From a virus, in IMG/VR virus record IMGVR_UViG_3300027593_000199, positions 1-63,465 of that record: DNA of 63,465 nt; one strand, written 5' to 3'. A program made the translations under genes and the position numbers. Of the stretch, positions 1 through 63,465 are shown one piece after another. The first letter of the stretch is position 1. The number at the start of each line of letters is the position of its first letter. The notes below the pieces were generated by a model. That model worked only from the letters and a program-made list of their open reading frames with translations, searched no databases and had not been told where the DNA came from.

Positions 1-200
1 CGTCTGATCATTACTTCTGATACCATATCATTGAATACATCATAGGCATCAGACCATTCCATCTCTTCCTCATCCTCAATCTCAGCAACCAACTCTTCCA
101 TGAACTTGAAATTTTCACGGGATGGTAACATAATGTACTCTTCAATACTCTCTTCATACTTGTCTAACATAACTTCGAATTGTCTTTTTGTTAACATCAT
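1..200 (-). CDS. Acidic hypothetical protein, 3' end outside window
   Basis: The reading frame opens with two consecutive ATG codons near position 200, preceded by GGAG at a 6-nt distance, and runs off the left edge. The visible 66 residues are rich in Glu and Asp and predicted mostly helical. A TTGACC/GATAAT promoter lies just upstream and a terminator separates it from the previous operon, so it starts a new transcription unit. No family recognised. Confidence 0.7.
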   Translation of the reverse strand, partial: MMLTKRQFEVMLDKYEESIEEYIMLPSRENFKFMEELVAEIEDEEEMEWSDAYDVFNDMVSEVMIR

Positions 201-230
201 AATAATCTCCAATTAATTTCTCAGTAAGTA

Positions 231-259
231 ATTATCGTATTATATTGAAATTAGGTCAA
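231..259 (-). promoter_or_regulatory. Early promoter (sigma70-like, TTGACC/GATAAT)
   Basis: On the minus strand TTGACC is followed 17 nt later by GATAAT. The -35 box continues as TAATTTC, an extension shared with the promoters at 2588, 5156, 5569 and 9594. It would drive the partial gene at the left edge. Confidence 0.7.
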
Positions 260-263
260 CAGA

Positions 264-290
264 CAAAAAACCCGCATCAAATGCGGGTTA
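264..290 (-). terminator. Rho-independent terminator
   Basis: Stem AACCCGCAT/ATGCGGGTT with a TTG loop is followed by a T run on the minus strand. It ends the operon that starts at the 2588 promoter. The stop codon of the 23-aa gene at 288 lies in the stem. Confidence 0.85.
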
Positions 291-359
291 TTTCCAATAG
301 TACACAGATATTAACAGTACCAGCAGAATTGTAATCAGAATCTTCTCTAGGTATTTCAT
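288..359 (-). CDS. 23-residue single-span membrane peptide
   Basis: ATG overlaps the TGA of the preceding gene (ATGA) and GGAG lies 8 nt upstream. The product is a Lys/Glu start followed by about 15 hydrophobic residues (ILITILLVLLISVYYW), so essentially one membrane span. The stop lies inside the operon terminator. This is the last gene of a tightly overlapped early operon. Function unknown; the translational coupling is what supports it. Confidence 0.5.
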   Translation of the reverse strand: MKYLEKILITILLVLLISVYYWK

Positions 360-649
360 AACTTAACTCCATTACTAGATACATCCTTAGGCAAATTGTA
401 TTCTCTTTCATACTGAGAGTTTATACTACCGTTACGTTCAGGACCAGGATACTTGATATTACTTTCTACTTCTAATCCAAATGATCTAAGTATGTTTCTC
501 TGATCAGCCTGGCTACCGCATCTATCAGTACATTCTCTAACAATCAACTCGGCGAACTTTTCACACTCAGGCATATCCCAATGACCAATACCAAAACTAT
601 CTGGAAGATATCCAGCCTCAATAGCTAGTTGTCTAATTCGTTCGTTCAT
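356..649 (-). CDS. Small phage protein, IVREC/FGLE family
   Basis: 97 aa hypothetical protein. The N-terminus (MNERIRQLAIEAG) and a central FAELIVRECTD segment followed by ILRSFGLEVE match a pattern repeated in the neighbouring products at 657-938 and, more weakly, 1286-1525 and 1890-2087, suggesting local paralogues. Small proteins of this kind are common in early regions of T4-like phages. Function unknown. It overlaps the following 23-aa gene by 4 nt. Confidence 0.75.
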   Translation of the reverse strand: MNERIRQLAIEAGYLPDSFGIGHWDMPECEKFAELIVRECTDRCGSQADQRNILRSFGLEVESNIKYPGPERNGSINSQYEREYNLPKDVSSNGVKL

Positions 650-656
650 ACATATC

Positions 657-938
657 CTACCTCTCTATCCCAAACTCTTTCAATATGCAGTCGGACGGAT
701 CAAAGTCTTCACGCAACGCAATGTCAGAGCACTCCCTAACTATCGAGCTAGCAAACTTCTCAAGTCGAAACAACCTACTTCCATCAAGCTCATTATTCCC
801 TAACGCTATCCCAGCATCAGAAGCATGCTCTCTTACCTTCCTTCTTAACCTAGTCTTCTTGTAGCCTGACTGCAGTGCCTCAATCTGACCATTCAATCGC
901 TCTATCTCAAGCTCATATTCCTCCGCCGTCTTGCTCAT
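657..938 (-). CDS. Small phage protein, IVREC/FGIE family
   Basis: 93 aa. The chosen ATG is preceded by AGGAAGAGAT; an upstream in-frame start at 968 would add ten residues and deepen the overlap with the gene at 913-1077. Residues 1-35 look coiled-coil (SKTAEEYELEIERLNGQIEA), followed by a basic stretch and FASSIVRECSD..ILKEFGIE, the same signature as the neighbour at 356-649. Function unknown. Confidence 0.7.
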   Translation of the reverse strand: MSKTAEEYELEIERLNGQIEALQSGYKKTRLRRKVREHASDAGIALGNNELDGSRLFRLEKFASSIVRECSDIALREDFDPSDCILKEFGIER

Positions 939-1077
939 ATCTCTTCCTCTCAATCTCATACAACTCATGAGTTATCATTGTCTTAACTATCCGAGGATAG
1001 TGTTCTGGATCTGGCAAATCACCTTTCTCCATCAGATTAGTGATTGCCAGCTCAATATCCTCTTTACTTGGATCCAT
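913..1077 (-). CDS. Hypothetical 54-aa protein
   Basis: ATG overlaps the TAA of the upstream gene (TAATG). The 54-residue product begins MDPSKEDIELAITNLMEKGD and is charged and probably helical, ending in Gly-Gly-Gly-Ile. It overlaps the next gene by 26 nt. Position in a continuous chain of overlapping genes supports it. No family recognised. Confidence 0.6.
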   Translation of the reverse strand: MDPSKEDIELAITNLMEKGDLPDPEHYPRIVKTMITHELYEIERKRYEQDGGGI

Positions 1078-1289
1078 TACAACAACTCTTTCTCAACCAC
1101 AACATACTCGTCCAACTCATTCAACTCTGCTTCCATCTTTGCATATTCAAACGCATCTGATTCTAACTTGAATACTCTTAACAAATACTCAACCTCTTCT
1201 ACCATATTGACTACCGCAAATACTTTCATAGTCCCTTCTTCTGCTTCTCTGTCCTCTTTAAAGAACACTCTCTCTGCTAATGCTTTCAT
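1077..1289 (-). CDS. Hypothetical 70-aa protein
   Basis: GGAG precedes the ATG. Mixed sequence with a hydrophobic-acidic middle (FAVVNMVEEVEYLLRVFKLE) and an acidic C-terminus. It overlaps its upstream neighbour by 4 nt (ATGA). No recognisable domain; early-operon position suggests a role in host takeover, which is inference only. Confidence 0.65.
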   Translation of the reverse strand: MKALAERVFFKEDREAEEGTMKVFAVVNMVEEVEYLLRVFKLESDAFEYAKMEAELNELDEYVVVEKELL

Positions 1290-1525
1290 GATATATCTCC
1301 ATTCTCAATTCCAAAATGCTTTCTGATTACTTCAGCCTCAACAGTCCTAACTTGATCACAACACTCTTCAATCAATGCCAAAGCAAAGAGTCGTCCAGGA
1401 CCAGACCAAATAGGTGAGTTGTAGATGTTAAACCTAGTCCTGGCTGCAATCAGATTAAACATATCAGGATTGTCTGGTAAGAGAGCAGCATCATACGCTT
1501 CATTGAATTCCTTAAACTCACTCAT
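1286..1525 (-). CDS. Small phage protein, distant IEEC/FGIE family member
   Basis: 79 aa. The C-terminal half, ALALIEECCDQVRTVEAEVIRKHFGIE, resembles the IVREC..ILKEFGIE segment of the products at 356 and 657, so it is probably a diverged paralogue. It overlaps both neighbours by 4 nt. Function unknown. Confidence 0.7.
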   Translation of the reverse strand: MSEFKEFNEAYDAALLPDNPDMFNLIAARTRFNIYNSPIWSGPGRLFALALIEECCDQVRTVEAEVIRKHFGIENGDIS

Positions 1526-1893
1526 ACACCTTGCTCCATCACAGTTCTAAAGTCTGATGCATAAGGTTGGTGTTGCTTTAGCGATATGACAGGACGTCCA
1601 AATATTTCCCACTTTGCCACAGCTCCTGTATGCTTAACTGTTGATACATCAGCAACAAACCCTTCAATTGAATGGTACTTGACTCGATTGAAGTATGATC
1701 TATCTACTCGCTCAGCCTTCTCTACTTCCCACGACAAAAGGTTGTTGTTAACTTCCTTATACTGATCACAAATAATAAAAGTACCATCCTCTAAGCAGTC
1801 GAGTACTAGAAAGCATGGGATAAACCTCTCATGCCAGTGATCACCAGGTTGAGGATTATCAAATGCTGCCTGGTTCTTTTCTTCAAAGCTCAT
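1522..1893 (-). CDS. Conserved phage hypothetical protein
   Basis: 123 aa, soluble, probably beta-rich (HERFIPCFLVLDCLEDGTFIICDQYKEV cut here into strands by Gly and Pro). No catalytic motif identified. ATGA overlap with the upstream gene puts it in the same translationally coupled operon from the promoter at 2588. Confidence 0.7.
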   Translation of the reverse strand: MSFEEKNQAAFDNPQPGDHWHERFIPCFLVLDCLEDGTFIICDQYKEVNNNLLSWEVEKAERVDRSYFNRVKYHSIEGFVADVSTVKHTGAVAKWEIFGRPVISLKQHQPYASDFRTVMEQGV

Positions 1894-2087
1894 AACACAT
1901 CCCCAATCTCTTCACGAAGTCTAGCCAATTCAAACAATGCTTGCTCAGATCTAATCTGCCTCTGACGTCCCTCTTCAATTAACATCTCCGAGTACTTAAT
2001 AAAGTTATCATAACGAATATGCATGACACCATAACTCTCATCATAGATGATTCCGGCAGACTTCGCTATGCACTTGAAATTAATCAT
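1890..2087 (-). CDS. Hypothetical 65-aa protein
   Basis: 65 aa. The segment YDNFIKYSEMLIEEGRQRQI sits where the IVREC motif lies in nearby paralogues, so it may be a shortened relative, but similarity is weak. ATGA overlap on both sides. Function unknown. Confidence 0.65.
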   Translation of the reverse strand: MINFKCIAKSAGIIYDESYGVMHIRYDNFIKYSEMLIEEGRQRQIRSEQALFELARLREEIGDVL

Positions 2088-2344
2088 AACGGAAGTCTAA
2101 CTATTAATCCAGGTGCACCCCACTTTGTTCCCTTTGTGGTCGTGATTGAGTAGCTATTGTAACCAGCCTTTGCTAACACGGTTCTAATGTCACCACATAG
2201 CTCAACTTCTTCCATATGATTAGAAGGTAGGTAGCACTTAACTGTACGACAAGATTTATATTTGTTAGTGAAAGCTCTCTTACCATGAAGCTTCATTGTA
2301 CAACGAACTAACAACGTTGCTGGAATGATTTCACTTATTTGCAT
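2084..2344 (-). CDS. Hypothetical 86-aa protein
   Basis: 86 aa, basic in the middle (KLHGKRAFTNKYKSCRTVKC) with alternating hydrophobic residues suggesting a small beta fold. The start is TAATG-coupled to the preceding gene. No motif assigned. Confidence 0.65.
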   Translation of the reverse strand: MQISEIIPATLLVRCTMKLHGKRAFTNKYKSCRTVKCYLPSNHMEEVELCGDIRTVLAKAGYNSYSITTTKGTKWGAPGLIVRLPL

Positions 2345-2556
2345 TATACACGCTCCTCATACTCTGAATCGAAGAAAGTCAAACCGGAATCGTCGTCTGC
2401 ACGTGCATCATCAAACCCCTGCTCGCCAACCTCTTTTGCAATTAGATTAACATCATCGTAACTAAGGCCGTACATATCAGCGATCTGTCTAAACGACAAC
2501 TGACCGCGAAGGATTGAGTCCTGCACATCGATGATGAGGTCTTTGAATTTACTCAT
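2344..2556 (-). CDS. Small helix-turn-helix-like protein
   Basis: 70 aa, first gene after the 2588 promoter, with a strong AGGAG site. The core LSFRQIADMYGLSYDDVNLIAKEV reads as helix-turn-helix: a helix, the turn at YGLS and a second helix. The C-terminus is acidic. A DNA-binding or transcription-modifying role in early infection is plausible but inferred from the pattern alone. Confidence 0.6.
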   Translation of the reverse strand: MSKFKDLIIDVQDSILRGQLSFRQIADMYGLSYDDVNLIAKEVGEQGFDDARADDDSGLTFFDSEYEERV

Positions 2557-2587
2557 TCTTTTCTCCTAAAATTGTTTCAGTAAGGCT

Positions 2588-2616
2588 ATTATGCTCTAAT
2601 ACGGAAATTAGGTCAA
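2588..2616 (-). promoter_or_regulatory. Early promoter (TTGACC/CATAAT)
   Basis: TTGACC with the TAATTTCC extension, 17-nt spacer, CATAAT. It drives the operon from 2556 down to 288. Confidence 0.75.
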
Positions 2617-2621
2617 CAAAT

Positions 2622-2647
2622 AAAAAACCCACATAGAATGTGGGTTT
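2622..2647 (-). terminator. Rho-independent terminator
   Basis: Stem AACCCACAT/ATGTGGGTT with a TCT loop and a T run on the minus strand. It ends the operon starting at the 5156 promoter and directly abuts the next promoter. Confidence 0.85.
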
Positions 2648-2665
2648 AGGCTGCTACGGGAAATA

Positions 2666-2893
2666 CTACCACTGACCTAGCCGGGCAGTATCAACATCTT
2701 TACCATAGTACTTCAACACACGCTTCAATGCCTTGACCAACTTCTTATTAGCTTTCACATCCTCATCATGCATCCAACTCTCACCACGTGAGTGCATAGC
2801 AAGATCATGTTTAGTGTTAACATACACATCGTGCAGATTGTCTATTGTGATGCAGTCAGCAGTCTCCCAAGATATCATCAATCGTTTATCCAT
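2666..2893 (-). CDS. Conserved phage hypothetical protein
   Basis: 75 aa. Two ATGs are possible; the second is TAATG-coupled to the beta-ketoacyl synthase gene and has GGAG at 8 nt, so it is preferred. The product has a C-terminal basic helix (ANKKLVKALKRVLKYYGK). Last gene before the terminator. Function unknown. Confidence 0.7.
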   Translation of the reverse strand: MDKRLMISWETADCITIDNLHDVYVNTKHDLAMHSRGESWMHDEDVKANKKLVKALKRVLKYYGKDVDTARLGQW

Positions 2894-4110
2894 TACCATT
2901 TCTCCAATATCATACTAGCGTTACGTCCACCAAAACCAAAACTGTTCTTCATTGCATACTTAATATCTACATCAATTGCCTTTGTTGGTAATATTAAATT
3001 AGAACCACCAATAGGATCAACTAGATTAGCATTACCAGGACTCTTACCAGTCTCCATTGCTAATAGTGTGTAGATCGTTTCAATCAATCCACAAGCACTC
3101 ATAGCATGACCAATCTGTCCTTTATTACTAACCACAACAACATCATGCTTAATTATCTTAGCAATGGCATTGTACTCTATTATATCACCAATTGGAGTAC
3201 TTGTTGCATGAGCATTAACATAATCAATATGTGAAGGATCAAGATCAGCATTCTTACAAGCAGTAAGCATACATTGGTAAGCTCCTTCACCCTCTGGATC
3301 TGGACTTGTGTCACTATCAAAGTTGGTAACGATACCACAACCCTCAATAGTAGCATACACTTTAGCATTACGCTTCAATGCTTTAACAAGTGGTTCAATA
3401 ATAATAGTAGCAGCACCTTCACCCATCACAAAACCATTACGAGATTTATCGAAAGGAGCACTGATACCTGTAGGACTTAAAGCTCCAAGTAAGTTGAACC
3501 AGTACATATCAAAAGCATCCGTTGTCCCATCTGTTGCACCAACAAGCATAGCATCTAAGTCTGGATTAGCTTTCAGATAAGCACATGCAGCATCGATTGA
3601 CACAATACCAGTAGCGCAAGCACTGACCATTGAATAGTTTGGTCCATTGAAACCAAACACAGCAGCAACCTGCGCAGCAGTGTGCTCACCACCAATGTTA
3701 AGAGACTTACGAGGACTGTATTTCTTACCTTGATTAAAAGCTGCTAGCATGTCAGACTTTACATATGTACCAGCTGCAAATGAACTAAAGACAACTCCAA
3801 CATTAACACTATCAATACCAGAATCATTCACAGCTTCATCGGCTGATATCAAACCTATTCTAGTAACAGGATCCCAATGTCTCCAATACTTTTCAAACTT
3901 AGGTTTATTTTCTGATTCTTCAGGTTGAGGACACTTACCAACTAAAGTGGTAGGTACTGCTTTGTGCGATTGAGGAAATAGCTGATCATCATACTCTGGC
4001 CAGCTGATTGGAACAATAGCACTCTTGCCTTCTAACAAAGCATAGAAACTAGTCACGGCATCTTTACCAAGACCATTATATAATCCAATACCTGTAATAG
4101 CAAAATGCAT
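2893..4110 (-). CDS. fabF: Beta-ketoacyl-ACP synthase (KAS II / FabF-like)
   Basis: 405 aa, full thiolase-fold KAS length. Active-site Cys165 lies in SACATG, His301 in NAHATST, and Lys330/His335 in SNKGQIGHAMSACG; the C-terminal NSFGFGGRNAS loop typical of KAS I/II is present. The family condenses malonyl-ACP with acyl-ACP in fatty-acid elongation in the cytosol. No ACP or other Fab enzyme is visible here, so it would have to use host partners and could shift chain length or unsaturation. It sits inside an early operon of small genes, TAATG-coupled on both sides. A full-length KAS is unusual for a phage. Ketosynthase of another pathway is the alternative. Confidence 0.93.
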   Translation of the reverse strand: MHFAITGIGLYNGLGKDAVTSFYALLEGKSAIVPISWPEYDDQLFPQSHKAVPTTLVGKCPQPEESENKPKFEKYWRHWDPVTRIGLISADEAVNDSGIDSVNVGVVFSSFAAGTYVKSDMLAAFNQGKKYSPRKSLNIGGEHTAAQVAAVFGFNGPNYSMVSACATGIVSIDAACAYLKANPDLDAMLVGATDGTTDAFDMYWFNLLGALSPTGISAPFDKSRNGFVMGEGAATIIIEPLVKALKRNAKVYATIEGCGIVTNFDSDTSPDPEGEGAYQCMLTACKNADLDPSHIDYVNAHATSTPIGDIIEYNAIAKIIKHDVVVVSNKGQIGHAMSACGLIETIYTLLAMETGKSPGNANLVDPIGGSNLILPTKAIDVDIKYAMKNSFGFGGRNASMILEKW

Positions 4111-4274
4111 TAGTTCTCTTTTCTTTTCTTATACCAAGCTCGTAACGGTTTGACAACACGATAGTAGGTCCAGTCACCAATTATCCATAGTACTATGAAC
4201 CCAATGAACAAGGCAACAGTTCCTAAGAACTCAAACATTGGTCTCCAGAACCAAATAGCAAATGCATCACTCAT
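4110..4274 (-). CDS. Small membrane protein
   Basis: 54 aa with one clear membrane span (about residues 15-33, FLGTVALFIGFIVLWIIG) and a basic C-terminal tail (RAWYKKRKEN). TAATG-coupled to fabF downstream and its own start is coupled to the upstream gene. It is too short for standard ORF cut-offs. An association with the synthase at the membrane is conceivable from the position only. Confidence 0.65.
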   Translation of the reverse strand: MSDAFAIWFWRPMFEFLGTVALFIGFIVLWIIGDWTYYRVVKPLRAWYKKRKEN

Positions 4275-4438
4275 TATCTCATTACCTTTCTATAACAACG
4301 GCATGCCTCTCCGTATGTATGTCCAGCAACTTCAATGACATCACCAATACAAGACTCTCCATCGTCAAGCACTATCAGCTCAACAATCTCATAGAGTCTT
4401 GTCTTAACGGTGTACCTGATTGTAGGCACGATAGTCAC
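4274..4438 (-). CDS. Hypothetical 54-aa protein with GTG start
   Basis: A GTG start overlaps the TGA of the upstream gene (GTGA), with GAGGTG a few nt upstream. The soluble product reads VTIVPTIRYTVKTRLYEIVE.. and ends ..EACRCYRKVMR; it looks like a small beta-alpha protein. Tight coupling on both sides is the main support. Function unknown. Confidence 0.6.
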   Translation of the reverse strand: MTIVPTIRYTVKTRLYEIVELIVLDDGESCIGDVIEVAGHTYGEACRCYRKVMR

Positions 4439-4641
4439 AGCTCACCTCTAGCAAACAAAGCAAGGATAGACAATCCTAGACCAGGAATAACGCCAAACGA
4501 ATAAACACATAAAGCAAAACCGGTACACAAAAGAAAGATGTCGAAAAGACGAGTAGGCAAAGTTGAAGGCTCACTGTAGACTGATTCGAATTCATATTCT
4601 CTCTCATTATTAATTTGTCGTTTACGCCAAAGACTGCTCAT
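4435..4641 (-). CDS. Small membrane protein
   Basis: 68 aa: a charged N-terminal 30 residues followed by about 30 hydrophobic residues (LFDIFLLCTGFALCVYSFGV, then IPGLGLSILALFA), i.e. one or two spans. GTGA overlap with the next gene and TAATG overlap with the previous one. Function unknown. Confidence 0.7.
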   Translation of the reverse strand: MSSLWRKRQINNEREYEFESVYSEPSTLPTRLFDIFLLCTGFALCVYSFGVIPGLGLSILALFARGEL

Positions 4642-4778
4642 TAAAACTTCTCCTTGAAGATCTTCTCTACTGTACGAATGCCAAGATTAGCAACGCCCAT
4701 AGCAAGACCAGTAACATAGAAAGCAAAGAACATAGAAATACTAACTAAAACAAAACCTACACATAAAAAAGTCAACAT
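4641..4778 (-). CDS. Small membrane protein
   Basis: 45 aa with an N-terminal membrane span (LTFLCVGFVLVSISMFFAFY) and a basic amphipathic tail. The ribosome site GGAGG lies over the end of the upstream gene. Followed directly by a TAATG-coupled gene. Third short membrane protein in this operon. Confidence 0.65.
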   Translation of the reverse strand: MLTFLCVGFVLVSISMFFAFYVTGLAMGVANLGIRTVEKIFKEKF

Positions 4779-4779
4779 A

Positions 4780-5124
4780 TCACACCTCCACATTATCTAA
4801 AGTTAAACGAGTTGCAGGATTTATTATCCCACCATCATACTCCAACTGAGATTTTTCATAATCGGTCAGGTAATTATCTTCCACTAAGCCCCAAGAGATA
4901 ATGAATTCTTCACTATAGTCAGAGAAGCTCTCAATCTTATACGACATACGCTTCACAATTGCTTCTACATCTGCACGATCATTAAGGGACTCGGCAATCC
5001 CGTTCAAGTCAACCAGGTAGTCATCACCACCTTTGTTCTTCCAATACTGAGGACAGCTGCCCTTACCATCCCAGCTGTGTGCACCGTAGTTCTCGCGATA
5101 CTGAGTCTGAATGTGTAATAACAT
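4780..5124 (-). CDS. Conserved phage hypothetical protein
   Basis: 114 aa, soluble. The ATG at 5124 has GGAG at 8 nt; a TTG twelve nt further upstream overlaps that site and is rejected. The sequence starts MLLHIQTQYRENYGAHSWDG and contains a Gly-rich, Trp-containing N-terminal part and an acidic C-terminal part. First gene after the promoter at 5156. No function assigned. Confidence 0.7.
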   Translation of the reverse strand: MLLHIQTQYRENYGAHSWDGKGSCPQYWKNKGGDDYLVDLNGIAESLNDRADVEAIVKRMSYKIESFSDYSEEFIISWGLVEDNYLTDYEKSQLEYDGGIINPATRLTLDNVEV

Positions 5125-5155
5125 AGTCGTCTCCAATTAATTAACCAATAAGAAC

Positions 5156-5184
5156 ATCATCAAGTAAAAAGGAAATTAAGTCAA
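5156..5184 (-). promoter_or_regulatory. Early promoter (TTGACT/GATGAT)
   Basis: TTGACT with the TAATTTCC extension, 17-nt spacer and a weak GATGAT -10. It drives the operon containing fabF. Confidence 0.65.
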
Positions 5185-5370
5185 CTACTTAATCTTACGA
5201 CGTGTTGGCATTGCGAACATAGAGTCATCTGGAATACCACGTTTTGCTAATGCACCAAGCAAAGCATATGAACCACCAAATGCCAAGTAAGGATTACGCT
5301 TTACTTTCTTTTCAGGATATACATTGACAGTATATCCTTCTGGAGTTACATAAGAGCTAATTGGTTTCAT
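5185..5370 (-). CDS. Hypothetical 61-aa protein
   Basis: 61 aa, basic, with Gly/Tyr-rich centre (YLAFGGSYALLGALAKRGIP). It is coupled to the upstream gene by an ATGA overlap. Its stop codon abuts the -35 of the next promoter. Function unknown. Confidence 0.65.
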   Translation of the reverse strand: MKPISSYVTPEGYTVNVYPEKKVKRNPYLAFGGSYALLGALAKRGIPDDSMFAMPTRRKIK

Positions 5371-5540
5371 TGCTTTTCTCCATAAAAAGATGCATCGTTG
5401 TCATATGATTGTTCAGAGTATTGCAACTGCTGATATCCAGCCATGAAGTCGTCTATGTAATCATCATAGATGAGTTCAATGTAAGATTCCTTAGCTTCGT
5501 GCGCAAGGATCTGGCACGATGTATTTGCTCGATCAATCAT
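5367..5540 (-). CDS. Hypothetical 57-aa acidic protein
   Basis: 57 aa beginning MIDRANTSCQILAHEAKESY, rich in Asp, Glu and Tyr. ATG is preceded by AGGAG at 6 nt and by the promoter at 5569. It falls just below common ORF-length cut-offs. Function unknown. Confidence 0.7.
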   Translation of the reverse strand: MIDRANTSCQILAHEAKESYIELIYDDYIDDFMAGYQQLQYSEQSYDNDASFYGEKQ

Positions 5541-5568
5541 GTTTTCTCCTTAATTAACCATTAAGAAC

Positions 5569-5597
5569 ATCATATAGCAAAAAGGAATTTAGGTCAA
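5569..5597 (-). promoter_or_regulatory. Early promoter (TTGACC/TATGAT)
   Basis: TTGACC, a TAAATTCC variant of the shared extension, 17-nt spacer, TATGAT. It drives the two genes at 5185-5540. Confidence 0.7.
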
Positions 5598-5617
5598 CAA
5601 TTTGTTCAACCGCATAT

Positions 5618-6346
5618 TTAGTGGTGAAATGGACACTTTTTCTGTTGCTTTTCTTTTAACTTAGATACTTTCTTGTAGCTACTAAAGAAGAACGGACTCA
5701 TACTCACCTCACGATCGTGAAACTCTGCCCGTGAGATATAATGACACTTCACTTCAATGTTCCTGTCTGTAAGAGGGACTATCTGAACGATGGGAGTACC
5801 TGCACTCAGAGACACGTTATGGTCCAGTCCTTTTCTAATCATTAAGTTAATATTTGATCTGATTGCATGATTGAATTTTACAATACCAGGAACAGTATGT
5901 ATATCCATTGTCTCTGTATTCCATGTAGGACTAACATATAACCATTCAATATCATGACTACATTCAAATAACCATGGTGATGTTAGCTTAATACTATGAA
6001 CATCCATAGTATGTACAACTGATCCTATTGCATCCGGGTGGTTGTAATCGATTGATGAATGTTGATCGGCAAACTGATATTTGTAATCATCTCTATTACT
6101 TTGTATCTCGAGATCACTCCACAAAGGAACCATTACTCCCTTCTTATATAAATCTATAAACCCTGGACAGGTTTTTATTGTAGGAGCGTCATGGAAATTA
6201 TCACCATACCTATATGCCTTGGGAACCTTTTTCCACCATTCAGGAATAAAGTTCTTAGTATAATTAATACTGAATAAATCATAAGCACTCTTGTTTGATG
6301 TATAGCAGTTAAGTACAACTTTCTTTTTGAATAGTTTATTCCACAT
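5618..6346 (-). CDS. Conserved phage hypothetical protein, ~240 aa
   Basis: 242 aa from the third candidate ATG, which has AAGGA about 10 nt upstream and only an 11-nt overlap with the preceding gene; starts at 6367 and 6394 are also possible. The protein is aromatic-rich, mostly beta (TIKTCPGFIDLYKKGVMVPL, LTSPWLFECSHDIEWLYVSP) and ends with a CPFHH tail. I recall similar proteins in T4-like aquatic phages without a function. No catalytic motif identified. Confidence 0.7.
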   Translation of the reverse strand: MWNKLFKKKVVLNCYTSNKSAYDLFSINYTKNFIPEWWKKVPKAYRYGDNFHDAPTIKTCPGFIDLYKKGVMVPLWSDLEIQSNRDDYKYQFADQHSSIDYNHPDAIGSVVHTMDVHSIKLTSPWLFECSHDIEWLYVSPTWNTETMDIHTVPGIVKFNHAIRSNINLMIRKGLDHNVSLSAGTPIVQIVPLTDRNIEVKCHYISRAEFHDREVSMSPFFFSSYKKVSKLKEKQQKKCPFHH

Positions 6347-6686
6347 CGAACCAAATGTCCTTTCCATGTACTCGATCACGGTACTGTTCTTCATACTCTA
6401 TTGGAGGAAGTGGAGGCTCCATATCCTCTAGTGTAGGCATTACAACTGTTACATCTGTTTGATATTGACGAGCTGATCTTGCAATGTGGGAAAGCTTCCA
6501 CTTATGCTCCTCTGCATCATCAGTCTTATGATATGCCGCAACGGCAATTGATTTGTTTAGTTTGTCCTCATCAGAATGATCTCGGACGTTAGCACAACTA
6601 TAGCTACAGTAAATGCCTCGCTTGATATGTTTAGTACCACAGCGAGGACATTCCTTCTCTTCTCTAACTTTCTTCTTGCGTCCCAT
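6336..6686 (-). CDS. Zinc-ribbon protein
   Basis: 116 aa. Residues 10-35 hold CPRCGTKHIKRGIYCSYSC, a CxxC..CxxxC zinc-binding pattern after a basic KKKVREEKE start. The rest is charged and probably disordered. A TTG six nt upstream gives a longer frame, but the ATG is preferred. Such fingers often bind DNA or RNA; role here is unknown. Overlaps both neighbours slightly. Confidence 0.65.
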   Translation of the reverse strand: MGRKKKVREEKECPRCGTKHIKRGIYCSYSCANVRDHSDEDKLNKSIAVAAYHKTDDAEEHKWKLSHIARSARQYQTDVTVVMPTLEDMEPPLPPIEYEEQYRDRVHGKDIWFDVE

Positions 6687-6885
6687 TGGCAAAGTACTCG
6701 TTGGCTTTTGATTTCGCTTCGGCTAAGTTGAGAGCCAACACTTTAACTGATGCAATACCTTCCTTGTTGATCTTCAAGTCAAATGGAACAGTGCCATAGA
6801 AGGCAAAGTCATCTGGAACCTGAACAACTACATTGAACTCTTGCAATTGTTTTACTCTGTTCATAATATCTCTTACTTCTTTCAT
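6664..6885 (-). CDS. Hypothetical 73-aa protein
   Basis: 73 aa, GGAG 5 nt before the ATG. Contains alternating strands (EFNVVVQVPDDFAFYGTVPF, GIASVKVLALNLAEAKSKAN) suggesting a small alpha-beta domain. It directly follows the glycosyltransferase gene and overlaps the zinc-ribbon gene by 23 nt. No function assigned. Confidence 0.65.
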   Translation of the reverse strand: MKEVRDIMNRVKQLQEFNVVVQVPDDFAFYGTVPFDLKINKEGIASVKVLALNLAEAKSKANEYFANGTQEES

Positions 6886-6898
6886 ATTCACTCCTCAC

Positions 6899-7894
6899 TT
6901 AGAAAATTGCTTTGAGGTTATCGATAAAGATTCTCCAAGCAGAACTCCAACTCCAGGCATTACTACCAGCTAACACATTCTTACGATCTAATTCCAGGCA
7001 CTTATCAATAGCCAGTTTGAGATTTTCATCCATATAACCAGTGATACCCGGATCAATGACATCTAGTGGTCCGTGACAAGGATAAGCAGCAACAGGAGTA
7101 CCACATGCCATAGCTTCTATCATCACTATTCCAAACGTCTCCCATCGACTAGGAAACACAAACACATCAGCTTGTGCATAGTAACTAGCTAGCTCGTGAC
7201 CTGTCTTATATCCTGGAAATATTACAGAAGGATACTTAGACTCAAGCTCTTCTCGATAAGGACCATCTCCCACTAATATCTTTGTTGCATTGGGATAATC
7301 CAACTCACAAAATGCTTCTAGGTTCTTTTCTTTGCTTAATCGACTAACACAAAGAAGTATGGTACGTTGAGAAGTAATTGGTTGAGGATGAAATATCTTT
7401 CTATCAACACCTCTAGTCCATGGAATTACTTTAGAGAAACCATGATCTTCTAACTCTTTAACCATACTCGAAGTTGTAGTTAGTACTCTTCCACTGTGCT
7501 TATGAAACCATCTAACATACCACCATGTCCATGATTCTGGAATACCAACTATCTTTTTTAGACCTTCAGGTAGTTTAGTATGATAAGCAGTATTGTAGCT
7601 AATCCGCTTGATGTCAAGATAAAGTCGAGCAGCAAGACCAATAGGACCTTCCGTGGCGATGTGGATATAATCCGCATCCATCTCTTGAATCTTTTTGCCG
7701 ATGCGCCACGGGATGGCAAACTTAATTTCAGGGTAGCCAGGAGCACCAAAAGATATGAACTGCCTGGGATCAAGGTATACAACACGATAGCCGTCCAGAA
7801 CTGCACATGCCTCAATATTCTTGTAGGTCGTAACAACGCCATTGATTTGATCCGGTAAGTTGTCTGTAATGATTAGAATTGTTTCTTTACGCAT
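6899..7894 (-). CDS. agt: GT4 glycosyltransferase, Agt/MgtA-like (candidate diacylglycerol glycosyltransferase)
   Basis: 331 aa, two-domain GT-B enzyme. The N-terminal half has INGVVTTYKN and IHIATEGPIGLAAR; the C-terminal half has LCVSRLSKEKNLE, the GDGPYREELE nucleotide loop and the E252-x7-E260 pair in ETFGIVMIEAMACGTPVAA. This pattern is typical of GT4 enzymes such as GDP-mannose-dependent mannosyltransferases and the glycolipid-forming Agt paired with PlcP in aquatic bacteria. It lies 60 nt downstream of the PlcP-like gene, the same pairing. Predicted role: transfer a sugar to diacylglycerol at the inner membrane. GT4 specificity cannot be settled from sequence; glycan synthesis is the alternative. 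Confidence 0.8.
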   Translation of the reverse strand: MRKETILIITDNLPDQINGVVTTYKNIEACAVLDGYRVVYLDPRQFISFGAPGYPEIKFAIPWRIGKKIQEMDADYIHIATEGPIGLAARLYLDIKRISYNTAYHTKLPEGLKKIVGIPESWTWWYVRWFHKHSGRVLTTTSSMVKELEDHGFSKVIPWTRGVDRKIFHPQPITSQRTILLCVSRLSKEKNLEAFCELDYPNATKILVGDGPYREELESKYPSVIFPGYKTGHELASYYAQADVFVFPSRWETFGIVMIEAMACGTPVAAYPCHGPLDVIDPGITGYMDENLKLAIDKCLELDRKNVLAGSNAWSWSSAWRIFIDNLKAIF

Positions 7895-7954
7895 TGTGCA
7901 GTCACTTTAAATGAATCAAATTTCAATTTGTATGTTAATGTGTGTAGTGCGTTC

Positions 7955-8800
7955 TCACAACTCTGTTGATCCGGGAACTCCAGTGTTACTTTTCCTGGTA
8001 CGTCTTTTGGATCCGTTAGACTTACTGCTAGTATTACCATCAACCACATCATCCGCCTCCTTGGTCCATGTTACTATCTCCCAACGACCATCATGATGTT
8101 CTACTAACGCTGTCATACTTTCAACCCAGTCACCGTCATTCATGTATACTACACCGTTGATTTCTTTTATCTCTGCGTGATGAATGTGACCACATATCAC
8201 TCCATCAAAGCCGCGCTTTCTACAATAGCCAACAAGATTACGCTCAAACTGAAACATAAAATCCACAGCTTTCTTAACTTTATGCTTAAGAAACCTAGAT
8301 AGACTCCAATAACCAAAGCCCATGCGATGGCGTAACCAATTATACTTGCTGTTAAGACTGAGAACAAAGTCATAAGCTCTATCTCCTAAGAAGCTTAGCC
8401 AAGGGGCTAGTCGTGTTATACCGTCAAAGAGATCACCATGAACAACCAAGTAGTGCTTACCATCCGCTCCAATATGTTCTGTTTGATTAACAACTTCAAT
8501 CAATCCAAAACCAATACCATATGGTATGAGAGGACGTAAAAACTCATCATGATTACCTGCAACGTATACAACACGAGTACCACGCTTAGCATGACCCATA
8601 ATACGTCTTACAACATTAGTATGTGACTGTTTCCACTTCCAACGATTCTGTTGGATCTTCCACGCATCAATTATATCACCAACAAGATACAACGTATAGC
8701 AGGTATGATGTTTTAGAAAATTGTTTAATGCTTCCGCCTTACAATCTCTGGTACCCAGATGAACATCACTAATAAAAATACTGCGATACGTTTTTTCCAT
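7955..8800 (-). CDS. plcP: Metallophosphoesterase, PlcP/LpxH-like (COG2908 family)
   Basis: 281 aa. All calcineurin-type metal motifs are present: D12-x-H14 (SDVHLG), D42 (GDIID), N83-H84-D85 (GNHDE), H121 (VHGD) and H205/H207 (GHIHH). The long central insert (APWLSFLGDRAYDFVLSLNS, GYWSLSRFLKHKVKKAVDF) and the MNDGDWVESMTALVEHHDG end resemble, from memory, bacterial PlcP phospholipase C rather than E. coli LpxH, which is shorter. PlcP cleaves phospholipid head groups to leave diacylglycerol, releasing phosphate. A glycosyltransferase gene follows, as in bacterial lipid-remodelling operons. The last 25 residues are a low-complexity tail. GGAG precedes the ATG. Confidence 0.85.
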   Translation of the reverse strand: MEKTYRSIFISDVHLGTRDCKAEALNNFLKHHTCYTLYLVGDIIDAWKIQQNRWKWKQSHTNVVRRIMGHAKRGTRVVYVAGNHDEFLRPLIPYGIGFGLIEVVNQTEHIGADGKHYLVVHGDLFDGITRLAPWLSFLGDRAYDFVLSLNSKYNWLRHRMGFGYWSLSRFLKHKVKKAVDFMFQFERNLVGYCRKRGFDGVICGHIHHAEIKEINGVVYMNDGDWVESMTALVEHHDGRWEIVTWTKEADDVVDGNTSSKSNGSKRRTRKSNTGVPGSTEL

Positions 8801-8992
8801 TTACTCTCCGGCTTTAAGCATCCCTAACACTTCTATATAGGACTCCTTAACAACCTCGCATCCACCTCCAACCATGTACACAACTGTTAGTGAGTCATTA
8901 AATTCACTTTCAGACTCTGTAACGTGAGTGATGGTATCTCTATTGAAAGTAAGGGATTTATTATATCGATCAGATAATGTTATCCATCTCAT
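8801..8992 (-). CDS. Hypothetical 63-aa protein
   Basis: 63 aa; ATG with GGAG 8 nt upstream is preferred over a TTG twelve nt earlier. Composition suggests a small beta barrel (WITLSDRYNKSLTFNRDTIT, LTVVYMVGGGCEVV). Lies between the terminator at 9006 and the PlcP-like gene, with which it is contiguous. Function unknown. Confidence 0.65.
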   Translation of the reverse strand: MRWITLSDRYNKSLTFNRDTITHVTESESEFNDSLTVVYMVGGGCEVVKESYIEVLGMLKAGE

Positions 8993-9005
8993 TCGTTTCT
9001 CCAAT

Positions 9006-9031
9006 AAAAAAGGCCCGACCGAAGTCGGGCC
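9006..9031 (-). terminator. Rho-independent terminator with UUCG loop
   Basis: Perfect 8-bp stem GGCCCGAC/GTCGGGCC capped by TTCG and followed by six T on the minus strand. It ends the single-gene unit 9038-9547. Confidence 0.92.
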
Positions 9032-9037
9032 AACAAA

Positions 9038-9547
9038 TTAACGCTTGAATACTCGTGAGACATAGTAGTATGCATTAGCATACGTAATCTCTAACTCTTT
9101 AGAGATCAAACCAGCAATCTCACCATTAGCTTTATCTTTGTTAGCATCAAAGATAGCTTTGGCTTTGCCTTTCTTGTCGTTAGTCTTAGCTGGCTTAGCC
9201 TTAGACTTAAACGAAGTGGTAGTAGGACCACTCTCAGATTCAGCGAACACATAAGGCATGTCCGTCTTGATCTTAGCTAACTTGGCGTCAGCAGTCATTG
9301 ATGCAGATGATGCATCATAGCTATCTTGCTTGATAGCTTGTTCAACAAGAGCCTTAGCAAGTACTCGAGCTGAAGCGAGGTCATACTGATCAGAACCACC
9401 TAGATCAGAGATGATAGAGTTAGCATAGCCAAGAGGATCAGCTGATAAACCAATATCCTCTCCAACTTGCTGAATTGCTCTTACAACAGAGTCAGTCTTG
9501 ATACCATAAGTCGAAAGGACTTCTTTTGCATTAATAGTTGCAGTCAT
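9038..9547 (-). CDS. Conserved phage protein with C-terminal DNA-binding-like domain
   Basis: 169 aa. N-terminal helical region, a Lys/Ala/Ser/Thr-rich linker (SFKSKAKPAKTNDKKGKAKA) and a C-terminal segment (NGEIAGLISKELEITYANAY.. then YVSRVFKR) that reads as a helix-turn-helix. I recall similar C-terminal domains in small T4-like phage proteins. It is monocistronic: promoter at 9594, terminator at 9006. That arrangement suggests strong, independent early expression. Function unknown. Confidence 0.75.
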   Translation of the reverse strand: MTATINAKEVLSTYGIKTDSVVRAIQQVGEDIGLSADPLGYANSIISDLGGSDQYDLASARVLAKALVEQAIKQDSYDASSASMTADAKLAKIKTDMPYVFAESESGPTTTSFKSKAKPAKTNDKKGKAKAIFDANKDKANGEIAGLISKELEITYANAYYYVSRVFKR

Positions 9548-9593
9548 GTGTTTCTCCATAATTTAGTTAACAAATCAAATTACTACATTGACC

Positions 9594-9622
9594 ATCTTAA
9601 ACAATAACGGAAATTAAGTCAA
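9594..9622 (-). promoter_or_regulatory. Early promoter (TTGACT/TAAGAT)
   Basis: TTGACT with TAATTTCC extension, 17-nt spacer, TAAGAT. It drives only the 9038-9547 gene. Confidence 0.7.
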
Positions 9623-9644
9623 CAGCTACATTTCATGCGGCTTT

Positions 9645-9899
9645 TCAGCGATACAATACTAAATTAAGAAGGATAGTTGGAAGCATTTTAGCCGCATTCT
9701 TCATAAAATCACGATCGTTATCGTAATTATCGGGCTCTTCCTTTGGATTTTGTTTGGTTGTACGAATCACAGTTCGTTCAACAATAACGTCTTCCATTAT
9801 GACAGTGCTCTTGGTTTCCTTGTGATCAACTTTTTCTTTGTCACCAGCCCAAACACTAATAGGTATCAAAAATACGAGTAGTCTCAGATATGAAGTCAT
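9645..9899 (-). CDS. Exported small protein
   Basis: 84 aa with a signal peptide (MTSYLRLLVFLIPISVWAG), a charged soluble middle rich in Lys, Glu and Thr, and a hydrophobic C-terminus (MLPTILLNLVLYR). It should be periplasmic or membrane-tethered. Its start overlaps the end of the exonuclease gene by 44 nt. Function unknown. Confidence 0.65.
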   Translation of the reverse strand: MTSYLRLLVFLIPISVWAGDKEKVDHKETKSTVIMEDVIVERTVIRTTKQNPKEEPDNYDNDRDFMKNAAKMLPTILLNLVLYR

Positions 9900-10512
9900 T
9901 TGGATCTTTCACAAAAACTTGGGGTTGATCATTATCAACCGCAATCATAATAACAATCTGCTCAATATCAATATCATATCTTTCTTTGACCATTATAGAA
10001 TAGGCAGTCGATTGAATGAAATAGTTATTGATCCACTTTTCCTGTTTAGCTTTGTTTGCAGTCTTATAGTCAAGTATGGTTGGTTTACCATTGTACAAAC
10101 AAATCAAATCAGAAGTACCCGCTGCTCTCAATCTATCTGAGTACAACGGATATTCGATACCATACACTTCTTGAACATTTAAGTCAACAATTGGTTGTAA
10201 ATCCAGGAATAATGCGGTTGTTGTTGGCATTTTGTTCAAAGCAAAGTCTTCAACATTGCCAACATAGTCTTCCATCATGTTGTGAAGCTTGGTTCCTCTT
10301 GTGGATGCTTTGGTTGATATACGGTTAGCTTCCTCGTGACCGACCTTCTCTCTCCACTTAGCTATACCTTCCTTAGATAGTTCAGAAAGAACAGTAGTAA
10401 CAGATCTATATGCATCACCGTTAGGAGTTACATAATATCGTTTACCATCTATTTCTTTTCTTGGAATTTCTATCTTAGGAAGGGGCTTATGCTCGAAGTA
10501 TTTTGTTCTCAA
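9856..10512 (-). CDS. PD-(D/E)XK exonuclease, RecB/Cas4-like
   Basis: 218 aa. The nuclease core is visible: RGTKLHNMMEDY (His77), GIEYPLYSDRL (Glu120), GTSDLI (Asp135), then ILDYKT with Asp148 and Lys150, followed by the Gln/Tyr motif FIQSTAYSIM. This is the order found in RecB/Cas4-type nucleases common in T4-like aquatic phages, acting on DNA ends in recombination or host-DNA breakdown. The only upstream start is TTG at 10512, just after the previous stop, without a clear ribosome site. Confidence 0.88.
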   Translation of the reverse strand: MRTKYFEHKPLPKIEIPRKEIDGKRYYVTPNGDAYRSVTTVLSELSKEGIAKWREKVGHEEANRISTKASTRGTKLHNMMEDYVGNVEDFALNKMPTTTALFLDLQPIVDLNVQEVYGIEYPLYSDRLRAAGTSDLICLYNGKPTILDYKTANKAKQEKWINNYFIQSTAYSIMVKERYDIDIEQIVIMIAVDNDQPQVFVKDPNDFISETTRIFDTY

Positions 10513-10514
10513 AA

Positions 10515-10814
10515 TTATTTGCCAAAGTGTTTGTTGAAGACTTGATCAGTCTGAGCTTGCTTAATAGATTTAGTTGCGTGACGATCTGATAGCTGACTAT
10601 TAGGATGAGCATCAGATATCTTTGAGAGTACTTCTTTGAATCCACTATCAGTTTTGATACCACCTACACCACTAACAGTGGCAGGAACATCACCGACATC
10701 AAAGTATCGATCTACATTAGGATTACCAACCAAGTAAGACTCGTAATCGGATATACGAAGACTCACTTCATATATCTCATCCTTGACTCTATCTCTAAAT
10801 TTATAAATGGGCAT
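10515..10814 (-). CDS. Conserved T4-like phage protein (SGVGG family)
   Basis: 99 aa. The pattern MPIYKFRD..YESYLVGNPNVDRYF..VSGVGGIKTDSGFKEVLSKI..HPNSQL resembles a small protein conserved next to recombination genes in T4-like cyanophages. The first 20 residues resemble an FmdB-like zinc-ribbon start without its cysteines. TTG-started exonuclease follows by 2 nt. Function unknown. Confidence 0.75.
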   Translation of the reverse strand: MPIYKFRDRVKDEIYEVSLRISDYESYLVGNPNVDRYFDVGDVPATVSGVGGIKTDSGFKEVLSKISDAHPNSQLSDRHATKSIKQAQTDQVFNKHFGK

Positions 10815-11047
10815 TACTTGGCTGTCCAGGTAGTCTTCTTAGCTGGTGCTTTCTTAGCAACTTTCTTAGCTGGAGCTTTCTTTGGTGGTGGCGGCTCTTT
10901 TGATTGTTCTAGTACTGGATCTTTCTTCACGACAGCCTTCTTTGGAGGACTAGAGTGTCTCTTATTCCAAACCCAGTTAGTGAGGTCGAGGAGTGCACCT
11001 TCAACCCATGCCATAAAACTACTATGCCAAAACCAATTATCTTTCAT
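10814..11047 (-). CDS. Protein with basic histone-like tail
   Basis: 77 aa. The N-terminal half is aromatic (WFWHSSFMAWVEGALLDLTN); the C-terminal half is Lys/Pro/Ala-rich (PPPPKKAPAKKVAKKAPAKK), like histone H1 tails. Nucleic-acid binding is likely from composition. Its last codon is TAATG-coupled to the gene at 10515. Confidence 0.65.
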   Translation of the reverse strand: MKDNWFWHSSFMAWVEGALLDLTNWVWNKRHSSPPKKAVVKKDPVLEQSKEPPPPKKAPAKKVAKKAPAKKTTWTAK

Positions 11048-11225
11048 CTTGATACTCCTCTTCTCTCTGATTATCTAGTTCATCATAGAACTGTTCATAT
11101 CTTTTATTTTTAAGTGCTCTGTCTATTGTTCTAACAGATCGATCAGTGACTTCTTTCTTGATTGCCTTCGCAACATGGTGTTGTTTCTCATCAAGTGAAC
11201 GAAACTGTTTATTCGTCTTACCCAT
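11037..11225 (-). CDS. Conserved small charged phage protein
   Basis: 62 aa, highly charged, helical (KKEVTDRSVRTIDRALKNKR, ELDNQREEEYQDE). Small proteins of this composition sit beside the RNase H/DUF6433 genes in other T4-like phages. Overlaps the next gene by 11 nt. Function unknown. Confidence 0.65.
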   Translation of the reverse strand: MGKTNKQFRSLDEKQHHVAKAIKKEVTDRSVRTIDRALKNKRYEQFYDELDNQREEEYQDER

Positions 11226-11226
11226 T

Positions 11227-11643
11227 TTAACCCTCTAGTAGTCCAGGATATATTTCATCAACAAACTTCTTGGTGATACCTTTATAAGGTACTTTCTTAT
11301 CTTTTACTGCAGCGATAAGCTCTGCATCTTCCTTATCCAAATTCTCTAGTAATTGAATAAACAGATACTCTCTTCGTGTTGGCTTCAGGTTATCATTACC
11401 ACCCTCGATGAATAGATATAACTTACGAAGCTCACTATACAGTACACTTTGTAAGTCTGGTAACTCATTTGGTTTATATGGAGGAGCACCTTCAGGTAGC
11501 AAGAACTTTACCTTAGGATCAAAGGCATACTTTAACAGAGCTCTGAGTGCTGGTGAGTCGTTTCTTCGAATCCACTCTATCTTGTCAGCTTTCTTCTCTA
11601 TTTCAGAAGCCTTTTTAAGTATTTCAGCTAATCCGAGTTTCAT
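11227..11643 (-). CDS. DUF6433-type conserved T4-like protein
   Basis: 138 aa. The segments RNDSPALRALLKYAFDPKVK, FLLPEGAPPYKPNELPD and LKPTRREYLFIQLLENLDKE match my memory of the DUF6433 family, conserved in T4-like phages. Mostly helical and cytosolic. Its consistent place near rnh suggests a link with DNA metabolism, not shown here. ATG start, immediately downstream of rnh. Confidence 0.8.
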   Translation of the reverse strand: MKLGLAEILKKASEIEKKADKIEWIRRNDSPALRALLKYAFDPKVKFLLPEGAPPYKPNELPDLQSVLYSELRKLYLFIEGGNDNLKPTRREYLFIQLLENLDKEDAELIAAVKDKKVPYKGITKKFVDEIYPGLLEG

Positions 11644-11652
11644 TTCAATTTC

Positions 11653-12501
11653 CTATATGAAGTCATTAATATTCTCGATCAATGATTTAAGTTTATGTTT
11701 CTGTAAATAACCAAGTATATCAACATTCTTCTTGGTACTTGTCTGAGCTGTATATTCATCACCTATTCTATGTTTGATATCCAAAGGAATCTCAAACAAA
11801 TCAATCAGCTTCTTGTTCCTATCTATACCATCCTTGAGCTCAGGAACTTCTCTTAACTGGTCCCAGCTCATATCTAACCACATATCCAACTTATTACTAC
11901 GGACCGGTTTCTGTTTAATTCCATCTACAAAGCTATTGTCAGGAGATAGAGCATTAGGAACACCATCACCAGAGTCACCTCTAATCACAAGCTCTTTAAG
12001 GTATCTAGCTGGATTCTCAACCTGGACGTTTCGTTTTCGGATAGGATCAAATTGAATGATATTATCTCTATGTAGTTGAATAAAGTCTTTATCAGCAGAT
12101 AGTATTATAATATCCTCTGGAATGAATGCACACAGAGTAGCAATGATATCATCAGCTTCACAGTTCTCTACTTGGATAACAGTATAGGGTAAGTTATCTT
12201 TAACCTCTTGTCGAATCTTATTCAAGACCTCGAACATACCAGCCCAATCAATATCACTCTCTTCTCTACTTTTCTTACGTCCAGCTTTATAGTAAGGGAA
12301 GATCTGCTTGCGCCAGTAGTTCTTATCATCACATGCGATAACCATCTGACCGTATATTCTTCCAAACTTCTGTTTGTATAAACGAAGAGAGTTGAGGATC
12401 ATATGTCTAACAAGATCCTCTTCTACTACTAGGTCAGTGTGGTTACCCACTTGCGCCATCAGGTTAGAAATACAAACCTGATTGAAGTCTACGATTATCA
12501 T
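11653..12501 (-). CDS. rnh: RNase H / 5'-3' exonuclease (T4 Rnh-type)
   Basis: 282 aa, close to the T4 protein (305 aa). FEN/5'-nuclease motifs appear in order: IIVDFNQ at the N-terminus, CDDKNYWRKQIFPYYKAGRK (metal-binding Asp and helical arch), EADDIIATL, LSADKDFIQL and GDSGDGVPN. The enzyme removes RNA primers from lagging-strand fragments at the phage fork, working with gp32, gp43 and gp45. It overlaps the upstream glycosyltransferase by 4 nt. Confidence 0.93.
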   Translation of the reverse strand: MIIVDFNQVCISNLMAQVGNHTDLVVEEDLVRHMILNSLRLYKQKFGRIYGQMVIACDDKNYWRKQIFPYYKAGRKKSREESDIDWAGMFEVLNKIRQEVKDNLPYTVIQVENCEADDIIATLCAFIPEDIIILSADKDFIQLHRDNIIQFDPIRKRNVQVENPARYLKELVIRGDSGDGVPNALSPDNSFVDGIKQKPVRSNKLDMWLDMSWDQLREVPELKDGIDRNKKLIDLFEIPLDIKHRIGDEYTAQTSTKKNVDILGYLQKHKLKSLIENINDFI

Positions 12502-13448
12502 TTTGGTTGGTAGTCAATTCTTCTGTGCTCTTTGAGCATTGATGTGAGAAGTCCGATCCACTGCTGTTTTCTATTTTGCCATCCATAGAAAGCGTCAATG
12601 TATGCTTTTTGAGCATTCAGAGTACTCTGTGAATCTTCATGATTATACAATTGAATAGCGTTTCGAGTCAACTCATAAAATAACTTACTATGATCTCTCT
12701 GATTCTCCTGCCATTGATACATCCAGGTCCAGTTAGATGCAGTTTCATACAAAGCAGCATAGTTAGGATGTATACAGAACAAACCAGCTGACATAGCTTC
12801 TATCATACTGATACATGATGTCTCTTGCCAGATATTTGGATAAGCGTAGATGTGTGCTTGTTGAAGTGCAGACCTAATATCTGCATTAGAGACCGTACCG
12901 TGATAGTTAATCTTTGGATGTTGCTTGCATAGATCAAATAACTCTTTGTAGGGTTCATCTCTTTGCTCCCATCCATAGATCTTGAAACTAGAGTATACAT
13001 CTAGCTCAATGTTATCAAACTCTTTGGATAGTTGATCAAAAACAGGTACAAGTATATTCAGACCACGATGAGGAGTGGTGTGGTATATTAACTTGATCTT
13101 ATCTTTGGATTTCTCTACAGCTGGAATAGGTTCAATAGCATTGTGCAGTACAACACACTTGTGCCATGGAAGTCCGTAGTGTTTTTGGTATGCTTGCATT
13201 TGCCAATTAGAGACAAATACAAGTTTATCGAATCGATTCCATCCACCTTGTCTCAGATGTTCTGACTCAGGATCACCTGGTAAGTCATGTAACCAGTAGA
13301 TCTTGATTTTAGTATCATCAACTTCTCTAACTCTCGAAGGAATGATTTGGAAATAGTCAAGTAGATCTTTAGGAACGTTGTTATGTAACGATTCCAACAT
13401 CAACTCTGTGCCACCTTTGGCATTCACTGATAACTCATTAGTTTCCAT
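12498..13448 (-). CDS. GT4-like glycosyltransferase
   Basis: 316 aa. It contains a GT-B C-terminal domain: IKLIYHTTPHRGLNILVPVF, YGWEQRDEPYKELF, INYHGTVSNADIRSALQQAH and YPNIWQETSCISMIEAMSAG with the Glu-x7-Glu pair. The N-terminal domain is short with IYWLHDLPGDPE. Similar proteins occur in T4-like cyanophages. Probable role is glycosylation of phage DNA, proteins or surface glycans; acceptor unknown. It overlaps rnh by 4 nt. Confidence 0.85.
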   Translation of the reverse strand: METNELSVNAKGGTELMLESLHNNVPKDLLDYFQIIPSRVREVDDTKIKIYWLHDLPGDPESEHLRQGGWNRFDKLVFVSNWQMQAYQKHYGLPWHKCVVLHNAIEPIPAVEKSKDKIKLIYHTTPHRGLNILVPVFDQLSKEFDNIELDVYSSFKIYGWEQRDEPYKELFDLCKQHPKINYHGTVSNADIRSALQQAHIYAYPNIWQETSCISMIEAMSAGLFCIHPNYAALYETASNWTWMYQWQENQRDHSKLFYELTRNAIQLYNHEDSQSTLNAQKAYIDAFYGWQNRKQQWIGLLTSMLKEHRRIDYQPK

Positions 13449-13621
13449 TATTCATCACCACTTACATTCTTAGATTGTTTTGATGATTCGCGTTTAGCTT
13501 TCTCAAAGGCAAGCTGAGCACTAATCATCATGTTCTTAACTAACCCACGTCTATCTTTATCACAGGTAGCAAGTATACGCTTAGTTTCTTTCTTCATATT
13601 GAAAGAGTTTGTTGCTTTCAT
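13448..13621 (-). CDS. Conserved small basic phage protein
   Basis: 57 aa: MKATNSFNMKKETKRILATC then DKDRRGLVKNMMISAQLAFE and a basic tail. I recall short relatives (KATKRMLA..NLMIQAE) in T4-like cyanophages. TAATG coupling to the genes on both sides confirms the start and stop. Function unknown. Confidence 0.75.
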   Translation of the reverse strand: MKATNSFNMKKETKRILATCDKDRRGLVKNMMISAQLAFEKAKRESSKQSKNVSGDE

Positions 13622-14364
13622 TATTTATTCTCCATTTTCTGTAAATAATTCCAAGTATCTTTCCAGTTCTTCACTTTCACTGTGGTCGCCTTACTCTGTT
13701 TCATGTGTATATATGCTTCCTTTAAAGCTATACCCAGAGGGAAATCATTACCTCCATATTCCATCTGATCTCCAAAGAAGTGAACATGAACAAATGGTTC
13801 TGTGAAGTATTGTGCTATCTGGCCTTTGTCCTTACCAGGTTCCATAATATCAATACCAGTCTCACCAGCTACCTGAGCAACAGCAATATCACCAAACTTA
13901 GTATTAAACGCCTCTGCTATCTTTTTACGCTCTTTATATTGACGGTCAAATTCTACGTATTTTTTACGCTGTTCCTTGTCAGCAGCTCGACCTACAACAC
14001 TAAAGTTAACAAGACCTATACGATTCTCTATATGACGACTTGATTTACCAACAAAGAGGCTCTTAAATAGTTGCTCATTTAACCACTGAATTTGAGGGTC
14101 TTTAAGTGTCCATTTACTAGAATACTTCAGGATTCCTTTTGAATAAATAGCATTGCCAGCGCAGGAAAACACTGCGTTGACCGATTCTAATATATCATTT
14201 CCCATCTGTTCTTGGGTTTTAGGATAATCACTACCAGAAGCAAGGTATACTTCTTTTCTACCTTGTTTAATCCACTGCTTAAACCATTCACGGAAAACTG
14301 GATCAATAGGTTCTCTGCTGTCTGTAAGAGTACCATCAACGTCGAAGATGTAAACTTTTTTCAT
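13621..14364 (-). CDS. Eukaryotic-type phosphomannomutase-like HAD enzyme
   Basis: 247 aa, the length of PMM1/PMM2. HAD motif I is DVDGTLT with Asp8 and Asp10. Other PMM hallmarks are ASGSDYPKTQEQMGND, the GLVNFSVVGRAA cap segment, the second-cap GETGIDIM region and FFGDQMEYGGNDFPL carrying the metal-binding Asp. This family interconverts mannose-6-phosphate and mannose-1-phosphate for GDP-mannose. Combined with two GT4 genes nearby it could supply sugar donor, which is inference. A generic HAD phosphatase is the alternative. First minus-strand gene after the plus-strand block, divergently arranged. Confidence 0.82.
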   Translation of the reverse strand: MKKVYIFDVDGTLTDSREPIDPVFREWFKQWIKQGRKEVYLASGSDYPKTQEQMGNDILESVNAVFSCAGNAIYSKGILKYSSKWTLKDPQIQWLNEQLFKSLFVGKSSRHIENRIGLVNFSVVGRAADKEQRKKYVEFDRQYKERKKIAEAFNTKFGDIAVAQVAGETGIDIMEPGKDKGQIAQYFTEPFVHVHFFGDQMEYGGNDFPLGIALKEAYIHMKQSKATTVKVKNWKDTWNYLQKMENK

Positions 14365-14370
14365 ATATTA

Positions 14371-14378
14371 GATAAATA
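14371..14378 (+). promoter_or_regulatory. T4-type late promoter (GATAAATA)
   Basis: GATAAATACT, one mismatch from TATAAATA, 28 nt before the first plus-strand gene. It is the only promoter-like element I see for the five-gene plus block. Confidence 0.55.
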
Positions 14379-14405
14379 CTAGTAGTAACTTTAAAAAGGT
14401 AGGAT

Positions 14406-14627
14406 ATGTTATACCATACTCCTGTAATGCCAACTATAGATGATTTAGTAGTCAAAAATCAACAGTTTTTTTGTGAATTCGTTGATTTGAAGCATAATGG
14501 TTGGAATCACTATTCAAAGGCCTTGAACAACTTGACCAATGGCTTTTGGGCACCCTGGCTAAGACAAGCAGATAAAAACGTTGCCACTTTCGCTGATGCA
14601 TTAAAAACAACAATCAAACAAAAATAA
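14406..14627 (+). CDS. Small phasin-like protein
   Basis: 73 aa. The segment FVDLKHNGWNHYSKALNNLT followed by FWAPWLRQADKNVATFADAL resembles the helix of phasins, which coat polymer granules, but the similarity is only pattern-level. First gene of the plus-strand block behind a late-type promoter. Alternative: a virion or host-envelope accessory protein. Confidence 0.65.
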   Translation: MLYHTPVMPTIDDLVVKNQQFFCEFVDLKHNGWNHYSKALNNLTNGFWAPWLRQADKNVATFADALKTTIKQK

Positions 14628-14637
14628 GGAAATTCAA

Positions 14638-15102
14638 ATGTTCAAAAAGTTACCTTTATTGGTGCTTTTTGTTATGCTTTCATCCCATGCAGTAGCAGCA
14701 GATCCTATTGTAACTGACTCGACTTCAAGAAGCACATCTGAGACTACAACGACTATAAAATCACCACCCCCAACAGCAATTGCCCCTGGTATCAACAGCC
14801 TCAACAGCGATCTATGTGCTGTTGGTGTTTCCGGAGCAGCTCAGACTCAAATCCTAGGTGTTGCTATTGGTTCAACATTCGTAGATAAAAACTGCGAACG
14901 ACTTAAATTGAGCAAATACCTCTATGACATGGGTATGAAGGTAGCTGCTGTAGCAACTCTCTGTCAAGATGAACGAGTATTCTCAGCAATGATGAATGCT
15001 GGTACACCTTGTCCTGTTGATGGTAAGATTGGTCAAGAGGCTAAAGAGATTTGGGAAGCTAATCCTAAACGTCAACCACAAAAAGTAAAGAGTAAAGAGT
15101 AA
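14638..15102 (+). CDS. Secreted protein with Cys pairs
   Basis: 154 aa with a signal peptide cleaved near VAA-DP (residue 22), a Ser/Thr-rich linker and a globular part with four Cys (DLCAVGVSGAAQTQILGVAI, NCERLKL, ATLCQDERVF, GTPCPV). Likely periplasmic with disulfides. I recall relatives in other T4-like aquatic phages, always without function. TAATG-coupled to the next gene. Confidence 0.75.
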   Translation: MFKKLPLLVLFVMLSSHAVAADPIVTDSTSRSTSETTTTIKSPPPTAIAPGINSLNSDLCAVGVSGAAQTQILGVAIGSTFVDKNCERLKLSKYLYDMGMKVAAVATLCQDERVFSAMMNAGTPCPVDGKIGQEAKEIWEANPKRQPQKVKSKE

Positions 15103-16493
15103 TGAAAAAACTCTTAGCTTTGCTGGCTATAGTAGCCTTCAATGCCTTTGCTACCGATCTAACCGTTGGTCCAAATGGATTGATCAACGGTGAGCTTGAT
15201 GGTAATGCCACGGGTTGGACTCGATCTGGTATGGCTGGTGGCATTGATGGCAACGGTGGTCCAGGCTATACATTTAGTTTTCAGAGTGGTACTATAGCTC
15301 AGACCTATGCTATCAACCAAGCACTTCAAGGTACAGGTATTCAGATTCATGGATTTGATTATGGGTTTGAATACCGATTCAACTGCGGTCAACAAATTGG
15401 ATCTGGTTGTACTAGTAATTCCAAGCAGGATACATTGAACTCCACTATTACCATCACAAGTAGTACAGGAATCTCATTATATTCAAAGTTTTACGGTCTA
15501 GGTTCTAAAAATGCTGCAGATGGCAATAGTGCTTATAATCCAAACTGGCAGAGTGTTGATACACAACAAAGATTTAATAGTCCTTACGATCTAGCTAACA
15601 TGGGTAATTTTACCATGAGTATCACAGGTATGGATGCTGGCTTCTGGGGAGGTAATTACGGTCCTAATGTACGTAATGCATATTCTAAACCAGTATACTC
15701 AATGGATCAATGTACTTCTAATCCGTTAAGCAGTCCTAGCTGTGATGGCTACCAAGCAGCTTATCAAGAACAGCAATGCTCGATCAATCCACTATACAGT
15801 CCTAGTTGTTCTGGATATCAACAGGCTTATTATACACAACAGTGTAATATAAACCCTCTATATGACTCCAGCTGTCCTGGATACACAACAGCATACTACA
15901 ACCAGCAGTGTTCCTTAGACCCATTATATGATCGTGGATGTTCTGGATATAATTCAGCATATATTAAAACCAAAGCCAGTACTGATTCTTCTAAGGATAT
16001 GCAGCAAGAAATAAAAGATAGTGAAGTGAGTAAGGCTATCACACCTCCATCAACAACATCTCCAACTTCAGTAACTTCTTTGATTAGAGAACCAAATCCG
16101 GAAACTCGTATTCCTCCTAAAGAAGAAAAGAAGGTTGAGCGAGTATCTAACCCTGAGATAAGAGAGTTACCTAAAGAGGAGAAGAAAGAAGTACAAACTC
16201 CTAAAAAGACTGCAGATGCCAAACGTCGAGCTGAAGAGGCAATGAAAGCAGCAGCAAAAGCAAGTACTCCTAAAGAAGTAGTTGCAGCCCAGACAGCTAT
16301 AGTAGGTGGTATGGGTTTACTACCTGGCTTTGAGAATTATCAGAACAATAGCATATTAGATGCTCAGTTCTATAAATCAAAAGAAATATATTCAAATCAA
16401 AAGACAGTTGATAACCGTAATGCTCAAAGGTTCCTAAGCGGTGCTAATGATGTTCGCCATCAACTAATGGTGGAAGAACAGTATAGACAATAA
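15102..16493 (+). CDS. Secreted repeat protein with CxxNPLY..CxGY..AY repeats
   Basis: 463 aa. Signal peptide MKKLLALLAIVAFNAFA; residues 20-195 look like a beta-sandwich or jellyroll; then four tandem 22-residue repeats (about 203-290), unit QCSINPLYSPSCSGYQQAYY, each with two Cys. A Pro/Lys/Glu-rich linker and a helical end follow. Probably periplasmic or surface exposed, with a disulfide per repeat. Could be a spike, adhesin or envelope-modifying protein. Coupled (TAATG) to the next gene. Confidence 0.75.
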   Translation: MKKLLALLAIVAFNAFATDLTVGPNGLINGELDGNATGWTRSGMAGGIDGNGGPGYTFSFQSGTIAQTYAINQALQGTGIQIHGFDYGFEYRFNCGQQIGSGCTSNSKQDTLNSTITITSSTGISLYSKFYGLGSKNAADGNSAYNPNWQSVDTQQRFNSPYDLANMGNFTMSITGMDAGFWGGNYGPNVRNAYSKPVYSMDQCTSNPLSSPSCDGYQAAYQEQQCSINPLYSPSCSGYQQAYYTQQCNINPLYDSSCPGYTTAYYNQQCSLDPLYDRGCSGYNSAYIKTKASTDSSKDMQQEIKDSEVSKAITPPSTTSPTSVTSLIREPNPETRIPPKEEKKVERVSNPEIRELPKEEKKEVQTPKKTADAKRRAEEAMKAAAKASTPKEVVAAQTAIVGGMGLLPGFENYQNNSILDAQFYKSKEIYSNQKTVDNRNAQRFLSGANDVRHQLMVEEQYRQ

Positions 16494-17155
16494 TGGATCC
16501 TATATCTGCCTTTGCAGCTGCTCAGACAGCTCTTGCAATGATTCGCAAGGGAGTAGAGTTCTATAAAGAGTGTAAAAAAGCAAACGCAGATGTAACAGAA
16601 ATAACAACTGAAGTATCAACATGGATTGGTAAGTTCATGGACCACAAAGAGGTGGTCTCGGAAGCAGCTCGCAAAGCAAAAGCAGCATCTGAAACGCCTC
16701 CTGATCCAGGAAAGGCATCATCTCTAAACACTCAGGCTATCAATAATGTGATGATGGAGATCCAGTTAGAGAGTGCAGAAAAAGAATTACGTGAGATGTT
16801 AATATATCAGACACCAGGTCTAGGAGCAGTGTGGACTAGGTTTCAAAAAGAACGAGAAAGACTACTAGCTGTTCACAAGAAACAAAGAGAAGCTGCTGAA
16901 GAGCAAGAACGAGTAGAAAGAATACTTGCAGCAGATAGAGCAAGAGCACGCAAGCTGCAAATAAAAAAGTTATGGGACGATTTGCATTGGGTTGTCATGA
17001 TCATTACATTGGTTGTATTCTACGCAGGTTGTTTATATTTTGTAGTCCAGGATAGGATCAAGTATAGTCCACATATGGGTACTTGCTTCATTCCAAAAGG
17101 ATCACCAGGGTATAGATCTTACAGTGACCTACGTTGGGTAGATTGTGATAATTAA
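16493..17155 (+). CDS. Membrane-anchored coiled-coil protein
   Basis: 220 aa. Long charged helices (residues 10-165, e.g. QKERERLLAVHKKQREAAEE) are followed by one membrane span (VVMIITLVVFYAGCLYFVV) and a short C-terminal domain with two Cys (GTCFIPKGSPGYRSYSDLRW then VDCDN). The topology would leave the long helical part in the cytoplasm. Third component of the plus-strand set of envelope proteins. Function unknown. Confidence 0.7.
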   Translation: MDPISAFAAAQTALAMIRKGVEFYKECKKANADVTEITTEVSTWIGKFMDHKEVVSEAARKAKAASETPPDPGKASSLNTQAINNVMMEIQLESAEKELREMLIYQTPGLGAVWTRFQKERERLLAVHKKQREAAEEQERVERILAADRARARKLQIKKLWDDLHWVVMIITLVVFYAGCLYFVVQDRIKYSPHMGTCFIPKGSPGYRSYSDLRWVDCDN

Positions 17156-17179
17156 AAACTAAACTAGGAGAGAAGTAAA

Positions 17180-17743
17180 ATGGCCGATAAGGACATCAAA
17201 GAAGAAGTTAAAAAAGGATACGAGCTGAGTATTGCTGGTTTCAAATTAAAGTTAAACAACACTATTCTAGCTGTTGCAATTCCTGTTATCACAACCGTTG
17301 GTGGTGCTATGTGGGGTGCTTTTGAGTTCTACAAAGACTACATGGATATGCGTGAGAAGATTGCTAAGTATGTTGCACCTGATCTATCAGAGTTTGATAA
17401 GCGTTTATCTGTTATTGAAGAAAACAGTCAAAAGACTGCTGACTACACTCGTGATATCAAGAATGATCTCAAAGAAGATATCCGTCGTGTAGAGGCTGTT
17501 GCTGAGCAGGTAGAAAGAGGTTCAAAGCAATCTCAGCGTGAGACTGAGAGTGAAGTAAAGGCCATCAGAAACAATATTAACAGCACTCTTGAAAAGAACC
17601 GTGACGATATGGATAAGATCAAAGCTAACGTTGATAATAAGTTAGACAAGGTTAACAGAGATGTTGATCACAAGATCGATAAGATCCAAAAAGATCTTGA
17701 CAAGAAGATTCAGAATGCTTTAGATAATCCTCTTGCTAAGTAA
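17180..17743 (+). CDS. Membrane protein with long coiled coil
   Basis: 187 aa. One span at residues 28-47 (ILAVAIPVITTVGGAMWGAF) then about 120 residues of heptad-like coiled coil (DKVNRDVDHKIDKIQKDLDK). AGGAGAG precedes the ATG. Ends 8 nt into the convergent methyltransferase gene; no terminator is visible between them. Function unknown, probably acting with the two preceding envelope proteins. Confidence 0.72.
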   Translation: MADKDIKEEVKKGYELSIAGFKLKLNNTILAVAIPVITTVGGAMWGAFEFYKDYMDMREKIAKYVAPDLSEFDKRLSVIEENSQKTADYTRDIKNDLKEDIRRVEAVAEQVERGSKQSQRETESEVKAIRNNINSTLEKNRDDMDKIKANVDNKLDKVNRDVDHKIDKIQKDLDKKIQNALDNPLAK

Positions 17744-18593
17744 TAAGCCCATCTTCAAACAATAATTTAGTTATACTATCACCAAACTCAGCCTTCTTCA
17801 TATTAGTCGGCTGAGTTTCCTTTTTGGGATAACATATGATGTTAGTCTCATATCTTCTATCTAGGGAATCAGCTGTTGGTACATAGCCGGCTTCCTCCCA
17901 TATATTCACAGTCTGTTTATTGAAGTTGTTTGGATTAAACTTGGTATATCCGTGCCAATAGGGAATATAATCAAGCCTCTTTAACTGCTCTAATAACTCA
18001 TCATCGCCTTCTTTATTATTAAATTCTATATACAATAAAGGCTTATGTTGTTTGAGAAGTTTCTTAGCACCATCAAGTACAGTACTCTCATATCCTTCTA
18101 CGTCCATCTTGACCATATGAAAACGATCAAGATATAAGTATTCATCTAAAGGGACAACATCTGTCTTAATACCAATCTCTGTCTCGTTATTGACCTTGAA
18201 CATCCCAAAATTAACCTTCTCTCCTTCGAATGGATTAATATTAACCATCCTCATTTGATCTCGTTTATTTCCACAAGCTGCATGAACTGGAAGTACGTTG
18301 TAACATCCATTAACAATCATATTCATGCATAGTATCTCATGAATGTATATCTGAGGTTCAATGGCTACTATATTACCCTCACGACACCTCTTAGAGAAAT
18401 AGAGAGAGTGTGTACCAATATTAGCTCCCACATCAAGTACATTACTAGTCTCTGTTAGAATAGTATCAAAGAGATCCATCTCTTGCTGCGCCCACTCACC
18501 AAAGTGATGAACACATGATCCAATAGGATCATCATTGCGGAAAAAGAATAGTCTGCCGTATCTTGAATCGGCTTGGGCCAAATTATTTTGCAT
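17736..18593 (-). CDS. FkbM-family SAM methyltransferase
   Basis: 285 aa from the ATG at 18593; a start 36 nt earlier would overlap the tRNA. SAM-binding motif VLDVGANIGTHSLYFSKRC with the acidic end-of-strand in AIEPQ, and the FkbM signature VKMDVEGYESTVLDGAKKLL. FkbM enzymes O-methylate sugars or polyketides. Substrate unknown; glycan methylation would fit the nearby glycosyltransferases. A second FkbM gene is at 42053. Confidence 0.88.
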   Translation of the reverse strand: MQNNLAQADSRYGRLFFFRNDDPIGSCVHHFGEWAQQEMDLFDTILTETSNVLDVGANIGTHSLYFSKRCREGNIVAIEPQIYIHEILCMNMIVNGCYNVLPVHAACGNKRDQMRMVNINPFEGEKVNFGMFKVNNETEIGIKTDVVPLDEYLYLDRFHMVKMDVEGYESTVLDGAKKLLKQHKPLLYIEFNNKEGDDELLEQLKRLDYIPYWHGYTKFNPNNFNKQTVNIWEEAGYVPTADSLDRRYETNIICYPKKETQPTNMKKAEFGDSITKLLFEDGLIT

Positions 18594-18605
18594 AATATAC
18601 TTTGT

Positions 18606-18679
18606 TGGTTGCGCAGCTAGGATTCGCACCTAGAACTGAGGATTATGAGTCCTCTGTGATACTGTTTCACTACCGCGCG
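18606..18679 (-). tRNA. tRNA-like gene, anticodon CAU (Met/Ile2/initiator-like)
   Basis: 74 nt with encoded CCA. Acceptor CGCGCGG/CTGCGCA with a C1-A72 mismatch and one G-U; D stem GTGA/TCAC; anticodon stem GAGGA/TCCTC with loop CTCATAA; T stem CTAGG/CCTAG. The C1-A72 mismatch is a hallmark of bacterial initiator tRNA. The D loop (AACAGTA) lacks GG and the T loop reads TGCGAAT, with G in place of T55. The 5' 10 nt overlap the end of the upstream coding sequence. It could be initiator-like, elongator Met or Ile2. Confidence 0.75.
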
Positions 18680-19080
18680 TCTGATAGTTTTAAATGTTTT
18701 CTGTGAACTTTACACATTACCCATGAATTATAGAACAGTTCTGGATAAAAGAGAACATTTTCTTGAAATTGTTGCATAGCTTCATAGTAACTACACTCAC
18801 CTTTTGTTTTGCACAGGTATAGTATAGTTCTGGTAAAGTTATCATTTCCATGAAGCTCAACATCTTTCTTAAGCTCTTCATTAGAACCGTAATATTCTTT
18901 CCAGTCTGACTCTGCTTTGTACTTCTTTTTCTTACCTTTTACTTGGCGTTGCTTCTGTGAGTAGAAAAACTTCTTACCAATATACTGTCTACCAGATAAA
19001 ATATTAGTAATATTATACACAAACCCATAATATCCTTCCGGTATCTCTGACAGGACTTGCTGCTGATAAACCCAGTCCAT
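18670..19080 (-). CDS. GIY-YIG-like putative nuclease
   Basis: 136 aa. Pattern YYGFVYNITNILSGRQYIGK then a basic KKFFYSQKQRQVKGKKKK, WKEYYGSNEELKKDVELHG and a late conserved-type Glu (CSYYEAMQQFQENVL) fits a GIY-YIG-type core in which the first motif is degenerate (YGFVY..YIG). Widespread in T4-like phages as a putative endonuclease. It ends inside the tRNA gene. DNA binding through the Lys-rich loop is likely. Confidence 0.7.
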   Translation of the reverse strand: MDWVYQQQVLSEIPEGYYGFVYNITNILSGRQYIGKKFFYSQKQRQVKGKKKKYKAESDWKEYYGSNEELKKDVELHGNDNFTRTILYLCKTKGECSYYEAMQQFQENVLFYPELFYNSWVMCKVHRKHLKLSDAR

Positions 19081-19241
19081 TAAAGATTATCATCATCATA
19101 AAACTCTTCGTCAAGGTCTGTGTCCATTACAGAACCACAATAAGGACAAAAGGTAATTTCTTCATCTATATTGAAACCATCTACCTGGAATTCGGAATCA
19201 CAGGTTCTGCAAACCTTAGGATTAATCTCGTCCCCAATCAT
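19080..19241 (-). CDS. Small zinc-ribbon protein
   Basis: 53 aa with two CxxC knuckles (VCRTCDSEF and FCPYCGSVM) spaced by about 19 residues and a very acidic tail. TAATG-coupled to the nuclease-like gene. Probably a zinc-binding partner or a transcription-related protein; function inferred from the knuckles only. Confidence 0.75.
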   Translation of the reverse strand: MIGDEINPKVCRTCDSEFQVDGFNIDEEITFCPYCGSVMDTDLDEEFYDDDNL

Positions 19242-19249
19242 ACTCTCTC

Positions 19250-19714
19250 CTAAATTGAATCTTTACATACTGCATTATAAACTTCGTTCCTTGATGTATT
19301 AGGAACATTCATGTTAGTTATATATGTTCCCCAATCATGAGTCTGGTGAAATAAAACAACTTCCTTACTACTAGCATAGAAGTCGCCCATTAGATACAAT
19401 TCTGCTGTGTCGCAATTCAATATACCATAAGAATACATCTTCTTTACTCCTCCAGCCATATAGGAGTATGTTTGTTCTTTGTGAAAAATAGACATTCCGT
19501 GGAATGTATGAACTCTCTTACTCTTATCCTTTAATAACTCCACAGGAACATACACATCATAGTTTGCTGTTTTTGTTATTAACTTCCAATCACTCTGGTT
19601 GTAAATAATAGCAGGCTTACCATCTTTATCTTTGATTATATCAATATCAAAGTTGTTTTCTGCAAGTACCGAAGTTGAAACGAATAATGCAATAGCTATT
19701 AATAGTTGTCTCAT
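19250..19714 (-). CDS. Exported hypothetical protein
   Basis: 154 aa with a signal peptide (MRQLLIAIALFVSTSVLAEN) and a soluble beta-rich domain containing two Cys (ILNCDTAEL, YNAVCKDSI). Expected in the periplasm. Lies between the desaturase and the zinc-ribbon gene. No family recognised. Confidence 0.7.
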   Translation of the reverse strand: MRQLLIAIALFVSTSVLAENNFDIDIIKDKDGKPAIIYNQSDWKLITKTANYDVYVPVELLKDKSKRVHTFHGMSIFHKEQTYSYMAGGVKKMYSYGILNCDTAELYLMGDFYASSKEVVLFHQTHDWGTYITNMNVPNTSRNEVYNAVCKDSI

Positions 19715-19745
19715 TTTTATACTCCTTGTTGGAGTAAGTATATAG

Positions 19746-20519
19746 TTATTTTGGAATTTCCTTGACTGGTTCCGATGATATTATATACTTAATAATTAAA
19801 CCTGCAGGATCTACCTCGTACCATTTCTTACTACAGGTATAATATCCTGGATACGCGTGGTGAGTGTTGTGGAAAGGACTTCCAGCCAAAGGTACCAACC
19901 ACAAGGAGTTGCGTGAGTTATCTCCAGTAGCGTGATCAACATATCCATACCTATGAGCTATTATATTGGTAAAAATACTAATAAGATGGAAGTTGAGTAC
20001 GGCTGATAGTAAAAGTACATACACAACAAACTTCAGACTTATTAATGAAACGACAGCTAATGACGTCCAGTAAATTAAGAAGAAGTACTTATCAGTAAAT
20101 TGCATCAACTTGTTATCAGCACATCTTCTGATAGTCTTTACATCAGGTTTGATACTATGACCTTTTTTGAACGGTCCTAACCATAACCATGTACCTAAGA
20201 AATCGTATGATGGGTGTGGGTCCTTTTCTGTATCGGAATATTTGTGATGTGTGCTATGTACAGACGCCCATAATGTGTATGAGCCTTGTAGATTAAACAT
20301 TGTCAAAAAGTGAAGAAACACCTCCACAGTACGATTCATCTTAAACGACTGATGAGTAATATATCGATGGAGGTATACTTCTAAACCCACAATACCAAGT
20401 ACATTGGTTGCAATAACCGTATATAACAGCCATGATGGATCCCACATATAATACAAACCTACAATGAGTAGAATATGTGCTACCATCAAGTTGTATACAA
20501 TGTTACGATAATGTTGCAC
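19746..20519 (-). CDS. Acyl-CoA/acyl-lipid delta-9-type fatty acid desaturase
   Basis: 257 aa integral membrane enzyme. The three di-iron histidine boxes are HRYITH (51-56), HSTHH (88-92) and HNTHH (217-221), with four hydrophobic spans between them. The family introduces double bonds into acyl chains using electrons and oxygen, raising membrane fluidity. GTG start directly after the nrdB stop. With FabF and the PlcP/Agt pair it forms a set of phage genes acting on host membrane lipids. Relatives occur in a few aquatic phages. Confidence 0.92.
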   Translation of the reverse strand: MQHYRNIVYNLMVAHILLIVGLYYMWDPSWLLYTVIATNVLGIVGLEVYLHRYITHQSFKMNRTVEVFLHFLTMFNLQGSYTLWASVHSTHHKYSDTEKDPHPSYDFLGTWLWLGPFKKGHSIKPDVKTIRRCADNKLMQFTDKYFFLIYWTSLAVVSLISLKFVVYVLLLSAVLNFHLISIFTNIIAHRYGYVDHATGDNSRNSLWLVPLAGSPFHNTHHAYPGYYTCSKKWYEVDPAGLIIKYIISSEPVKEIPK

Positions 20520-20521
20520 AA

Positions 20522-21505
20522 TTAATCCTTAGCCCAAACATCATCCCATGTACCACTCAGTGCTCCTTTAGCATAGTCAGTTGCTCTATTCTCAAAGAAG
20601 TTAGTATGCGTTGGTGCATTAATCATTTCCTCGACCCATGGTAATGGATTCTTCTTTACTTTAAAGATACCTTTCAAGCCCAACGAAATAAGGCGACGAT
20701 CGCAGATGTAACGAATATAACGCTTAACATCATCGGAACTAAGACCTTCCATTGCACCCATTGAGAAAGATAAGTCAATAAACTTATCTTCAAGCTCGAC
20801 CATCTTTTCTGCAATTGAATAAATTTCTGATTTAAGTTCATCTTTCCATATATCCCTATTCTCTTCCACATAGGTCCGAAATAGTCTAATCATGGACTCT
20901 GCGTGTTGTGTTTCATCTACGATGGACCAAGTGATGATCTGACCCATCCCCTTCATCTTTCCATGACGCGGAAAGTTAAGTAGCATGATAAACGAACTAA
21001 ACAACTGCATACCTTCTGTAAAGGCACTAAACGCTGCAATCTGTTGTGCAATTGTAGATGCATCCTGACCAGCTATAGATAAGAAGTAGTCGTGCTTTGC
21101 TCTCATCTCATCATACTGAAAGAACTCATTATACGTAGACTCTGGCATGCCAAGAGTCTCAATCAAATGACTGTAAGCAGCAACGTGTAATGCTTCTCTT
21201 GCTGCAAAACCCATCAACATCATTCTAACCTCTGGTTGAGGAAAGTATGGTAGATAGTTGTTAACATATCCACCAGCTACATCTACGTCACCTTGTGTAA
21301 AGAATCGTAAGATGTTTGTTAAGAAATGTTTCTCATTATCGTTTAGTTTATTCTTCCAATCCTTTACATCTTCTATCATTGGTACTTCTGTATGCATCCA
21401 GTGAGACTGCTCATGCTTTAGCCAAGCATCATATGCCCAAGGATAGTGAAACGGTTTAAAGAAGTTACGTTCATCTGTCAGTTTTAGTTTTTGTTGCTTA
21501 ATCAT
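20522..21505 (-). CDS. nrdB: Class Ia ribonucleotide reductase beta subunit
   Basis: 327 aa. Di-iron ligands are in place: Asp73 (TQGDVDVAG), Glu104 and His107 with radical Tyr111 (REALHVAAYSH), Glu164 (FTEGMQ), Glu198 and His201 (DETQHAE). Makes the tyrosyl radical used by NrdA to form deoxyribonucleotides. No intron or homing-endonuclease insertion is seen. Separated from nrdA by five small genes or protein genes. Confidence 0.95.
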   Translation of the reverse strand: MIKQQKLKLTDERNFFKPFHYPWAYDAWLKHEQSHWMHTEVPMIEDVKDWKNKLNDNEKHFLTNILRFFTQGDVDVAGGYVNNYLPYFPQPEVRMMLMGFAAREALHVAAYSHLIETLGMPESTYNEFFQYDEMRAKHDYFLSIAGQDASTIAQQIAAFSAFTEGMQLFSSFIMLLNFPRHGKMKGMGQIITWSIVDETQHAESMIRLFRTYVEENRDIWKDELKSEIYSIAEKMVELEDKFIDLSFSMGAMEGLSSDDVKRYIRYICDRRLISLGLKGIFKVKKNPLPWVEEMINAPTHTNFFENRATDYAKGALSGTWDDVWAKD

Positions 21506-21514
21506 CTGCTTTTT

Positions 21515-22030
21515 TTACCTTATTGGCCAGTGTTTGTTATATTTTTCGTAGTAAAACATATTTTCTTGCTTATCATCATCATAGTACTCAGCAACATAGT
21601 CAGACTTAACTCTTGAATTAATATTCTCAACCATTGTTACTAGTGTTATATCTTTCCTATTGTATCTGAAGTCGTCTTGTAATACGTTTAGCATCCACTC
21701 CCAATTACCACCTCGAATAATACATGCTTCAACTAGTATCAGCTTTTTAAACTTAGTGATGTCTATATATTGAGATCTCATCTTGTCAATATAGTATTGA
21801 GAGTCTTCATCTGGATATGTTACATCCACAGGTATAATACTAAGTGCGTCTCCATCTCTTGACCACGCGTGAGCAAGATGCATTGCTACGGTTGCTGAGT
21901 AGTCGGGTGATGCCATTATAACAGCTGTATCACTAGGATCAAAGGATGAGGAGTCAACAATAGTTTCTAATCGTTGAATAAGTTCCCACTCCTTTTCCCT
22001 TGTTACAAAATGTAGAGGTCTTCTATTCAT
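21515..22030 (-). CDS. Phosphoribosyltransferase-like hypothetical protein
   Basis: 171 aa. The order of strands and helices (DTAVIMASPDYSATVAMHLA, ALSIIPVDVTY, FKKLILVEACIIRGGNWEWM) looks like a PRTase/Rossmann fold, with LILVEACIIRGG in the place of the PRPP loop, but the acidic pair of true PRTases is incomplete. Location between nrdA and nrdB suggests nucleotide metabolism. Low certainty. Confidence 0.6.
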   Translation of the reverse strand: MNRRPLHFVTREKEWELIQRLETIVDSSSFDPSDTAVIMASPDYSATVAMHLAHAWSRDGDALSIIPVDVTYPDEDSQYYIDKMRSQYIDITKFKKLILVEACIIRGGNWEWMLNVLQDDFRYNRKDITLVTMVENINSRVKSDYVAEYYDDDKQENMFYYEKYNKHWPIR

Positions 22031-22200
22031 GCTCTACTACCCTTCTCTAACATTAGGATTACTTGTTTAGTATAGTTTATTTCTTTAAGTGTGTGCTCCA
22101 TAGTTGCGTATAGAGTCATCAGTCTACTTCTCTGTATCTCTATCTCAACATCAGTCTCTTCCTTTTTAGGAGGTGTGGGGAAGTTGATTATATCAGCCAT
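22027..22200 (-). CDS. Hypothetical 57-aa helical protein
   Basis: 57 aa beginning MADIINFPTPPKKEE, then a single amphipathic helix. A GTG twelve nt upstream overlaps the previous stop (GTGA) and is an alternative start. ATGA-type coupling to the next gene. The MADIINFP opening is common among small T4-like phage proteins. Confidence 0.65.
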   Translation of the reverse strand: MADIINFPTPPKKEETDVEIEIQRSRLMTLYATMEHTLKEINYTKQVILMLEKGSRA

Positions 22201-22208
22201 GATTGATA

Positions 22209-22400
22209 TCACTTTTCACAGGTACGTGTTCTAGTCACTGTACCATCTGGATTTTTAACTTCCTCCCAAGCCGTACAAACTTGTTTATCTACCTTCTTTT
22301 CCATAGTTGCTGGTTTTTCAAATACAGGTTCAATAATAAAATAATTTGCACCCCACCAACCAAAGGCACTAACGAAGCCGTATAATAACATTTCAGCCAT
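22209..22400 (-). CDS. Small membrane protein
   Basis: 63 aa: one N-terminal span (LLYGFVSAFGWWGANYFIIE) and a charged C-terminal part with two Cys (QVCTAWEEV, RTRTCEK). The Cys-containing part would face the periplasm if the N-terminus is inside. Function unknown. Confidence 0.7.
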   Translation of the reverse strand: MAEMLLYGFVSAFGWWGANYFIIEPVFEKPATMEKKVDKQVCTAWEEVKNPDGTVTRTRTCEK

Positions 22401-22401
22401 T

Positions 22402-23046
22402 CTATTTCTCCATCAACTCGTTTACAAAGTCTAATAGTAGTTTATGCTGTACACCTCCATGATAGTGATCCTTCATCCAACTATGATATGTGTACCATAT
22501 AGGTGTACTCTCAGGATGACACCCTATTATTCCAATGTTCTTTTGTATGATAGCCATTGGATCGCCATTACTATATCTTGCAATAGTTTCAAATTTAGTC
22601 TCATCTCCAGCTAATGCACAACCGTCAAAGAAAAACATCTTATGTGCTTCGCCTTTCCATGTTATTGGCATAGCCTTTGCATGTGGTCGTTTCGTATCTG
22701 CATTAGGTCGTATTATATACTGGACAGCATCCACGTCTTCTAAAATATTGAAGTAGTGTGATCCTGCCCAGTATGCACCCATACAAATACCAAGATACTT
22801 ACCACCATTATTCAGAAAATCATATATCTTTGTTCCGTTATTGTTGAACAGTTGATGCCATGATTCTGAATCTCCTTCTCCTCCAGGAAAGGCAACAATA
22901 TCAACATCATCAAAGAAGTCTTTTTCTACTTTATGTTTGGTAAATATTTTAAACGTGTATTCGTCAGACAGAGCTTCAATTATACCATTACCACATTGTA
23001 TGGAACATCTGGGGTGATGCAAAAAAAGAGCTATCTTACGTTTCAT
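22402..23046 (-). CDS. Class I glutamine-amidotransferase-like (BPL_N/DJ-1 fold) protein
   Basis: 214 aa; GAGGG lies 5 nt before the ATG, just after the nrdA stop. Flavodoxin-like fold with the nucleophile elbow GICMGAYWAG, preceded by IVAFPGGEGDSESWHQLF and followed by GIIGCHPESTP, where His and Glu complete a GATase-like triad. This layout matches the N-terminal domain of biotin-protein-ligase-like proteins (BPL_N). An amidotransferase or peptidase-like role is possible. Placement next to nrdA is unusual. Confidence 0.78.
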   Translation of the reverse strand: MKRKIALFLHHPRCSIQCGNGIIEALSDEYTFKIFTKHKVEKDFFDDVDIVAFPGGEGDSESWHQLFNNNGTKIYDFLNNGGKYLGICMGAYWAGSHYFNILEDVDAVQYIIRPNADTKRPHAKAMPITWKGEAHKMFFFDGCALAGDETKFETIARYSNGDPMAIIQKNIGIIGCHPESTPIWYTYHSWMKDHYHGGVQHKLLLDFVNELMEK

Positions 23047-23047
23047 T

Positions 23048-24832
23048 CTATCCCTCACACGCAAGACAGACATCTTCGGTTGCTAATGCTATTAGATCAA
23101 TCTCCTCGATAACCTGACGCTCAATCTTCTTAGATACCTTGTCAGCCTTACCGATCTTTTCTGAACGACAATAATATAAACTCTTTAATCCTTGCTTCCA
23201 TGCTTGGAAGTGTACTGCGTGTAGATACTTAACATTTACATCTGGTCTAAAGAACAGATTGAGAGACTGAGCTTGATCTATGTACTCTTGTCGATCTGCA
23301 GCATGCTGTACCAACCAACGTTGGTCAATCTCCATACTTGTCTTGAAGACATCCTTGGTCCATTCATCCATCCATTCCAGATGCTGGACGGAACCGTCAT
23401 TTGCAATAATACTTGACCATATTTCATCGCTATCTAATTCCTTATCAAGGTCACATGCCTGTTTAATAATTCTATCTAAGTGTTTGTTCTTGTTGAGCGA
23501 AGAGCCTGATAACGTATCTTGTCTGTATGCATTTGCTCGAAATGGCTCAATACTAGGAGAAGTGTTACCCATGATGATAGAACTGCTAGCATTGGGTGCA
23601 ATAGCCATGAGATGGCTGAAGCGAAAACCAGTACCTGTAGCATCCGGCGCTTCACCACGTTCTTGTCCAAGTTGGAGATTAGCTTCATTGAGTTTACTCC
23701 TTATGTGTTTAAACATTTGTTTATTACGACCTACCGCCATGGAAGATTCCCAAGGTAGATTATTCTTCTGTAGATAAGCGTGATAACCAAGAGCGCCCAC
23801 ACCAATGCTGCGCTCTTGGCTAGCAGAGTATACGGCTCTTGCGACACCATGAGGAGCGTTGTCAATAAAGTACTGCAGTACGTTATCAAGCATCTCCGCG
23901 ATGTCCCGTAGAAAAAGTTCATTATCTTTCCAATCATCATAATACTCCAAGTTAACTGACGACAGACAGCATACAGCTGTTCTGTCTTTATCGGTTGGTA
24001 AAATAATCTCAGAACATAGATTAGATTGTCTAACCTTTAGTCCCTTATCTTTCAAGTGCTTTGGAAGATGTTTGTTACTTGTATCAATAAAATGTAAGTA
24101 TGGTTCACCAGTCTGCATTCTAAGTTCCAGAATATGTTGCCACAAAGCTCTTGCAGATACTACTTCGCGAACCTTACCGTCGTGTGGATCAACCAGTTCC
24201 CAACTATCATCCTTGTTAGGATCAATCATACACGCTTCAATCAGGTGCATGAACTTATCACTAACATTGAGTCCGTGATGTAAGTTCAATGCTCTCATAT
24301 TAGGATCCCCAGTAGGCTTACGCATATCCAGAAACATAGATATATCGGGATGATCAATATCAAGGTAAGCAGCATAACTACCGCGACGAGTACGACCTTG
24401 ACGATAAGCAAGGCTACTAGCATCATAGATCCTAAGGTGAGGCATGACACCAGTAGACTTATCATCAGCAGAGCGAATACCAAATCCAACACCTACACCA
24501 CCTCCAAGCATTGAGAGCCAATTTGTTTCTGAGAGGTTATCAACAAGACCAGCTGAGCTATCATGTATGTAATTAAGAAAACAGGATATAGGTAGACCCT
24601 TTTGTGTTCTTCCAAATGAAAGGATGGGAGTAGAGTAAGACAACCAGTGTTTAGATGAGTAGTCATATAATCGTTGTGCGTGATCTTGATTTGATGCAAA
24701 CGTACTTGATACAAATGCAAACCTCTCTTGTGGTGATGTTTCTGAGTCTAGCATATACGACTCTTTTAATCTTTTTAATCCGTGTTCGTCAAACAAACTA
24801 TCTCTACTTGTGTCTATCTTAATTGAATACAT
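23048..24832 (-). CDS. nrdA: Class Ia ribonucleotide reductase alpha subunit, short form
   Basis: 594 aa, versus about 750 for T4 or E. coli NrdA. The N-terminal ATP-cone is missing, so dATP feedback should be absent. The catalytic barrel has Cys in PISCFLNYI, the NLCSEI loop (Asn-Cys-Glu), and the second redox Cys in CCLSSVNLEY; the C-terminal CLACEG holds the thioredoxin-reducible pair. Works with NrdB to make deoxyribonucleotides during replication. Lies in the operon that begins with primase. Confidence 0.95.
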   Translation of the reverse strand: MYSIKIDTSRDSLFDEHGLKRLKESYMLDSETSPQERFAFVSSTFASNQDHAQRLYDYSSKHWLSYSTPILSFGRTQKGLPISCFLNYIHDSSAGLVDNLSETNWLSMLGGGVGVGFGIRSADDKSTGVMPHLRIYDASSLAYRQGRTRRGSYAAYLDIDHPDISMFLDMRKPTGDPNMRALNLHHGLNVSDKFMHLIEACMIDPNKDDSWELVDPHDGKVREVVSARALWQHILELRMQTGEPYLHFIDTSNKHLPKHLKDKGLKVRQSNLCSEIILPTDKDRTAVCCLSSVNLEYYDDWKDNELFLRDIAEMLDNVLQYFIDNAPHGVARAVYSASQERSIGVGALGYHAYLQKNNLPWESSMAVGRNKQMFKHIRSKLNEANLQLGQERGEAPDATGTGFRFSHLMAIAPNASSSIIMGNTSPSIEPFRANAYRQDTLSGSSLNKNKHLDRIIKQACDLDKELDSDEIWSSIIANDGSVQHLEWMDEWTKDVFKTSMEIDQRWLVQHAADRQEYIDQAQSLNLFFRPDVNVKYLHAVHFQAWKQGLKSLYYCRSEKIGKADKVSKKIERQVIEEIDLIALATEDVCLACEG

Positions 24833-24853
24833 TGATACATTACCTCTTTGTTA

Positions 24854-25537
24854 TTATTGTTGAATAAATTCTTTTATCATTGGAAATATGGTGGCTATCT
24901 CACCAGCGCATGCGTGAGCTATTTCCATGTGTTCTTTCTGTGTTCCATTTGCGCTACGTAGTTCAATATAATGCAACCATGATCTTATTGTACCGCTCAT
25001 GTAAAGGCGGGAGACAGTGAGACCTTCTGGTAACACTGCCCTTGCTTGCTCCTTGGCTATACCGTTATTGATAGCCCACTGGTATGTTTCTCTAGCTTCT
25101 CTAATACAAGTTCGTTGTTTTTCATGCCATATACGATTAAGCTCTCTTTGTTCTGGTGTGTCTCCAACTTCAAATGAGTTCTGTCTGTTTCGTTCATCTT
25201 GTAGTCTAGCTTGTCTTGTTTCGAATTCCAACTCTTTAACCGGGTCAGCATATCGTTGACTAAATTCCTGAAAGGAAAAAGACCTGTGGCGAAGTATTTG
25301 TCTTGCGATATCTCTTGTGGTCTCAATTTCGACGCAGGCTGAGACCATCTCGAATGGAGACCAGTGTCTATGCTTCGCGAGGTATCTAATAAGTCGCTCT
25401 GCAGTTTCTTTATTCGACTGGTTTCCTGGATTCGATACTCTTGCACAGAATGCGATGAGATCTTGGATACTTGAATTCTCTTCTTCTCCAACATAAGGAT
25501 TACTCGGTTGAGAGTGGCTTATCAATTTTACTTTCAT
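24854..25537 (-). CDS. thyX: Flavin-dependent thymidylate synthase
   Basis: 227 aa with the ThyX signature RHR-x7-S-x-R-Y at residues 83-96. It converts dUMP to dTMP using FAD, NADPH and methylene-tetrahydrofolate, so no dihydrofolate reductase is needed. The start overlaps the preceding gene by 38 nt. Part of the nucleotide-synthesis operon with nrdA/nrdB. Confidence 0.95.
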   Translation of the reverse strand: MKVKLISHSQPSNPYVGEEENSSIQDLIAFCARVSNPGNQSNKETAERLIRYLAKHRHWSPFEMVSACVEIETTRDIARQILRHRSFSFQEFSQRYADPVKELEFETRQARLQDERNRQNSFEVGDTPEQRELNRIWHEKQRTCIREARETYQWAINNGIAKEQARAVLPEGLTVSRLYMSGTIRSWLHYIELRSANGTQKEHMEIAHACAGEIATIFPMIKEFIQQ

Positions 25538-25814
25538 CTTCTATCCATTGTCCAGTTTGTTCAAACTTCAATTCTTGTATTGTCTTCATCTTATGTGTAC
25601 GCCTTGGATTACCACAAAGCATACATCCTGCCTTACCACAATCAAATGTATTGTGCTTTGCTAGTCTATGAGGCTGTTTAATATACTTCTCGTATTTAAA
25701 CGTCTTAGCTAGCTTGTACTGCTTGTTTATATGGTTTTCTTTTTGCTGTAGCCGTTGTTGGTGCTTGGCTTTTGTTGGATCAAGTTCTTCATCTTCATTT
25801 AGTGTCTGCCCCAT
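25500..25814 (-). CDS. Conserved phage protein with Cys knuckle
   Basis: 104 aa, basic. Core PHRLAKHNTFDCGKAGCMLC then GNPRRTHKMKTIQELKFEQT: a CGxxxCxxC zinc-like knuckle flanked by basic residues. I recall the same motif (H-K-L-x-K-x(4)-C-G) in many T4-like phage genes next to recombination or nucleotide genes. Nucleic-acid binding is likely. Overlaps both neighbours. Confidence 0.72.
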   Translation of the reverse strand: MGQTLNEDEELDPTKAKHQQRLQQKENHINKQYKLAKTFKYEKYIKQPHRLAKHNTFDCGKAGCMLCGNPRRTHKMKTIQELKFEQTGQWIEDESKIDKPLSTE

Positions 25815-26004
25815 GTCTTGCCTCCATTGTGTGCTCCATTAGCTTCTTAGTACCACGAGACCCGATCTGCTGATCTAGTATAGTAATTGCTGACGTCATC
25901 ATTGCACATGCTAGCATTCTGAGTTCATCTTCTGTGTCACATCCCATGATCATTCTATCCATGGCTGTTAGATACCTTTTAGCTTTCTTTTCTATATCTA
26001 GCAT
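25795..26004 (-). CDS. Hypothetical 69-aa helical protein
   Basis: 69 aa, helical, Met-rich (LRMLACAMMTSAITILDQQI). GGAAGAA precedes the ATG; a TTG nine nt upstream is an alternative. Overlaps the end of primase and the start of the next gene, so it is translationally coupled. Function unknown. Confidence 0.65.
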   Translation of the reverse strand: MLDIEKKAKRYLTAMDRMIMGCDTEDELRMLACAMMTSAITILDQQIGSRGTKKLMEHTMEARHGADTK

Positions 26005-27032
26005 TTCTTCCAATGACTCAATTTAAGTTTAGCTTCTAAACCAGAAGCTGTATTACAATCAATGAGTAGTTTAACATCTTCTGGCTTCATACCAGATAAT
26101 ACAAGCTCATTAATATCTTTTGGGACTATAGATTGAGGCCATATGCAAACATTGTACCCCAGCTCTATTGATTTTTCAACGATAGAACAAATATCTTTAT
26201 TCTTTGGTTCATTATCAAGAACAATAACAAATTTAGAAGGGTCATTAATAAACTGCTTCAGACCGTTCAGGTTATTAGAGGATCCCATTGCCAGAGCGTT
26301 CGGTAAAAACAGCGAGTCAATAGGTCCTTCTGTTACATAAATCTTTTGAGTTTTATCAATACTATCAAGACCAAATAGCAGCGGCTTCTCAGTGTCAACG
26401 TGTATCGTTATGTATCTCAACTTTGAATTACCAAATGCACGTCCAGTAAACCCAATCAAAGATCCATCCATATCAATGAACGGTATGATTAACCTAGGCT
26501 CATCAATATCTGTAGACTCAAATTTATCGGGTATAATCGTGTTAACCCACTCTTTAAACTTGATACAAAGGAATAGCTTATGATGGTGCTTAGTTGGAAT
26601 CTTTCGCGAATCAACGTACACTTTAGCTGGAGTGTTATAAGGTAAAGAAGATATCTTCTTTAGCTTTTTAAATGCTTCTTCGCGGAGGTATTTAGGGAAT
26701 CTTACTCGGGAGATGTCACGTTCCCTTGCGGTTATTCCTACTTGCTGTGAAGAATATTTTTCAGCTAGTTTCTCTTTTTGATACTCATCAAAGAGGGTAG
26801 GATCAACTTCTTTTATAAAGTTAGCAAGACTCAGGGAAGCATGACAGTTATGGCAATAATACGTTACTTGATTATTCCTAGTGGTTAGGATGAACGCTCT
26901 TGCTTTTCTTTTATCTGTTTTGGAGTCTCCGCATAGAACGCAGCGGCAGTTGTAGGTCCCATCGGTCTTCCTCTTGAATAGAGGAAGCTGGGATGAGATT
27001 AGTCCGATATACTTGTAGTCAATTGGTTGCAT
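25998..27032 (-). CDS. 61: DNA primase (T4 gp61-type)
   Basis: 344 aa, same length class as T4 gp61 (342). N-terminal zinc finger with Cys29, Cys31/34 (CRCVLCGDS) and Cys60/63 (YYCHNCHA), then a TOPRIM domain with IYVTEGPIDSLFLPN and IVLDNEPKN acidic residues. It makes RNA primers for lagging-strand synthesis with helicase gp41 (at 48356). First gene behind a strong TTGACT/TATAAT promoter. Confidence 0.93.
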   Translation of the reverse strand: MQPIDYKYIGLISSQLPLFKRKTDGTYNCRCVLCGDSKTDKRKARAFILTTRNNQVTYYCHNCHASLSLANFIKEVDPTLFDEYQKEKLAEKYSSQQVGITARERDISRVRFPKYLREEAFKKLKKISSLPYNTPAKVYVDSRKIPTKHHHKLFLCIKFKEWVNTIIPDKFESTDIDEPRLIIPFIDMDGSLIGFTGRAFGNSKLRYITIHVDTEKPLLFGLDSIDKTQKIYVTEGPIDSLFLPNALAMGSSNNLNGLKQFINDPSKFVIVLDNEPKNKDICSIVEKSIELGYNVCIWPQSIVPKDINELVLSGMKPEDVKLLIDCNTASGLEAKLKLSHWKKC

Positions 27033-27058
27033 ATTGAATCCCTCTTAGTAACAAAGGG

Positions 27059-27087
27059 ATTATATACGCTTACATCATATAAGTCAA
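27059..27087 (-). promoter_or_regulatory. Strong sigma70-like promoter (TTGACT/TATAAT)
   Basis: TTGACT, 17-nt spacer, perfect TATAAT, 27 nt before the primase start. It lacks the TAATTTCC extension of the left-arm promoters. Likely drives primase, thyX, nrdA and following genes. Confidence 0.82.
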
Positions 27088-27335
27088 CCAATAGCGTGTG
27101 CAATTGGTCCAAAATGTGCAGCTAGGTACCCTACGACGAGGGCGCCACCAATAACCATGTAGCGCCATTTCTCAAGGATATCGATTCTCTTGTCTATAGA
27201 GTCAATACGCTGCATCATAGCCTCGTGCTGTTCCTTTTGCTCCTTACGGAGCTCTTTCATCATTTCAGAAACGTTTTTGACTTCGTGTTCCAAGATTGCT
27301 ATCCTTGATTGGGTGTCGAAGAGTTCCATGGACAT
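27084..27335 (-). CDS. Membrane protein, coiled coil plus one span (XhlA-like)
   Basis: 83 aa: a coiled coil (residues 8-55, RIAILEHEVKNVSEMMKELR..) followed by one C-terminal span (MVIGGALVVGYLAAHF). The layout resembles XhlA-type lysis accessory proteins. It closes a cluster headed by the endolysin gene, so a lysis role is plausible. Ends over the -35 of the primase promoter. Confidence 0.65.
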   Translation of the reverse strand: MSMELFDTQSRIAILEHEVKNVSEMMKELRKEQKEQHEAMMQRIDSIDKRIDILEKWRYMVIGGALVVGYLAAHFGPIAHAIG

Positions 27336-27336
27336 T

Positions 27337-27534
27337 TTATTTCTTCTTATCTGGAAATTCAGTGCCTTCTAACTTCTTGTGCACTTTAACTTTTTTACAG
27401 ACTTTTACTGTTTTACCGTTCTTTTGCTCTTCACGACAAACTTCTTTAATCTCACCACCAGCAAAAGCTGCTTTAGTCAGTGGTGCAAATAAAAGAAAAA
27501 GAATCATCGATAATATAAATATCTCTTTTTTCAT
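27337..27534 (-). CDS. Exported small Cys/Lys-rich protein
   Basis: 65 aa with a signal peptide (MKKEIFILSMILFLLFAPLT..AFA) and a basic mature part with two Cys (EVCREEQKNGKTVKVCKKVK). Likely periplasmic. Part of the lysis-region cluster; function unknown. Confidence 0.68.
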   Translation of the reverse strand: MKKEIFILSMILFLLFAPLTKAAFAGGEIKEVCREEQKNGKTVKVCKKVKVHKKLEGTEFPDKKK

Positions 27535-27543
27535 GGTCTCTCC

Positions 27544-27990
27544 TCAGATTTCTGGTTCCGGAGCTGGTGGTGGAGCCTTCTTACCGCCAAACCCAGCCGT
27601 GATTGCTGCAGGTGCTACTGATACTGTAGGTATATTTATACTTGTACCAAATCCACCAGCAGAAGTAGTTTCCTTAACAGGAGCTGGTGCAGGAGGTGGT
27701 GTATAAGGTTTATTTGCTGCGTCTAGTGCCTTTGCTCTTAGATCCTTATCATTACCAGCCAACATGATACCTGATAAAGTACCAGTCAAGAATGTTGCAA
27801 TGGGAATGATTAACTCAAAGAACTTTTGATCAATAGGACTGATAGCGTTCAGTGGTTGAGTTACAAAGATAATAGAGTATAATACTACAAATACAATACC
27901 AGTTAATGTTAGTGCTAAGCAGATACCGATAAAGAACTTCAGTCGAGCCATCAATTGTTCTTCAGTATACATGATTTCGTTATTTTCCAC
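27544..27990 (-). CDS. Two-span membrane protein, holin candidate
   Basis: 148 aa from a GTG start that overlaps the previous stop; GGAGG lies 5 nt upstream. Two spans (FFIGICLALTLTGIVFVVLY; FFELIIPIATFLTGTLSGIM) are followed by a Pro/Ala-rich tail ending PPPAPEPEI. The hairpin topology and position after the endolysin make it a holin candidate, not proven. The Pro-rich tail is atypical of holins. Confidence 0.62.
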   Translation of the reverse strand: MENNEIMYTEEQLMARLKFFIGICLALTLTGIVFVVLYSIIFVTQPLNAISPIDQKFFELIIPIATFLTGTLSGIMLAGNDKDLRAKALDAANKPYTPPPAPAPVKETTSAGGFGTSINIPTVSVAPAAITAGFGGKKAPPPAPEPEI

Positions 27991-28270
27991 AATCGCCTCC
28001 CTTTGGTGGTTGTGATAGGTTTATTGGTGTATTGCTTGGAGCAACTTCACCAGGTTTTAGTGGTCCTAGTCTTGGATCTCTTTGACCCTTGAATATATGT
28101 TCAGGACACGTTCTTGTTACATCACAAATAGGCATCTTGCAGAAGTCTTTATCCCAGTTTGTAGGATCTTGGCATGGATAACGGAATCTATCTCCGCCAA
28201 AGTAAGCAAGAGCAAGTGGAAGTGCGATCAATAGTCCTAACCACTTAAATAACTTTCTATCGCTTTTCAT
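27980..28270 (-). CDS. Membrane-anchored or exported Cys-rich protein
   Basis: 96 aa: one N-terminal hydrophobic segment (WLGLLIALPLALAYFGG), then a mature domain with six Cys (YPCQDP, DFCKMPICDVTRTCPEH, GGDCGK) that could form disulfides in the periplasm. Directly after the endolysin gene by 0-1 nt. Function unknown; likely part of lysis or envelope interaction. Confidence 0.68.
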   Translation of the reverse strand: MKSDRKLFKWLGLLIALPLALAYFGGDRFRYPCQDPTNWDKDFCKMPICDVTRTCPEHIFKGQRDPRLGPLKPGEVAPSNTPINLSQPPKGGDCGK

Positions 28271-28894
28271 TTACACTCCTAACACATGCAATGCATGCTC
28301 ATAGTGCTTGATACGATCTTCTAAACCAATATAGCCACCATTGATAGCTTTTGTTAGACCTTTAATGTCACCCTTATCAGCAAAACGGTTTAGATTGTTT
28401 GATTCCCAGAACCAGCAAGCAGACTGTGCTGCACCTTCAAATGTTGCCAGATATTCTGGTACATCTTCAACACTCATCTCAAGACTATCAGCAAAATTTT
28501 GATAGTTTGATTTACCGGTCAATTGGATTAGACCACGACCGCAGTAGCGATATCCATCACCACTCTTCTCATCTCCGTTACCCATACGGCTAGCGTAGAT
28601 TCGGTTGGCAATAGCTTCTTGTTTATTTGGTTTAGATGCATAAGCCATAGCTAGTTCATCATTTGGAAAGTACTTACCAAACAGAGCTCTTAGCGAAGTA
28701 GCTTTGTAGTTCAAGTTTTCCTTGATCTTCATGAACTCACCAGACTCATGAGCACACTGAGCGATGAAAGCAGCAATGCGCTGCGGAGTATTGATATCGT
28801 AATCCGGTAACAGTTGAGCAAGGGCTTCGTGCCAGTGATCGATGTACGGATTCTTAGGTAGCAGCTGTTTAAGCTGTTGTTTTGTCAGTTCCAT
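28271..28894 (-). CDS. Endolysin, glycoside hydrolase family 19 (chitinase-like)
   Basis: 207 aa, a complete GH19 domain. The catalytic acids are in FIAQCAHESGEF (Glu50; Glu53 nearby), followed by RIYASRMGNGDEKSGDGYRY and CGRGLIQLTGKSNYQNF, the substrate-binding segment, and SACWFWESNNLNRFADKGD. No signal peptide, so it needs a holin. Degrades peptidoglycan at lysis. The 175-nt upstream region is structured and carries late-promoter elements. Confidence 0.92.
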   Translation of the reverse strand: MELTKQQLKQLLPKNPYIDHWHEALAQLLPDYDINTPQRIAAFIAQCAHESGEFMKIKENLNYKATSLRALFGKYFPNDELAMAYASKPNKQEAIANRIYASRMGNGDEKSGDGYRYCGRGLIQLTGKSNYQNFADSLEMSVEDVPEYLATFEGAAQSACWFWESNNLNRFADKGDIKGLTKAINGGYIGLEDRIKHYEHALHVLGV

Positions 28895-29069
28895 ATTTCA
28901 CCTTTTTTATTTTTATAGTTAGTGATGCCCCACTTATGTCCTCAACAATTGTAATGTTGATGTAGTAGGCAGGGGCCTCCTTATACACTCTTAAAGATTA
29001 ACGGTCCTAAGGTGTGTATTCTGTTCTAATTTATTTATTAGTAGCCAAAATAAATGTATCAAAAAACAT
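28895..29069 (-). other. Structured untranslated region upstream of endolysin
   Basis: No gene is clear here. It holds AATAAATA (29032-29039), a leader motif ATACACACCTTAGGACCGT shared with 31246-31261, AAGGAGG, and an inverted repeat (GGGGC 28972 / GCCCC 28927 outside TGTTGA 28955 / TCAACA 28942). A minus-strand frame from GTG 28988 to a stop at 28869 (39 codons) is open and protein-like but lacks a ribosome site. Confidence 0.5.
29032..29039 (-). promoter_or_regulatory. Possible late promoter (AATAAATA)
   Basis: One mismatch from TATAAATA, upstream of the endolysin and followed 12 nt later by the shared leader ATACACACC. Confidence 0.45.
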
Positions 29070-29831
29070 TTAAATTCCGTAAGTATCTTTAACTGCATTG
29101 TAATTCTGAGTTATCTCAGCACCAGATAATACTTTATTATACACACGCATCTGATAAAAAACTGGATATAGTGCGGAATTTGAGTTGTTCATATAATCCG
29201 TCGGGCCTGCACCTTCATTTAAATGCCTTGCCCCAAAATAAAACTCACTTGTCGAAAAGAGCGTTTGATTACCAATAGTATTAGTTGTTCCAACTTGTGA
29301 ACCATTTAAAAATAGACTAGCTTGTGTACCATTGATAACAAAAATCCAATGTCTTATTGCATTACTTTCGGTTATAGTTACTGCGGTTTCACTATTAGGG
29401 ATACCATAAGTCATCTCTGTTATAACAAGTTCTCCGTATGTAGTATTCACATATGCTAGGTATCCACGGTTAGTATCATAAAATTCATTACCCCAAACAA
29501 CTCCCCAAGTTGATGTTGGATTAAATGAAGCAACCACTTCAACTGTTACAGTATTTGAAGCAATATTGTAAGGAACACTAATATAATCCGTACCTTCATA
29601 ATTATTCTGATTGTTTAGTCTTATGCCACCACCATTGTTTGATACATATGATGGAGAACCTATAAGTGTTGCATTACGACTATTACCACTAGAATCAGTC
29701 CATGTAGTTCCAGATGTTGGTGCAGTTTGTAAATTGAATTGCAAACCTGAAGTTACGATTTCTGATGATCCATTAGCTGTAACACTACTAGCTCTATAGC
29801 TTCCTCTCAAAGTTTGTATAATGCCACCCAT
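29070..29831 (-). CDS. LamG/concanavalin-like fibre protein
   Basis: 253 aa. Residues 20-253 form a LamG-type jellyroll: LQFNLQTAPTSGTTWTDSSG at the start, VVASFNPTSTWGVVWGNEF, HWIFVINGTQASLFLNGSQV and FYQMRVYNKVLSGAEITQNY at the end, all typical of concanavalin-like lectin domains. Probably a receptor-binding tip. TGATG-coupled to the long fibre gene before it. Confidence 0.8.
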   Translation of the reverse strand: MGGIIQTLRGSYRASSVTANGSSEIVTSGLQFNLQTAPTSGTTWTDSSGNSRNATLIGSPSYVSNNGGGIRLNNQNNYEGTDYISVPYNIASNTVTVEVVASFNPTSTWGVVWGNEFYDTNRGYLAYVNTTYGELVITEMTYGIPNSETAVTITESNAIRHWIFVINGTQASLFLNGSQVGTTNTIGNQTLFSTSEFYFGARHLNEGAGPTDYMNNSNSALYPVFYQMRVYNKVLSGAEITQNYNAVKDTYGI

Positions 29832-30886
29832 CAAGTAACTCCAGTACCGCTAACCATCCAAGTATCTGTACCGATCTTCAAAAGGGTAGTCATACTATAT
29901 GAATTGAGAGTCACTGTAGACTTAGCTGTACTGTTACCAGCAAGATATATTGTTACACCTGCACCGTTTGCTACTGCTACTGTACCAGTTGATTGAACCA
30001 CAATTGTAATAGCTGCTCCTGTTTGGAATGCTACTGTACCGTTTGGTGGAATAGTAACCGTTTGAGTAGACGAACCTGAGTTCTGGGTGAGTATATGTTT
30101 ACCTGCATCAGTCAATGCTAATGTGAATGAGGTGTTAGTAAAGTTCTGTGGTACATCTCTATAACCAATTGCAAAACCGGCTGTGTTACCAGATACGTTA
30201 CCACTGACAGTTAAGTTAGCTGATAGTGTTGTATCTCCAGTTACTTGCAAAGTAGATGACACATTGGCAAAACCAGTGATAGTTGTGTTACCAGCTGCTA
30301 GAGTAGTAATGCCAGAGGCTGCTCCGGCAATTATTAAAGTAGAACCACCTTGAATAGTAGAGGTGACGTTTGCAAACCCAGTAATAGTTGTGTTACCAGC
30401 TGCTAGAGTAGTAATGCCTGATACTGCTCCACTAAATGTCCCAGTGTTAGCAATCAACACCCAACGCTGAGTTGAAGAACCAAGAGCTGTTCCTAATGTG
30501 TTAGAAGAAGGAATAACAGCACTACCACTGAATGTGACTGAGTTAGAAAATGATTGAGTGTTTGTCCAAGCATATGGAGCAGCAACACCAGTCCACGCTG
30601 TGTTTTGCACAGTGTTATCTGTAAATTTTATACTACCTGGTAATGTTATACTTCCATTTGCTTCAAGCCTTGTATAGTAACCGCCGCCTGGTGTCAGTAC
30701 CATAGCACTATTTGACAATGCCAGTGTCAATGTTGTATTAGAAAAAGCTGAATTGGTAAAAACAAAGTTACCAATATTAGCTCCTTGCACGCCACTGTTA
30801 ACTTCTATAGTGTATTCACTACTACTTGATATAGCACCAACAAAGGCGCTATCACCAGACTCAAGAGTTGTTGTTATTGTACCCAT
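29831..30886 (-). CDS. Tail fibre-like repetitive protein
   Basis: 351 aa, Ser/Thr/Gly/Asn-rich beta protein. Two copies of SGITTLAAGNTTITGFANV (around residues 160 and 195) and the SIKFTDNTVQNTAW phrase are typical of phage fibres. The C-terminal part (AGKHILTQNSGSSTQTVTIP..) resembles a fibre head domain. TAATG-coupled to 30886-31224. Extracellular, on the virion. Confidence 0.8.
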   Translation of the reverse strand: MGTITTTLESGDSAFVGAISSSSEYTIEVNSGVQGANIGNFVFTNSAFSNTTLTLALSNSAMVLTPGGGYYTRLEANGSITLPGSIKFTDNTVQNTAWTGVAAPYAWTNTQSFSNSVTFSGSAVIPSSNTLGTALGSSTQRWVLIANTGTFSGAVSGITTLAAGNTTITGFANVTSTIQGGSTLIIAGAASGITTLAAGNTTITGFANVSSTLQVTGDTTLSANLTVSGNVSGNTAGFAIGYRDVPQNFTNTSFTLALTDAGKHILTQNSGSSTQTVTIPPNGTVAFQTGAAITIVVQSTGTVAVANGAGVTIYLAGNSTAKSTVTLNSYSMTTLLKIGTDTWMVSGTGVT

Positions 30887-31224
30887 TAACTTACCCCGCC
30901 ACTGACTTTGACAGTACCTTCTGCAATACGAGTTTTAAATCCTGCTCCAGAGGTTATAGTCACATCATAAAAATATCTTTGTAAACTTAAATTGGCAGTC
31001 TGATCTGGACTAAGTGATATCTTTATCTGGCCTGCTGCTGCATTAGTTACTGATGATGTAAAGGATATAGCTTGAGCATCTGGAGTATTGAAATCATTTT
31101 TTAGTTTAGCTGCTGTAGTATAACCAGTGAGGTTAAGAGCAGATGCTCCATCCTTAACAGTCAGCGTTACTTCAAAGCTAGCTTTTTGATTAATTACAAT
31201 GTCGATTATGTTGTCGGCCGCCAT
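30886..31224 (-). CDS. BppU-like beta-sandwich virion protein
   Basis: 112 aa: KASFEVTLTVKDGASALNLT.. then YTTAAKLKNDFNTPDAQAIS and LSLQRYFYDVTITSGAGFKT; pattern of the N-terminal baseplate-upper-protein-like domain found beside fibres. Likely a fibre-attachment or baseplate accessory. A late-type promoter lies just upstream. Confidence 0.7.
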   Translation of the reverse strand: MAADNIIDIVINQKASFEVTLTVKDGASALNLTGYTTAAKLKNDFNTPDAQAISFTSSVTNAAAGQIKISLSPDQTANLSLQRYFYDVTITSGAGFKTRIAEGTVKVSGGVS

Positions 31225-31245
31225 TTTTATTTTCCTTATTATACG

Positions 31246-31261
31246 GTACCAAGGTGTGTAT
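31246..31261 (-). repeat. Shared late leader motif
   Basis: ATACACACCTTGGTACCGT on the minus strand, repeated as ATACACACCTTAGGACCGT at 29001-29019. Both follow an AATAAATA element by 6-12 nt, so they would lie at the 5' end of late transcripts. Confidence 0.5.
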
Positions 31262-31267
31262 TTTTTT

Positions 31268-31275
31268 TATTTATT
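31268..31275 (-). promoter_or_regulatory. Possible late promoter (AATAAATA)
   Basis: One mismatch from TATAAATA, 44 nt before the 30886-31224 gene and adjacent to the shared leader motif. Confidence 0.45.
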
Positions 31276-31540
31276 ATCTAAACGCAACATGGGTAGCTAG
31301 TACATCACTACCAGTATCTACGAATATTTTATCAGATGATTTTTTCTCTATGTATTCTGGAACGCCAGGAGCAATAGTCATTGTACCAATAGTTGCATTA
31401 GACGAATCAGTTATAGTGAGTAGGTGATGTAAACCTCCACCCCCAACGTGAAGCACTCTAACAACTGTTGCATTATTGACAGTTGATCCACCATTATTAC
31501 TTAATGTTAGTTCAGAAGATAAAATTTTAATCTTGATCAT
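31274..31540 (-). CDS. Small beta-rich structural protein
   Basis: 88 aa, beta-rich: IKIKILSSELTLSNNGGSTV, TVVRVLHVGGGGLHHLLTIT, IAPGVPEYIEKKSSDKIFV. No cysteine or signal. Situated among fibre and baseplate genes, so probably a virion or fibre accessory protein. I recall similar short proteins in aquatic T4-like phages. Confidence 0.65.
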   Translation of the reverse strand: MIKIKILSSELTLSNNGGSTVNNATVVRVLHVGGGGLHHLLTITDSSNATIGTMTIAPGVPEYIEKKSSDKIFVDTGSDVLATHVAFR

Positions 31541-31564
31541 ATTATTTGTTTGCGCTTAAATTGG

Positions 31565-31822
31565 TTATTTTACACTTTCAAATATTTTCTTTTGTTCATC
31601 ATACCATTCAACCCATGACTCAACTTTTAGCGAACACTCATGATAGAGTGCGTAGTTGCTACTAACATTCCTAGCAACATCACTTAGCTTTGTATCTTCT
31701 GGTAACTGGTTTAACTGAACACACTTTGTTTTCATTATATCAGGAACAGATGGGAACTTTCTTGCAACAGGAACTGGCTGAGCACATCCAACTAATAGTA
31801 ACAACAATACTAGCGCTCTCAT
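31565..31822 (-). CDS. Outer-membrane lipoprotein spanin (o-spanin, Rz1-like) candidate
   Basis: 85 aa with a lipoprotein signal and lipobox LLVGC (Cys13), short mature chain with two more Cys. Overlaps the upstream membrane/coiled-coil gene by 4 nt (ATGA). That pair has the layout of Rz/Rz1 spanins, which fuse inner and outer membranes at lysis. Separate from the endolysin by 3 kb. Confidence 0.68.
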   Translation of the reverse strand: MRALVLLLLLVGCAQPVPVARKFPSVPDIMKTKCVQLNQLPEDTKLSDVARNVSSNYALYHECSLKVESWVEWYDEQKKIFESVK

Positions 31823-32247
31823 TTTGATTCTCCTGCAGCATCATTCACTGCTTTCACAAACTCTTTTGGAATCTCACACTTAGTATCATACTTGACTACT
31901 TCTCTATCAATATACTGAACAATAGTATCTGCTTTTTCTCTGATTACTTTTTCTTTGGTAACTATCTTTGTTACTAACTTGACGTTAACTTTTTCTGACT
32001 TGACTTCTGACTCTGCAATCTTTTTCTCCAACTCTGCGACTCTTGCTAACCACTTCTCTTCATTAGCGGCACCACCAAGCATCCAGGTTGATCCAACAAG
32101 TATCAGAGTGAATATAACTCTAATGGGAAGGACATATTGTCCGAAGAAAGGTAGGAATTTGAGGAAGAAAGACAAAACTAGGCCTGCGAGGCCTAGTAAG
32201 AATGTTGCACTAAAGAACCACCCAGGTAGAAAGTTAAGTAACCACAT
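31819..32247 (-). CDS. Inner-membrane spanin (Rz-like) candidate
   Basis: 142 aa: two hydrophobic segments (residues 8-28 and 36-58), then a long coiled coil (residues 62-110, KWLARVAELEKKIAESEVKS) and a short end with Cys. Coiled-coil periplasmic arm plus ATGA overlap with a lipoprotein gene fit an i-spanin, although classical Rz has one span. An inverted repeat at 32177-32197 lies inside the coding region. Confidence 0.65.
   Translation of the reverse strand: MWLLNFLPGWFFSATFLLGLAGLVLSFFLKFLPFFGQYVLPIRVIFTLILVGSTWMLGGAANEEKWLARVAELEKKIAESEVKSEKVNVKLVTKIVTKEKVIREKADTIVQYIDREVVKYDTKCEIPKEFVKAVNDAAGESK
32171..32197 (-). terminator. Terminator-like hairpin inside the i-spanin gene
   Basis: Perfect 9-bp stem ACTAGGCCT/AGGCCTAGT with CGC loop, followed on the minus strand by TTTTGTCTTT. 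It lies after the end of the 32234-32761 gene. Confidence 0.5.
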
Positions 32248-32761
32248 TAGGCTTCTTTCTTCTCAACATCTTGGGTGTTTTAATTAGTATAGGATCAAAT
32301 CCATCTACATCACCTGAACCCATATTATTAGTAGGGAGAGCATCTCCAGAATTCAAACCAGCAATCTCTTCATAGAGTTGCATGAACTTAACTTCAAAGT
32401 ATACTTCGTTAAGGAGTGCTTCACTCTTATTTTCTTTCATCATTAAGTAAGAAGCAACCCCAGAAGCGAATCTAGTATCACCTGATGGGACCTTCGCTAG
32501 TATCTTCTTTAAATTTGTTGTGAGTATATCAAAGTATCCCCATGCTGCTCTTTCGTTATCATCTTTGAGGTCTTTCTTCTTCTTTAAGACCTTACCATTC
32601 TTATCGATGATACCGAGCTTGTATGCATCCCACTCTTTGAAAGGGGTATTGATTCTTTTCAGGAATTGGTATGTCAAGAACATATCGACCATCGGATTTC
32701 TTGTCATCGATGGGACATTCTTAATATTCGTGGGAATTTGATTATTGTTTGGTTTGGTCAT
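32234..32761 (-). CDS. Conserved T4-like phage virion-associated protein
   Basis: 175 aa, helical: FLTYQFLKRINTPFKEWDAY followed by KLGIIDKNGKVLKKKKDLKD is a pattern I recall in marine T4-like phages, where it accompanies fibre genes. C-terminus basic (PKMLRRKKPNV). Overlaps the neighbour by 20 nt. Probable virion or assembly role. Confidence 0.72.
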   Translation of the reverse strand: MTKPNNNQIPTNIKNVPSMTRNPMVDMFLTYQFLKRINTPFKEWDAYKLGIIDKNGKVLKKKKDLKDDNERAAWGYFDILTTNLKKILAKVPSGDTRFASGVASYLMMKENKSEALLNEVYFEVKFMQLYEEIAGLNSGDALPTNNMGSGDVDGFDPILIKTPKMLRRKKPNVVT

Positions 32762-33149
32762 CTATTTTTCTCAGCTTATCTACTATGTTACTATCCATTA
32801 ATATTTCGGAAGTCTTTATATTGGAGCCCTGAACATTATATACTACTTCTGGACAATAGCTCAAGAATAATAAAAACGGCTTCAAGTATGAGCTGTAATT
32901 ATTCATTTTAAGGAATAGTAATCTTGTGGCTGCTTCAACACCAAATACATTGTATATAACTGTCAGATGATTAAGAACAAGACGTTCGTTGATATCACCC
33001 GACTCATCATATCTTCCAAATAACTTCTTCAAGTATTTGAATCTACTTAGATCTTCGTAGAATTCAATCGTATCAAAAAAGTGAGGGTTATCATAATGTT
33101 TCGCAGCATAAATTAGAGCGTTGTGCTCAGTCAAATCATCATATTGCAT
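32742..33149 (-). CDS. Conserved T4-like helical protein (DUF7207-like)
   Basis: 135 aa from the ATG at 33149; the longer frame would run back into the fibre gene. Core YDNPHFFDTIEFYEDLSRFK, YLKKLFGRYDESGDINERLV, LNHLTVIYNVFGVEAATRLL matches a small helical protein conserved in T4-like phages. Function unknown; often adjacent to structural genes. Confidence 0.78.
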   Translation of the reverse strand: MQYDDLTEHNALIYAAKHYDNPHFFDTIEFYEDLSRFKYLKKLFGRYDESGDINERLVLNHLTVIYNVFGVEAATRLLFLKMNNYSSYLKPFLLFLSYCPEVVYNVQGSNIKTSEILMDSNIVDKLRKIDDQTKQ

Positions 33150-33154
33150 ATTGG

Positions 33155-34714
33155 TTATGTCCAAGCGTCGTACGATATTCTCTTCCAAGCACCATCACCG
33201 GCGCAGACATACAAGTAATCATTGTCGATAGCAAATTCTCCTTTGATACCTACTGCATCTGGTGCAGAAGGAGGAGTAGTTCTATACATAAATGCTGTGT
33301 TCTGTACCATGTTATCAGGGAACAGGATAGAACCATTTGCTCTAAATGTCCACTGTGATGCTCCAACAGTAACTATTAAGTTAGTATTGGATACAGATAC
33401 AGAGTTATTTACTGTACTATTAGACCATGATATTGATATACCGGTATTTGATCTGGTAGATACAGAAGTTGTATTGACTGTTGTATTAACCGTACTATTA
33501 CCAATTGAAATAGCAGTAGCAGTACTTGGAATAACAATAGTATTTGCTGGGAAGGTTGTAGTACCTGATCGATCAAACTTCCAGTCTACAGTTCCAAAGT
33601 CCGCAGACTTAACACTAACATAAGCACTGTTATTGGTTCTAACACCTACAATACTTGAGTGTAGTGCTGCACTTAAATCTTCTGCCTTAATCTCAACAAC
33701 ACCACCAGAGTATAATTCAACTGATGTATTGTTTATTGATTGTATATGTGTATTTGTACCAGGAAGATATATGTCACTAGGTACAGTAACTCTACCATTA
33801 GCTTGGGATAAACTTACTGTAAATCCATTACTAATTAACTGTCTTGCTGATCCAACAGATGCATTAGCGATATCAGTATTAAGGAAACCTGTAGCATTAA
33901 TGGTAAGCTCATTACCTACTTTAATAATACCAGCTGATGTTGTATTAGCAGTTCTAATATTTGCACTAAGCTGGAATGTGGTGTTACTCATTGCAAGTTG
34001 GTCACCAACTATTATAATACCAGGAGCTGTTGTGTTAGCAAAGTTAGTATTAACATTAAGTATTCCATTTGCAATAGCCATTGTATTACCGACTATAATA
34101 CTACCTGCTGAGTTAAAAGTTGCAATCGGGAGAGTAGCACTTAAATGACCACTAGCATTGATAGTCATGTTATTGCCAACTTTAACAATACCTTCTGATG
34201 TTGTATTGGCATATCTGAGATTTGCGCTCAGGAATCCTGTAGCATTAATAGATAACTGATCACCAACACCAACCTTACCAAGGACTGTTGTATTAGCAAT
34301 AAATACATTGGCACTGAGATATCCAGTAGCATTAATGGTAAGATTATTACCTACAGCAATGATACCAGCTGTAGAGTTTGATGCAGCTACTATATTAGCT
34401 ACTAAGAAGCCATTCTGATCAATTGCAAGTTGACTACCAACTTTAATAGTACCAAATGATGATGTGTTAGCTGCTCTAATATTAGCACTAAGAACACCAT
34501 CTACAGTGATAGCAAGCTGACTTCCAATCTTGACGATACCTGCATACGTTGTATTAGCATAGTCAGGAAAGGTAACCGTATCTCTAAACGTACTGACAGT
34601 CAACTTCCTTGTTGTCAACGTACCTGCAACGTTAGCAACAAGGACGAAGAAATCACTATTGTTTATAGTATTAGCGGTTGTTAACTCGCTGATCTTCTTG
34701 GCTCTATTACTCAT
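33155..34714 (-). CDS. Long tail fibre with eight 29-residue repeats
   Basis: 519 aa. Residues about 52-285 hold eight tandem repeats, unit roughly ANTTSAGIIKVGNELTINAT followed by GFLSANIR. The second half is another beta-rich stretch, ending with KGEFAIDNDYLYVCAGDGAW and KRISYDAW, a C-terminal module common in phage fibre and structural proteins. Extended, trimeric fibre predicted. The repeats could expand or shrink by recombination. Confidence 0.82.
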   Translation of the reverse strand: MSNRAKKISELTTANTINNSDFFVLVANVAGTLTTRKLTVSTFRDTVTFPDYANTTYAGIVKIGSQLAITVDGVLSANIRAANTSSFGTIKVGSQLAIDQNGFLVANIVAASNSTAGIIAVGNNLTINATGYLSANVFIANTTVLGKVGVGDQLSINATGFLSANLRYANTTSEGIVKVGNNMTINASGHLSATLPIATFNSAGSIIVGNTMAIANGILNVNTNFANTTAPGIIIVGDQLAMSNTTFQLSANIRTANTTSAGIIKVGNELTINATGFLNTDIANASVGSARQLISNGFTVSLSQANGRVTVPSDIYLPGTNTHIQSINNTSVELYSGGVVEIKAEDLSAALHSSIVGVRTNNSAYVSVKSADFGTVDWKFDRSGTTTFPANTIVIPSTATAISIGNSTVNTTVNTTSVSTRSNTGISISWSNSTVNNSVSVSNTNLIVTVGASQWTFRANGSILFPDNMVQNTAFMYRTTPPSAPDAVGIKGEFAIDNDYLYVCAGDGAWKRISYDAWT

Positions 34715-34720
34715 ATTTTA

Positions 34721-35578
34721 TTATGCGTCTGGTAAGTAAGCATCATCGGATGCATCGCTAGTGATTGAACCCATAGCTACTAATGTTTCATATTGAACAC
34801 GTCCAGCACGACCACCAGTACCTTCTGTTCTAATATTCCAACCAGCATGTGTAACACCTCTATTCTTTGCACCACCAACAACTACAACTGCTGTTGCTGT
34901 CTGACCAGTGATCGAGTGACCAGCTTGGGCAGTTGCTGCAGCGGATGTCAAGTTAATAGCAGGACCACCAGATGTAGTAGCTAATTGGATTGCTGTTGAG
35001 TTAGCAGTGATTACAAAGTATTGGGTTCCGCTAGCAAGACCACCAATAGCTGTATTAGCGGCTGCAACAGTGTAAGTTACGATGTCATTATTAACAAAGA
35101 ATGCTCTGTTAGAACCTAATGATATAAAACCATTTACTGTTGAGTTACCAACTGTGACTGCTGATGTATTACCTGCAAATGTCTGCGCAGCTGGAGCAGC
35201 AATAGAAGCGATTGGAGAAGCAGTGTAGCCTGTTCCGTTAGCTGTTACTGTAAATGCTGTGATTCTACCAGTTGCATCAGCAGTTGTATTAGCAGCCGCA
35301 TCGGCACCAGTGTTATTTCCTGAGAATGTAACAGCTGCATTACCACTATATCCTGAACCTGCGAAGGTTAAAGTACCAGAGATAATTGGACCAGCACTAA
35401 CACTCATCTCTGTCGTATCGACACCATACTGTCCAACAATCTGGCCAGCAATAAATGCATCGGCTGTTGTATTACCAAATAAAGCTGTTCTATTAGCAGT
35501 GTTTGGTGCTAGTTTAAATTGACCAGCAGCAGAAATTACCGAGTTTCCTGCAGCGTCTGTGTTTCCCCATAAAGGCAT
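34721..35578 (-). CDS. Conserved virion structural protein (MPLWGNTD family)
   Basis: 285 aa, beta-rich, Ala/Thr/Gly/Asn-rich. Starts MPLWGNTDAAGNSVISAAGQ and ends with TEGTGGRAGRVQYETLVAMG then SDASDDAYLPDA, both highly typical of a structural protein shared by marine T4-like phages. The middle resembles repeated beta domains. Behind a GATAAATA late promoter. Confidence 0.85.
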   Translation of the reverse strand: MPLWGNTDAAGNSVISAAGQFKLAPNTANRTALFGNTTADAFIAGQIVGQYGVDTTEMSVSAGPIISGTLTFAGSGYSGNAAVTFSGNNTGADAAANTTADATGRITAFTVTANGTGYTASPIASIAAPAAQTFAGNTSAVTVGNSTVNGFISLGSNRAFFVNNDIVTYTVAAANTAIGGLASGTQYFVITANSTAIQLATTSGGPAINLTSAAATAQAGHSITGQTATAVVVVGGAKNRGVTHAGWNIRTEGTGGRAGRVQYETLVAMGSITSDASDDAYLPDA

Positions 35579-35608
35579 TTTTGTACTCCTTGATTTACGT
35601 TGTTATAG

Positions 35609-35815
35609 TTATTTATCTTTGTTAGAATGTAGCATATCAGCATGAAAAGCAGAATGTCTATGTTCAATTAATGGTTCATCAACTACTCTTATCTTCTTCA
35701 TAGCCTGCTGCCTAGCCATGGATCGTATATCTTCCATGGTACGGACAGGTTCACCATCAGGATCTCTTACTACGGGATCACCCTGTATAATGATATTGGC
35801 AGCTGAAATTCCCAT
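35609..35815 (-). CDS. Hypothetical 68-aa virion-region protein
   Basis: 68 aa: MGISAANIIIQGDPVVRDPD then a charged helix (MEDIRSMARQQAMKKIRVVD) and a His-rich end. ATG coupled to the preceding stop. Upstream of a late promoter. Function unknown. Confidence 0.65.
   Translation of the reverse strand: MGISAANIIIQGDPVVRDPDGEPVRTMEDIRSMARQQAMKKIRVVDEPLIEHRHSAFHADMLHSNKDK
35610..35617 (-). promoter_or_regulatory. T4-type late promoter (GATAAATA)
   Basis: GATAAATA, one mismatch from TATAAATA, 32 nt upstream of the MPLWGNTD virion gene. Confidence 0.6.
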
Positions 35816-36585
35816 TACTTTCCTGTAATCATCTTGTGAACAGCCATAAGATTCTCATGTGACTTATGAATCTCATCATGGACATTCATTCTATGCTCTG
35901 GTTTCAATCTATCTGTAGCACTGAGAATAGTCTTTGCAACATGCTGAGGCACTGGATGCTTCTTACCATTCTTGAATGTTACATGGAATGGTTTCATATC
36001 CGAATCAGACGCTTTCTTTAACTGGACGTGAATATGTTGATCCGCTTCCATACCGTTATCCTCACCGTGCTCTTCATGATCTTCGGAATCATCATTACTA
36101 CGAATAGACATCTTCTTAGGACGACCACGGGCTTCATCAAGACCAACTTCTTCCTTGACTTCGCTCTGCATATAGTCAGCCACTGTGCTAATATAGTCAG
36201 CGGATAAAGTAATTTTATTCTGTACCCATTCAGCCATGTTGGTATTATCTTTTAGCATGTCATGGACTTGTTGAGCATTGGCCATGATAGAACGTAACTG
36301 ACTCTTAGCCATGTCACCTTCGTAGTCATATTCTCTAGGATCTTTGGCTTCTGTGAATCTAAGTAGTTTTGTTTCTGAACTCTTCGTCTGAGCATTCTTT
36401 GCTGTAGCTGCAATCTGCTTTAGACGCTTTTTGTTCTCTGTCTCATATCCCATGGCTTCCTTGATACCATCGTAAGGATTACCACCCATGAGTTTACGAT
36501 GAGCCTTGTAGCGTTTACCACTGCTACTTAGTTTAAAATCGGAAGAGGCTACAACCCCTTCCTGTATTTGTTTAAGTGTTTTCAT
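35815..36585 (-). CDS. Internal head protein candidate with capsid-targeting peptide
   Basis: 256 aa. N-terminus MKTLKQIQE followed by GVVASS fits a capsid-targeting peptide cut after Ile-Gln-Glu. The middle has YDYEGDMAKSQLRSIMANAQ and MAEWVQNKITLSADYISTVA, a helical domain I recall in T4-like phages, and the C-terminus is His/Lys-rich. TAATG-like coupling with the next genes in one late operon. Likely a DNA-associated internal or core protein. Confidence 0.75.
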   Translation of the reverse strand: MKTLKQIQEGVVASSDFKLSSSGKRYKAHRKLMGGNPYDGIKEAMGYETENKKRLKQIAATAKNAQTKSSETKLLRFTEAKDPREYDYEGDMAKSQLRSIMANAQQVHDMLKDNTNMAEWVQNKITLSADYISTVADYMQSEVKEEVGLDEARGRPKKMSIRSNDDSEDHEEHGEDNGMEADQHIHVQLKKASDSDMKPFHVTFKNGKKHPVPQHVAKTILSATDRLKPEHRMNVHDEIHKSHENLMAVHKMITGK

Positions 36586-38528
36586 TAGAAGTCACTCCCT
36601 TGCATACCTTGACCACTAAAGCTATTTGATCTCTGTAGCGGTTTAGCTGCTGCAGCTTTCTTTGCCTTCTCTTCAGGAGTCTCACCAGCAGGAGCTGGAG
36701 CTGGAGTAGCTGCTGGAGCTGGAGCTGGAACAGCTGCAGCCATTGGCTTATTAGCAGTGGCCACTGGAGCTGGTGCAGGAGCAGGTGTTGCTGCAGGAGC
36801 TGCTGGTTTAGCTGCAGGAGCAGGTGCAGCTGGCTTCTCAGACTGAGAAGCCATGGCTGCATTAGATACACCTGATGTGTCACCCTGAACAAAAGCAGCT
36901 TGTTCTGGTGTTTTAGTGTCGATTGTACCTACATTGAAACCAAGACCCTGCCTAGCTCTTTCTCTCATTTTAGCTATCTGTGCATTCATTTTAGCATCTG
37001 CAGCTCTTGCCATCTCAATATCTCTTAATTCATTAACTGCCTTCTTACGCTTGGAGTGCATGTGCATTTCGGAAACAAGAATCTCTAGTTCAGCTGTTGG
37101 AACATACTTTTCAATACCATGTTCAAACATGACATCATACCAAGCAATGTGACCATCTTGATCTGGATCAGCATGTTGAGTAGTAACAGTACGGCCTTCA
37201 CCAAACGATTCACTCTTTACATGAATAGCACATTGATGCTCGTAGCTGTTGCCTGGAGTGTCTTTATTCTCTTTAACAGATGTTTTTTTCTTGTTGTAGA
37301 GACCAAGTTTCATTTTCATCTTAGAAGACATCTCTTCTTCAACATCTATCGCCTTTTTACCCATCTTAACAGGGCTATTGCTTTTAACTACTCCACGAGC
37401 AACAAGAATATCACCATGAGTGATGCGTTTTGGATCTCCATGCTGTGCTGCCAGATCTTGCTCTTTATCATTACGAGGAATAGTACCTTCTTTCTTCTTC
37501 ATAACTTCCATGATATCAGCAACTAGATCTTTTGATACACCAAAGGTCTTATTAACATAAGATTCTTCTGCAGTAACTTTACCGTTAACATTACCTTTGC
37601 CTCTGATCTTATTGATAAAATCACCAACCGAAGCATATGAACGATTCTCTGTATCTGGACCACCCATCACACCTTTTTGACGAACATATGTTCTACCATC
37701 TGTATCAGTTCTTGTATTACCTTTACCATATTTGGTATCAAGTTCTTTGTCTGCAGGACGACCAGTACTGTAGTCTTTATCGTTAGCCTTAGGTGTTTCA
37801 GCTTTTGGCTCTTCTGCTTTTGGTGTCTCTACTTTAGCAGCTTGTGGCTTGGACTCTTCATCGTCACTATTGTCATTGCCAAATGCTTTATTAACTGTAT
37901 CACGAGTACTTGCTATTTGTTTAGCCATCGTATCTGCAGGCAGAATTGAAGCTCTCTTCGATGGTGTAGCCATTGCTCGAGCTCCACGATCATCTGGTTC
38001 TGCGTCTGGTTTTGATGACATCGAAGCCATTGCTCGTGCTCCACGGTCATCCGGCTCTGCACTTGTTTCTTTACCTTGAGCTTTTGCTAATGATGAAGCA
38101 TCCATTGCTGCTGGCTTTGGAGCATCGTTAGATGTAGGAGCTGCAGCAGCTGGAGTTTCAGGTTTCTTAGCTGTAGTAGCGGCAGCAGTAGGCGCTTTGG
38201 TTGTACGTGGTTTAGGTATTGAGGCTGGAGAAGCTTTGTCACCTACAGGCTTAATATCAGAATCAGGAGTCTTCTCGTTACCTGGTTTAACACCATTATC
38301 ACGAACTGCAACAGGAGCTGTTTGAGTTACATCATGTTTAGAATTCCACTTATCTTTCGAAACAGTCTTAGGTAAAGTATTTTGTTTACCCTGTGAGTAG
38401 CTACGCCATGATTGAGCTGCACCGCTCATCTTTGATCTGGCTTCAGCATCAACATCATCAGAGCTAGTTTGGGCTCCCCTACTACCCATTTCCATAATAT
38501 TTTTGATTGATTCGTAAAGTGACTTCAT
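36585..38528 (-). CDS. Large internal head protein candidate
   Basis: 647 aa. N-terminus MKSLYESIKNIME followed by MGSRG fits a capsid-targeting peptide cut after Ile-Met-Glu. The rest is mostly low complexity: AKQIAST, PKAEEPKAETPKAND and a C-terminal Ala/Pro run (KPAAPAATPAPAPAPVATA), with repeated AEPDDRGARAMA units. A folded segment is GNSYEHQCAIHVKSESFGEG..ADPDQDGHIAWYDVMFEHGI. Disordered linkers are typical of packaged proteins. Confidence 0.7.
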   Translation of the reverse strand: MKSLYESIKNIMEMGSRGAQTSSDDVDAEARSKMSGAAQSWRSYSQGKQNTLPKTVSKDKWNSKHDVTQTAPVAVRDNGVKPGNEKTPDSDIKPVGDKASPASIPKPRTTKAPTAAATTAKKPETPAAAAPTSNDAPKPAAMDASSLAKAQGKETSAEPDDRGARAMASMSSKPDAEPDDRGARAMATPSKRASILPADTMAKQIASTRDTVNKAFGNDNSDDEESKPQAAKVETPKAEEPKAETPKANDKDYSTGRPADKELDTKYGKGNTRTDTDGRTYVRQKGVMGGPDTENRSYASVGDFINKIRGKGNVNGKVTAEESYVNKTFGVSKDLVADIMEVMKKKEGTIPRNDKEQDLAAQHGDPKRITHGDILVARGVVKSNSPVKMGKKAIDVEEEMSSKMKMKLGLYNKKKTSVKENKDTPGNSYEHQCAIHVKSESFGEGRTVTTQHADPDQDGHIAWYDVMFEHGIEKYVPTAELEILVSEMHMHSKRKKAVNELRDIEMARAADAKMNAQIAKMRERARQGLGFNVGTIDTKTPEQAAFVQGDTSGVSNAAMASQSEKPAAPAPAAKPAAPAATPAPAPAPVATANKPMAAAVPAPAPAATPAPAPAGETPEEKAKKAAAAKPLQRSNSFSGQGMQGSDF

Positions 38529-38551
38529 TTTATTTCCTTTTTTAATTAATG

Positions 38552-39127
38552 TTAGTCTGCATCGATAATTTTAAGTTTTCTTTGTGCTTTTAGATTTCTG
38601 GATAAGACGAACTTAGAGCTATCGATGTCGCTATCCTTTGGTCCAATATTTGGAGATGTTGGGGGTGTTTGTAACCTCTTCATTATTTCTGGTGTTATCT
38701 TATCTACTGGTCCTGAGTCAGATTGTTCGTATGATTTAATATCATCCAAGTGGCCATCAAGGTATCCGAGTTTATCACTAACACCAATCCGATCACCTAG
38801 CATACGAATCTTCTCAACAATTTGACTTGCTTCTTTCGAGTCATCACTTGTTGATCGTTCTGCAGCCAGTGTATGCTTTTTGATACCAAACAACTGATCA
38901 TGAAGAATAGCCATCTTCTCTGCCAAATCAGGATTAGCATCACGTGGTAGGTTTACAAATAACATCTGTGCCTTTGGGCACATTTCAAAATTCTTGGTAC
39001 GATAGGTGCCAGCAGCAATTTGATCTGATTGATCTTTCTCTATCTTACTACGCTGCTCAAACAAACCCTTCCTGGATTTGCGAACAACATCCCTAATTCT
39101 GTTTTCTAGTGTAACGTACTTTTTCAT
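38552..39127 (-). CDS. Conserved phage hypothetical protein
   Basis: 191 aa from the ATG that overlaps the dps stop (ATGA). Helical N-terminus (KKYVTLENRIRDVVRKSRKG) then SDQIAAGTYRTKNFEMCPKA. The C-terminal part has NIGPKDSDIDSSKFVLSRNL. Function unknown; belongs to the late operon. Confidence 0.68.
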   Translation of the reverse strand: MKKYVTLENRIRDVVRKSRKGLFEQRSKIEKDQSDQIAAGTYRTKNFEMCPKAQMLFVNLPRDANPDLAEKMAILHDQLFGIKKHTLAAERSTSDDSKEASQIVEKIRMLGDRIGVSDKLGYLDGHLDDIKSYEQSDSGPVDKITPEIMKRLQTPPTSPNIGPKDSDIDSSKFVLSRNLKAQRKLKIIDAD

Positions 39128-39570
39128 TGTCTTCTCTTTAGTAGAGAGTTTAACATCCATGCATGCTTCTTATGGGCGTCATATCTATCTTGTATGAAAT
39201 TAGAAAGTCCAATCTCATCAAATTCTTCTGCCAATTCGTATGCTTCTCTTAGAGAGGCTAACACTATCTGATTATCACCTGATAACGTATTAAACATCTC
39301 TCCAGCTGATGGAGCACCTGTACTATCGGCGATGCTTGATAATTCTTTAAATCTTGAAAATGATCCTGGAGCATATTCCCCAAGAGCTCTAATCTCTTCT
39401 GCAATCTTATCAACTGCTCCGTAGACTTCTTCATATAGGTTACCAAGGAATTCATGGTACTGAGGAAAGTCCGGACCTTCTACATTCCAATGAAACTGAT
39501 GTGCTTTCAAATAGAAAGCAAAGCTATCAGCAAGTACAACTTTCATCTTTTCTGTTAATTGTTCTCTCAT
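39124..39570 (-). CDS. dps: Dps/ferritin-like protein
   Basis: 148 aa, the usual Dps length. Core signature HQFHWNVEGPDFPQYHEFLG then AVDKIAEEIRALG contains His27, His39, Asp54 and Glu58 of the ferroxidase site; the residue matching E. coli Asp67 is Gly43, so the site may be altered. Dps dodecamers bind DNA and oxidise iron. Here it is flanked by capsid-targeted genes, so it might protect DNA in the virion or host; it has no targeting peptide itself. The second ATG (TAATG) is preferred. Confidence 0.88.
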   Translation of the reverse strand: MREQLTEKMKVVLADSFAFYLKAHQFHWNVEGPDFPQYHEFLGNLYEEVYGAVDKIAEEIRALGEYAPGSFSRFKELSSIADSTGAPSAGEMFNTLSGDNQIVLASLREAYELAEEFDEIGLSNFIQDRYDAHKKHAWMLNSLLKRRQ

Positions 39571-39839
39571 TACCATGCCTTACATGACCAATATCTTGGC
39601 GTTGTTTTATCAGATGCAGTATCGCAATTATGACGAGCTCTAAAGCTCTTGCGACGTGCAGGTATATGTTTCTTGATAGAAAGATTCTTATCTCCGAAGT
39701 TTACCTTCTGAGCCTTACCATCTCCATCAGGATCAACAAATACTTTAGACTTCTTAACATCACCAGCCATAGGCTTGTTAAGAGGTACTTTCTTACCTTG
39801 AAACTCAGCTTCTGTGATAAACTCTAAAAAACTTAGCAT
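39570..39839 (-). CDS. Capsid-targeted basic protein, DUF5872-like
   Basis: 89 aa. N-terminus MLSFLEFITE followed by AEFQG fits a capsid-targeting peptide cut after Ile-Thr-Glu. The mature part is basic and ends KSFRARHNCDTASDKTTPRY and WSCKAW, a Cys/Trp domain I recall in other phage virion proteins. Probably a small DNA-binding internal protein. Confidence 0.75.
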   Translation of the reverse strand: MLSFLEFITEAEFQGKKVPLNKPMAGDVKKSKVFVDPDGDGKAQKVNFGDKNLSIKKHIPARRKSFRARHNCDTASDKTTPRYWSCKAW

Positions 39840-41998
39840 TGGTTATTTGCCTTTCTTTTGGCACGTAACATTCTTGCAAACGCTTCAACAGCTTCACCTG
39901 GAGTATCTTTTTTATATTTATTTGTTAGTTTATTTGTGCCTTCATCACCAGCACCATCTTCTTCCATGACAGAAGGATGTAACTGGAACCCACCTTGTAT
40001 CTTCATACCTAAATCAGCTGCAGTATAAACTCCACTATAACCTGACGCACGATCAACTATGAAACTCTCATCAACAGACTCTTTTCTAACACCAGTTGCT
40101 TGCTTCTTTGTCTTTACTCTATCCTGATAAGACTTCTCATCAAACGGTCTATAATCAGCTGCGGCTGCTACAACAGTATTTGCTGCTGATTCAAGTGATT
40201 TTCTTGCTGCAGCACCAGCATTAACAATCTTATCTGCTAATGAAGGTTCAGAACCTTCTGTATACAGATGACCGTACTTCTTTTCATGATCCTCACGCTG
40301 CTTCTTCTGCTTAGCAATTAGATTAAGTAAGCGGTCAGCACCTTTATCAGCATCGTACCCATGTTTCTTTAAACTATCTTTAAATTTATCACGTGGTGAC
40401 TTTGGTTGTACTGCTTCCTGAGCATCAATGAAGTTTTGTTTTGTTGGAGCACCTTCTGAACCAGGCTTTCTCATCTTCTCACCAGATCCACGAGCAATAC
40501 GCTTACGCTTAGCGTGAATGTTATCCCACAGTCCAGCTTCTGCTAAATGAGAGTTAACTCTCTGCATTGCAAACTGATGTGCTGTGGCATTATTTCTACC
40601 ATCATAGTCAGCTAGACCTTGTTCAAAAATATCTTTGACTTCTTCAAAAGTAACTCCATACTTTTCTGCTTTCTTAGCAAGAGCAGTATTAGCCTTCTCT
40701 TGTAAATATGCTCCGTGATCCCATTCTCTATGAGATACAATGGTAGTAGCTGCGTTCGGAGTCTTTGTCTTGTATGTTTGAGGAATAATAATAGAAGAGG
40801 ATGTATTAGCAGTAGGAGTCTGCTTAGCTGGCATTGAACCTACTTTGGTGTAGGTTGCTATCTGCGACTTACCTTTGTTCTTTCTATTAAAGTCACCAAT
40901 CTTCTGATTAACAGTCTTCTTGATGTCACCAAGAGCATTAGCTTTGTCTTGATCAGCCTTCTGTTGATCTTTTGGATTCAAAGACTGCTTTGCTTTTGCT
41001 ATTGAAATCTTTCCTAACTCAGTCTTTTGTTTAGACTGGATGACAGCCTGCTTTTGAAGTTCTTTTTGATTCTTAGATAGCTCCGGAGCTTTAGTGCTAC
41101 CAGATGACTTAGAATCTGATTCAGGAGGTTTTCCTATTGTTGATAGTTTCTTAGCAGCAAGTCCAGCGCCAATCAGCGTAGAACCAAGAGCTCCTCTGGG
41201 AGTTGACATGGTATGAGCTAAAGCACCAGCTGCCAATCCTGCCTTAGCTATGTTACCAGCTACACGGAAAGGAGCACCTGCTATAGACTTCAAGTTTTGG
41301 CCAATAGTGGCCTCATACATTGAGAAGAAGTTGTTTAGATCTTCAACGGTAAGCTGTTCACCAATTAAATTACTATAAATTGGAATATATTCTGAATTGA
41401 TATTTCTCGCAGCACTGTATACACCTTTTGTGGATCTACCTGTCTGAACCGCATACAATCTCTTCTGCTCACCTTTTCTAACTGTTGGCATCATTCTACG
41501 AGCCATGTTTCTAATCTGAGCTTCACGACCCTTCAAACGGTTATCAATATTAATCTTTTCTGCAGCAGATAACGAATTATATTTTACACCGCGTGCACCA
41601 GCAATCCTTCTTCTGAGATTCTGTTTAGCCATTCTCATAGCTCTCTGCTTCAACTTTTCGTTCGATGCAAGTCTAGTTCTAAGAATCTTACGCTTCATCT
41701 TCATCTTTGGCATTCTACGTCTTAGAGCCATAGCACGCTTACGACGCTGAATAAGATTTACAGTGCGTTCAATTAGAGTTTGTTCTGTCTGAAACTTCGT
41801 TGGTTTTTCTTCTGGATTAACGACAATTTTATCAAGTCTGCTACCAGTCAACGAAGCTAATCCCTGCTGAGCACGCAATTGTTGCTGCTGCTGTTGTATT
41901 TGCTCAGGAGTAAGAGGAGCTGGTTGCGCAGGCGCAACTCCAGCTGGAGGTGGGGGTGGTGGCAAGGCTTGCTCGCCGAATTCTTTAAATGTAATCAT
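39833..41998 (-). CDS. Large Arg/Lys-rich internal protein candidate
   Basis: 721 aa. N-terminus MITFKEFGE followed by QALPPP fits a capsid-targeting peptide. Residues about 80-190 are strongly basic (RRRMPKMKMKRKILRTRLAS, MAKQNLRRRIAGARGVKYNS), a domain widely seen in T4-like phages that should bind DNA. Then low-complexity helical regions. TATAAATA promoter upstream. Probably a packaged DNA-binding protein. Confidence 0.75.
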   Translation of the reverse strand: MITFKEFGEQALPPPPPPAGVAPAQPAPLTPEQIQQQQQQLRAQQGLASLTGSRLDKIVVNPEEKPTKFQTEQTLIERTVNLIQRRKRAMALRRRMPKMKMKRKILRTRLASNEKLKQRAMRMAKQNLRRRIAGARGVKYNSLSAAEKINIDNRLKGREAQIRNMARRMMPTVRKGEQKRLYAVQTGRSTKGVYSAARNINSEYIPIYSNLIGEQLTVEDLNNFFSMYEATIGQNLKSIAGAPFRVAGNIAKAGLAAGALAHTMSTPRGALGSTLIGAGLAAKKLSTIGKPPESDSKSSGSTKAPELSKNQKELQKQAVIQSKQKTELGKISIAKAKQSLNPKDQQKADQDKANALGDIKKTVNQKIGDFNRKNKGKSQIATYTKVGSMPAKQTPTANTSSSIIIPQTYKTKTPNAATTIVSHREWDHGAYLQEKANTALAKKAEKYGVTFEEVKDIFEQGLADYDGRNNATAHQFAMQRVNSHLAEAGLWDNIHAKRKRIARGSGEKMRKPGSEGAPTKQNFIDAQEAVQPKSPRDKFKDSLKKHGYDADKGADRLLNLIAKQKKQREDHEKKYGHLYTEGSEPSLADKIVNAGAAARKSLESAANTVVAAAADYRPFDEKSYQDRVKTKKQATGVRKESVDESFIVDRASGYSGVYTAADLGMKIQGGFQLHPSVMEEDGAGDEGTNKLTNKYKKDTPGEAVEAFARMLRAKRKANNQC

Positions 41999-42042
41999 GT
42001 TTTCTTCCGCAGGTTTACCTAGGCCTTACTGCCGGGACTTAC

Positions 42043-42050
42043 TATTTATA
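42043..42050 (-). promoter_or_regulatory. T4-type late promoter (TATAAATA)
   Basis: Perfect TATAAATA followed by GTAAG, 45 nt upstream of the 39833-41998 gene. Confidence 0.75.
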
Positions 42051-42052
42051 AA

Positions 42053-42688
42053 TTACACTACTGCAAACAGCTTGTCGGCATGGCCGAAATGTCCTTGTAT
42101 ATTCTTATAACCAAGAGGGTCTAATAACATACTTATCTCTTTGCTAACCGTCTCCATCGTAATTACAGGTAGAAATCGAGAAATAGTATCCATTCCCCCA
42201 GCAATCACATTTGGTTCATATCCTTCACAGTCTAAACTAATATAATCACACTGCTCTAGTGCTAGTTGGTCAATCGTAAAAGTTGGGATAAAAGTATCGC
42301 CTTTATCAGATACTCTATGAGCACCAACGTTTCTCATATCATTTCTATACATACTTAATAATTTATTAGTCTCACCGAGTGCAGCATTGATCTTATAGAT
42401 ATTGTCTTTTTGACAATTGTGAGCTAGACAATGGAAGTTAAGTGGGTCTGGTTCGAATGTATATACTCGTTTGAACATATCAGAAAGTAGTCTTGGGTAC
42501 ATTCCACAATTACCACCAGCTTGAATACAAACCTCAAACTTCTTAACATGATTAAGGATTCCTTGCTTGAGTGGTCCCCAGTCAGATTTAGGACCATCCC
42601 ATGCTCCACTATCCTCTGTTATCCAGAGCCAGTTTCTTATTCCTTCTATTTCATCATCTTTAATAGATACTAACTCACTGTAATCCAC
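42053..42688 (-). CDS. FkbM-family methyltransferase
   Basis: 211 aa with GTG start overlapping the previous stop (TAGTG). SAM motif CIQAGGNCGMYPRLLSDMFK, acidic strand in TFEPD, and the FkbM signature YISLDCEGYEPNVIAGG. It lies inside the late operon between capsid-targeted genes but has no targeting peptide. Methylation of sugars on virion proteins or host glycans is possible. Second FkbM gene in this window. Confidence 0.87.
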   Translation of the reverse strand: MDYSELVSIKDDEIEGIRNWLWITEDSGAWDGPKSDWGPLKQGILNHVKKFEVCIQAGGNCGMYPRLLSDMFKRVYTFEPDPLNFHCLAHNCQKDNIYKINAALGETNKLLSMYRNDMRNVGAHRVSDKGDTFIPTFTIDQLALEQCDYISLDCEGYEPNVIAGGMDTISRFLPVITMETVSKEISMLLDPLGYKNIQGHFGHADKLFAVV

Positions 42689-43296
42689 TATTCAACTCCC
42701 ATTCCAGATCTAACGTCTTTGTATATTTCTCTCGAGTGTGATTCGTTCTTCTTGATCTTACTTGGAAGACCAGCTTTGAATTTACCGTAGTTACCACCTG
42801 ATGCATGGTTACGCATATCTGTACCACTAACACCAGCTTTACGTTCACCAGTATTTGCTACAGAAATTGAATCAAAATGATACTCACCATGTGGCTTACC
42901 TTTCACTCCATTATACTTATGGAGTAAAGTCTTATACTCTTCTGCTCTATCACTACCACCAGCAATCACTAAATGCTTGGCACCGGTCTTAGCAATCTCT
43001 GCTGCATGATGCATAATAGTAGGGTGTGCTTTAGAAGCTGTAGAGATAGTTGTATTATCAAGATGTCCAAAAGCACGTTGTAGATGCTTTTGTTTTTGTT
43101 CTGGAGATAGTGGATTCTTCTTGGCATCATGAGATCCACTTGCTACTACGTGAAGCTGAGCATTATGTTTAGTTGCAAGATCATGAGCAGCATTTACATT
43201 CTCTTCATGACCACTGGTGATAGGATTCATTCTACCAAATAGTAGAACAGCGGACTTAGCCTTTTCTTCTAATAGAAAACTTATAAATGATTTCAT
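42688..43296 (-). CDS. Nucleotidyltransferase (NMNAT/cytidylyltransferase-like), capsid-targeted
   Basis: 202 aa. Begins MKSFISFLLE-EKAK, consistent with a capsid-targeting peptide (Leu-Leu-Glu). Catalytic GRMNPITSGH (His30 of the HxGH-type motif), ASGSHDAKKNPLSPEQK and the second motif VSGTDMR mark an adenylyl/cytidylyl transferase fold. Substrate unknown; NAD synthesis is one possibility, or activation of a nucleic-acid end. ATGA-coupled to its HAD neighbour. Confidence 0.82.
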   Translation of the reverse strand: MKSFISFLLEEKAKSAVLLFGRMNPITSGHEENVNAAHDLATKHNAQLHVVASGSHDAKKNPLSPEQKQKHLQRAFGHLDNTTISTASKAHPTIMHHAAEIAKTGAKHLVIAGGSDRAEEYKTLLHKYNGVKGKPHGEYHFDSISVANTGERKAGVSGTDMRNHASGGNYGKFKAGLPSKIKKNESHSREIYKDVRSGMGVE

Positions 43297-43904
43297 CTGC
43301 TTGTCGTCTTTGATATTCCATCGCCCTCAACATGGTGAGCATGGAATGATGTGTTTGGATGCTGATCCTTCAACCCTAAGAAGGAGTGCAGGTTTGTTTT
43401 ACTATCATCGTACATATGAACATCCTTATACTTATGCTTGGCAACATAACCATGAATCACTTTAGCTTTTTTCTCAGCAGGTAAAGTATCTTGATTTATA
43501 TTACCAGCTCTAATCACATGGATGTTCTTCATATTGATACCATGCTTCTTAAATGTATGTAAGAATTTATTCTTATTATCAAAGTTAGCACGTGCAGTGT
43601 TGAAGATAACATGATTGTGAGGATTAGCTGATACTCTCTTTAGGTGATTAACCATATTTGGCATCGGCTTTGATTCTTTATTAAACTTCTCAGCATTTCT
43701 AAACTCACCAAAGTCATAGCTATGACCTTTTGGAAGTTTGTGGTTATTAAACTCTTGATTACTCAAAGTCTTAACTACTTTACCTTGTGGATCTTTTACA
43801 TGGATCTGAGCCGTAGTGTGCATTAATGTATCGTCAATGTCAAAAATGTGAAGAGACTTCTTCTGCGTAGTACCTTCTGATATAAATTCTTTAAAGCCGA
43901 TCAT
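43293..43904 (-). CDS. HAD-superfamily phosphatase, capsid-targeted
   Basis: 203 aa. Begins MIGFKEFISE-GTTQ, a targeting peptide ending Ile-Ser-Glu. HAD motif I HIFDIDDTLM (Asp22, Asp24), motif II FNTARAN, and motif IV MYDDSKTN. The small cap-less layout resembles the 3'-phosphatase half of T4 polynucleotide kinase. It could remove 3' phosphates, with the ligase-like neighbour acting next. Substrate is inferred. Confidence 0.82.
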   Translation of the reverse strand: MIGFKEFISEGTTQKKSLHIFDIDDTLMHTTAQIHVKDPQGKVVKTLSNQEFNNHKLPKGHSYDFGEFRNAEKFNKESKPMPNMVNHLKRVSANPHNHVIFNTARANFDNKNKFLHTFKKHGINMKNIHVIRAGNINQDTLPAEKKAKVIHGYVAKHKYKDVHMYDDSKTNLHSFLGLKDQHPNTSFHAHHVEGDGISKTTSR

Positions 43905-45094
43905 TATTGTCTCGCTGCAAAGTTTTGTCTACTAAATTCTGCTCTATCAACAACCTTAGTTGGTCTATTATTTATTACTGCAACATATCCCTCTGGTTTA
44001 GAAGGCTGGCCATTAATTGTTGTATTGAACATAGGACTAGCTGCCATAGCATGATTATGCACATCCTTGGCCTGCTGTAGGTGATGATGAATTTGAAATA
44101 CTTTATCGATAGTATCAGAGTGACCTCTAAGAGTACCAAGTTGGTTATTCATTGCCAGAGTCTTACGATCAATAGCTCCTTGCGTCTTTACCTTGGCTAT
44201 TTCTTTTTGATGCTGACTTTGTACATGATCATATAGATCAGTAGCATTAGGAGTAGTGCCATCTCTAACTGTCTTGTTAATATATGTCTTAATATGATCT
44301 AGGTGAGGTTCCACCTTCTTGTAATCCTCTGGCTTCATACTTCTATGAAGCTCATCTGCCTGAGCCATGTGTTCTTGAAAGTCTGCCTGACGAGCGGGGT
44401 TGTAATCTGCCTTCGTCGAATCAAACTTATTGTTAATTACATGCACATCCGGATGTTCATTAAAGTGTGAAAGATCAGGATCGTAGTCTGCTTTCATTGT
44501 TTCAAAGTTACCACCCTTGTACCCAGTATGAACTGCAATACCAAATTGAGATTGAGCTACTTTCTGACCTTCTTCTGAATTAGCAGGTGCATGATACTCA
44601 ACTAGGTTTGGTTTAAAGCTATGAACTTTACCATTAGTATTTACATCACCGTGTGGATTGGTATCAGAGTTGATACCAGCATGCATTACATCACCCTGAA
44701 ATATTCCTGTCTTAGGAGTTACCTTTGGGAGATGATATAGTGCAAGATTTAACTTGTTGACAAGACCTGGAGCATGTCCATGATTCTTTTGAACATCATC
44801 GTAATCATAATTTAACTTAGGCTCTTTGTTGAAAGCTGATTTGGTAGCAACAAAGAACTGACCTGTTGCTGGATGATGACCAAATACAATAGAAGGACTT
44901 CCATCCATCTTTTCATACAAAGCTGCACCACCCTTTTGACCTGTTAGTGTTTTATGTACTGCATTCAATGTATTCTTTGCATGCTGATATCCTTCAGCAC
45001 CAGCATTAAGTACATGATCTTCTGCATGCTCAAGGTGAGTCAGCTTCTCTTCGTTAGCAGCTGATTCTTTCAGCAATGTGAATATATGACGCAT
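43904..45094 (-). CDS. Ligase/nucleotidyltransferase-like protein (KxDG), capsid-targeted
   Basis: 396 aa. N-terminus MRHIFTLLKE-SAAN fits a targeting peptide cut after Leu-Lys-Glu. Motif I of covalent nucleotidyltransferases is ALYEKMDGSPSIVFG (nucleophile Lys62), GIFQGDVMH resembles motif III, VEYHAP sits downstream and PEGYVAVINNRPTKVVDR resembles motif V. This is the pattern of RNA/DNA ligases. TAATG-like coupling to both enzyme-like neighbours. No OB-fold domain recognised, so a ligase-related but not proven activity. Confidence 0.75.
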   Translation of the reverse strand: MRHIFTLLKESAANEEKLTHLEHAEDHVLNAGAEGYQHAKNTLNAVHKTLTGQKGGAALYEKMDGSPSIVFGHHPATGQFFVATKSAFNKEPKLNYDYDDVQKNHGHAPGLVNKLNLALYHLPKVTPKTGIFQGDVMHAGINSDTNPHGDVNTNGKVHSFKPNLVEYHAPANSEEGQKVAQSQFGIAVHTGYKGGNFETMKADYDPDLSHFNEHPDVHVINNKFDSTKADYNPARQADFQEHMAQADELHRSMKPEDYKKVEPHLDHIKTYINKTVRDGTTPNATDLYDHVQSQHQKEIAKVKTQGAIDRKTLAMNNQLGTLRGHSDTIDKVFQIHHHLQQAKDVHNHAMAASPMFNTTINGQPSKPEGYVAVINNRPTKVVDRAEFSRQNFAARQ

Positions 45095-46060
45095 TTAGTG
45101 TCCTAAGGTCTTTTTAAATGATTCTAGATGCTCATCATTATCAAGGTTTACATGGCTTGGAGCAAGACCTGCTTTACCTGCAGGTTGGAACATTACTGTA
45201 CGATGGGATGGGTTGTCGGTCTTTTGACGTACAGTCCACTTTCCTTTTCCAGACATTCTTGGAAGACCATGGCCTGTAACATCTTTACTACCGACTCTAT
45301 ATGTACCGTGACCTTCTCCAACTTGTAGTACATGAACTCCGTGATCTTTTAAATATGATTCAGCTGGACCTAAGTTTGAATGGTCTTTATAAACATTCTG
45401 TGCTTTACCTTTTGCTGACTTCTTTATCTGACCTTCTTTATCAGGATTGTGGTGAGTATTGAGATGATCTATAATTCCAGCATCTTCAATTTCTTTAGCA
45501 TATCTAGGCCTTAGTTGTTTTGCCTTGTCCGGAATATGCCAACCTCCTTTTTTTGGATCGTGGTGGATTGTCAATTGGCCAAAAGCTGCCTTAGTGTTGA
45601 GCTTGACTTCACCAGAATGAACTGTACCAATAATCGAACCCTGATGTACTTCTTTTTTCTTTTTGTTTAGAATAGGCACATCAGTACCAGCAGAAGATCC
45701 TGCTGGCTTATGTCCTTCTGGAACAAGACCATGCTGCTTAAATCGGTTGAAGGTGTGCTCTTCATATTCATGACCTTTGTTAACGACCTTTGTTCCAGGT
45801 TTATTCAACTTACTCAAAGGCACCCTCATCTTCTCACTAGATCCAACTTTTGATACAGTGGCTGAATGATTGCCATCTTCTTCGTGGTGTGCATGAAGAA
45901 CTACAGACTCCCCTGAACCAGCAAGAGTATGAGTTCCTTGTTCGGAATGTTTAGATCCACCAGGTAGATATGGTTTAATGTAACTATCAACATGCCTGTT
46001 AACTTTAAGACCAGATCCTGCAATAGTTGCTTCTTTTAAGAAAGTTATAAATGTTTTCAT
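45095..46060 (-). CDS. PD-(D/E)XK-like nuclease candidate, capsid-targeted
   Basis: 321 aa. N-terminus MKTFITFLKE-ATIAG, nearly the T4 internal-protein signal. Restriction-nuclease-like core: EYEEHTFNRFKQHG (Glu100/101), SSAGTDVPIL (Asp127), then HSGEVKLNTKAAFGQLTI with Glu151-Val-Lys153. Lys- and His-rich overall. First gene of the late operon behind a CATAAATA promoter. Predicted to cut nucleic acid; capsid delivery would bring it into the host with the DNA. Confidence 0.7.
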   Translation of the reverse strand: MKTFITFLKEATIAGSGLKVNRHVDSYIKPYLPGGSKHSEQGTHTLAGSGESVVLHAHHEEDGNHSATVSKVGSSEKMRVPLSKLNKPGTKVVNKGHEYEEHTFNRFKQHGLVPEGHKPAGSSAGTDVPILNKKKKEVHQGSIIGTVHSGEVKLNTKAAFGQLTIHHDPKKGGWHIPDKAKQLRPRYAKEIEDAGIIDHLNTHHNPDKEGQIKKSAKGKAQNVYKDHSNLGPAESYLKDHGVHVLQVGEGHGTYRVGSKDVTGHGLPRMSGKGKWTVRQKTDNPSHRTVMFQPAGKAGLAPSHVNLDNDEHLESFKKTLGH

Positions 46061-46105
46061 TCGGTTACCAATCGTCGTCGTTGAGTTATATTCACAATCT
46101 ATGAT

Positions 46106-46113
46106 TATTTATG
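46106..46113 (-). promoter_or_regulatory. T4-type late promoter (CATAAATA)
   Basis: CATAAATA, one mismatch from TATAAATA, 46 nt before the PD-(D/E)XK-like gene and just after a terminator. Confidence 0.6.
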
Positions 46114-46122
46114 TCATAATAT

Positions 46123-46152
46123 AATACGAAGAAACCCACCGAAGTGGGTTTC
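46123..46152 (-). terminator. Rho-independent terminator with UUCG loop
   Basis: 9-bp stem GAAACCCAC/GTGGGTTTC with TTCG loop and T-rich 3' side on the minus strand. Ends the 46175-46570 transcript. Confidence 0.85.
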
Positions 46153-46174
46153 CTGATCTCATGAAGCTTCTTCT

Positions 46175-46570
46175 TTAATCGTCTAAACTTAGGTGCTTCA
46201 AACCTGAAGTAGCCTGCTTTAGTACTTTAGCATGAACCTCTGGAGGAAGAGTAGGATGTGCTTGCTTCAAATCTCTCTTAATATCCTTTGCGGTAGGATC
46301 AAGGTTTCTCTTGCTAGCTGGATTAGAAACAAAGTTAATTTTATGACCATCCATCTTACCGTGAAACTTGATATTACCTGGATCTTCATTGTGATGAGTC
46401 ATGGTTAAATGGCTACTACCACTATTGTGAAGAACTCTATGAGTTATATCTCCATCACTACTGAAACGAACACTACCTTCTTTAGCAGCCTCTTCTAAAG
46501 ATCTCATCCCAATGGTTTTAGTCTTCTTTTCGTGTATTGAAATGTACTGTGAGTACTTATCGATTGACAT
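46175..46570 (-). CDS. Hypothetical late protein
   Basis: 131 aa from the ATG with AAGGAG upstream; a TTG fifteen nt earlier overlaps that site. Soluble, His/Lys-rich (HLTMTHHNEDPGNIKFHGKM) with a helical C-terminus. Its own TATAAATA promoter lies upstream and a terminator downstream, so it forms a single-gene late unit. No capsid-targeting peptide. Function unknown. Confidence 0.68.
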   Translation of the reverse strand: MSIDKYSQYISIHEKKTKTIGMRSLEEAAKEGSVRFSSDGDITHRVLHNSGSSHLTMTHHNEDPGNIKFHGKMDGHKINFVSNPASKRNLDPTAKDIKRDLKQAHPTLPPEVHAKVLKQATSGLKHLSLDD

Positions 46571-46608
46571 TCTTTTCTCCTTCAAATGCGACTTATTCAG
46601 TAATATAC

Positions 46609-46616
46609 TATTTATA
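46609..46616 (-). promoter_or_regulatory. T4-type late promoter (TATAAATA)
   Basis: Perfect TATAAATA followed by GTATATT, 39 nt before the 46175-46570 start. Confidence 0.72.
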
Positions 46617-46618
46617 AG

Positions 46619-47173
46619 TTAGAAAATTGCGTCCGCTACACCCAAATCTACACATTCCTGCGCAGTTAACCAAACATCTGATGGTGGCAGCAGCTTTCGC
46701 TTAATCACCTTCTCATCCATTGAACAGCTATCTTTTACAATATCCAGCATACGCTGTTTAATATACTTCGTCTCTTTTTCATATGCCTTAGCATCATGCT
46801 CTTTACCTTCATAATAGGTAGAGAACTGGTGGCACATAACGCTTGTGTTTTTAGTAACTCTACGACGACCTTTGGTACCAGTAATGAATATCAAGAATGC
46901 AGCACTCATTAGTGAGCCTACACCAATTGTTGCAACAGGTATCTTACTAGCCTTGATCATATCAATCAAACCAAAAGCACTATAAAGATCCCCACCAGGA
47001 CTATTAATTACAAGAGTAAGTTCTTTACGTTTACCTTCGCAATTTTCAGCCATAATCCATCTAATACAATCACCTATGTTATCATCGTTAATTTCACTAG
47101 AGAGATAAAATGTGCCACTCTCATATAGTACCATGTCGATACTATCCAATACATTTGAAGCTTCACTAGTCAT
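46619..47173 (-). CDS. clpP: ClpP-like serine protease
   Basis: 184 aa; AGGA precedes the ATG at 47173, and the longer frame would reach into the preceding gene. ClpP fold with LVINSPGGDLYSAFGLIDMI, a Ser in the GVGSLMSAAFLIF loop, His in MCHQFSTYYEG and Asp in PPSDVWLTAQECVDLG. A proteolytic core that would need an unfoldase such as host ClpX/A. Could process host or virion proteins; it is not the T4 gp21 protease type. Confidence 0.88.
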   Translation of the reverse strand: MTSEASNVLDSIDMVLYESGTFYLSSEINDDNIGDCIRWIMAENCEGKRKELTLVINSPGGDLYSAFGLIDMIKASKIPVATIGVGSLMSAAFLIFITGTKGRRRVTKNTSVMCHQFSTYYEGKEHDAKAYEKETKYIKQRMLDIVKDSCSMDEKVIKRKLLPPSDVWLTAQECVDLGVADAIF

Positions 47174-47183
47174 AAAATTCCTA

Positions 47184-47666
47184 TCAAGGAGGGCAGTTAA
47201 TAGTCTTAGCAGCGTCAACTACAACCTTATCGCTACTACCTTGTTTACGAAGGTACGAAGCTTGAAGGTCATATGCTTCACGTTCCTTCTTATACCAAAC
47301 ATCACAGGTTCTAGTACTACCCTGTCTTACATACTGAACATGATGTACCATCTCGTGGAAAATAATGGATCTCCACAAAGGGTGCTTTGCATCATAATCT
47401 TCATCAAAATATATCGCACCATCTTTATATATGGCGGTTACAGTATCACACTTAGGTGCACCTTCGCAGTATAGTGCTTGTAGATCTTTCTCGTTAAGTG
47501 AGTACATACGCGGCATAGGAACAGAGCCTTCATACTTCATCATCTTCTTGGCTTCTTCCAATAACGATATCATCGCAGGGGAAGGAGTAATAGTATACTG
47601 CGTCTTAGGAGCAGCAACTGCCAGCGTAGATATACATAATAAAATAGTAACTAAAAGGCGTGTCAT
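47184..47666 (-). CDS. Exported zinc metallopeptidase (HExxH)
   Basis: 160 aa. The start at 47666 gives a clean signal peptide (MTRLLVTILLCISTLAVAA); a longer frame crosses the promoter. Zinc-binding H104-E-x-x-H108 in IIFHEMVHHVQYV. Likely periplasmic peptidase of about 140 residues with two or more Cys. TTGACC/TATAAT promoter directly upstream. Possible roles: wall or host-protein cleavage. Confidence 0.75.
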   Translation of the reverse strand: MTRLLVTILLCISTLAVAAPKTQYTITPSPAMISLLEEAKKMMKYEGSVPMPRMYSLNEKDLQALYCEGAPKCDTVTAIYKDGAIYFDEDYDAKHPLWRSIIFHEMVHHVQYVRQGSTRTCDVWYKKEREAYDLQASYLRKQGSSDKVVVDAAKTINCPP

Positions 47667-47696
47667 AGATATTCCCAATGAGTTGTCAGTATTATA

Positions 47697-47725
47697 ATTA
47701 TACGGGAATGGTGAAAAAAGGTCAA
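47697..47725 (-). promoter_or_regulatory. Strong sigma70-like promoter (TTGACC/TATAAT)
   Basis: TTGACC, 17-nt spacer, perfect TATAAT, 31 nt before the metallopeptidase start. A nearby AATAAATA (47751-47758) could add late expression. Confidence 0.8.
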
Positions 47726-47732
47726 CGGTTAA

Positions 47733-47752
47733 ACACCGCATAGAACGTGGTA
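47733..47752 (-). terminator. Weak terminator-like hairpin
   Basis: Short imperfect stem ACCAC/GCGGT-type around TTCTATG, resembling a decayed version of the 2622 terminator. It lacks a long T run, so function is uncertain. Confidence 0.3.
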
Positions 47753-47759
47753 TTTATTA

Positions 47760-48209
47760 TTATTCGAACTGCAATCTACCAGTCGCATAACACTCAGAAA
47801 GGAAGTCGTGATAAAGGTCTTCATCAATACTAAACGCTTCTTTTTCCCACGGTTGATCACTGTATTTGACATTACGATACCGCTTACCCATCCACACATC
47901 AACAATATCATCTTTTACATATATTATCTTGAGCTCTTTTTGAACGTACTGTTTGACATGGACTATCTCGTGAGCTAATGTGATTAGAGCTAACTCAAGT
48001 GACATTCCTTTCTTGAGTTCAATTAAATACTTAGAAGCACTCACTCTTTCACATGATCCATCAGAGTCCATTGAATCATATCCGATGATATCAATTTGAA
48101 GTTTTGATCGTTTATCTGATGGAATAAGCTGTTGAAGATAGAAGTCAGCAGCTTCACGGATATATCTAATCAGTGTCCTGTCTTTGAACTTTCTTGTCTT
48201 TATTTTCAT
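47760..48209 (-). CDS. SprT-like metallopeptidase-like protein (HExxH)
   Basis: 149 aa, no signal peptide. H80-E-x-x-H84 in ITLAHEIVHVKQYV with a helical environment. Resembles cytosolic SprT/Wss1-type or phage-encoded short metallopeptidases. Downstream Tyr/Trp-rich segment (MGKRYRNVKYSDQPWEKEAF) contains another possible metal ligand. Substrate unknown. Immediately behind the helicase cluster. Confidence 0.72.
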   Translation of the reverse strand: MKIKTRKFKDRTLIRYIREAADFYLQQLIPSDKRSKLQIDIIGYDSMDSDGSCERVSASKYLIELKKGMSLELALITLAHEIVHVKQYVQKELKIIYVKDDIVDVWMGKRYRNVKYSDQPWEKEAFSIDEDLYHDFLSECYATGRLQFE

Positions 48210-48354
48210 TTTGTGCTTTGATTTCTCGCATTGCTAAAATTACATCAACAGGAAGGTCAAACAATTTCCTTAGATAGACATAAGCTGTCTTAACAGTTAA
48301 TAGAATTATTGAGAGGAATAATACCCATGTAAAGTTTATTAGGAAGCCGATCAT
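48166..48354 (-). CDS. Small membrane protein
   Basis: 62 aa from the ATG that follows the helicase stop (TAATATG). One span (IGFLINFTWVLFLSIILLTV) and a charged Lys/Asn-rich tail. Overlaps the metallopeptidase start by 44 nt. Function unknown. Confidence 0.65.
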   Translation of the reverse strand: MIGFLINFTWVLFLSIILLTVKTAYVYLRKLFDLPVDVILAMREIKAQNENKDKKVQRQDTD

Positions 48355-48355
48355 A

Positions 48356-49744
48356 TTAACTAAATGTGCTAAACGCATCTTTGAATTTACTCTTTTCTGA
48401 TTTTAGTCGTAGTCCAGTATCAGACTTATCAAATACGGGACCATCATCAACTACATCTTCTTGAGCGCTCTGTTCTACATCATACAGCCTCATTTTAGAT
48501 TTATCAACGCCTATAACAAATCTTCTATGAATACCTGGATCACCAAAACGGTTCTTTAACTGCTTGACCATAAATTGGTTTAGTTCTTGTAACTCCTCTG
48601 AACTTATTAGTGCGACCATAAAGTCAGCAGTGGCTGGTAAACCAAAGGACTCTGATGTATCTTCTAACCCAAGATCACTACTTGTAAAACCACTTCTGGT
48701 TGTCTGAGTAGCTGTAACTATGGGTACATCAAACTCGACAGCAAGACCACGAAGTTCTTCTGCAATTGCCTTAATGTATGTATATGAGTTTACATTCGCC
48801 CCATATTTTAATCTTGAAGATACACATATGTTTAGATAGTCGATATAGATTATATCTGGTTTGAAGTTTCTCTTTAACTTTAACTCATTGAGAAGATGGC
48901 GCATATGTCCAGCACCAGCAGAAGCTGTAGGATACTCTTTAATAATCAACTTACCATTAGTCTTCTCACGAACACGATCAATTTTCTTTTGATATGAATC
49001 ACGAGGTAGCAGTGATAAATCATCTACCGTAACATTGAGCATGTTAGCATCAATACGTTCTGCAATACGCTCTTCAGCCATCTCCATTGTTACATAAAGA
49101 ACATTAAGACCTTTGGAAAGGTTAGATGCAGCACAATGACACATGAAGAGAGACTTACCAACACCAGTACCAGCAAGTACAACATTAAGAGTTTTATTCG
49201 GTAGTCCACCTTTGGTAATCTTATTAAAGTACTCCAAGTCAAAAGGGACACGTTTTTCTTTCTTATGGTAAAAGTCATATCGGGAATCATAGTCTTCTAA
49301 GAAGTCATGTCCGATATGTGAATCGAATGATACAGCAAGAGCATCAGACAGCAGCTGTGGTATTGCTCCCTTACTATGTGCATCCTTATCACCATCAAGA
49401 ATCTGGATCGATTTCATGACAGCATTATAGATTGCTTTATCTTGACAGAACTTCTCTGTCTGATTAACTAGCCACTCCATGTTAGTGTTAGGAGTATCAT
49501 CCAACTCACCAACCATTGTTTCTAACTCACTAAAGTAACCAGCTATCTCTCTATTATTATCAAGCTCGATAATGAGAGCTTCTTTAGTTGGGAACTTGTT
49601 ATACTCCTTAACAAACCCATCAATGCCTTCATATAGAGCTCTTACAGTTTTATCCTGAAAGTATTCAGACTTTAAAAAAGGAATGGCCTTGCGGCCATAC
49701 TCCTCATTATTTAATAGGCTGGAAAGTATTAGTTTCTCTATCAT
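48356..49744 (-). CDS. 41: Replicative DNA helicase (T4 gp41 / DnaB-type)
   Basis: 462 aa, near T4 gp41 (475). N-terminal DnaB-like helical domain, then the RecA core: Walker A AGTGVGKS (191-198), Walker B DIIYIDYLNI, and the TATQTTRSGFTSSD sensor loop with an arginine finger candidate in GDPGIHRRFVIG. Hexameric helicase that unwinds lagging-strand DNA and binds primase. In the operon polymerase-UvsX-gp41. Confidence 0.94.
   Translation of the reverse strand: MIEKLILSSLLNNEEYGRKAIPFLKSEYFQDKTVRALYEGIDGFVKEYNKFPTKEALIIELDNNREIAGYFSELETMVGELDDTPNTNMEWLVNQTEKFCQDKAIYNAVMKSIQILDGDKDAHSKGAIPQLLSDALAVSFDSHIGHDFLEDYDSRYDFYHKKEKRVPFDLEYFNKITKGGLPNKTLNVVLAGTGVGKSLFMCHCAASNLSKGLNVLYVTMEMAEERIAERIDANMLNVTVDDLSLLPRDSYQKKIDRVREKTNGKLIIKEYPTASAGAGHMRHLLNELKLKRNFKPDIIYIDYLNICVSSRLKYGANVNSYTYIKAIAEELRGLAVEFDVPIVTATQTTRSGFTSSDLGLEDTSESFGLPATADFMVALISSEELQELNQFMVKQLKNRFGDPGIHRRFVIGVDKSKMRLYDVEQSAQEDVVDDGPVFDKSDTGLRLKSEKSKFKDAFSTFS
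49674..49700 (-). terminator. Terminator-like hairpin near the start of gene 41
   Basis: Stem ATGGCC/GGCCAT with a GCAA tetraloop, then TCCTTTTTT on the minus strand, 45-70 nt inside the helicase gene. It could end uvsX messages or be coincidental. Confidence 0.35.
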
Positions 49745-49889
49745 ATTGTTCCAATGTAATTACACGAGTACCACTAGGTGTTTTTCCAAGATAGTCAAGT
49801 AGTTCTCTGTCATTAAAGAAGTACCTGAATCCTTCTGCATTACTCTGACTCAGAAACTTGATCTTGTACTGCTCCGACTTGGGATCCAT
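49707..49889 (-). CDS. Hypothetical 60-aa protein
   Basis: 60 aa from the ATG with AAGGAA upstream; it overlaps the ends of both uvsX and gene 41 (50 and 38 nt), the deepest overlap in the replication block. Sequence MDPKSEQYKIKFLSQSNAEG then FRYFFNDRELLDYLGKTP suggests a small alpha-beta domain. Function unknown; coupling suggests a helicase or recombinase partner. Confidence 0.68.
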   Translation of the reverse strand: MDPKSEQYKIKFLSQSNAEGFRYFFNDRELLDYLGKTPSGTRVITLEQYDRETNTFQPIK

Positions 49890-50895
49890 AACTATATTCC
49901 TTCTTTGCACATTCTTCAAGTTGATCTAAGATTTCTTGGGTGAAGTAGTTAGCAGGGTTAGTGTTGATCTCCTTACCAAATACTTTACGACCATCAGGGA
50001 GCTCATACCGTGTGGATACTTTCTTAATGATGTTGTACTTCTCTGCTAGTTCTAATAAACCAAAGTAGCGATCTAAGCCTTTGTCGTAAGTAAGTAACAC
50101 AGTTGCGTCTTGGTTCTCTTTTGAGAGTCTGGACTTGTATGTTTTGATTTTAATTTGGTTACCGATGATGTCACCATCTCCATCCTTTTCTTTCTTTTTG
50201 GAGAGCATAGCAATAGTGCTGGCAGCATACTTGAGACCTGTTCCGCCTCCGAGTTCTTTTGTGGGTACATAGGATCCAATCACTTCATAGACATGGTTAG
50301 TAACTAGCATTGGTACTTTCACCTTTGCCAACTTCAATGTCAGAACACGGAAAGCAGCTTTAATGACTTGCGACTTTGTCATATCCCTAACATCTTTACC
50401 ATCAAGAGAATCTTCCATCTCTTTTGATGTTGATAGTAATCCTAAGCTATCCAGAACGAACATCATCTTTGGACGAGTATCTTCTGGCTGCTTCTCATAA
50501 GCCTCTATTAACTTTAAGGCATGAGTCTTAAACTTTTGTATGGTATCTGGTTCTGCGATAATGACACGTGTAGTATCAATACCACGTGATTCCATCATTG
50601 CTTTCGTGACTGCTGCTTCGGTGTCGTAGTATACGACTGCTGCGTTTGGGTTCTTGTCAAGGAAGGCTCTAACGATACCAAGTACGAAGAAAGTTTTACC
50701 AGTAGCGGACTCTCCTGCAAAAGCAGTAATTTTGTTATCAGGTACGCCGCCATAGATGCTACCAGAGAGAAGAGCGTTGAGAATATAGCTGCCAGTATCA
50801 ATACAACCAGAATACTCAGCACTACCACCGCCGTCACTGGCCAAATAAGTATCCTCATCACCAATCTCCTTAATCAAACTTTTCAAAAAACTCAT
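49840..50895 (-). CDS. uvsX: UvsX RecA-like recombinase
   Basis: 351 aa (T4 UvsX 391). Walker A AGESATGKTFF (61-68), Walker B MMFVLDSLGLL, and the L2-like GGGTGLKYAASTI region. Catalyses strand exchange for recombination-dependent replication and repair. Position beside gene 41 is the normal T4-like order. Last residues overlap the 60-aa gene. Confidence 0.94.
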   Translation of the reverse strand: MSFLKSLIKEIGDEDTYLASDGGGSAEYSGCIDTGSYILNALLSGSIYGGVPDNKITAFAGESATGKTFFVLGIVRAFLDKNPNAAVVYYDTEAAVTKAMMESRGIDTTRVIIAEPDTIQKFKTHALKLIEAYEKQPEDTRPKMMFVLDSLGLLSTSKEMEDSLDGKDVRDMTKSQVIKAAFRVLTLKLAKVKVPMLVTNHVYEVIGSYVPTKELGGGTGLKYAASTIAMLSKKKEKDGDGDIIGNQIKIKTYKSRLSKENQDATVLLTYDKGLDRYFGLLELAEKYNIIKKVSTRYELPDGRKVFGKEINTNPANYFTQEILDQLEECAKKEYSYGSQVGAVQDQVSESE

Positions 50896-50898
50896 ACT

Positions 50899-51120
50899 TT
50901 ATCCTTTACTCTTAGGTGCAAAACGCTCCGAGGCTGTAAAACCCAATCCACCAATCACAATGTAAACCATCGTATCATATAAAAACTGATCAATCTTTAG
51001 TCCCCATCCTAAATTGGCAATGAATGCTATACTACATAAAATGAATGCAAAGAAGGTAATGGTTCGTTTACTACTGATCTCGCCGTCACCATCTCCTAAC
51101 ATACTACTAAAGAAACTCAT
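50899..51120 (-). CDS. Small two-span membrane protein, possible holin
   Basis: 73 aa, two hydrophobic segments (ITFFAFILCSIAFIANLGWG and TMVYIVIGGLGFTASERFAP), basic end. Small two-span proteins of this sort are common holins or antiholins, but it lies in the replication operon rather than the lysis region. ATGA coupling to 51117. Confidence 0.6.
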   Translation of the reverse strand: MSFFSSMLGDGDGEISSKRTITFFAFILCSIAFIANLGWGLKIDQFLYDTMVYIVIGGLGFTASERFAPKSKG

Positions 51121-52019
51121 GTTATCTTCCTTATCTGATTTTTATCTATCGTTACCTTACTACGGTTAATCTTTCCAGTCAACTCTTGTAACTTCTTGTG
51201 ACGTATCTCAGCAGCTTTGTCGATACCCTGTTCAAGATTATATCTTCTTGTTGTATTCATCTTGTTGATACGCTTCTGTCTAACCAATCCGTTATTAGCA
51301 GCAATCAATAACAACACTGCTAGCGGATCAAAAACAGTGACGATAATGATGATGACCCATCGTACCGTTTTCTCCAGAAACGAATCATCAGCCCTGTCCA
51401 CAAAGAGCTCTGCGATATACTTGATAGGACCGACCTCCTTCTCAATAGATTTAACTTGCGAGACAAGTGGGGCTTTCTCAACATTAAGTTTCCCGACCTC
51501 TGCTTGTAGAGTCGAAATCTCTTCCATGATTCTGCTACGTTCCTTCTGTTGGGAGCGTCTGATTGCAACTGCTCTCTCTGCACCCTTCGAGTCTTCTGTC
51601 CGTGCCATGACCTGTTCAACCGCCTGGTCAAACTGTTTAAGAAGTGTGCGATTGGCATCGATGTTTTCATTTATAGCCTTTATCTTCTCTTCGTAGATAC
51701 CTAGCTTAGCAGATACGTCACTTACAGATGCTGCTTGCTCTAAGTGTGCCTTTGATAGATATCCAAAAGTTCCCATTGATGTAATAATCATCAGTATTAT
51801 GATTGATGCAACGAGGTAATATCTGATGACGGCTGGAGCAGCTTTCCAGTTTCGATATGTCCATGATGTGGCAACCACCTTAGCTGCCTCCAACATTGAA
51901 CCCATTACAACAACAGGCCAAAAGGACGCAGCAAAGATAGCTGTCAAGCCAAGTATGGAAAAGTAGGCTGCTACAGAGGATAAACCAACGGCAACCAATA
52001 GGGCTAGGTAGTTAATCAT
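51117..52019 (-). CDS. Membrane protein with large coiled-coil domain
   Basis: 300 aa. Three spans near residues 3-24, 27-46 and 68-88, a 110-residue coiled coil (residues 95-205, AERAVAIRRSQQKERSRIME), then a fourth span (VRWVIIIIVTVFDPLAVLLL). The coiled coil would lie on one side of the membrane between spans. I recall relatives in T4-like aquatic phages without function. Superinfection or envelope effects are possible. Confidence 0.72.
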   Translation of the reverse strand: MINYLALLVAVGLSSVAAYFSILGLTAIFAASFWPVVVMGSMLEAAKVVATSWTYRNWKAAPAVIRYYLVASIIILMIITSMGTFGYLSKAHLEQAASVSDVSAKLGIYEEKIKAINENIDANRTLLKQFDQAVEQVMARTEDSKGAERAVAIRRSQQKERSRIMEEISTLQAEVGKLNVEKAPLVSQVKSIEKEVGPIKYIAELFVDRADDSFLEKTVRWVIIIIVTVFDPLAVLLLIAANNGLVRQKRINKMNTTRRYNLEQGIDKAAEIRHKKLQELTGKINRSKVTIDKNQIRKIT

Positions 52020-52311
52020 TTTCGACTATTTTGTTTACCTTTGCAATGAATGTGGTCATCTTCTTAGTCCTATCTGGCCAGTAGATATATTCCTTACTAT
52101 CATCTTTCTGCAGATTCATTAACAGAGGCATAATTAGTTTATAAAGAGCCTCCAGTTTATCTTTATACTCTTTGGAAGTCAACGATAATTCTTCTTCCTT
52201 CTGTTGAACTTGTTGTTGGAGCTGACGCTCCATTGATCTCAGTTCATCTTCGCTTACAGCTGAAAAGCCAAAGTCGTTACTATCATCTAACTCTATACTG
52301 ATTTTAGCCAT
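52012..52311 (-). CDS. Conserved phage hypothetical protein
   Basis: 99 aa from the ATG with AGGA upstream, just after the polymerase stop. DDSNDFGFSAVSEDELRSME, a Gln/Glu-rich coiled coil, then IMPLLMNLQKDDSKEYIYWP: a pattern I recall beside gene 43 in other T4-like phages. Function unknown. Confidence 0.75.
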   Translation of the reverse strand: MAKISIELDDSNDFGFSAVSEDELRSMERQLQQQVQQKEEELSLTSKEYKDKLEALYKLIMPLLMNLQKDDSKEYIYWPDRTKKMTTFIAKVNKIVEND

Positions 52312-52318
52312 TGTAGTC

Positions 52319-54850
52319 CTATCCAAAGAATTGTTCTAGTGTTGCTCTACGGGTTTCGTTTATATCCCAGCCAATAACATCAAGGATACCTTTGATTGGA
52401 TCCAGGAACGACTTTTCGAATTGGATGTCGTAGTCAATGTAAGGTTCTATTTCGAACTCTCTGGGAATTGCTGATGCACAAGAAATAACTGTATCTCTTG
52501 CTGGGTTTGGTGTTTTTAGATATGCAAACTTGATTTTATCACCATCTCTTATGACCTGATATTTATTATCTAAATTACGTTCCTTCAATAGGTTATTATA
52601 TATCAGAGAGCCCTTCACATGGATTGGTGTAGACTTCTTGTATATTGAAGCAGGGTCTTGCCACTTCTTCATATCTCTTACTGATCTTGGGAAAGCAATA
52701 TCTTCAAAAGGTAAGAGCATGTACTCTTGTTTGAAATCTTTAACGAACTTCTTCATAGCTGGTTCATCTTGATTCATAATTACATCAAGAGCCTTCTTGA
52801 AGTTCTTTCTACAGATAGATGGTGTAGATGATCTGACAGCCTCAATACCTTGCATCTTTAACTTGGGCTGAGCATACGCAACGCCTTCGTTATTGTATAC
52901 GTTAAGAATGTAATGCTTCTTACCTGTCCATATTCCTTTGTTAGCAATCGCTTCACGCTTCATGATCATCTTCTGTTTCATTACAAGCATGTAATCTGCT
53001 AGTTCACCAAAAGTGTTATCAATGAATGGCTGTAGCTTCTTTTCACAAACATCATCTAAGAACTTGACAACCTTTTGATGATCGGTACCATCTTCAAACG
53101 TAGTCTTTACCAATCTATCAAGCCGGATATACATGGAGTCCGTATCACAGGCAATTACATAATCCTCATTATCCGTTTTGAATATCTTGTTTAAGTATTG
53201 GTTAATATTCTTTTCCATCCAACGAATGGATAGTTGACCAGACATTGTAATAGCTTCTGCGAGATCACGTTGATACCATCTAAAGTATACATTACCAAGA
53301 GCACCATAAGCAGAGTTTAATTGAATCTTCTTTGCCATCTGCATATTGTTACAACGTGCAATCTCATTCTCTAGCTCACGTGTTGGACTCTTCTCATATA
53401 ACTTCTTTGCTTCGATCATTCTCTTCTTCCATGCAGAACGATCGTTATACATTGTTTCCATAAGCTCTGCTAAGAAACCAACACTCTCTTTAGAGAAGAT
53501 AGCACCGTTAGGAGTGATCGTACAGTTATTCTCTTTCAGCTTTTGTTGTAGCTCATCACCCATTCCACGATCAAGCATTCGCTCTATTGTAATGTCTTCC
53601 TTCATAGCTACAAAGGTATCAGGACTAATATTGTACTGCATGATCAAATGCGGATAGAGAGAGTTCAAGTCGAACGAGCAAACCCAATCATGTAACCCAA
53701 CCTGTGGATCTTTGACGTAAGCTCCAACAATAGGACCAAGTTCTTTATCAACAGCACTACGATGTTCCAACTCAGGTCTCTCAACGTTAGGTACGATGAT
53801 ACCACGATCCATCAAGTAGTTTGTAATGATGATATCCCAGATACGGACAGTAGTGAACGTATCGGCGTAGTTTACTTTAGCATCATAAGCAATAGCAAAT
53901 ACTTGCTCGATGAACTTCAGCTTCTCTTCTAGCTTATCAACAAGAACAACGTCGTGGATGTTATAGTCTACAAACTTTTCAAAGTTCTGCATATAGAAAT
54001 CATGCATAGTCTCATACTCAGAATAGTCTAGCTTCTTTTCACCAAGTTCATACTCTGCAATATGATCTAACTTATATGATTCTTGTGGAGTGTATGAGAA
54101 CTTCTTATAGAGTGCTAAGTAATCAAGAACAGCAATACCATTCAACTCATATACGACAAGGTTACTATCACCACCAACAGCGCGCTCCCATACCATTCCC
54201 CATGGTGATAGTCTATCTGCTTCTTTCTTACCAAGTATGTTTGTGATTCGACGATACAGATAAGGTATATCGAAGTACTCAATATTCCAACCAGTAACTA
54301 CATCTGGTTTCCATTTAGAAGAATTCCATATCATAAGGAACTTGGTTAGAAGATCAACCTCATTCTTACATTGGAAGTAGGAAACATCTTCTGACTTTGG
54401 AGTGTAAGGTCTGGTACCAAGTACTACCACTTTACCCTTCTTACGAATAGATAAAGTAATGATTTCTTTGTCAGCCAACTTATGGTCAGGGAAGCCACCC
54501 TGTGTAGATGTTTCGATATCGAGTGACACTACAGATATCTGATCAACATCGTAGTTCACCTCACCTTGGTAGAAATCATAGATTGCTTGATATGTGAAGA
54601 GGTTGGATCCATGGATTTGGAATCCATCAACACCAGCGTAAGTTTTAATAAACTCTTTAGCTATCTTGACACTATCAAAGTCCATACGGGATACATGCTT
54701 CCCATCTAGAGTCTTGTATTTTGTTGGTTTGTTTGAATTGACAAATAGGTATGGCTGATAGGGTGCTTTCAACTCAAAGCGTTGACCGTTGTTATACCCA
54801 CTCGTATAAACATTATCACCAGCAACAAACACATTAGTATAGAAACGCAT
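52319..54850 (-). CDS. 43: DNA polymerase, family B (T4 gp43)
   Basis: 843 aa (T4 898). 3'-5' exonuclease motifs: Exo I VVSLDIETS (Asp111, Glu113), Exo II VTGWNIEYFDIPYL, Exo III YNIHDVVLVDKL. Polymerase motifs: A DLNSLYPHLI, B KKIQLNSAYGALGN, C CDTDSMY. The short C-terminal end carries the clamp-binding region LEQFFG expected by analogy with T4. TTGAAG/TATAAT promoter upstream. Confidence 0.97.
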   Translation of the reverse strand: MRFYTNVFVAGDNVYTSGYNNGQRFELKAPYQPYLFVNSNKPTKYKTLDGKHVSRMDFDSVKIAKEFIKTYAGVDGFQIHGSNLFTYQAIYDFYQGEVNYDVDQISVVSLDIETSTQGGFPDHKLADKEIITLSIRKKGKVVVLGTRPYTPKSEDVSYFQCKNEVDLLTKFLMIWNSSKWKPDVVTGWNIEYFDIPYLYRRITNILGKKEADRLSPWGMVWERAVGGDSNLVVYELNGIAVLDYLALYKKFSYTPQESYKLDHIAEYELGEKKLDYSEYETMHDFYMQNFEKFVDYNIHDVVLVDKLEEKLKFIEQVFAIAYDAKVNYADTFTTVRIWDIIITNYLMDRGIIVPNVERPELEHRSAVDKELGPIVGAYVKDPQVGLHDWVCSFDLNSLYPHLIMQYNISPDTFVAMKEDITIERMLDRGMGDELQQKLKENNCTITPNGAIFSKESVGFLAELMETMYNDRSAWKKRMIEAKKLYEKSPTRELENEIARCNNMQMAKKIQLNSAYGALGNVYFRWYQRDLAEAITMSGQLSIRWMEKNINQYLNKIFKTDNEDYVIACDTDSMYIRLDRLVKTTFEDGTDHQKVVKFLDDVCEKKLQPFIDNTFGELADYMLVMKQKMIMKREAIANKGIWTGKKHYILNVYNNEGVAYAQPKLKMQGIEAVRSSTPSICRKNFKKALDVIMNQDEPAMKKFVKDFKQEYMLLPFEDIAFPRSVRDMKKWQDPASIYKKSTPIHVKGSLIYNNLLKERNLDNKYQVIRDGDKIKFAYLKTPNPARDTVISCASAIPREFEIEPYIDYDIQFEKSFLDPIKGILDVIGWDINETRRATLEQFFG

Positions 54851-54872
54851 GTAGCCTCACTTAAAACAACCA

Positions 54873-54901
54873 TTATACAGCAAAAATAATATTACTTCAA
54901 C
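54873..54901 (-). promoter_or_regulatory. Sigma70-like promoter (TTGAAG/TATAAT)
   Basis: TTGAAG, 17-nt spacer, perfect TATAAT, 23 nt before the gene 43 start. It overlaps the end of the 54892-55182 gene. Confidence 0.72.
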
Positions 54902-55182
54902 GATCCTGCAGAAGCGATCTGAATACCAGAGCCGAACATCTTGTTATAGTTGTTTCGAAGATCTATAGATGGTTCAAAGGATGTGATGATATGCTCATTC
55001 TTAAATGAGAACTTACTTTCCTCTGCATATGGAGCAAAGGGATACAGGGACATACCAACCCCAGTTTGAGTAGGTACTAGTTGAACAACACCAACGTTTG
55101 TGAGTGTAACATATGCTGGTTGAATCTCAATCTCACCAATAATTTCTTCACCGGTGATTAATTTGATTACTGCGATTGTCAT
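54892..55182 (-). CDS. Sm-like (LSm-fold) small protein
   Basis: 96 aa. IKLITGEEIIGEIEIQPAYV followed by LTNVGVVQLVPT fits the two-motif beta pattern of Sm/LSm folds. Proteins of this kind are conserved in T4-like aquatic phages. It could bind RNA or assemble into rings, which is inference. Stands between two expressed units. Confidence 0.68.
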   Translation of the reverse strand: MTIAVIKLITGEEIIGEIEIQPAYVTLTNVGVVQLVPTQTGVGMSLYPFAPYAEESKFSFKNEHIITSFEPSIDLRNNYNKMFGSGIQIASAGSLK

Positions 55183-55193
55183 TATGATTCCTT

Positions 55194-55220
55194 AATTAAG
55201 AGGGGACACGAAGTCCCCTC
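55194..55220 (-). terminator. Rho-independent terminator
   Basis: Stem GAGGGGAC/GTCCCCTC with a TTCGT loop, followed by TTAATT on the minus strand. Ends the hsp20 operon. Confidence 0.75.
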
Positions 55221-55226
55221 GTTCAG

Positions 55227-55382
55227 TTAAATCATACCCCTACGTTGTAGAAGTGTGATACGTCTTTCGACATCATAGTGATCTTTGGACTCTGCTAAGT
55301 AGTCCTCGATCTCTTTCCTATATTGCGGAGTAAATGTTTTCTTGACCCATGACCAAAATTCGTCGATGGTTACAGAACTCAT
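55227..55382 (-). CDS. Hypothetical 51-aa protein
   Basis: 51 aa, charged and helical (MSSVTIDEFWSWVKKTFTPQ then YRKEIEDYLAESKDHYDVER). ATG overlaps the hsp20 stop (ATGA), so it is translationally coupled to the chaperone. Missed by usual length cut-offs. A chaperone partner role is speculation. Confidence 0.65.
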   Translation of the reverse strand: MSSVTIDEFWSWVKKTFTPQYRKEIEDYLAESKDHYDVERRITLLQRRGMI

Positions 55383-55906
55383 TTATCCTCCACTAGGTAC
55401 TCTTTTGAAGTTGGAGTCTTTTCGTTGATTGGAATAGACTTAGGCTTCTTGTGCTCAGGAATAATCCTTTCCAAGAATACTTTAAGCATACCGTTCAACA
55501 GTTCAGCATTCTTAACTTCAACTTGATCGTTGAGAACAAATGTACGAGTGAACGCACGATTTGCAATACCCTTCCAAAGATACATTGCATCTTCTTTGGT
55601 TTCGTTTTCGGCACCATCAGTAAGACCAGTGACGATTAGTTTATCATCTTCAAGATCAATCTTAATGTTCTGTTTTGCGAAACCAGCAACAGCAAGCTCA
55701 ATCTCATAAGAGTTATCGTCTGTCTTCTTAATGTTGTACGGTGGGTAGTTAGGAATGTTTTTTGTTACTTCGTCGTGCAGTTTAGCCATCTTATTGAAAG
55801 ACTCGTCGAAACCAACGAAGAACTTATCAATATCTTTTGTACCAAGTTTGAAACCGGGACCGAAAGCAATGGAATTAGCTAATGCAGAAAATGCGTCTTT
55901 AGTCAT
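55379..55906 (-). CDS. Hsp20/IbpA-like small heat-shock protein
   Basis: 175 aa. Alpha-crystallin domain: NYPPYNIKKTDDNSYEIELA then VAGFAKQNIKIDLEDDKLIV and YLWKGIANRAFTRTFVLNDQ. C-terminal I-x-I-type motif KSIPINE. Holdase chaperone that keeps unfolding proteins soluble; common in T4-like cyanophages. Its promoter appears to be both early and late type. Confidence 0.92.
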   Translation of the reverse strand: MTKDAFSALANSIAFGPGFKLGTKDIDKFFVGFDESFNKMAKLHDEVTKNIPNYPPYNIKKTDDNSYEIELAVAGFAKQNIKIDLEDDKLIVTGLTDGAENETKEDAMYLWKGIANRAFTRTFVLNDQVEVKNAELLNGMLKVFLERIIPEHKKPKSIPINEKTPTSKEYLVEDK

Positions 55907-55937
55907 GAAGACCTCCTATTAAGCAAGGTTAAAATAA

Positions 55938-55967
55938 ATTGAAGTGTACCCCCGAAGGCAGTACACT
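55938..55967 (-). promoter_or_regulatory. 5'-UTR hairpin with UUCG-like loop upstream of hsp20
   Basis: Stem AGTGTAC/GTACACT with an inner TGCC-TTCG-GGGG segment lies at the predicted 5' end of the hsp20 transcript. It may protect the message or affect initiation. Confidence 0.5.
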
Positions 55968-55969
55968 CC

Positions 55970-56000
55970 TATTTATACATCAGTCACATCTGGAAGTCAA
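55970..56000 (-). promoter_or_regulatory. Overlapping early and late promoter
   Basis: TTGACT at 55995-56000, 17-nt spacer and TATAAA at 55972-55977; the same bases also spell a perfect TATAAATA (55970-55977). It reads as one sigma70-like and one T4 late promoter sharing the -10. Confidence 0.7.
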
Positions 56001-56737
56001 CTTTTTATTGATTCTACGTGTAAATTTGCTACAATAAACTCTTTGACAAGGGAGCTGCGTACGATGTCATCAACTTCGAACTCCACGTTTCTGAATGATG
56101 GCATTCTGTTGATAACCTCTACAAAGTCTCTGAGGCCAGATTGATCATGCCTTTTACATAGATCTGTCTGTTTAAAATCACCACAAAATATAATCTTTGA
56201 TCCTTCTCCAACTCGAGTTATAATTGAACTCAACTCTTGGAAGGTCATATTCTGGCACTCATCAACAATAATTACTGAATTGTCTATAGTGATACCACGA
56301 ATGAAAGATGTAATCATAAATTCAATATTCTTTTGTTCAACTAGTCTTTCATATGCTTGTTCAGTTTGGAATAGGTCTTGACAGATTGCTTTGTAGGGAG
56401 CAAGATATACGTCAGTCTTCTCTTTCTCATCTCCTGGTAGATGTCCAATTTCTCTTGAAGGTACTACTGATCTTACTAATACTACCTTATCGTATGTGTT
56501 ACTTTTATCCATCACCTCTTCTAATGCTTTGTAGAGTGCAATGAATGTCTTTCCTGTACCAGCTGCACCGTGCAGCATGATTGCTTGTGTTCCTTGTTTG
56601 TAGAGGTCGAAGAATTTGGATTGGTTTTTTGTTAGGGGTTCAAATGTCAGAAGATCGTCGATTCTAAGTTTGAGCTTTCTTCTTGGTTGATCAGGGAGAT
56701 GATGAATGGAGGCTTCAGCAAGTCGTGCTTTTTTCAT
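55997..56737 (-). CDS. phoH: PhoH-like P-loop ATPase
   Basis: 246 aa with Walker A HGAAGTGKT (56-64) and Walker B IIVDECQNM. PhoH family is common in marine phages of many types; linked to phosphate stress in hosts, although function in phages is unclear and some members are RNA helicase- or ribonuclease-associated. No KH or PIN domain is visible. The 124-nt upstream region carries a terminator. Confidence 0.93.
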   Translation of the reverse strand: MKKARLAEASIHHLPDQPRRKLKLRIDDLLTFEPLTKNQSKFFDLYKQGTQAIMLHGAAGTGKTFIALYKALEEVMDKSNTYDKVVLVRSVVPSREIGHLPGDEKEKTDVYLAPYKAICQDLFQTEQAYERLVEQKNIEFMITSFIRGITIDNSVIIVDECQNMTFQELSSIITRVGEGSKIIFCGDFKQTDLCKRHDQSGLRDFVEVINRMPSFRNVEFEVDDIVRSSLVKEFIVANLHVESIKS

Positions 56738-56765
56738 GCGCTGTCCTTCTTGTTAGAGTTAAAAA

Positions 56766-56800
56766 CAAAAAAGGCGCATAGACTTTCGCCTGTGCGCCTT
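56766..56800 (-). terminator. Rho-independent terminator in front of phoH
   Basis: Stem AAGGCGCA/TGCGCCTT with inner GGC-GAAA-GTC and six T downstream. It lies between a late promoter (56858) and phoH, so it may give a short RNA or attenuate phoH. Confidence 0.85.
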
Positions 56801-56812
56801 CTCCTACTACTG

Positions 56813-56833
56813 CTATGCTTCTTTAATGTGCAT
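56813..56833 (-). CDS. Possible leader peptide MHIKEA
   Basis: Six codons (ATG to TAG) with AGGA seven nt upstream, ending about 13 nt before the terminator stem. Length and position are those of an attenuator leader, but nothing else supports it. Confidence 0.25.
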   Translation of the reverse strand: MHIKEA

Positions 56834-56857
56834 ACAATAATCCTGTGGTGTTTTTAG

Positions 56858-56865
56858 TATTTATA
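56858..56865 (-). promoter_or_regulatory. T4-type late promoter (TATAAATA)
   Basis: Perfect TATAAATA followed by CTAAAAAC, overlapping the stop codon of the 56861-57082 gene, upstream of the terminator before phoH. Confidence 0.72.
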
Positions 56866-57082
56866 ATCCAATCACTCCCGGCTTGAAGTGTAAGCCCTTA
56901 GCAGGAGTAAATTCTTGCTGGAGATACTCTCTAATACATTCAAAGCGGAATGCCTCATCTTCCTGGCCTCTAGCACTCAGAGCTAGCTCACAGTTTAGAA
57001 TGAACTCTGTCAGTGCACCTAGAGGGATACGGACATTATCGTCGAGTACAGCTGGTTTCATATTGGCTTTACGCTGGTACAT
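56861..57082 (-). CDS. Conserved phage hypothetical protein
   Basis: 73 aa from the ATG with GGAG about 8 nt upstream; the longer frame reaches into the preceding gene. VRIPLGALTEFILNCELALS then an Arg/Glu helix. Positively charged N-terminus (MYQRKANMKP). Function unknown; coupled to the DUF2693-like gene. Confidence 0.68.
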   Translation of the reverse strand: MYQRKANMKPAVLDDNVRIPLGALTEFILNCELALSARGQEDEAFRFECIREYLQQEFTPAKGLHFKPGVIGL

Positions 57083-57347
57083 TGTTATTCTCCATATTGA
57101 CGTGAACCCCAATTATACTATCAATTCGAAAAGATCTCCACGCATTCTTTTCACAATCCCAAACAGCCAGAACTTCCTCATTCACTTCTTTCACACGATC
57201 GGTAGTCTTTTCGTGAGGAACTACAACGTCTTCGCGTAGAGTGCATATCATCTCACGAAGTTCACCATTCTTCTTAGTGAATATAACTTTACATATGTTC
57301 GACTTTAGGGTCGAGCGGATCGAATCCACGGATGTCGCTTGGGTCAT
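57069..57347 (-). CDS. DUF2693-like small protein
   Basis: 92 aa; GAGGTGG precedes the ATG. CKVIFTKKNGELREMICTLR then NEEVLAVWDCEKNAWRSFRI matches a small SH3-like family (DUF2693) I recall from T4-like phages. Likely a nucleic-acid or protein binding module. Overlaps the deaminase end by 59 nt. Confidence 0.78.
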   Translation of the reverse strand: MTQATSVDSIRSTLKSNICKVIFTKKNGELREMICTLREDVVVPHEKTTDRVKEVNEEVLAVWDCEKNAWRSFRIDSIIGVHVNMENNNVPA

Positions 57348-57801
57348 TTTTCCACCTCTCAAATAAAATATAAGCGAGCTGATGAAGTTCTACACCAGCC
57401 TCTTTAAGCATTATATACGAAAACCCATGATTAAACAACAGTTGTTTTCCTGGCGGGGGAACAAATGTTACTACTCTTTTAACTCCCCTCTGGATAATAC
57501 TTTTGACGCATTCGTTGCAGGGGAAGAATGTCGCGTACAACGTTGACCCTTCAACACTCCCCGGCGCATTGTCAAGTGCATTACGTTCTGCATGGCAAAC
57601 TAACTTTAACTTTAGTTCGCGATCTTGATATCGATAATCATCATCAACTACCCCGCGTGGAAAGCCGTTGTACCCCATTCCAATAACTCTACGTTTGGAA
57701 TCTACAATTACACTTCCTACTTTTGTAGATGGATCCTTTGACCACGATGCTACTGTTTCTGCTAACTGCAAGAAACGGTAATCCCATAATAAATCACTCA
57801 T
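57289..57801 (-). CDS. dCMP deaminase-type zinc deaminase
   Basis: 170 aa. Zinc motif CHAERNALDN (His70, Glu72) and PCNECVKS (Cys95, Cys98). Converts dCMP to dUMP, feeding ThyX for dTMP. Common in T4-like phages (T4 cd). ATG start 3 nt after the RegA stop. Confidence 0.93.
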   Translation of the reverse strand: MSDLLWDYRFLQLAETVASWSKDPSTKVGSVIVDSKRRVIGMGYNGFPRGVVDDDYRYQDRELKLKLVCHAERNALDNAPGSVEGSTLYATFFPCNECVKSIIQRGVKRVVTFVPPPGKQLLFNHGFSYIMLKEAGVELHQLAYILFERWKNDPSDIRGFDPLDPKVEHM

Positions 57802-57804
57802 ATG

Positions 57805-58200
57805 TTATCTCTTTTTACCAATATTGTATTTGGCAACCAACTCCCACTCATCCTTCTCTTTGTGTGTGATAACTTTAACTTGAGAGAAAGGAGCAACTGG
57901 TGTGCTTGATTTTTGTGGGTTGATCAATTTCACTAGACCCCATTCTGCGATCAAGTTAATGATTGTGTTGCGGCGCGCCTTATCATCATCTGAGAAGTTA
58001 GATGGTTTACCATCAAGAGCAAATAGCTCTTTGAAGTGCACAATATAATACCTACCTTGCTTATGCAAGATATGGCATGATTGAAATAGTTTTTTATCTT
58101 TACGCGATGCAACACCGATACGTGTCAGTGTTTCTTTGATCTTGAGAAAGTCTTCTTCAGAGGCCAGCGCAACTTCCACCAGACTGTCAATAATGTTCAT
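57805..58200 (-). CDS. regA: RegA translational repressor
   Basis: 131 aa (T4 122). DFLKIKETLTRIGVASRKDK then LFQSCHILHKQGRYYIVHFK is nearly the T4 RegA core sequence as I recall it, and DEWELVAKYNIGKK matches its end. RegA binds the initiation regions of early mRNAs and shuts off their translation. Coupled to gene 62 by a 4-nt overlap, the T4 order 45-44-62-regA. Confidence 0.95.
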   Translation of the reverse strand: MNIIDSLVEVALASEEDFLKIKETLTRIGVASRKDKKLFQSCHILHKQGRYYIVHFKELFALDGKPSNFSDDDKARRNTIINLIAEWGLVKLINPQKSSTPVAPFSQVKVITHKEKDEWELVAKYNIGKKR

Positions 58201-58574
58201 AATCGTCCACCTTTTTCTAATTTTTGTTTTATAGTGATCAGTTGATCTGAAGAAAGGATGGATAATGCGCTTTTTGCCTTTTCTGGCCCGTAACCATAAT
58301 ATTCCATGACAGCAGTAAGGTCATTATCTTCTTGTTTCTTCACCCACTTTGCAAATCGCTTTGCAGGTCTTATACTATTTAGAAAAAAGTAAAACTGGAG
58401 CTTTCCATCTAGGTGATGGTGCCGATTCATCTCATTAGCGTACAATAACGTGTCCGGGAAATAAGATAGTGCCTTGTTTACCATGAAGGCTGGGTAGTGC
58501 TTTTCTGCTTCCGACTCTTTAAGTAGATCCTGTTTAGAACTGTTTATCGCATTTACATAATCAAAGGGATTCAT
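58197..58574 (-). CDS. 62: Clamp-loader small subunit (gp62)
   Basis: 125 aa, shorter than T4 gp62 (187). The segment YPAFMVNKALSYFPDTLLYA then NEMNRHHHLDGKLQFYFFLN is the gp62 signature. With gp44 it loads the sliding clamp gp45 at primer ends. Its identity also rests on the position between gene 44 and regA. Confidence 0.9.
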   Translation of the reverse strand: MNPFDYVNAINSSKQDLLKESEAEKHYPAFMVNKALSYFPDTLLYANEMNRHHHLDGKLQFYFFLNSIRPAKRFAKWVKKQEDNDLTAVMEYYGYGPEKAKSALSILSSDQLITIKQKLEKGGRL

Positions 58575-58578
58575 GTTA

Positions 58579-58842
58579 TTATAATGTTAACTCTGGGTTA
58601 TCGGTGACCAGACCAACTAAGGCGTGAGTCAGATGTACTACTTGCTTCTCGGTAAGACCAAGACCATAGGTACTATCCAATATGTGCAACGTTTCATGCA
58701 ACAGGGCAATACGTTGTGTTTGACTAGTATGATCACGATTGATCATTATGCGTTGTTTATTGAAGTCTGCAAGGCCAATATTGCCTTTCATTTCTTCATT
58801 ACTCAGGTAGTCAACTTGATATAATATTCCAGAGATTTTCAC
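58579..58842 (-). CDS. Short metallopeptidase-like protein (HExxH)
   Basis: 87 aa. A GTG start overlaps the TGA of the upstream gene (GTGA) with AAGGA upstream; a longer frame to 58962 would read through that gene in another phase. H49-E-x-x-H53 in IALLHETLHILD fits a minimal ImmA/IrrE-like zinc site. Third HExxH protein in this half of the window. Function unknown. Confidence 0.68.
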   Translation of the reverse strand: MKISGILYQVDYLSNEEMKGNIGLADFNKQRIMINRDHTSQTQRIALLHETLHILDSTYGLGLTEKQVVHLTHALVGLVTDNPELTL

Positions 58843-59129
58843 AGTACCATCCTTAAAAGACCGATTGCATCGATCGTAGTTAATAACAAATAATTGGCCA
58901 GCATCCCAAAGCTCCGACGTGACCAAGCAGCCCAAGAATACAAAGCACAACCAGTAATCCATATAGGATAGAGTATGAGAAGAGGTGGGCTAGGCACAGT
59001 GAGAGCCATAGTGATACTACAACTAATAGAAATAGCCCAAGCCAGTAACTCAATACCAAAGCGTACCCGGTTAGAATTATAGTCATCCCTAATCCAAGTA
59101 AAAACTCCAGCAACGGATTCATTCAACAT
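58839..59129 (-). CDS. Conserved T4-like membrane protein
   Basis: 96 aa. MLNESVAGVFTWIRDDYNSN then hydrophobic spans (WAISISCSITMALTVPSPPL, YLLLTTIDAIGLLRM) separated by a PIWITGCALYSWAAWSRRSF segment. I recall this protein in several marine T4-like phages. Two or three spans. Function unknown. Confidence 0.78.
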   Translation of the reverse strand: MLNESVAGVFTWIRDDYNSNRVRFGIELLAWAISISCSITMALTVPSPPLLILYPIWITGCALYSWAAWSRRSFGMLANYLLLTTIDAIGLLRMVL

Positions 59130-59343
59130 CAACCTTACCCTCAGTTTCTATCCACACCCTTGCACCACAACTAAGTGGTTTATCAGGTGAGTATACAACC
59201 TTGCTAGGGCCGTAAATGATTACAGTGTTAGCGTACCTGTTATCCTTATAAGTCTTCACTGTAAGGACAGGCTCCCGATTCTCTTCTTCAGCTCTTATAT
59301 TCTTTCGAATAAGAGCCTGGTTGACATGGATAATAGTTTTCAT
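59119..59343 (-). CDS. Hypothetical 74-aa protein
   Basis: 74 aa, soluble, beta-rich (EPVLTVKTYKDNRYANTVII, CGARVWIETEGKVDVE). TGATG-type overlap with the membrane-protein gene; ATGA overlap with the upstream gene. Function unknown. Confidence 0.65.
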   Translation of the reverse strand: MKTIIHVNQALIRKNIRAEEENREPVLTVKTYKDNRYANTVIIYGPSKVVYSPDKPLSCGARVWIETEGKVDVE

Positions 59344-59531
59344 CCGTTCAGTTGCTGCTGTGTAGATGTTTCAGCAAACCTATTAGCTTCAGTATAGCTA
59401 CCAAAGAACTTGGCTAACTCCTGTCCACTTTTAAGATTAAAGACAAGAACTTGAAACGTATCATCATGCAACTTCATTACTCTTGCATTAACTCCATTAT
59501 TCTCATACTCACTCAATAGTTGTATATTCAT
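59340..59531 (-). CDS. Hypothetical 63-aa protein
   Basis: 63 aa, small alpha-beta protein (MKLHDDTFQVLVFNLKSGQE). ATGA overlap with both gene 44 and the next gene places it in the clamp-loader operon. No family recognised. Confidence 0.65.
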   Translation of the reverse strand: MNIQLLSEYENNGVNARVMKLHDDTFQVLVFNLKSGQELAKFFGSYTEANRFAETSTQQQLNG

Positions 59532-60469
59532 TTGAAATCTCCTTCAGCCATAATTTCTGTTAGACAAGCTAAAATATTTATCTCATGATCAGCAACGAAA
59601 GCAGCCTTATATTGATAGTCGGCAATGGTCATCACGAGCATTGGAATAGAGTTTGGTTTCAGATAATCTGACGCAGTATCATATAGCTTACGAAAGAATG
59701 TGGTATGATCAATGTCATTATTCTCACCAACCCACTTACGTACTTCACTGAAGCTCTTAGTCTTTAATAGTAATACTAATGCTTTAAGGTTCTCCTCTGT
59801 AATATTAACTAGTATACCAGTATCAATACGACCGGTAGCAGAGTAACGCTGTAGCTCATTTAATACACGTCGCCAGTCAGGAAAGAACTTCTTAATAACC
59901 TCTACGACAGCTTTACTATCATACTCTATTCCTTCTTTGTCGAGTATACCGCATACACGCTTGTAGAACTGCTTAGCCATCTCTGGCTTATCATCTTTCT
60001 CAATCTTAAATTCTACGACAGAGCATCTACTGTGCAGAGGATCAATAATGCGGTTGCGGAAATTAGCGGTAAGGATAAACCCACAATTCCTCGAGTATTC
60101 TTCCATAAAGTTGCGAAGAGCAGGTTGAGTACTGTTAGGATTAAGATAGTCAGCTTCATCCAGGATAACATATTTACGACCTCCAGAAAAGGAAATAGTG
60201 GATGCGAACTCTCGTATCTCATTACGAAGAGTGTCAATGTTACCACTCATAGAACCATTGACTATAGTATAATCACAACCAAGCTGATCGAGCATGGCAC
60301 GTGCAATAGTTGTTTTACCAACGCCTGCACGGCCAGTCAATAGTAGGTTAGGAATATTGCCTTGATCGACAAATTGTTGAAAGGTCTTTTTGAGACCATC
60401 CGGAAGGATAGTGTCGGCCACGGTCCTGGGTCTATACTTCTCGACCCAAAGGAAATCATCACGAATCAT
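59528..60469 (-). CDS. 44: Clamp-loader ATPase (gp44)
   Basis: 313 aa (T4 319). AAA+ motifs: Walker A GRAGVGKTT (46-54), Walker B VILDEADYL, and the arginine-finger region DPLHSRCSVVEF. C-terminal helical domain FFPDWRRVLNELQRYSATG. Opens and loads gp45 with gp62. ATGA coupling on both sides. Confidence 0.96.
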   Translation of the reverse strand: MIRDDFLWVEKYRPRTVADTILPDGLKKTFQQFVDQGNIPNLLLTGRAGVGKTTIARAMLDQLGCDYTIVNGSMSGNIDTLRNEIREFASTISFSGGRKYVILDEADYLNPNSTQPALRNFMEEYSRNCGFILTANFRNRIIDPLHSRCSVVEFKIEKDDKPEMAKQFYKRVCGILDKEGIEYDSKAVVEVIKKFFPDWRRVLNELQRYSATGRIDTGILVNITEENLKALVLLLKTKSFSEVRKWVGENNDIDHTTFFRKLYDTASDYLKPNSIPMLVMTIADYQYKAAFVADHEINILACLTEIMAEGDFK

Positions 60470-60473
60470 TTAA

Positions 60474-61151
60474 TCACCCAGTAAAAGTAGAATTATCTTC
60501 ACAAGCTACCCAGTATTCTACATCAGAACCTTTAAAATGGCAAATGCCACCTGGAGATATTTTTAGCTTGTACTCTTCATTCATAATTTTAAGACTCTCA
60601 GCTTTAACAATCATCTTGAAAGTCTTGATAGTTTCACCAACAGTAATTGCAAAGCTGTTACTGAGGGTACTATCATTTGGGTTCTTTGGTTTTGTATCTA
60701 ATGCTTCAATGCTGAATTTACCATCTTTACCAACAAAGGCAATATCAGGTAATTGTAGTACACCAACAGCTTTCATTAACGACTGCAGTGATGATGAAGG
60801 TAATAACTTCTCAACACTATCAAGCGGTAGGTCAGCCATTTTCTTTGGAGGTTGAACAATCATATCCGGTAAACAATAAACATAATCTAGTTTAGATTTA
60901 CCACTGGTGATTGTAATGAACTTATCATTGATTTCTAAATCTGGATCATCGAATAAGGATAACACACCTAGGAACTTTGACAGATCCCATATCGCAAACT
61001 GCTGCGATATGGTTTCTGCGATGGTAGCATTAGCTACCATTGTTTTCATAGGGGATATTGTCTTTAACTCATTACCAGGTGTGAAGATCAAAGAAGGATT
61101 AATCTGAGCAAAGCTCTTCAAAATCTGAATTGTTCTTGCACTTAGTTTCAT
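60474..61151 (-). CDS. 45: Sliding clamp (gp45)
   Basis: 225 aa (T4 228). Matches the T4 clamp in length and in the pattern of two repeated beta-alpha domains: MKLSARTIQILKSFAQINPS at the start, then AIWDLSKFLGVLSLFDDPDL and LKISPGGICHFKGSDVEYWV near the end. Trimeric ring that tethers gp43 and also activates late transcription, consistent with the TATAAATA promoters here. Directly precedes gene 44. Confidence 0.94.
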   Translation of the reverse strand: MKLSARTIQILKSFAQINPSLIFTPGNELKTISPMKTMVANATIAETISQQFAIWDLSKFLGVLSLFDDPDLEINDKFITITSGKSKLDYVYCLPDMIVQPPKKMADLPLDSVEKLLPSSSLQSLMKAVGVLQLPDIAFVGKDGKFSIEALDTKPKNPNDSTLSNSFAITVGETIKTFKMIVKAESLKIMNEEYKLKISPGGICHFKGSDVEYWVACEDNSTFTG

Positions 61152-61168
61152 AATATAGATCCCTTAGG

Positions 61169-62032
61169 TTACTTCTTCTTTTTATGTTTCAATTGATTAG
61201 AGTCTGCAGTTGCCGATGCTCCGATTGAAGCTAGGTCAGCAAGTGAACCACCAAACACATAACTACCTACGTGCTGTAACTGCATCCATGGACAGAAGAA
61301 TACCTTGCCACCCATCTTCTGTACGTTGTAGCAGAACATATAGTCCTCAGACAAGTAACGCTTTGACTCTGGATCGATAATACAATCGAAGTAAGCCATG
61401 ATCTCACGAGTACCATCAAAGTGCTCAGTACGTACGTGATCTGGTTTGTACCACTGGTGTGGAAATGCTTTTTGATAATCCTCAAATGTCTTACGACGAA
61501 TCATCATAAAGCCTGTACCAATCTCTAACACTTCGATTGGTTGGTTAAGAGGGATCTCACGTTGTGTTGTCTTAGGATTGAACACATAGTCACCAACATA
61601 CTTTTCCAAGTTGTTTGGATTCTCATCCGCCATACCCTTGTCAACCGCTTGCTTGATCTTTTCCCAAGAGATACACTTTTTAGGATACGGACCACCGATA
61701 ACATCATATGGGCTCTCATCATCTTGCATTGCAAGCATGGCGATGACATCTTGTGGATTGAAACCAATGTCACTATCAATGAACATCAAGTGAGTAGCAC
61801 CAGAACGCATGAACTCATCAACGCAATAGTTACGAGCACGTGTGATTAATGACTCATTGAATAGAAAGAACAATTGGAGTGGAATACCGTGTTTAGTACA
61901 CACAGCAGATAAATCAGCAACTGATCTGGTAAACATACCAGCACACTGACCACCGTACATAGGAACAGCTAAGAACAGCTTACGTTTCTGTAGCTCTTCA
62001 ATACTGACCTGTAATTTAAAACCTTCAGCCAT
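61169..62032 (-). CDS. GT-A glycosyltransferase-like protein
   Basis: 287 aa. GT-A core with LFLAVPMYGGQCAGMFTRSV, LFNESLITRARNYCVDEFMR and the DxD motif ATHLMFIDSDIGF (Asp86, Asp88), then LEIGTGFMMIRRKTFEDYQK and LSEDYMFCYNVQKMGGKVFF. Family seen in T4-like marine phages. Probably glycosylates DNA or protein; acceptor unknown. Confidence 0.85.
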   Translation of the reverse strand: MAEGFKLQVSIEELQKRKLFLAVPMYGGQCAGMFTRSVADLSAVCTKHGIPLQLFFLFNESLITRARNYCVDEFMRSGATHLMFIDSDIGFNPQDVIAMLAMQDDESPYDVIGGPYPKKCISWEKIKQAVDKGMADENPNNLEKYVGDYVFNPKTTQREIPLNQPIEVLEIGTGFMMIRRKTFEDYQKAFPHQWYKPDHVRTEHFDGTREIMAYFDCIIDPESKRYLSEDYMFCYNVQKMGGKVFFCPWMQLQHVGSYVFGGSLADLASIGASATADSNQLKHKKKK

Positions 62033-62043
62033 TATAAAACTCC

Positions 62044-62535
62044 TTATTTGTATTTTTTGTCATGCTCACTACCTAAACCGTATGAGCCATTATATCCAGA
62101 AAGTGCTTCTGCTTTAAAAAGTAAGAACTGCGCAACACGAGTCCCCTTCTTAATTCTTACCGGACCACCATGTACATGCAATGCACCTGCCATAACACCA
62201 TGGTAACCCGAATCATATAAACCAGATGTAATGAATACACCGTTACGGTTTAATGTAGAACGAGTAATAACCCAACCAGCTTCATCAGGTCCTATTCGAA
62301 CTATGTTCTCCATCACTACTTCATATGTACCCTCTGGAAGAATATACCATCCATCAGATGTTGGCGTTTCTTCTACAGTACCTCTATGGGTCTTATTTTC
62401 ATTATCAACAATAAACTCATTATGCTTCATACGATAGACTTTATCAAGTCTGAGATCTATCGCATTTGGTTGGGAGTCTCCTGGCTGAACATTAGTCAGC
62501 GTCGAATGACTATTACTTCCTAAGATATGAATCAT
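62044..62535 (-). CDS. dCTP deaminase / dUTPase family enzyme
   Basis: 163 aa trimeric family member. PNAIDLRLDKVYRM at the start, the RSTLNRNGVFITSGLYDSGY motif and VHGGPVRIKKGTRVAQFLLF near the end. Either deaminates dCTP or hydrolyses dUTP; which one cannot be fixed from motifs visible here. Keeps dUTP out of phage DNA and feeds ThyX. Confidence 0.85.
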   Translation of the reverse strand: MIHILGSNSHSTLTNVQPGDSQPNAIDLRLDKVYRMKHNEFIVDNENKTHRGTVEETPTSDGWYILPEGTYEVVMENIVRIGPDEAGWVITRSTLNRNGVFITSGLYDSGYHGVMAGALHVHGGPVRIKKGTRVAQFLLFKAEALSGYNGSYGLGSEHDKKYK

Positions 62536-62989
62536 GTTTTTCTACCTCGTCATATGCATCATTTAAAGTGTTATGTGTATGTAACGTACCAAAGGATCCT
62601 CTTGTAGTGTAGGTCTCCTCACTAATATTCAACATTCCTACTGGATTACTCTTTAGTATAATACCGCTCTTCTTCTTTAATATCTCATCTAGCGCATCTT
62701 CAGACGGGACATAATTATGTTCAGCACTGGCTTTATCAACAGCATACATCATAAGTACGATGTAGTGGATAGCTTTCAATAGATCCTTTCTATTCTTACC
62801 ACCCTTTTTGCCATAACGGCAGAGATACTTAATAGCTGTATCTCTTGCTGTTGTTTCAAGACTATCAAGTGATTCCCATATATCAACTACTTGAATGTCT
62901 TTAGCAACATAGTGCTCACCGTAAGTACCATCCAGATACTTTTGGATATCTGATAGATACTTGTCTTCATTATATTTGTAATCAGGCAT
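62513..62989 (-). CDS. DUF3310-type protein (phage nucleotide-kinase-like)
   Basis: 158 aa from the second ATG, which has GAGGAC upstream. Core GEHYVAKDIQVVDIWESLDS then ARDTAIKYLCRYGKKGGKNR and LLKAIHYIVLMMYAV is the DUF3310 pattern (His-Tyr..Lys-Tyr-Leu..Arg-x-Gly-x-Lys-Gly-Gly). Functions proposed for this family vary. Overlaps both neighbours. Confidence 0.82.
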   Translation of the reverse strand: MPDYKYNEDKYLSDIQKYLDGTYGEHYVAKDIQVVDIWESLDSLETTARDTAIKYLCRYGKKGGKNRKDLLKAIHYIVLMMYAVDKASAEHNYVPSEDALDEILKKKSGIILKSNPVGMLNISEETYTTRGSFGTLHTHNTLNDAYDEVEKHDSYLRK

Positions 62990-63465
62990 GATCGTCCTCA
63001 TTTAAGTACATTGAAATATAATTGTTGATTATACTCTTGTTAATCACAGCAGTCAACACATTTCCTCTGTTCTCATAGCTAAAATCAACCTCTTCTTCAT
63101 ACTTTCCATTCAATAGGCCAGTAGGGGAACGATCAAAGTGAGCACCAGCGTGGAGTCCTAACCAGATAGCAGCACTACTATCCCATGTATCAATGTACTT
63201 TCTAAAAGGAGTCATTAAACGAATCTCACCGGGACCATCTAACATGCCTAGCATATGGATCTTCTGCCCATTCGATTTCATTATATCTAGTGTACCAGCA
63301 GTATGTAATTCTTGCATAAACATGAATCGACTAACAAAACGTTGTAGCTTATTGTTCTTCTCTACTCCGTAAGCATTAGGTATAGCAAGAATAGACATGC
63401 CAATATAATCCACAAGGTCTGATTGGGCAGCCCAGTCAAAGCACTCATGAAGGTCATCTATATCT
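62982..63465 (-). CDS. TGT/DpdA-like protein, 5' end outside window
   Basis: The frame is open to the right edge (DIDDLHECFDWAAQSDLVDY precedes the first internal ATG), so the start is not visible. Visible 160 residues include KIHMLGMLDGPGEIRLMTPF then KYIDTWDSSAAIWLGLHAG, resembling the C-terminal half of TIM-barrel tRNA/DNA-guanine transglycosylases (DpdA). No zinc cysteines are visible. Tentative. Confidence 0.45.
   Translation of the reverse strand, partial: DIDDLHECFDWAAQSDLVDYIGMSILAIPNAYGVEKNNKLQRFVSRFMFMQELHTAGTLDIMKSNGQKIHMLGMLDGPGEIRLMTPFRKYIDTWDSSAAIWLGLHAGAHFDRSPTGLLNGKYEEEVDFSYENRGNVLTAVINKSIINNYISMYLNEDDHA

Follow-up and report, generated by a model that had tools for sequence, protein, structure and literature searches.

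The closest described systems to the locus considered here are the internal proteins of phage T4. The N-terminal propeptide of IPI, IPII and IPIII is hydrophobic and acidic and about 10 residues long; positions 4 and 7 are aromatic, positions 8-10 read [LI]-x-E, and the mature parts are divergent. The ejection proteins of phiKZ and SPN3US are head cargo; a gp21-type protease cleaves their propeptides after x-x-E (PMC9026906). The anti-restriction Dar proteins of phage P1 are packaged in the head and co-ejected, one of them being processed by a protease (PMC12810830). Studies of cyanophage virions repeatedly find NMNAT-like enzymes and kinases, leave the choice between cargo and contamination or co-purification open, and give no packaging mechanism (PMC10665884, PMC9602691). 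Among the open-licence papers searched, no report was found of the targeting peptide in marine T4-like phages, cyanophages included.

The window, i.e., the whole stretch of 63,465 nucleotides of viral DNA that was analysed, belongs to a T4-like virus from environmental DNA. Its DNA polymerase is about 50% identical to those of cyanophages, and the lineage is aquatic. After gp41 lies a syntenic block of unrelated enzyme genes, referred to here as the array (Table 1); megablast of the array against phages gave no match. Tail-fibre-like genes (33155-35578) adjoin it. The sequence-only reading had proposed that eight proteins of the array share a T4-like capsid-targeting peptide. The eight ORFs were found where it placed them, with the N-termini that it quoted; all are on the minus strand, and the coordinates that serve as their names are their stop-codon ends. 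The T4 peptide that it used for comparison, MKTYQEFIAEA, was attributed to the wrong protein: it is the start of IPII/IPIII, while IPI starts MKTFKEFTSTTTPVSTITEA.

Table 1. Features of the array and of the adjoining DNA (positions in the window; matrix, score of the N-terminal peptide; CTS, capsid-targeting sequence)
Feature	Position	Strand	Details
256-aa protein, weak candidate	35815..36585	-	MKTLKQIQE-G; peptide at 36559-36585; matrix -2.7
Low-complexity protein, 647 aa	36585..38528	-	MKSLYESIKNIME-M; MKSLYESIKNIME at 38490-38528; matrix -17
202-aa protein	38552..39160	-	without peptide; three homologues likewise without it
Dps/ferritin-like protein	39124..39576	-	PF00210, E 5e-25; without peptide
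CTS-bearing protein, 89 aa	39570..39839	-	peptide MLSFLEFITE-AEFQGKK at 39810-39839; matrix 21.1
Multidomain protein, 721 aa	39833..41998	-	MITFKEFGE-Q; peptide MITFKEFGE at 41972-41998; matrix -19.7
T4-late-promoter-like TATAAATA	42043..42050	-	intergenic, 45 bases upstream of 39833-41998
FkbM methyltransferase	42053..42688	-	PF05050, E 2e-11; without peptide
Cytidylyltransferase / NMNAT-like, 202 aa	42688..43296	-	peptide MKSFISFLLE-E at 43267-43296; matrix 15.9
HAD-family phosphatase, 203 aa	43293..43904	-	peptide MIGFKEFISE-G at 43875-43904; matrix 15.4
DUF6267 protein, 396 aa	43904..45094	-	peptide MRHIFTLLKE-S at 45065-45094; PF19782, E 4e-90
CTS-bearing protein, 321 aa	45095..46060	-	peptide MKTFITFLKE-A at 46031-46060; matrix 16.4
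Variable cassette	45106..46621		close relatives carry another cargo allele and retain the peptide
Late-promoter-like ATAAATA	46106..46112	-	46 bases upstream of 45095-46060
T4-late-promoter-like TATAAATA	46609..46616	-	upstream of 46175 and the array

The clear cargos follow the pattern M-x-x-[FY]-x-x-[FY]-[LI]-x-E over 9-10 residues. A strict T4-style regular expression reached a p value of only 0.02 on the cyanophage S-CREM2 and also matched UvsX-type helices, and its place was therefore taken by a position matrix built from other genomes. The training set comprised 104 peptides from environmental relatives, with the window, its close relatives, T4 and S-CREM2 left out; scores of at least 12 were used to count window genes and of at least 8 to count homologues. 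Four of the 110 window genes reached 12, against 0.007 expected from shuffled N-termini. All four are in the array, with scores of 15.4-21.1, and the next-best window gene scores 1.9. The same matrix recovers T4 IPII/IPIII with a score of 13.2. The residue after the glutamate is E, rather than A, G or S, in 28/104 training peptides, which leaves the precise position of the cut uncertain. In both structure models that were computed (45095 and 43904), the peptide residues are of low confidence and detached.

The claim of eight shared peptides thus stands in part. The peptide is clear on 39570, 42688, 43293 and 45095. On 43904, whose own score is -5.4, it is supported through the family: 53 of 78 DUF6267 homologues score at least 8 (25 score below), and at least 90% of the proteins in an alignment of 62 keep E10. 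Two further starts can plausibly be taken as half-matches. The MITFKEF of 39833 is similar to MKTFKEF, the targeting half of T4 IPI, and is without [LI]-x-E; the homologues of 35815 carry LIAE-A at residues 9-12 (LIAE-AY), resembling the start of T4 gp22. Protein 36585 was dropped as a tagged member, its peptide being unsupported at the score in Table 1; its sole close homologue starts MKSLYESIKNIMEGG. The array genes that had been said to lack the peptide (Dps-like, FkbM and 38552) do lack it. None of 13 Dps homologues scores at least 8, and the peptide of FkbM is absent both in the window and in the relative L005.

Within families, the tag is gained and lost, and many homologues are without it, including 23 of 51 cytidylyltransferase homologues scoring below 8. 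Fused DUF6267-cytidylyltransferases have a single peptide, at the N-terminus, and lack one where the two parts join. The AE[YF]QGKKVxLN start of the family of 39570 is directly preceded by hydrophobic-x-E in 6/6 other members, at residues ranging from 11 to 86.

The mature parts of the tagged proteins are unrelated, as had been stated at the outset. The 45095 product appears to be PD-(D/E)XK nuclease-like. Residues E100, D127 and E151-x-K153 are invariant in 10 homologues, and the model (pLDDT below 50 at residues 1-18) places E...D...E-x-K on an alpha-beta-beta core formed by a helix at 95-109 and strands at 128-131 and 147-153. The protein is related to T4-GC188 of P-SSM2 (hhalign 93%, E 3e-7), and tblastn against phages gave no match. 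Foldseek returned no confident or usable PDB fold match for the model; since no nuclease fold was matched, the protein is termed nuclease-like only and is not assigned as a family member. PDB sequence searches with the 45095 and DUF6267 families gave nothing meaningful. Protein 43904 is probably a ligase-like KxDG nucleotidyltransferase. K62, D64, G65, E368, G369 and K380 are invariant in 62 proteins, and motif I (KxDG), motif IV (EG) and the motif V lysine are all present, their order being read from the sequence. Its model has a pLDDT of 93.5 (below 50 at residues 1-13), and the best PDB fold matches are DNA ligases, weak and below significance (E 0.02, probability 0.77). Protein 43293 matches the polynucleotide kinase family phrog_415 (E 8e-9) and contains an FDIDDTL motif; tblastn against phages gave one weak match. 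Protein 42688 matches phrog_3041 (E 5e-45), and its homologues were detected in the virion proteomes of S-SM1, S-CREM2 and S-SCSM1.

Published virion proteomes of relatives support the packaging of tagged proteins, as far as relatives can speak for this virus. In S-CREM2, whose virion proteins are listed in PMC10665884 (Table 3), the top five matrix scorers among 219 proteins were all detected in virions (52 detected; Fisher p = 6.5e-4; p 0.0025 when the test is limited to ORFs of 78-760 aa). In S-SCSM1, one of two predicted cargos was detected, which alone is not significant (p 0.31); for both phages combined, 6/7 were detected (p 3.1e-4). The NMNAT detected in S-SCSM1 virions starts MKSFLQFLKEA, and a kinase reported in S-CRM01 virions starts MISFDQFLSEK. 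The proteins with the strongest peptides are thus nearly all in the particles of related marine phages, so the peptide is probably a label for enzymes that enter the head and are delivered together with the DNA. The fragment itself has no head genes, and none of gp21, gp22 and gp23 was found in its 63 kb; a PF03420 profile search of the record gave no match, and it is uninformative because the model was silent in the control too. The gp21 protease, whose absence from the complete genome had been named as refuting the sequence-only reading, is encoded in 4/4 long relatives that include the head-gene region, as well as in HTVC008M, S-CREM2 and S-SCSM1. Most gp23 proteins that were read carry the [LI]-x-E signature (FLTE-A in T4, LLTE-A in S-CREM2, FLAE-A in S-SCSM1), and gp23 of the relative L108 has no clear L-x-E site. 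This signature, together with the hydrophobic-x-E kept before AE[YF]QGKK, lends indirect support to a removal of the propeptide by gp21.

The array is also variable between close relatives. The genomes L005, L006 and L008 align with the window (82-91% DNA identity) up to 45105 and again from 46622, with no alignment between. The homologue that replaces the cargo in this cassette is 37-38% identical and, with the start placed at MKSFKNYL in L008, still begins with the peptide. Of the minus-strand TATAAATA sites, 4/5 are in intergenic DNA, which makes up 3.4% of the sequence; in the whole window, there is no enrichment (6 against 5.9 expected by chance), and the sites are notable by their intergenic placement only. 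The overall count of ATAAATA is not above chance.

Several other explanations of the shared start have to be weighed. It might reflect chance, i.e., ordinary amphipathic N-terminal helices typical of late T4-like proteins; UvsX proteins, which start MSFLxxxxKEI, do match a loose pattern (9/25), and four of the eight proteins originally named score low. However, the signature is present on 124 of 1403 ORFs of environmental relatives against 5.6 in shuffles (the largest of 100 shuffles gave 12), UvsX (1.9) falls well clear of the window peptides (above 15) on the independent matrix, and this matrix predicts the virion content of S-CREM2, by which chance is largely refuted and now appears highly improbable. 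Descent from a single duplicated protein family appears just as improbable. Some families are linked by fusions, such as phrog_455, which joins DUF6267 to a cytidylyltransferase, but the mature parts of the tagged proteins in the environmental relatives form about 30 unrelated groups, which differ in fold (HAD, nucleotidyltransferase, nuclease-like) and show no detectable homology across families. Moreover, the peptides vary in sequence and keep the pattern alone, and homologues gain and lose the tag. The scan of relatives for the peptide on varied domains, which had been suggested as a check, thus found it.

Two further explanations accept a targeting function and differ in its object. Docking to another part of the virion (baseplate or tail) or to the host membrane would fit the neighbouring tail-fibre-like genes, and published proteomes are of whole virions; against this, the design is identical to the head signal of T4 IPII/IPIII and the cleavage signature is that of the head protein gp23, which makes docking outside the head quite improbable. 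It is less improbable, though still unlikely, that the peptide targets the prohead core while the cargo serves as core, scaffold or DNA condenser rather than as delivered effectors: in T4, head morphogenesis is influenced by IPIII (PMC9026906), several of the cargos are small basic proteins, and 35815 has its gp22-like start. Nevertheless, the cargos retain enzyme motifs (KxDG, DxDxT, cytidylyltransferase), and the exchange of cargo between genomes that are otherwise nearly identical suggests that selection faces the host.

The recovery of IPII/IPIII and the S-CREM2 result give good support to a T4-like packaging signal carried by unrelated cargo, and the locus is best explained as the head-cargo locus of a T4-like (Kyanoviridae-like) phage. 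Very probably, enzymes enter the prohead by means of a T4-type capsid-targeting sequence, which gp21 removes, and they are probably ejected with the DNA. Seen directly are the peptide and its statistics, its recurrence on unrelated cargo, its retention where the cargo is replaced, and tagged proteins in published virions of relatives; core binding, cleavage, ejection and the enzyme roles are inferred. During prohead assembly, the aromatic and hydrophobic half of the peptide would bind the scaffold core, so that an unrelated enzyme is enclosed; gp21 would cut after [LI]-x-E and free the enzyme inside the head, and the enzyme would accompany the DNA into the next host cell. The cargo seems to serve mostly nucleic-acid and nucleotide chemistry (nuclease-like, ligase-like nucleotidyltransferase, HAD phosphatase and cytidylyltransferase/NMNAT-like, besides small proteins), and its most likely role would be to protect or repair nucleic acid and the nucleotide/NAD pools at an early stage. 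T4 is already known to work in this way; what appears to be new, in the literature searched, is that the mechanism serves a swappable enzyme cassette outside the T-evens.

A broader proposal is more tentative, possible but somewhat short of an even chance. Kyanoviridae-like T4 phages might possess a general head-cargo system, in which a tag of 10 residues is acquired or lost by unrelated enzymes, encoded at a hypervariable locus that follows the gp41 helicase. The pre-packed kit (nuclease, ligase-like enzyme, phosphatase and NMNAT-like enzyme; in S-CREM2, SAM hydrolase and kinase) would then act before phage gene expression, its probable targets being host defences that attack nucleic acid or deplete NAD. 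For the enzymes that the virion studies could not place, a short searchable peptide in common with the T4 head-targeting signal predicts which proteins are in the particle; it provides a testable rule and supplies a packaging mechanism. It also points to enzymes that may be injected by aquatic phages of very high abundance, and it could serve to tag proteins as cargo for the heads of other T4-like phages.

Compared with known systems, the phiKZ/SPN3US and P1 Dar proteins are likened to the array by description: the former are head cargo with propeptides but differ in the cleavage motif, S/A-x-E, and the latter are head-packaged and co-ejected. The Dar proteins are not known to carry such a short peptide. 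The T4 internal proteins share with the array the propeptide design, divergent mature parts, gp21 (here in relatives) and likely late expression; their cargos are small, basic and from an E. coli phage, whereas those of the array are enzymes of 200-400 aa. The array differs from the virion enzymes of Kyanoviridae (S-SM1, S-CREM2, S-SCSM1 and S-CRM01; cytidylyltransferase/NMNAT and kinases) in having no kinase or SAM hydrolase, but it has homologous cargo (the T4-GC190 cytidylyltransferase) and the same peptide (MKNFSSFLTEA, MKSFLQFLKEA, MISFDQFLSEK), on proteins that in those phages were detected in purified virions.

Judged from its sequence, the 63,465-base virus record comes from a T4-like phage. 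The DNA polymerases of marine cyanophages are about 50% identical to the one encoded here, and the genes run in the order DNA polymerase, UvsX, gp41 helicase and finally the minus-strand array considered here, as they do in Pelagibacter phage HTVC008M, cyanophage P-RSM6 and Stenotrophomonas phage DLP_6. The window contains no recognised head genes. The phage genome also encodes a beta-ketoacyl synthase.

The sequence-only reading assigned a short capsid-targeting peptide, ending in [LIF]-x-E at residue 9-13, to eight array proteins, and all eight reading frames are present where it placed them. The window and 84 environmental relatives (85 sources, 1,403 ORFs) were scanned for a loose signature (two hydrophobic residues three apart, then hydrophobic-x-E), with residues 2-16 shuffled as the null; 124 were observed versus 5.6 expected, and the maximum in 100 shuffles was 12. 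As both the window and T4 had gone into the design of this signature, a stricter test used a position matrix built from 104 environmental-contig peptides, none of them from the window or its close relatives and none from UvsX proteins. Genes 39570, 45095, 42688 and 43293, named by their stop-codon ends, scored above 15, while the fifth-ranked gene scored 1.9; shuffling predicts 0.007 window genes at 12 or above. All four lie within the 11-gene array. The other four claimed carriers were not independently supported, and 43904 is tagged at the family level, since among 62 homologues at least 90% keep E10, and 53 of 78 homologues score at least 8. Dps genes lack the tag throughout (0/13).

Coordinates of the window genes and of related genes in other phages
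Source	Position	Product	Peptide
Window	2893-4110	Beta-ketoacyl synthase (both domains, E 2e-33 and 1e-29)	
Window	35815		Partial match only
Window	36585		Unsupported
Window	39124	Dps/ferritin (Pfam/PHROGs)	
Window	39570		Score > 15
Window	41998-39833	721-aa T4-like protein	Partial match only
Window	42053	FkbM methyltransferase (Pfam/PHROGs)	
Window	42688	Cytidylyltransferase (Pfam/PHROGs)	Score > 15
Window	43293	HAD, polynucleotide-kinase-phosphatase-like (Pfam/PHROGs)	Score > 15
Window	43904	DUF6267 (Pfam/PHROGs)	Family level
Window	45095		Score > 15
Window	46175-46585	~136-aa protein	
Window	46619-47173	ClpP-type protease (E 2e-31)	
C48C1 (L015)	19227-19598	Apparently the same basic domain as in 39833, as separate gene	MLSFKQFVSE, candidate
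S-CREM2 (L016)	7704-10313	ORF12	FASFMAEA, internal
S-CRM01 (L109)	7422-7973	g128	LDSFIKEA, internal
S-SCSM1 (L113)	44215-44535	106-aa protein	MKTFKQFMSES
Relative L103	1205-1501	98-aa protein	MLTFKEFLLCEG, tag-like

Published virion proteomes of relatives connect the peptide with the particle. When all 219 annotated S-CREM2 proteins were ranked by the matrix, the best five were all among the 52 virion-detected proteins (PMC10665884 Table 3): a cytidylyltransferase (MKNFSSFLTEA), an APH-like kinase (VKRFDAFLTEE), ORF136 (MQTFSMFFSED), ORF13 (MKDLHSFLTEQ) and a SAM hydrolase (MKDFDSFLEEF). The p value was 6.5e-4 (0.0025 when only proteins of 78-760 aa are counted), and no undetected protein scored 6 or above. 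In S-SCSM1, one of two predicted tagged proteins, an NMNAT (MKSFLQFLKEA), is flagged as a virion protein (PMC9602691); pooled, 6/7 predictions were detected (p = 3e-4). The undetected 106-aa protein lies between two virion proteins and is predicted cargo. A kinase reported in S-CRM01 virions (MISFDQFLSEK) and P-SSM2 T4-GC190 (MKSFSQFLTET), whose family has been found in virions of S-SM1 (PMC3037559), serve as illustrations of the association and not as tests, because they were picked for families reported in virions. S-CREM2 ORF12, also in virions, carries RFASFMAEA at residue 18; it shares with S-CRM01 g128 a conserved start, SRWxxWSxG..., followed by a targeting-like peptide at about residues 18-25. 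ORF12 is annotated as Cas9, but the PHROG that it matches best has no known function.

The peptide behaves as a module. The mature parts form about 30 unrelated groups. Where DUF6267 and cytidylyltransferase are encoded separately, 19 of 43 loci have the tag on both, and fusions with a full start have a single N-terminal tag and none at the junction. On either side of 45106-46621 the window aligns at 82-91% DNA identity with three close relatives (L005, L006 and L008), with no match inside; their swapped-in 45095 homologue has 37-38% protein identity and retains the tag (MKTFKRYIIE, MKTFKNYIIE and, if a downstream start is used in L008, MKSFKNYLFE). Additionally, L005 has an extra tagged gene (MKYSTFLFEA) inserted beside Dps. 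The ClpP-type gene lies at the edge of this variable cassette. The ~136-aa protein has no family matches and no homologues among the relatives compared, and even L007, despite having the window's 45095 allele, carries a replacement of this region.

The prohead protease gp21 is absent from the window fragment, and a check of relatives found it in all four long ones spanning the head genes. L-x-E stands where it would be expected in the major capsid proteins of T4, S-CREM2, S-SCSM1 and three environmental relatives; three of them read [FL]-L-x-E-A there, just as the targeting peptide ends. HTVC008M has FLGE-I, and L108 has no clear L-x-E site. In the 39570 family, hydrophobic-x-E precedes the mature start AE[YF]QGKK in 6/6 other members keeping that exact start, at positions from residue 11 to 86, as would be expected for a cut site. 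The 98-aa protein of L103 occupies the core-protein position immediately before gp21. Of five minus-strand TATAAATA sites, four fall within the intergenic DNA, which makes up 3.4% of the window; one of these precedes 39833 by 45 bases and another precedes 46175 by 24. Gene 45095 has an ATAAATA 46 bases upstream. This placement fits late transcription, suggestively only.

Regarding cargo chemistry, K-x-D-G, E-G and a late lysine are invariant in 62 DUF6267 proteins, arranged as motifs I, IV and V are in ligases and capping enzymes. AlphaFold2 models 43904 with confidence (93.5), apart from a disordered stretch at residues 1-13; the model's best PDB matches are DNA ligases, not significantly so. 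Protein 45095 keeps E...D...E-x-K and is related to P-SSM2 T4-GC188, which has the same motif; because its model found no fold match, we only infer a nuclease. The cargo might, for example, repair damaged DNA/RNA or restore NAD early in infection. In 39833, residues 485-526 contain GLWDNIHAKRKRIARGSGEKMRKPGSEGAP, a widely shared motif ~50-83% identical to short proteins of unrelated phages (T7-like cyanophages, Pelagibacter and Roseobacter podoviruses). Residues 109-181 of 39833 form a basic domain in common with Sinorhizobium T4-like phages, alongside HTVC008M gp142; apparently the same domain is a separate gene in C48C1.

The open-licence literature searched yielded nothing linking the tag to virion enzymes of cyanophages or other marine T4-like phages. 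T4, absent from matrix training, offers an external comparison: IPII and IPIII (MKTYQEFIAEA) score 13.2. This start had been attributed to IPI, whose T4 record instead gives MKTFKEFTSTTTPVSTITEA; the T4-like targeting principle holds despite this error. Targeting by the T4 peptide relies on residues 4 and 7, whereas its processing is directed by residues 8 and 10 (PMC9026906). The tagged proteins share with the T4 capsid-targeting-sequence class the sequence itself, unrelated cargo and, in relatives only, presence in the virion.

Follow-up and report, generated by a model that had tools for sequence, protein, structure and literature searches.

Four adjacent late genes on the minus strand (46060-42688) of a marine-type virus of bacteria, IMG/VR record IMGVR_UViG_3300027593_000199, whose entire 63,465-nt stretch we refer to as the window, are best interpreted as serving capsid-targeted processing of nucleic-acid ends. 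We put at about even the chance that the four genes form a late-expressed, capsid-targeted end-processing set of a T4-like (Kyanoviridae-related) phage. The ORFs abut or overlap their neighbours by a few bases and encode, in order of transcription, a nuclease-like protein, a ligase-fold protein of the Pfam family DUF6267, a HAD phosphatase, and an HxGH-class nucleotidyltransferase. An initial annotation had proposed four consecutive capsid-targeted genes with a joint role in end processing. The ORFs were indeed present, each with a capsid-targeting sequence (CTS) at its start, and the proposal is partly supported, by folds, conserved residues, capsid targeting, and the functional linkage drawn from synteny and gene fusions; DUF6267 need not be delivered with the genome in every phage.

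The first gene is preceded, at a distance of 52 nt, by a late-promoter-like ATAAATA (46106..46112, minus strand), which itself follows an intrinsic-terminator hairpin that ends the preceding transcription unit (46130..46153, minus strand; fold -18.4 kcal/mol, z -3.9). Of the 15 minus-strand ATAAATA sites, eight fell within the 75 nt preceding a gene (p = 1.8e-5); it is this placement alone that was significant, the total count of the motif not being above chance. Downstream of the set, and also on the minus strand, are genes for a 721-aa protein that opens with the CTS-like MITFKEFGEQA (39833..41998), and for a small CTS-tagged protein (MLSFLEFITEAEFQGKK...; 39570..39839). The Arg-rich region of the 721-aa protein resembles the C-terminus of the DLP_6 nucleotidyltransferase.

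All four gene starts matched the T4-type CTS (4/4). With a hyphen marking the expected cleavage position, the minus-strand tags read MKTFITFLKE-A in the nuclease gene (46031..46060; from sequence and motif statistics), MRHIFTLLKE-S in the DUF6267 gene (45065..45094), where the model places it as a separate low-confidence helix, MIGFKEFISE-G in the HAD gene (43875..43904), whose relatives also carry a CTS, and MKSFISFLLE-E in the nucleotidyltransferase gene (43267..43296), with homologous tags in S-CREM2, S-SZBM1, S-WAM1, and P-SSM2. A strict CTS regular expression matched the DUF6267 genes of 43 of 83 relatives versus 22 of 696 other same-strand ORFs, and 1 of 243 mostly antisense ORFs. In S-CREM2, all four proteins with a strict CTS were virion proteins (p = 0.003; virion list of PMC10665884), while a replicate of this test in S-SZBM1, with one of three CTS proteins detected in the virion, was not significant. 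Homologues of the nucleotidyltransferase, some bearing a CTS, are present in published virion proteomes (PMC3037559, PMC9146016, PMC10665884, PMC9602691). Many cyanophages encode DUF6267 untagged; it carries no CTS in S-SZBM1 and S-CREM2 and is absent from both virion lists, so its role does not depend on entry with the genome in every phage. On sequence and statistics, the four enzymes are predicted to be targeted to the capsid. Peptidase S77, the prohead protease, was not found in the 63-kb fragment, but four related contigs, 54-133 kb in length, encode it.

The DUF6267 protein (43904..45094, minus strand; 396 aa; Pfam E 4e-90) consists of the CTS and a ligase-fold nucleotidyltransferase domain with a helical insert (~233-350), and lacks the usual C-terminal ligase domain. 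Across an alignment of 48 family members, ligase motifs I (K62xDG), III (Q133GD, with D where E is usual), IIIa (G185..H189), IV (E368GYV), and V (K380xVDR) occurred in order, with K62, D64, G65, Q133, D135, E368, G369, K380, and R384 invariant or nearly so. When its AlphaFold2 model (pLDDT 92.2) was compared with solved structures using VIA-align, nucleic-acid ligases took all 50 of the 50 best rows (top Z 10.8); the closest were RNA ligases, namely Naegleria RNA ligase (Z 10.8), REL1 (8.9), T4 Rnl2 (8.6), and T4 Rnl1 (8.3), although the ranking of folds among ligases does not discriminate between substrates. Foldseek alone gave a weak match to the PDB (E 0.03), and neither this model nor that of the nuclease-like protein reached E 0.001, so both fold calls follow from VIA-align. 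Profile-profile comparison with the T4 Rnl2 family (hhalign) was not significant (probability 0.1%, motif IV alone aligned), Pfam RNA_ligase had no match in the window, and sequence searches of solved structures with any of the four proteins returned no convincing match. Model and structural alignment together give DUF6267 a polynucleotide-ligase fold, with predicted ligation activity. At least 468 deposited phage genomes encode DUF6267, to which no function had been assigned; it was annotated as hypothetical in the records examined and was not mentioned in the literature searched. A cellular origin was considered and set aside: only 22 contigs among ~85,000 genomes carried the family, nearly all in metagenome-assembled bins, and it therefore looks phage-borne.

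The first gene (45095..46060, minus strand) encodes a 321-aa protein with the CTS at residues 1-10, a Tudor/SH3-like domain at ~16-91, and an HhaI-like PD-(D/E)XK domain at 94-318 (E100, D127, E151-V-K153). E100, E151, and K153 were invariant in 13 relatives and D127 was kept in over 90%. In the AlphaFold2 model (pLDDT 79.6), HhaI (6uke) was the best match of the catalytic domain (Z 10.8, 179 aligned residues, rmsd 3.8), with Z 6.5 or less in every other row, HinP1I (Z 5.7) among them; the N-terminal domain matched Tudor, PWWP, and KOW folds (Z 5-6.5). The modelled fold is thus of the HhaI type, making this protein a candidate nuclease. No cognate DNA methyltransferase was noticed adjoining its gene.

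The HAD protein (43293..43904, minus strand; 203 aa) resembles the T4 polynucleotide kinase/phosphatase, matching phrog_415 'polynucleotide kinase' (E 8e-9) and carrying the DxDxT (D22xD24xT), TAR (T103AR), and DD (D166D167) motifs; D22, D24, T26, and T103-A104-R105 were kept in 11 relatives, and a relative passes the acid phosphatase Pfam cut-off. Profile and invariant motifs support the HAD assignment, with a putative 3'-phosphatase specificity. The last gene (42688..43296, minus strand) encodes a 202-aa NMNAT/cytidylyltransferase-like protein of a family represented in 524 phage records (phrog_3041, E 5.5e-45). G29, H30, S157, and R162 were kept in nine nucleotidyltransferases, and the first motif position among 61 homologues was T in 40, H in 4, and unmatched in 17, TxGH being the commoner form. 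The Pfam score of the window protein, 17.3, fell short of the cut-off of 21, which one relative passed with 38.7; NadR/NMNAT profile matches were weak, NMNAT equivalog scores were far below cut-offs, and the profiles do not distinguish NMNAT, PPAT, and cytidylyltransferase for this protein. Profiles and invariant motifs support the HxGH-class assignment.

These results agree with the four enzyme-like cores read from the initial annotation, a PD-(D/E)XK-like nuclease, a KxDG ligase-like protein, a HAD phosphatase resembling the T4 Pnkp 3'-phosphatase, and a nucleotidyltransferase with His30 and SGTDMR, the last bearing both the [HT]xGH and SxTxxR motifs. The residues it named were all recovered (E151/K153, K62 in KMDG, D22/D24, H30, and SGTDMR at 157-162), with one correction, its HxGH being TxGH (T27-S-G-H30) in this phage. 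Its call for structure prediction and fold search was taken up for DUF6267 and the first gene, yielding the ligase and HhaI-type folds. Nor were catalytic residues lost in homologues: they were invariant or nearly so in all four families despite ~30% identity within each.

Synteny after uvsX-gp41 was observed in diverse phages, and fusions of DUF6267 with the nucleotidyltransferase recur, in both orders. Nucleotidyltransferase-kinase fusions also occur in relatives, in a layout resembling NadR, and kinase genes with PNK/PSTK-like profiles are present at other DUF6267 loci; no P-loop end kinase (AAA_33) was found in the 63-kb window. The suggested co-occurrence of all four genes across phages held for the ligase and nucleotidyltransferase, which recur together, whereas the full foursome was seen solely in the source phage's own clade. 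The recurring core comprises these two enzymes, to which a nuclease, phosphatase, or kinase may be added.

Under the end-processing reading, the CTS would draw each enzyme into the prohead core, where, as inferred from T4, the prohead protease would clip the tag after Glu, the enzyme then being injected with the genome. DUF6267, as an AMP-transferase, would seal 5'-phosphate/3'-OH ends once the HAD protein had removed blocking 3'-phosphates, and the HhaI-like nuclease may cut or trim host, competitor, or damaged DNA. Given its repeated fusion to DUF6267, the nucleotidyltransferase may supply or recycle a nucleotide or NAD+ cofactor for the ligase. The likely use would be to preserve the function of incoming phage nucleic acid, or of damaged host RNA, in the first minutes of infection. 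More specifically, and tentatively, DUF6267 could be a new polynucleotide ligase family packed in T4-like heads alongside a restriction-type nuclease, either a phosphatase or a kinase, and a cofactor-recycling nucleotidyltransferase that often shares its polypeptide chain. Such a set would enter the cell with the genome as end-repair machinery loaded in advance.

A narrower form of the end-processing reading, and a rather unlikely one, is an RNA repair kit like T4 Pnkp/Rnl1, in which ligase and phosphatase, with a kinase in relatives, are pre-loaded in the virion and mend tRNA or mRNA after cleavage by host ribotoxins. The RNA ligases closest in fold to DUF6267, the PNK-type HAD, and the PNK/PSTK-like kinase genes fit this account, but the PD-(D/E)XK partner points to DNA, the fold ranking does not fix the substrate, and the HAD gene and a kinase shared 0 of 83 loci (about 2 expected, not significant). 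An apparent mutual exclusion of HAD and kinase across loci was rejected, the numbers being too small. Were the set centred instead on NAD+, the packaged nucleotidyltransferase, with a NadR-like kinase arrangement in relatives, would make or restore NAD+ against NAD+-depleting defences, and DUF6267 would transfer AMP in a reaction that uses NAD+ or is linked to it, and would not be a ligase that seals ends. NMNAT-like proteins in several cyanophage virions, the weak NadR/NMNAT matches, and the NadR-like fusions favour this, and fusion to a ligase-fold protein would suit NMN recycling; we nonetheless judge it unlikely, as the kinase matches Zeta_toxin/AAA_33 and not a ribosylnicotinamide kinase, the nucleotidyltransferase falls far short of the NMNAT equivalogs, and the nuclease and PNKP-like phosphatase are left unexplained.

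Full catalytic residues on a restriction-enzyme fold could also suggest an attack on host or rival DNA by the HhaI-like nuclease, with ligase and phosphatase repairing the phage's own ends. This is improbable: GCGC is not avoided in the window (44 observed versus 42.6 expected), a few other palindromes being only mildly depleted, and just 16 of the 83 DUF6267 loci have a nuclease-like gene. Internal proteins are often DNA-binding, and several neighbouring proteins are basic and of low complexity, as might be expected had enzyme folds been taken over, with no catalysis, by internal proteins that build the core or bind DNA; the invariance of catalytic residues in four such divergent families makes this very improbable.

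Early host takeover is poorly understood in T4-like marine phages, and the CTS rule offers a simple way to list their candidate injected enzymes. Ligase fold, fusion partner, and capsid tag make DUF6267 directly testable as an enzyme, and the long-noted virion NMNAT-like protein gains a likely partner in it. Packaged NMNAT-like proteins are already known; neither the packaged set nor the assignment of its ligase and nuclease appears to have been described before. The cyanophage virion NMNAT-like/cytidylyltransferase (T4-GC190), detected in virions and CTS-tagged in several phages, is a direct homologue of the fourth gene product; the published accounts consulted here discuss it by itself, as a regulator of NAD+, and its ligase and nuclease partners were annotated as hypothetical. 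The nuclease-like protein matches HhaI and HinP1I in fold and in the E-D-ExK active-site pattern but differs in its additional Tudor/SH3-like N-terminal domain and CTS. With T4 Pnkp and Rnl1/Rnl2 RNA repair, the set shares a ligase fold with a KxxG-type lysine, a PNKP-like HAD phosphatase, and, in relatives, a kinase; however, DUF6267 has no significant sequence similarity to Rnl2, is missing the C-terminal ligase domain, and differs by its helical insert, packaging tag, and, in relatives, fusion to an HxGH nucleotidyltransferase. The T4 internal proteins IPI, IPII, IPIII, and Alt have in common with the set an MKxFxxF[LI]xE-type N-terminal tag, expected cleavage after Glu, and late genes of a T4-like phage, but whereas the cargo there is a restriction inhibitor or ADP-ribosyltransferase, here it comprises ligase, nuclease, phosphatase, and nucleotidyltransferase folds.

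The second gene of the module (43904-45094, minus strand) encodes a DUF6267 protein that was modeled with AlphaFold2 from an alignment of 48 sequences (mean pLDDT 92.2), its N-terminal capsid-targeting sequence (CTS) forming a separate low-confidence helix. Nucleic-acid ligases accounted for 50/50 of the VIA-align entries listed, led by a Naegleria RNA ligase (Z 10.8 over 184 residues, rmsd 3.4) and followed by REL1 (Z 8.9), T4 Rnl2 (8.6), T4 Rnl1 (8.3), and then DNA ligases at ~7; the Foldseek match was weak by itself (E 0.03). In agreement with the KxDG ligase-like protein (Lys62) of the initial annotation, ligase motifs K62xDG, Q133GD, G185..H189, E368GxV, and K380xVDR were invariant and correctly ordered. 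DUF6267 carries a helical insert (~233-350) between motifs IIIa and IV and lacks a C-terminal ligase domain. Fold and residues thus point to a ligase-type nucleotidyltransferase. By sequence the protein does not belong to the known Rnl2 family, profile comparison with T4 Rnl2 being nonsignificant and its alignment limited to motif IV. Among relatives, one DUF6267 gene was seemingly split into two ORFs (L106:5972-8240) and intact in the close relative L107, while another (L122:6001-7161) lay on a 188 kb contig from the genome of an isolate, Nonlabens xiamenensis, and may belong to a prophage or co-sequenced phage.

The structure predicted for the first gene product (45095-46060, minus strand; 13 sequences, pLDDT 79.6) matched HhaI endonuclease over residues 94-318 (Z 10.8 with 179 residues aligned, rmsd 3.8), HinP1I reaching Z 5.7, whereas its N-terminal domain (~16-91) resembled the folds of Tudor, PWWP, and KOW domains (Z 5-6.5). 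E100, E151, and K153 were invariant in the family and D127 nearly so, corroborating a PD-(D/E)XK-like nuclease with a Glu151-Val-Lys153 core. The third gene (43293-43904, minus strand) had been likened to the T4 Pnkp 3'-phosphatase; its HAD motifs (DxDxT, TAR, and DD) and polynucleotide-kinase PHROG match (8e-9) agree, but a relative also passed the acid-phosphatase Pfam cut-off and 3'-phosphatase activity is therefore not certain. For the fourth gene (42688-43296, minus strand), the nucleotidyltransferase class and SGTDMR motif stood (cytidyltransferase PHROG, 5.5e-45), although the motif annotated as HxGH (His30) reads TxGH.

Across 83 DUF6267 loci, many shortened by contig ends, a nucleotidyltransferase lay within ~6 kb of DUF6267 in 56. 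The order uvsX, helicase, a variable segment, DUF6267, and nucleotidyltransferase was shared by S-8S53, S-WAM1, S-SZBM1, HTVC008M, and Melnitz; Stenotrophomonas phage DLP_6 has a related DUF6267-nucleotidyltransferase order. DUF6267 was fused ahead of the nucleotidyltransferase in five loci (L054, L056, L057, L059, and L062) and ahead of a more distant HxGH domain in L082, L084, and L086, and a single 937-aa protein (L093:1325-4138) reversed the order as HxGH nucleotidyltransferase, SET, and DUF6267. In thirteen loci (L037-L041, L046, L047, L050, L052, L060, L061, L063, and L065) the nucleotidyltransferase continued into a P-loop kinase-like domain (Zeta_toxin/AAA_33-like, mostly under the Pfam cut-off). 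None of these thirteen carried a HAD gene, an exclusion that is not significant; one of these two enzymes may stand in for the other. HAD genes occurred in 10/83 loci, a separate kinase in 3/83, and nuclease-like genes in 16/83, forming three sequence groups, two of which differ from that of the window and were assigned on core motif and position rather than on significant similarity. Co-occurrence was recurrent for the ligase-nucleotidyltransferase pair, but among the loci compared the complete four-gene set was confined to the close clade of the window phage.

The window, a 63 kb virus record, also carries T4-like genes for replication, among them those for DNA polymerase, UvsX, a gp41-type helicase, and ribonucleotide reductase, and its DUF6267 shares at most ~32% identity with isolate phages, Pelagibacter phage HTVC008M being closest. 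The four genes run head to tail on the minus strand (46060 to 42688), preceded by a terminator-like hairpin (46153-46130, minus strand, z -3.9) and by a late-promoter-like ATAAATA on the same strand, 52 nt ahead of the first start codon. While the total ATAAATA count showed no excess over chance, 8/15 minus-strand sites were placed within the 75 nt that precede a gene (p = 1.8e-5). Immediately upstream of the module (46619-48209) lie a ClpP-like protease and a pair of metalloprotease-like ORFs of HExxH type, and immediately downstream (42053-42688) an FkbM-family methyltransferase gene without CTS.

Tags like the T4 CTS open all four proteins, in gene order MKTFITFLKE|A, MRHIFTLLKE|S, MIGFKEFISE|G, and MKSFISFLLE|E (bar, presumed cut). 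Two regexes were set in advance; the window DUF6267 tag matched the broader one only. Across the loci of a diverse set of DUF6267 relatives, after exclusion of near-duplicates, the strict regex matched at a start codon in 43/83 DUF6267 ORFs versus 22/696 other same-strand ORFs and 1/243 mostly antisense ORFs, upholding the proposed capsid targeting. It was rarer in the partner families (nuclease 4/10, HAD 3/10, and nucleotidyltransferase 10/59), and a CTS began several fused ligase-nucleotidyltransferase proteins. Under a looser pattern permitting Asp as well as Glu before the cut, 57/57 distinct DUF6267 tags had Glu there and 57/57 had Leu or Ile two positions before that Glu. Nearby, a small CTS-bearing protein (39570-39839; AEFQGKKVPLNKP...) shares its body with HTVC008M and Melnitz proteins encoded beside the same module, and a 721-aa protein (39833-41998) combines a CTS-like start with an Arg-rich block that recurs C-terminally in the DLP_6 nucleotidyltransferase and, as a small gene, in Melnitz.

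In S-CREM2 the strict motif was present in 4/219 proteins, and all four were listed in the published virion proteome (PMC10665884; gp6 SAM hydrolase, gp13, gp14 APH-like kinase, and gp154 nucleotidyltransferase; Fisher p = 0.0029). Of three such genes annotated in S-SZBM1, the nucleotidyltransferase was listed (PMC9146016) and two small neighbors were absent, a replicate that is not significant taken alone. Fourth-gene homologs were found in virions of S-SZBM1 (PMC9146016), S-CREM2 (PMC10665884), S-SM1 (PMC3037559, T4-GC190), and S-SCSM1 (PMC9602691), and likewise, as cited elsewhere, of S-CBWM1, although some authors caution that this may be an abundant protein carried over. Virion presence did not extend to the DUF6267 proteins of S-SZBM1 (SSZBM1_141) and S-CREM2 (gp87), which have no CTS and were absent from both lists, consistent with the tag as deciding factor and indicating that ligase packaging is not universal among phages. 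In S-CREM2, gp6, the small protein gp13, and gp14 (L019:3837-5081 and L019:10310-12846) are additional candidate injected enzymes; gp12 (L019:7704-10313), a virion protein annotated as CRISPR-Cas9 nuclease, has a CTS-like LRFASFMAEAA ~17 residues in. Its start codon may have been annotated too far upstream, and gp12 looks like a further packaged enzyme.

We infer that all four proteins are cleaved after the CTS Glu, packaged, injected, and catalytically active, an end-processing kit being the most economical reading. The nuclease would cut or trim, the phosphatase clean the 3' end, DUF6267 seal ends, and the nucleotidyltransferase supply or recycle the ligase cofactor, with incoming DNA, host RNA, or both as candidate substrate. 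If the ligase were NAD+-using, an NMN-adenylylating partner could regenerate NAD+, which would account for the ligase-nucleotidyltransferase fusion.

The putative ligase assignment of DUF6267 is the most useful outcome; no paper naming it was found in the literature searched. As initially proposed, the papers examined gave no account of a ligase, nuclease, phosphatase, and nucleotidyltransferase packaged as a set. Packaged enzymes such as T4 Alt and the NMNAT-like protein of cyanophages are already known, as are phage ligase/PNK repair sets.
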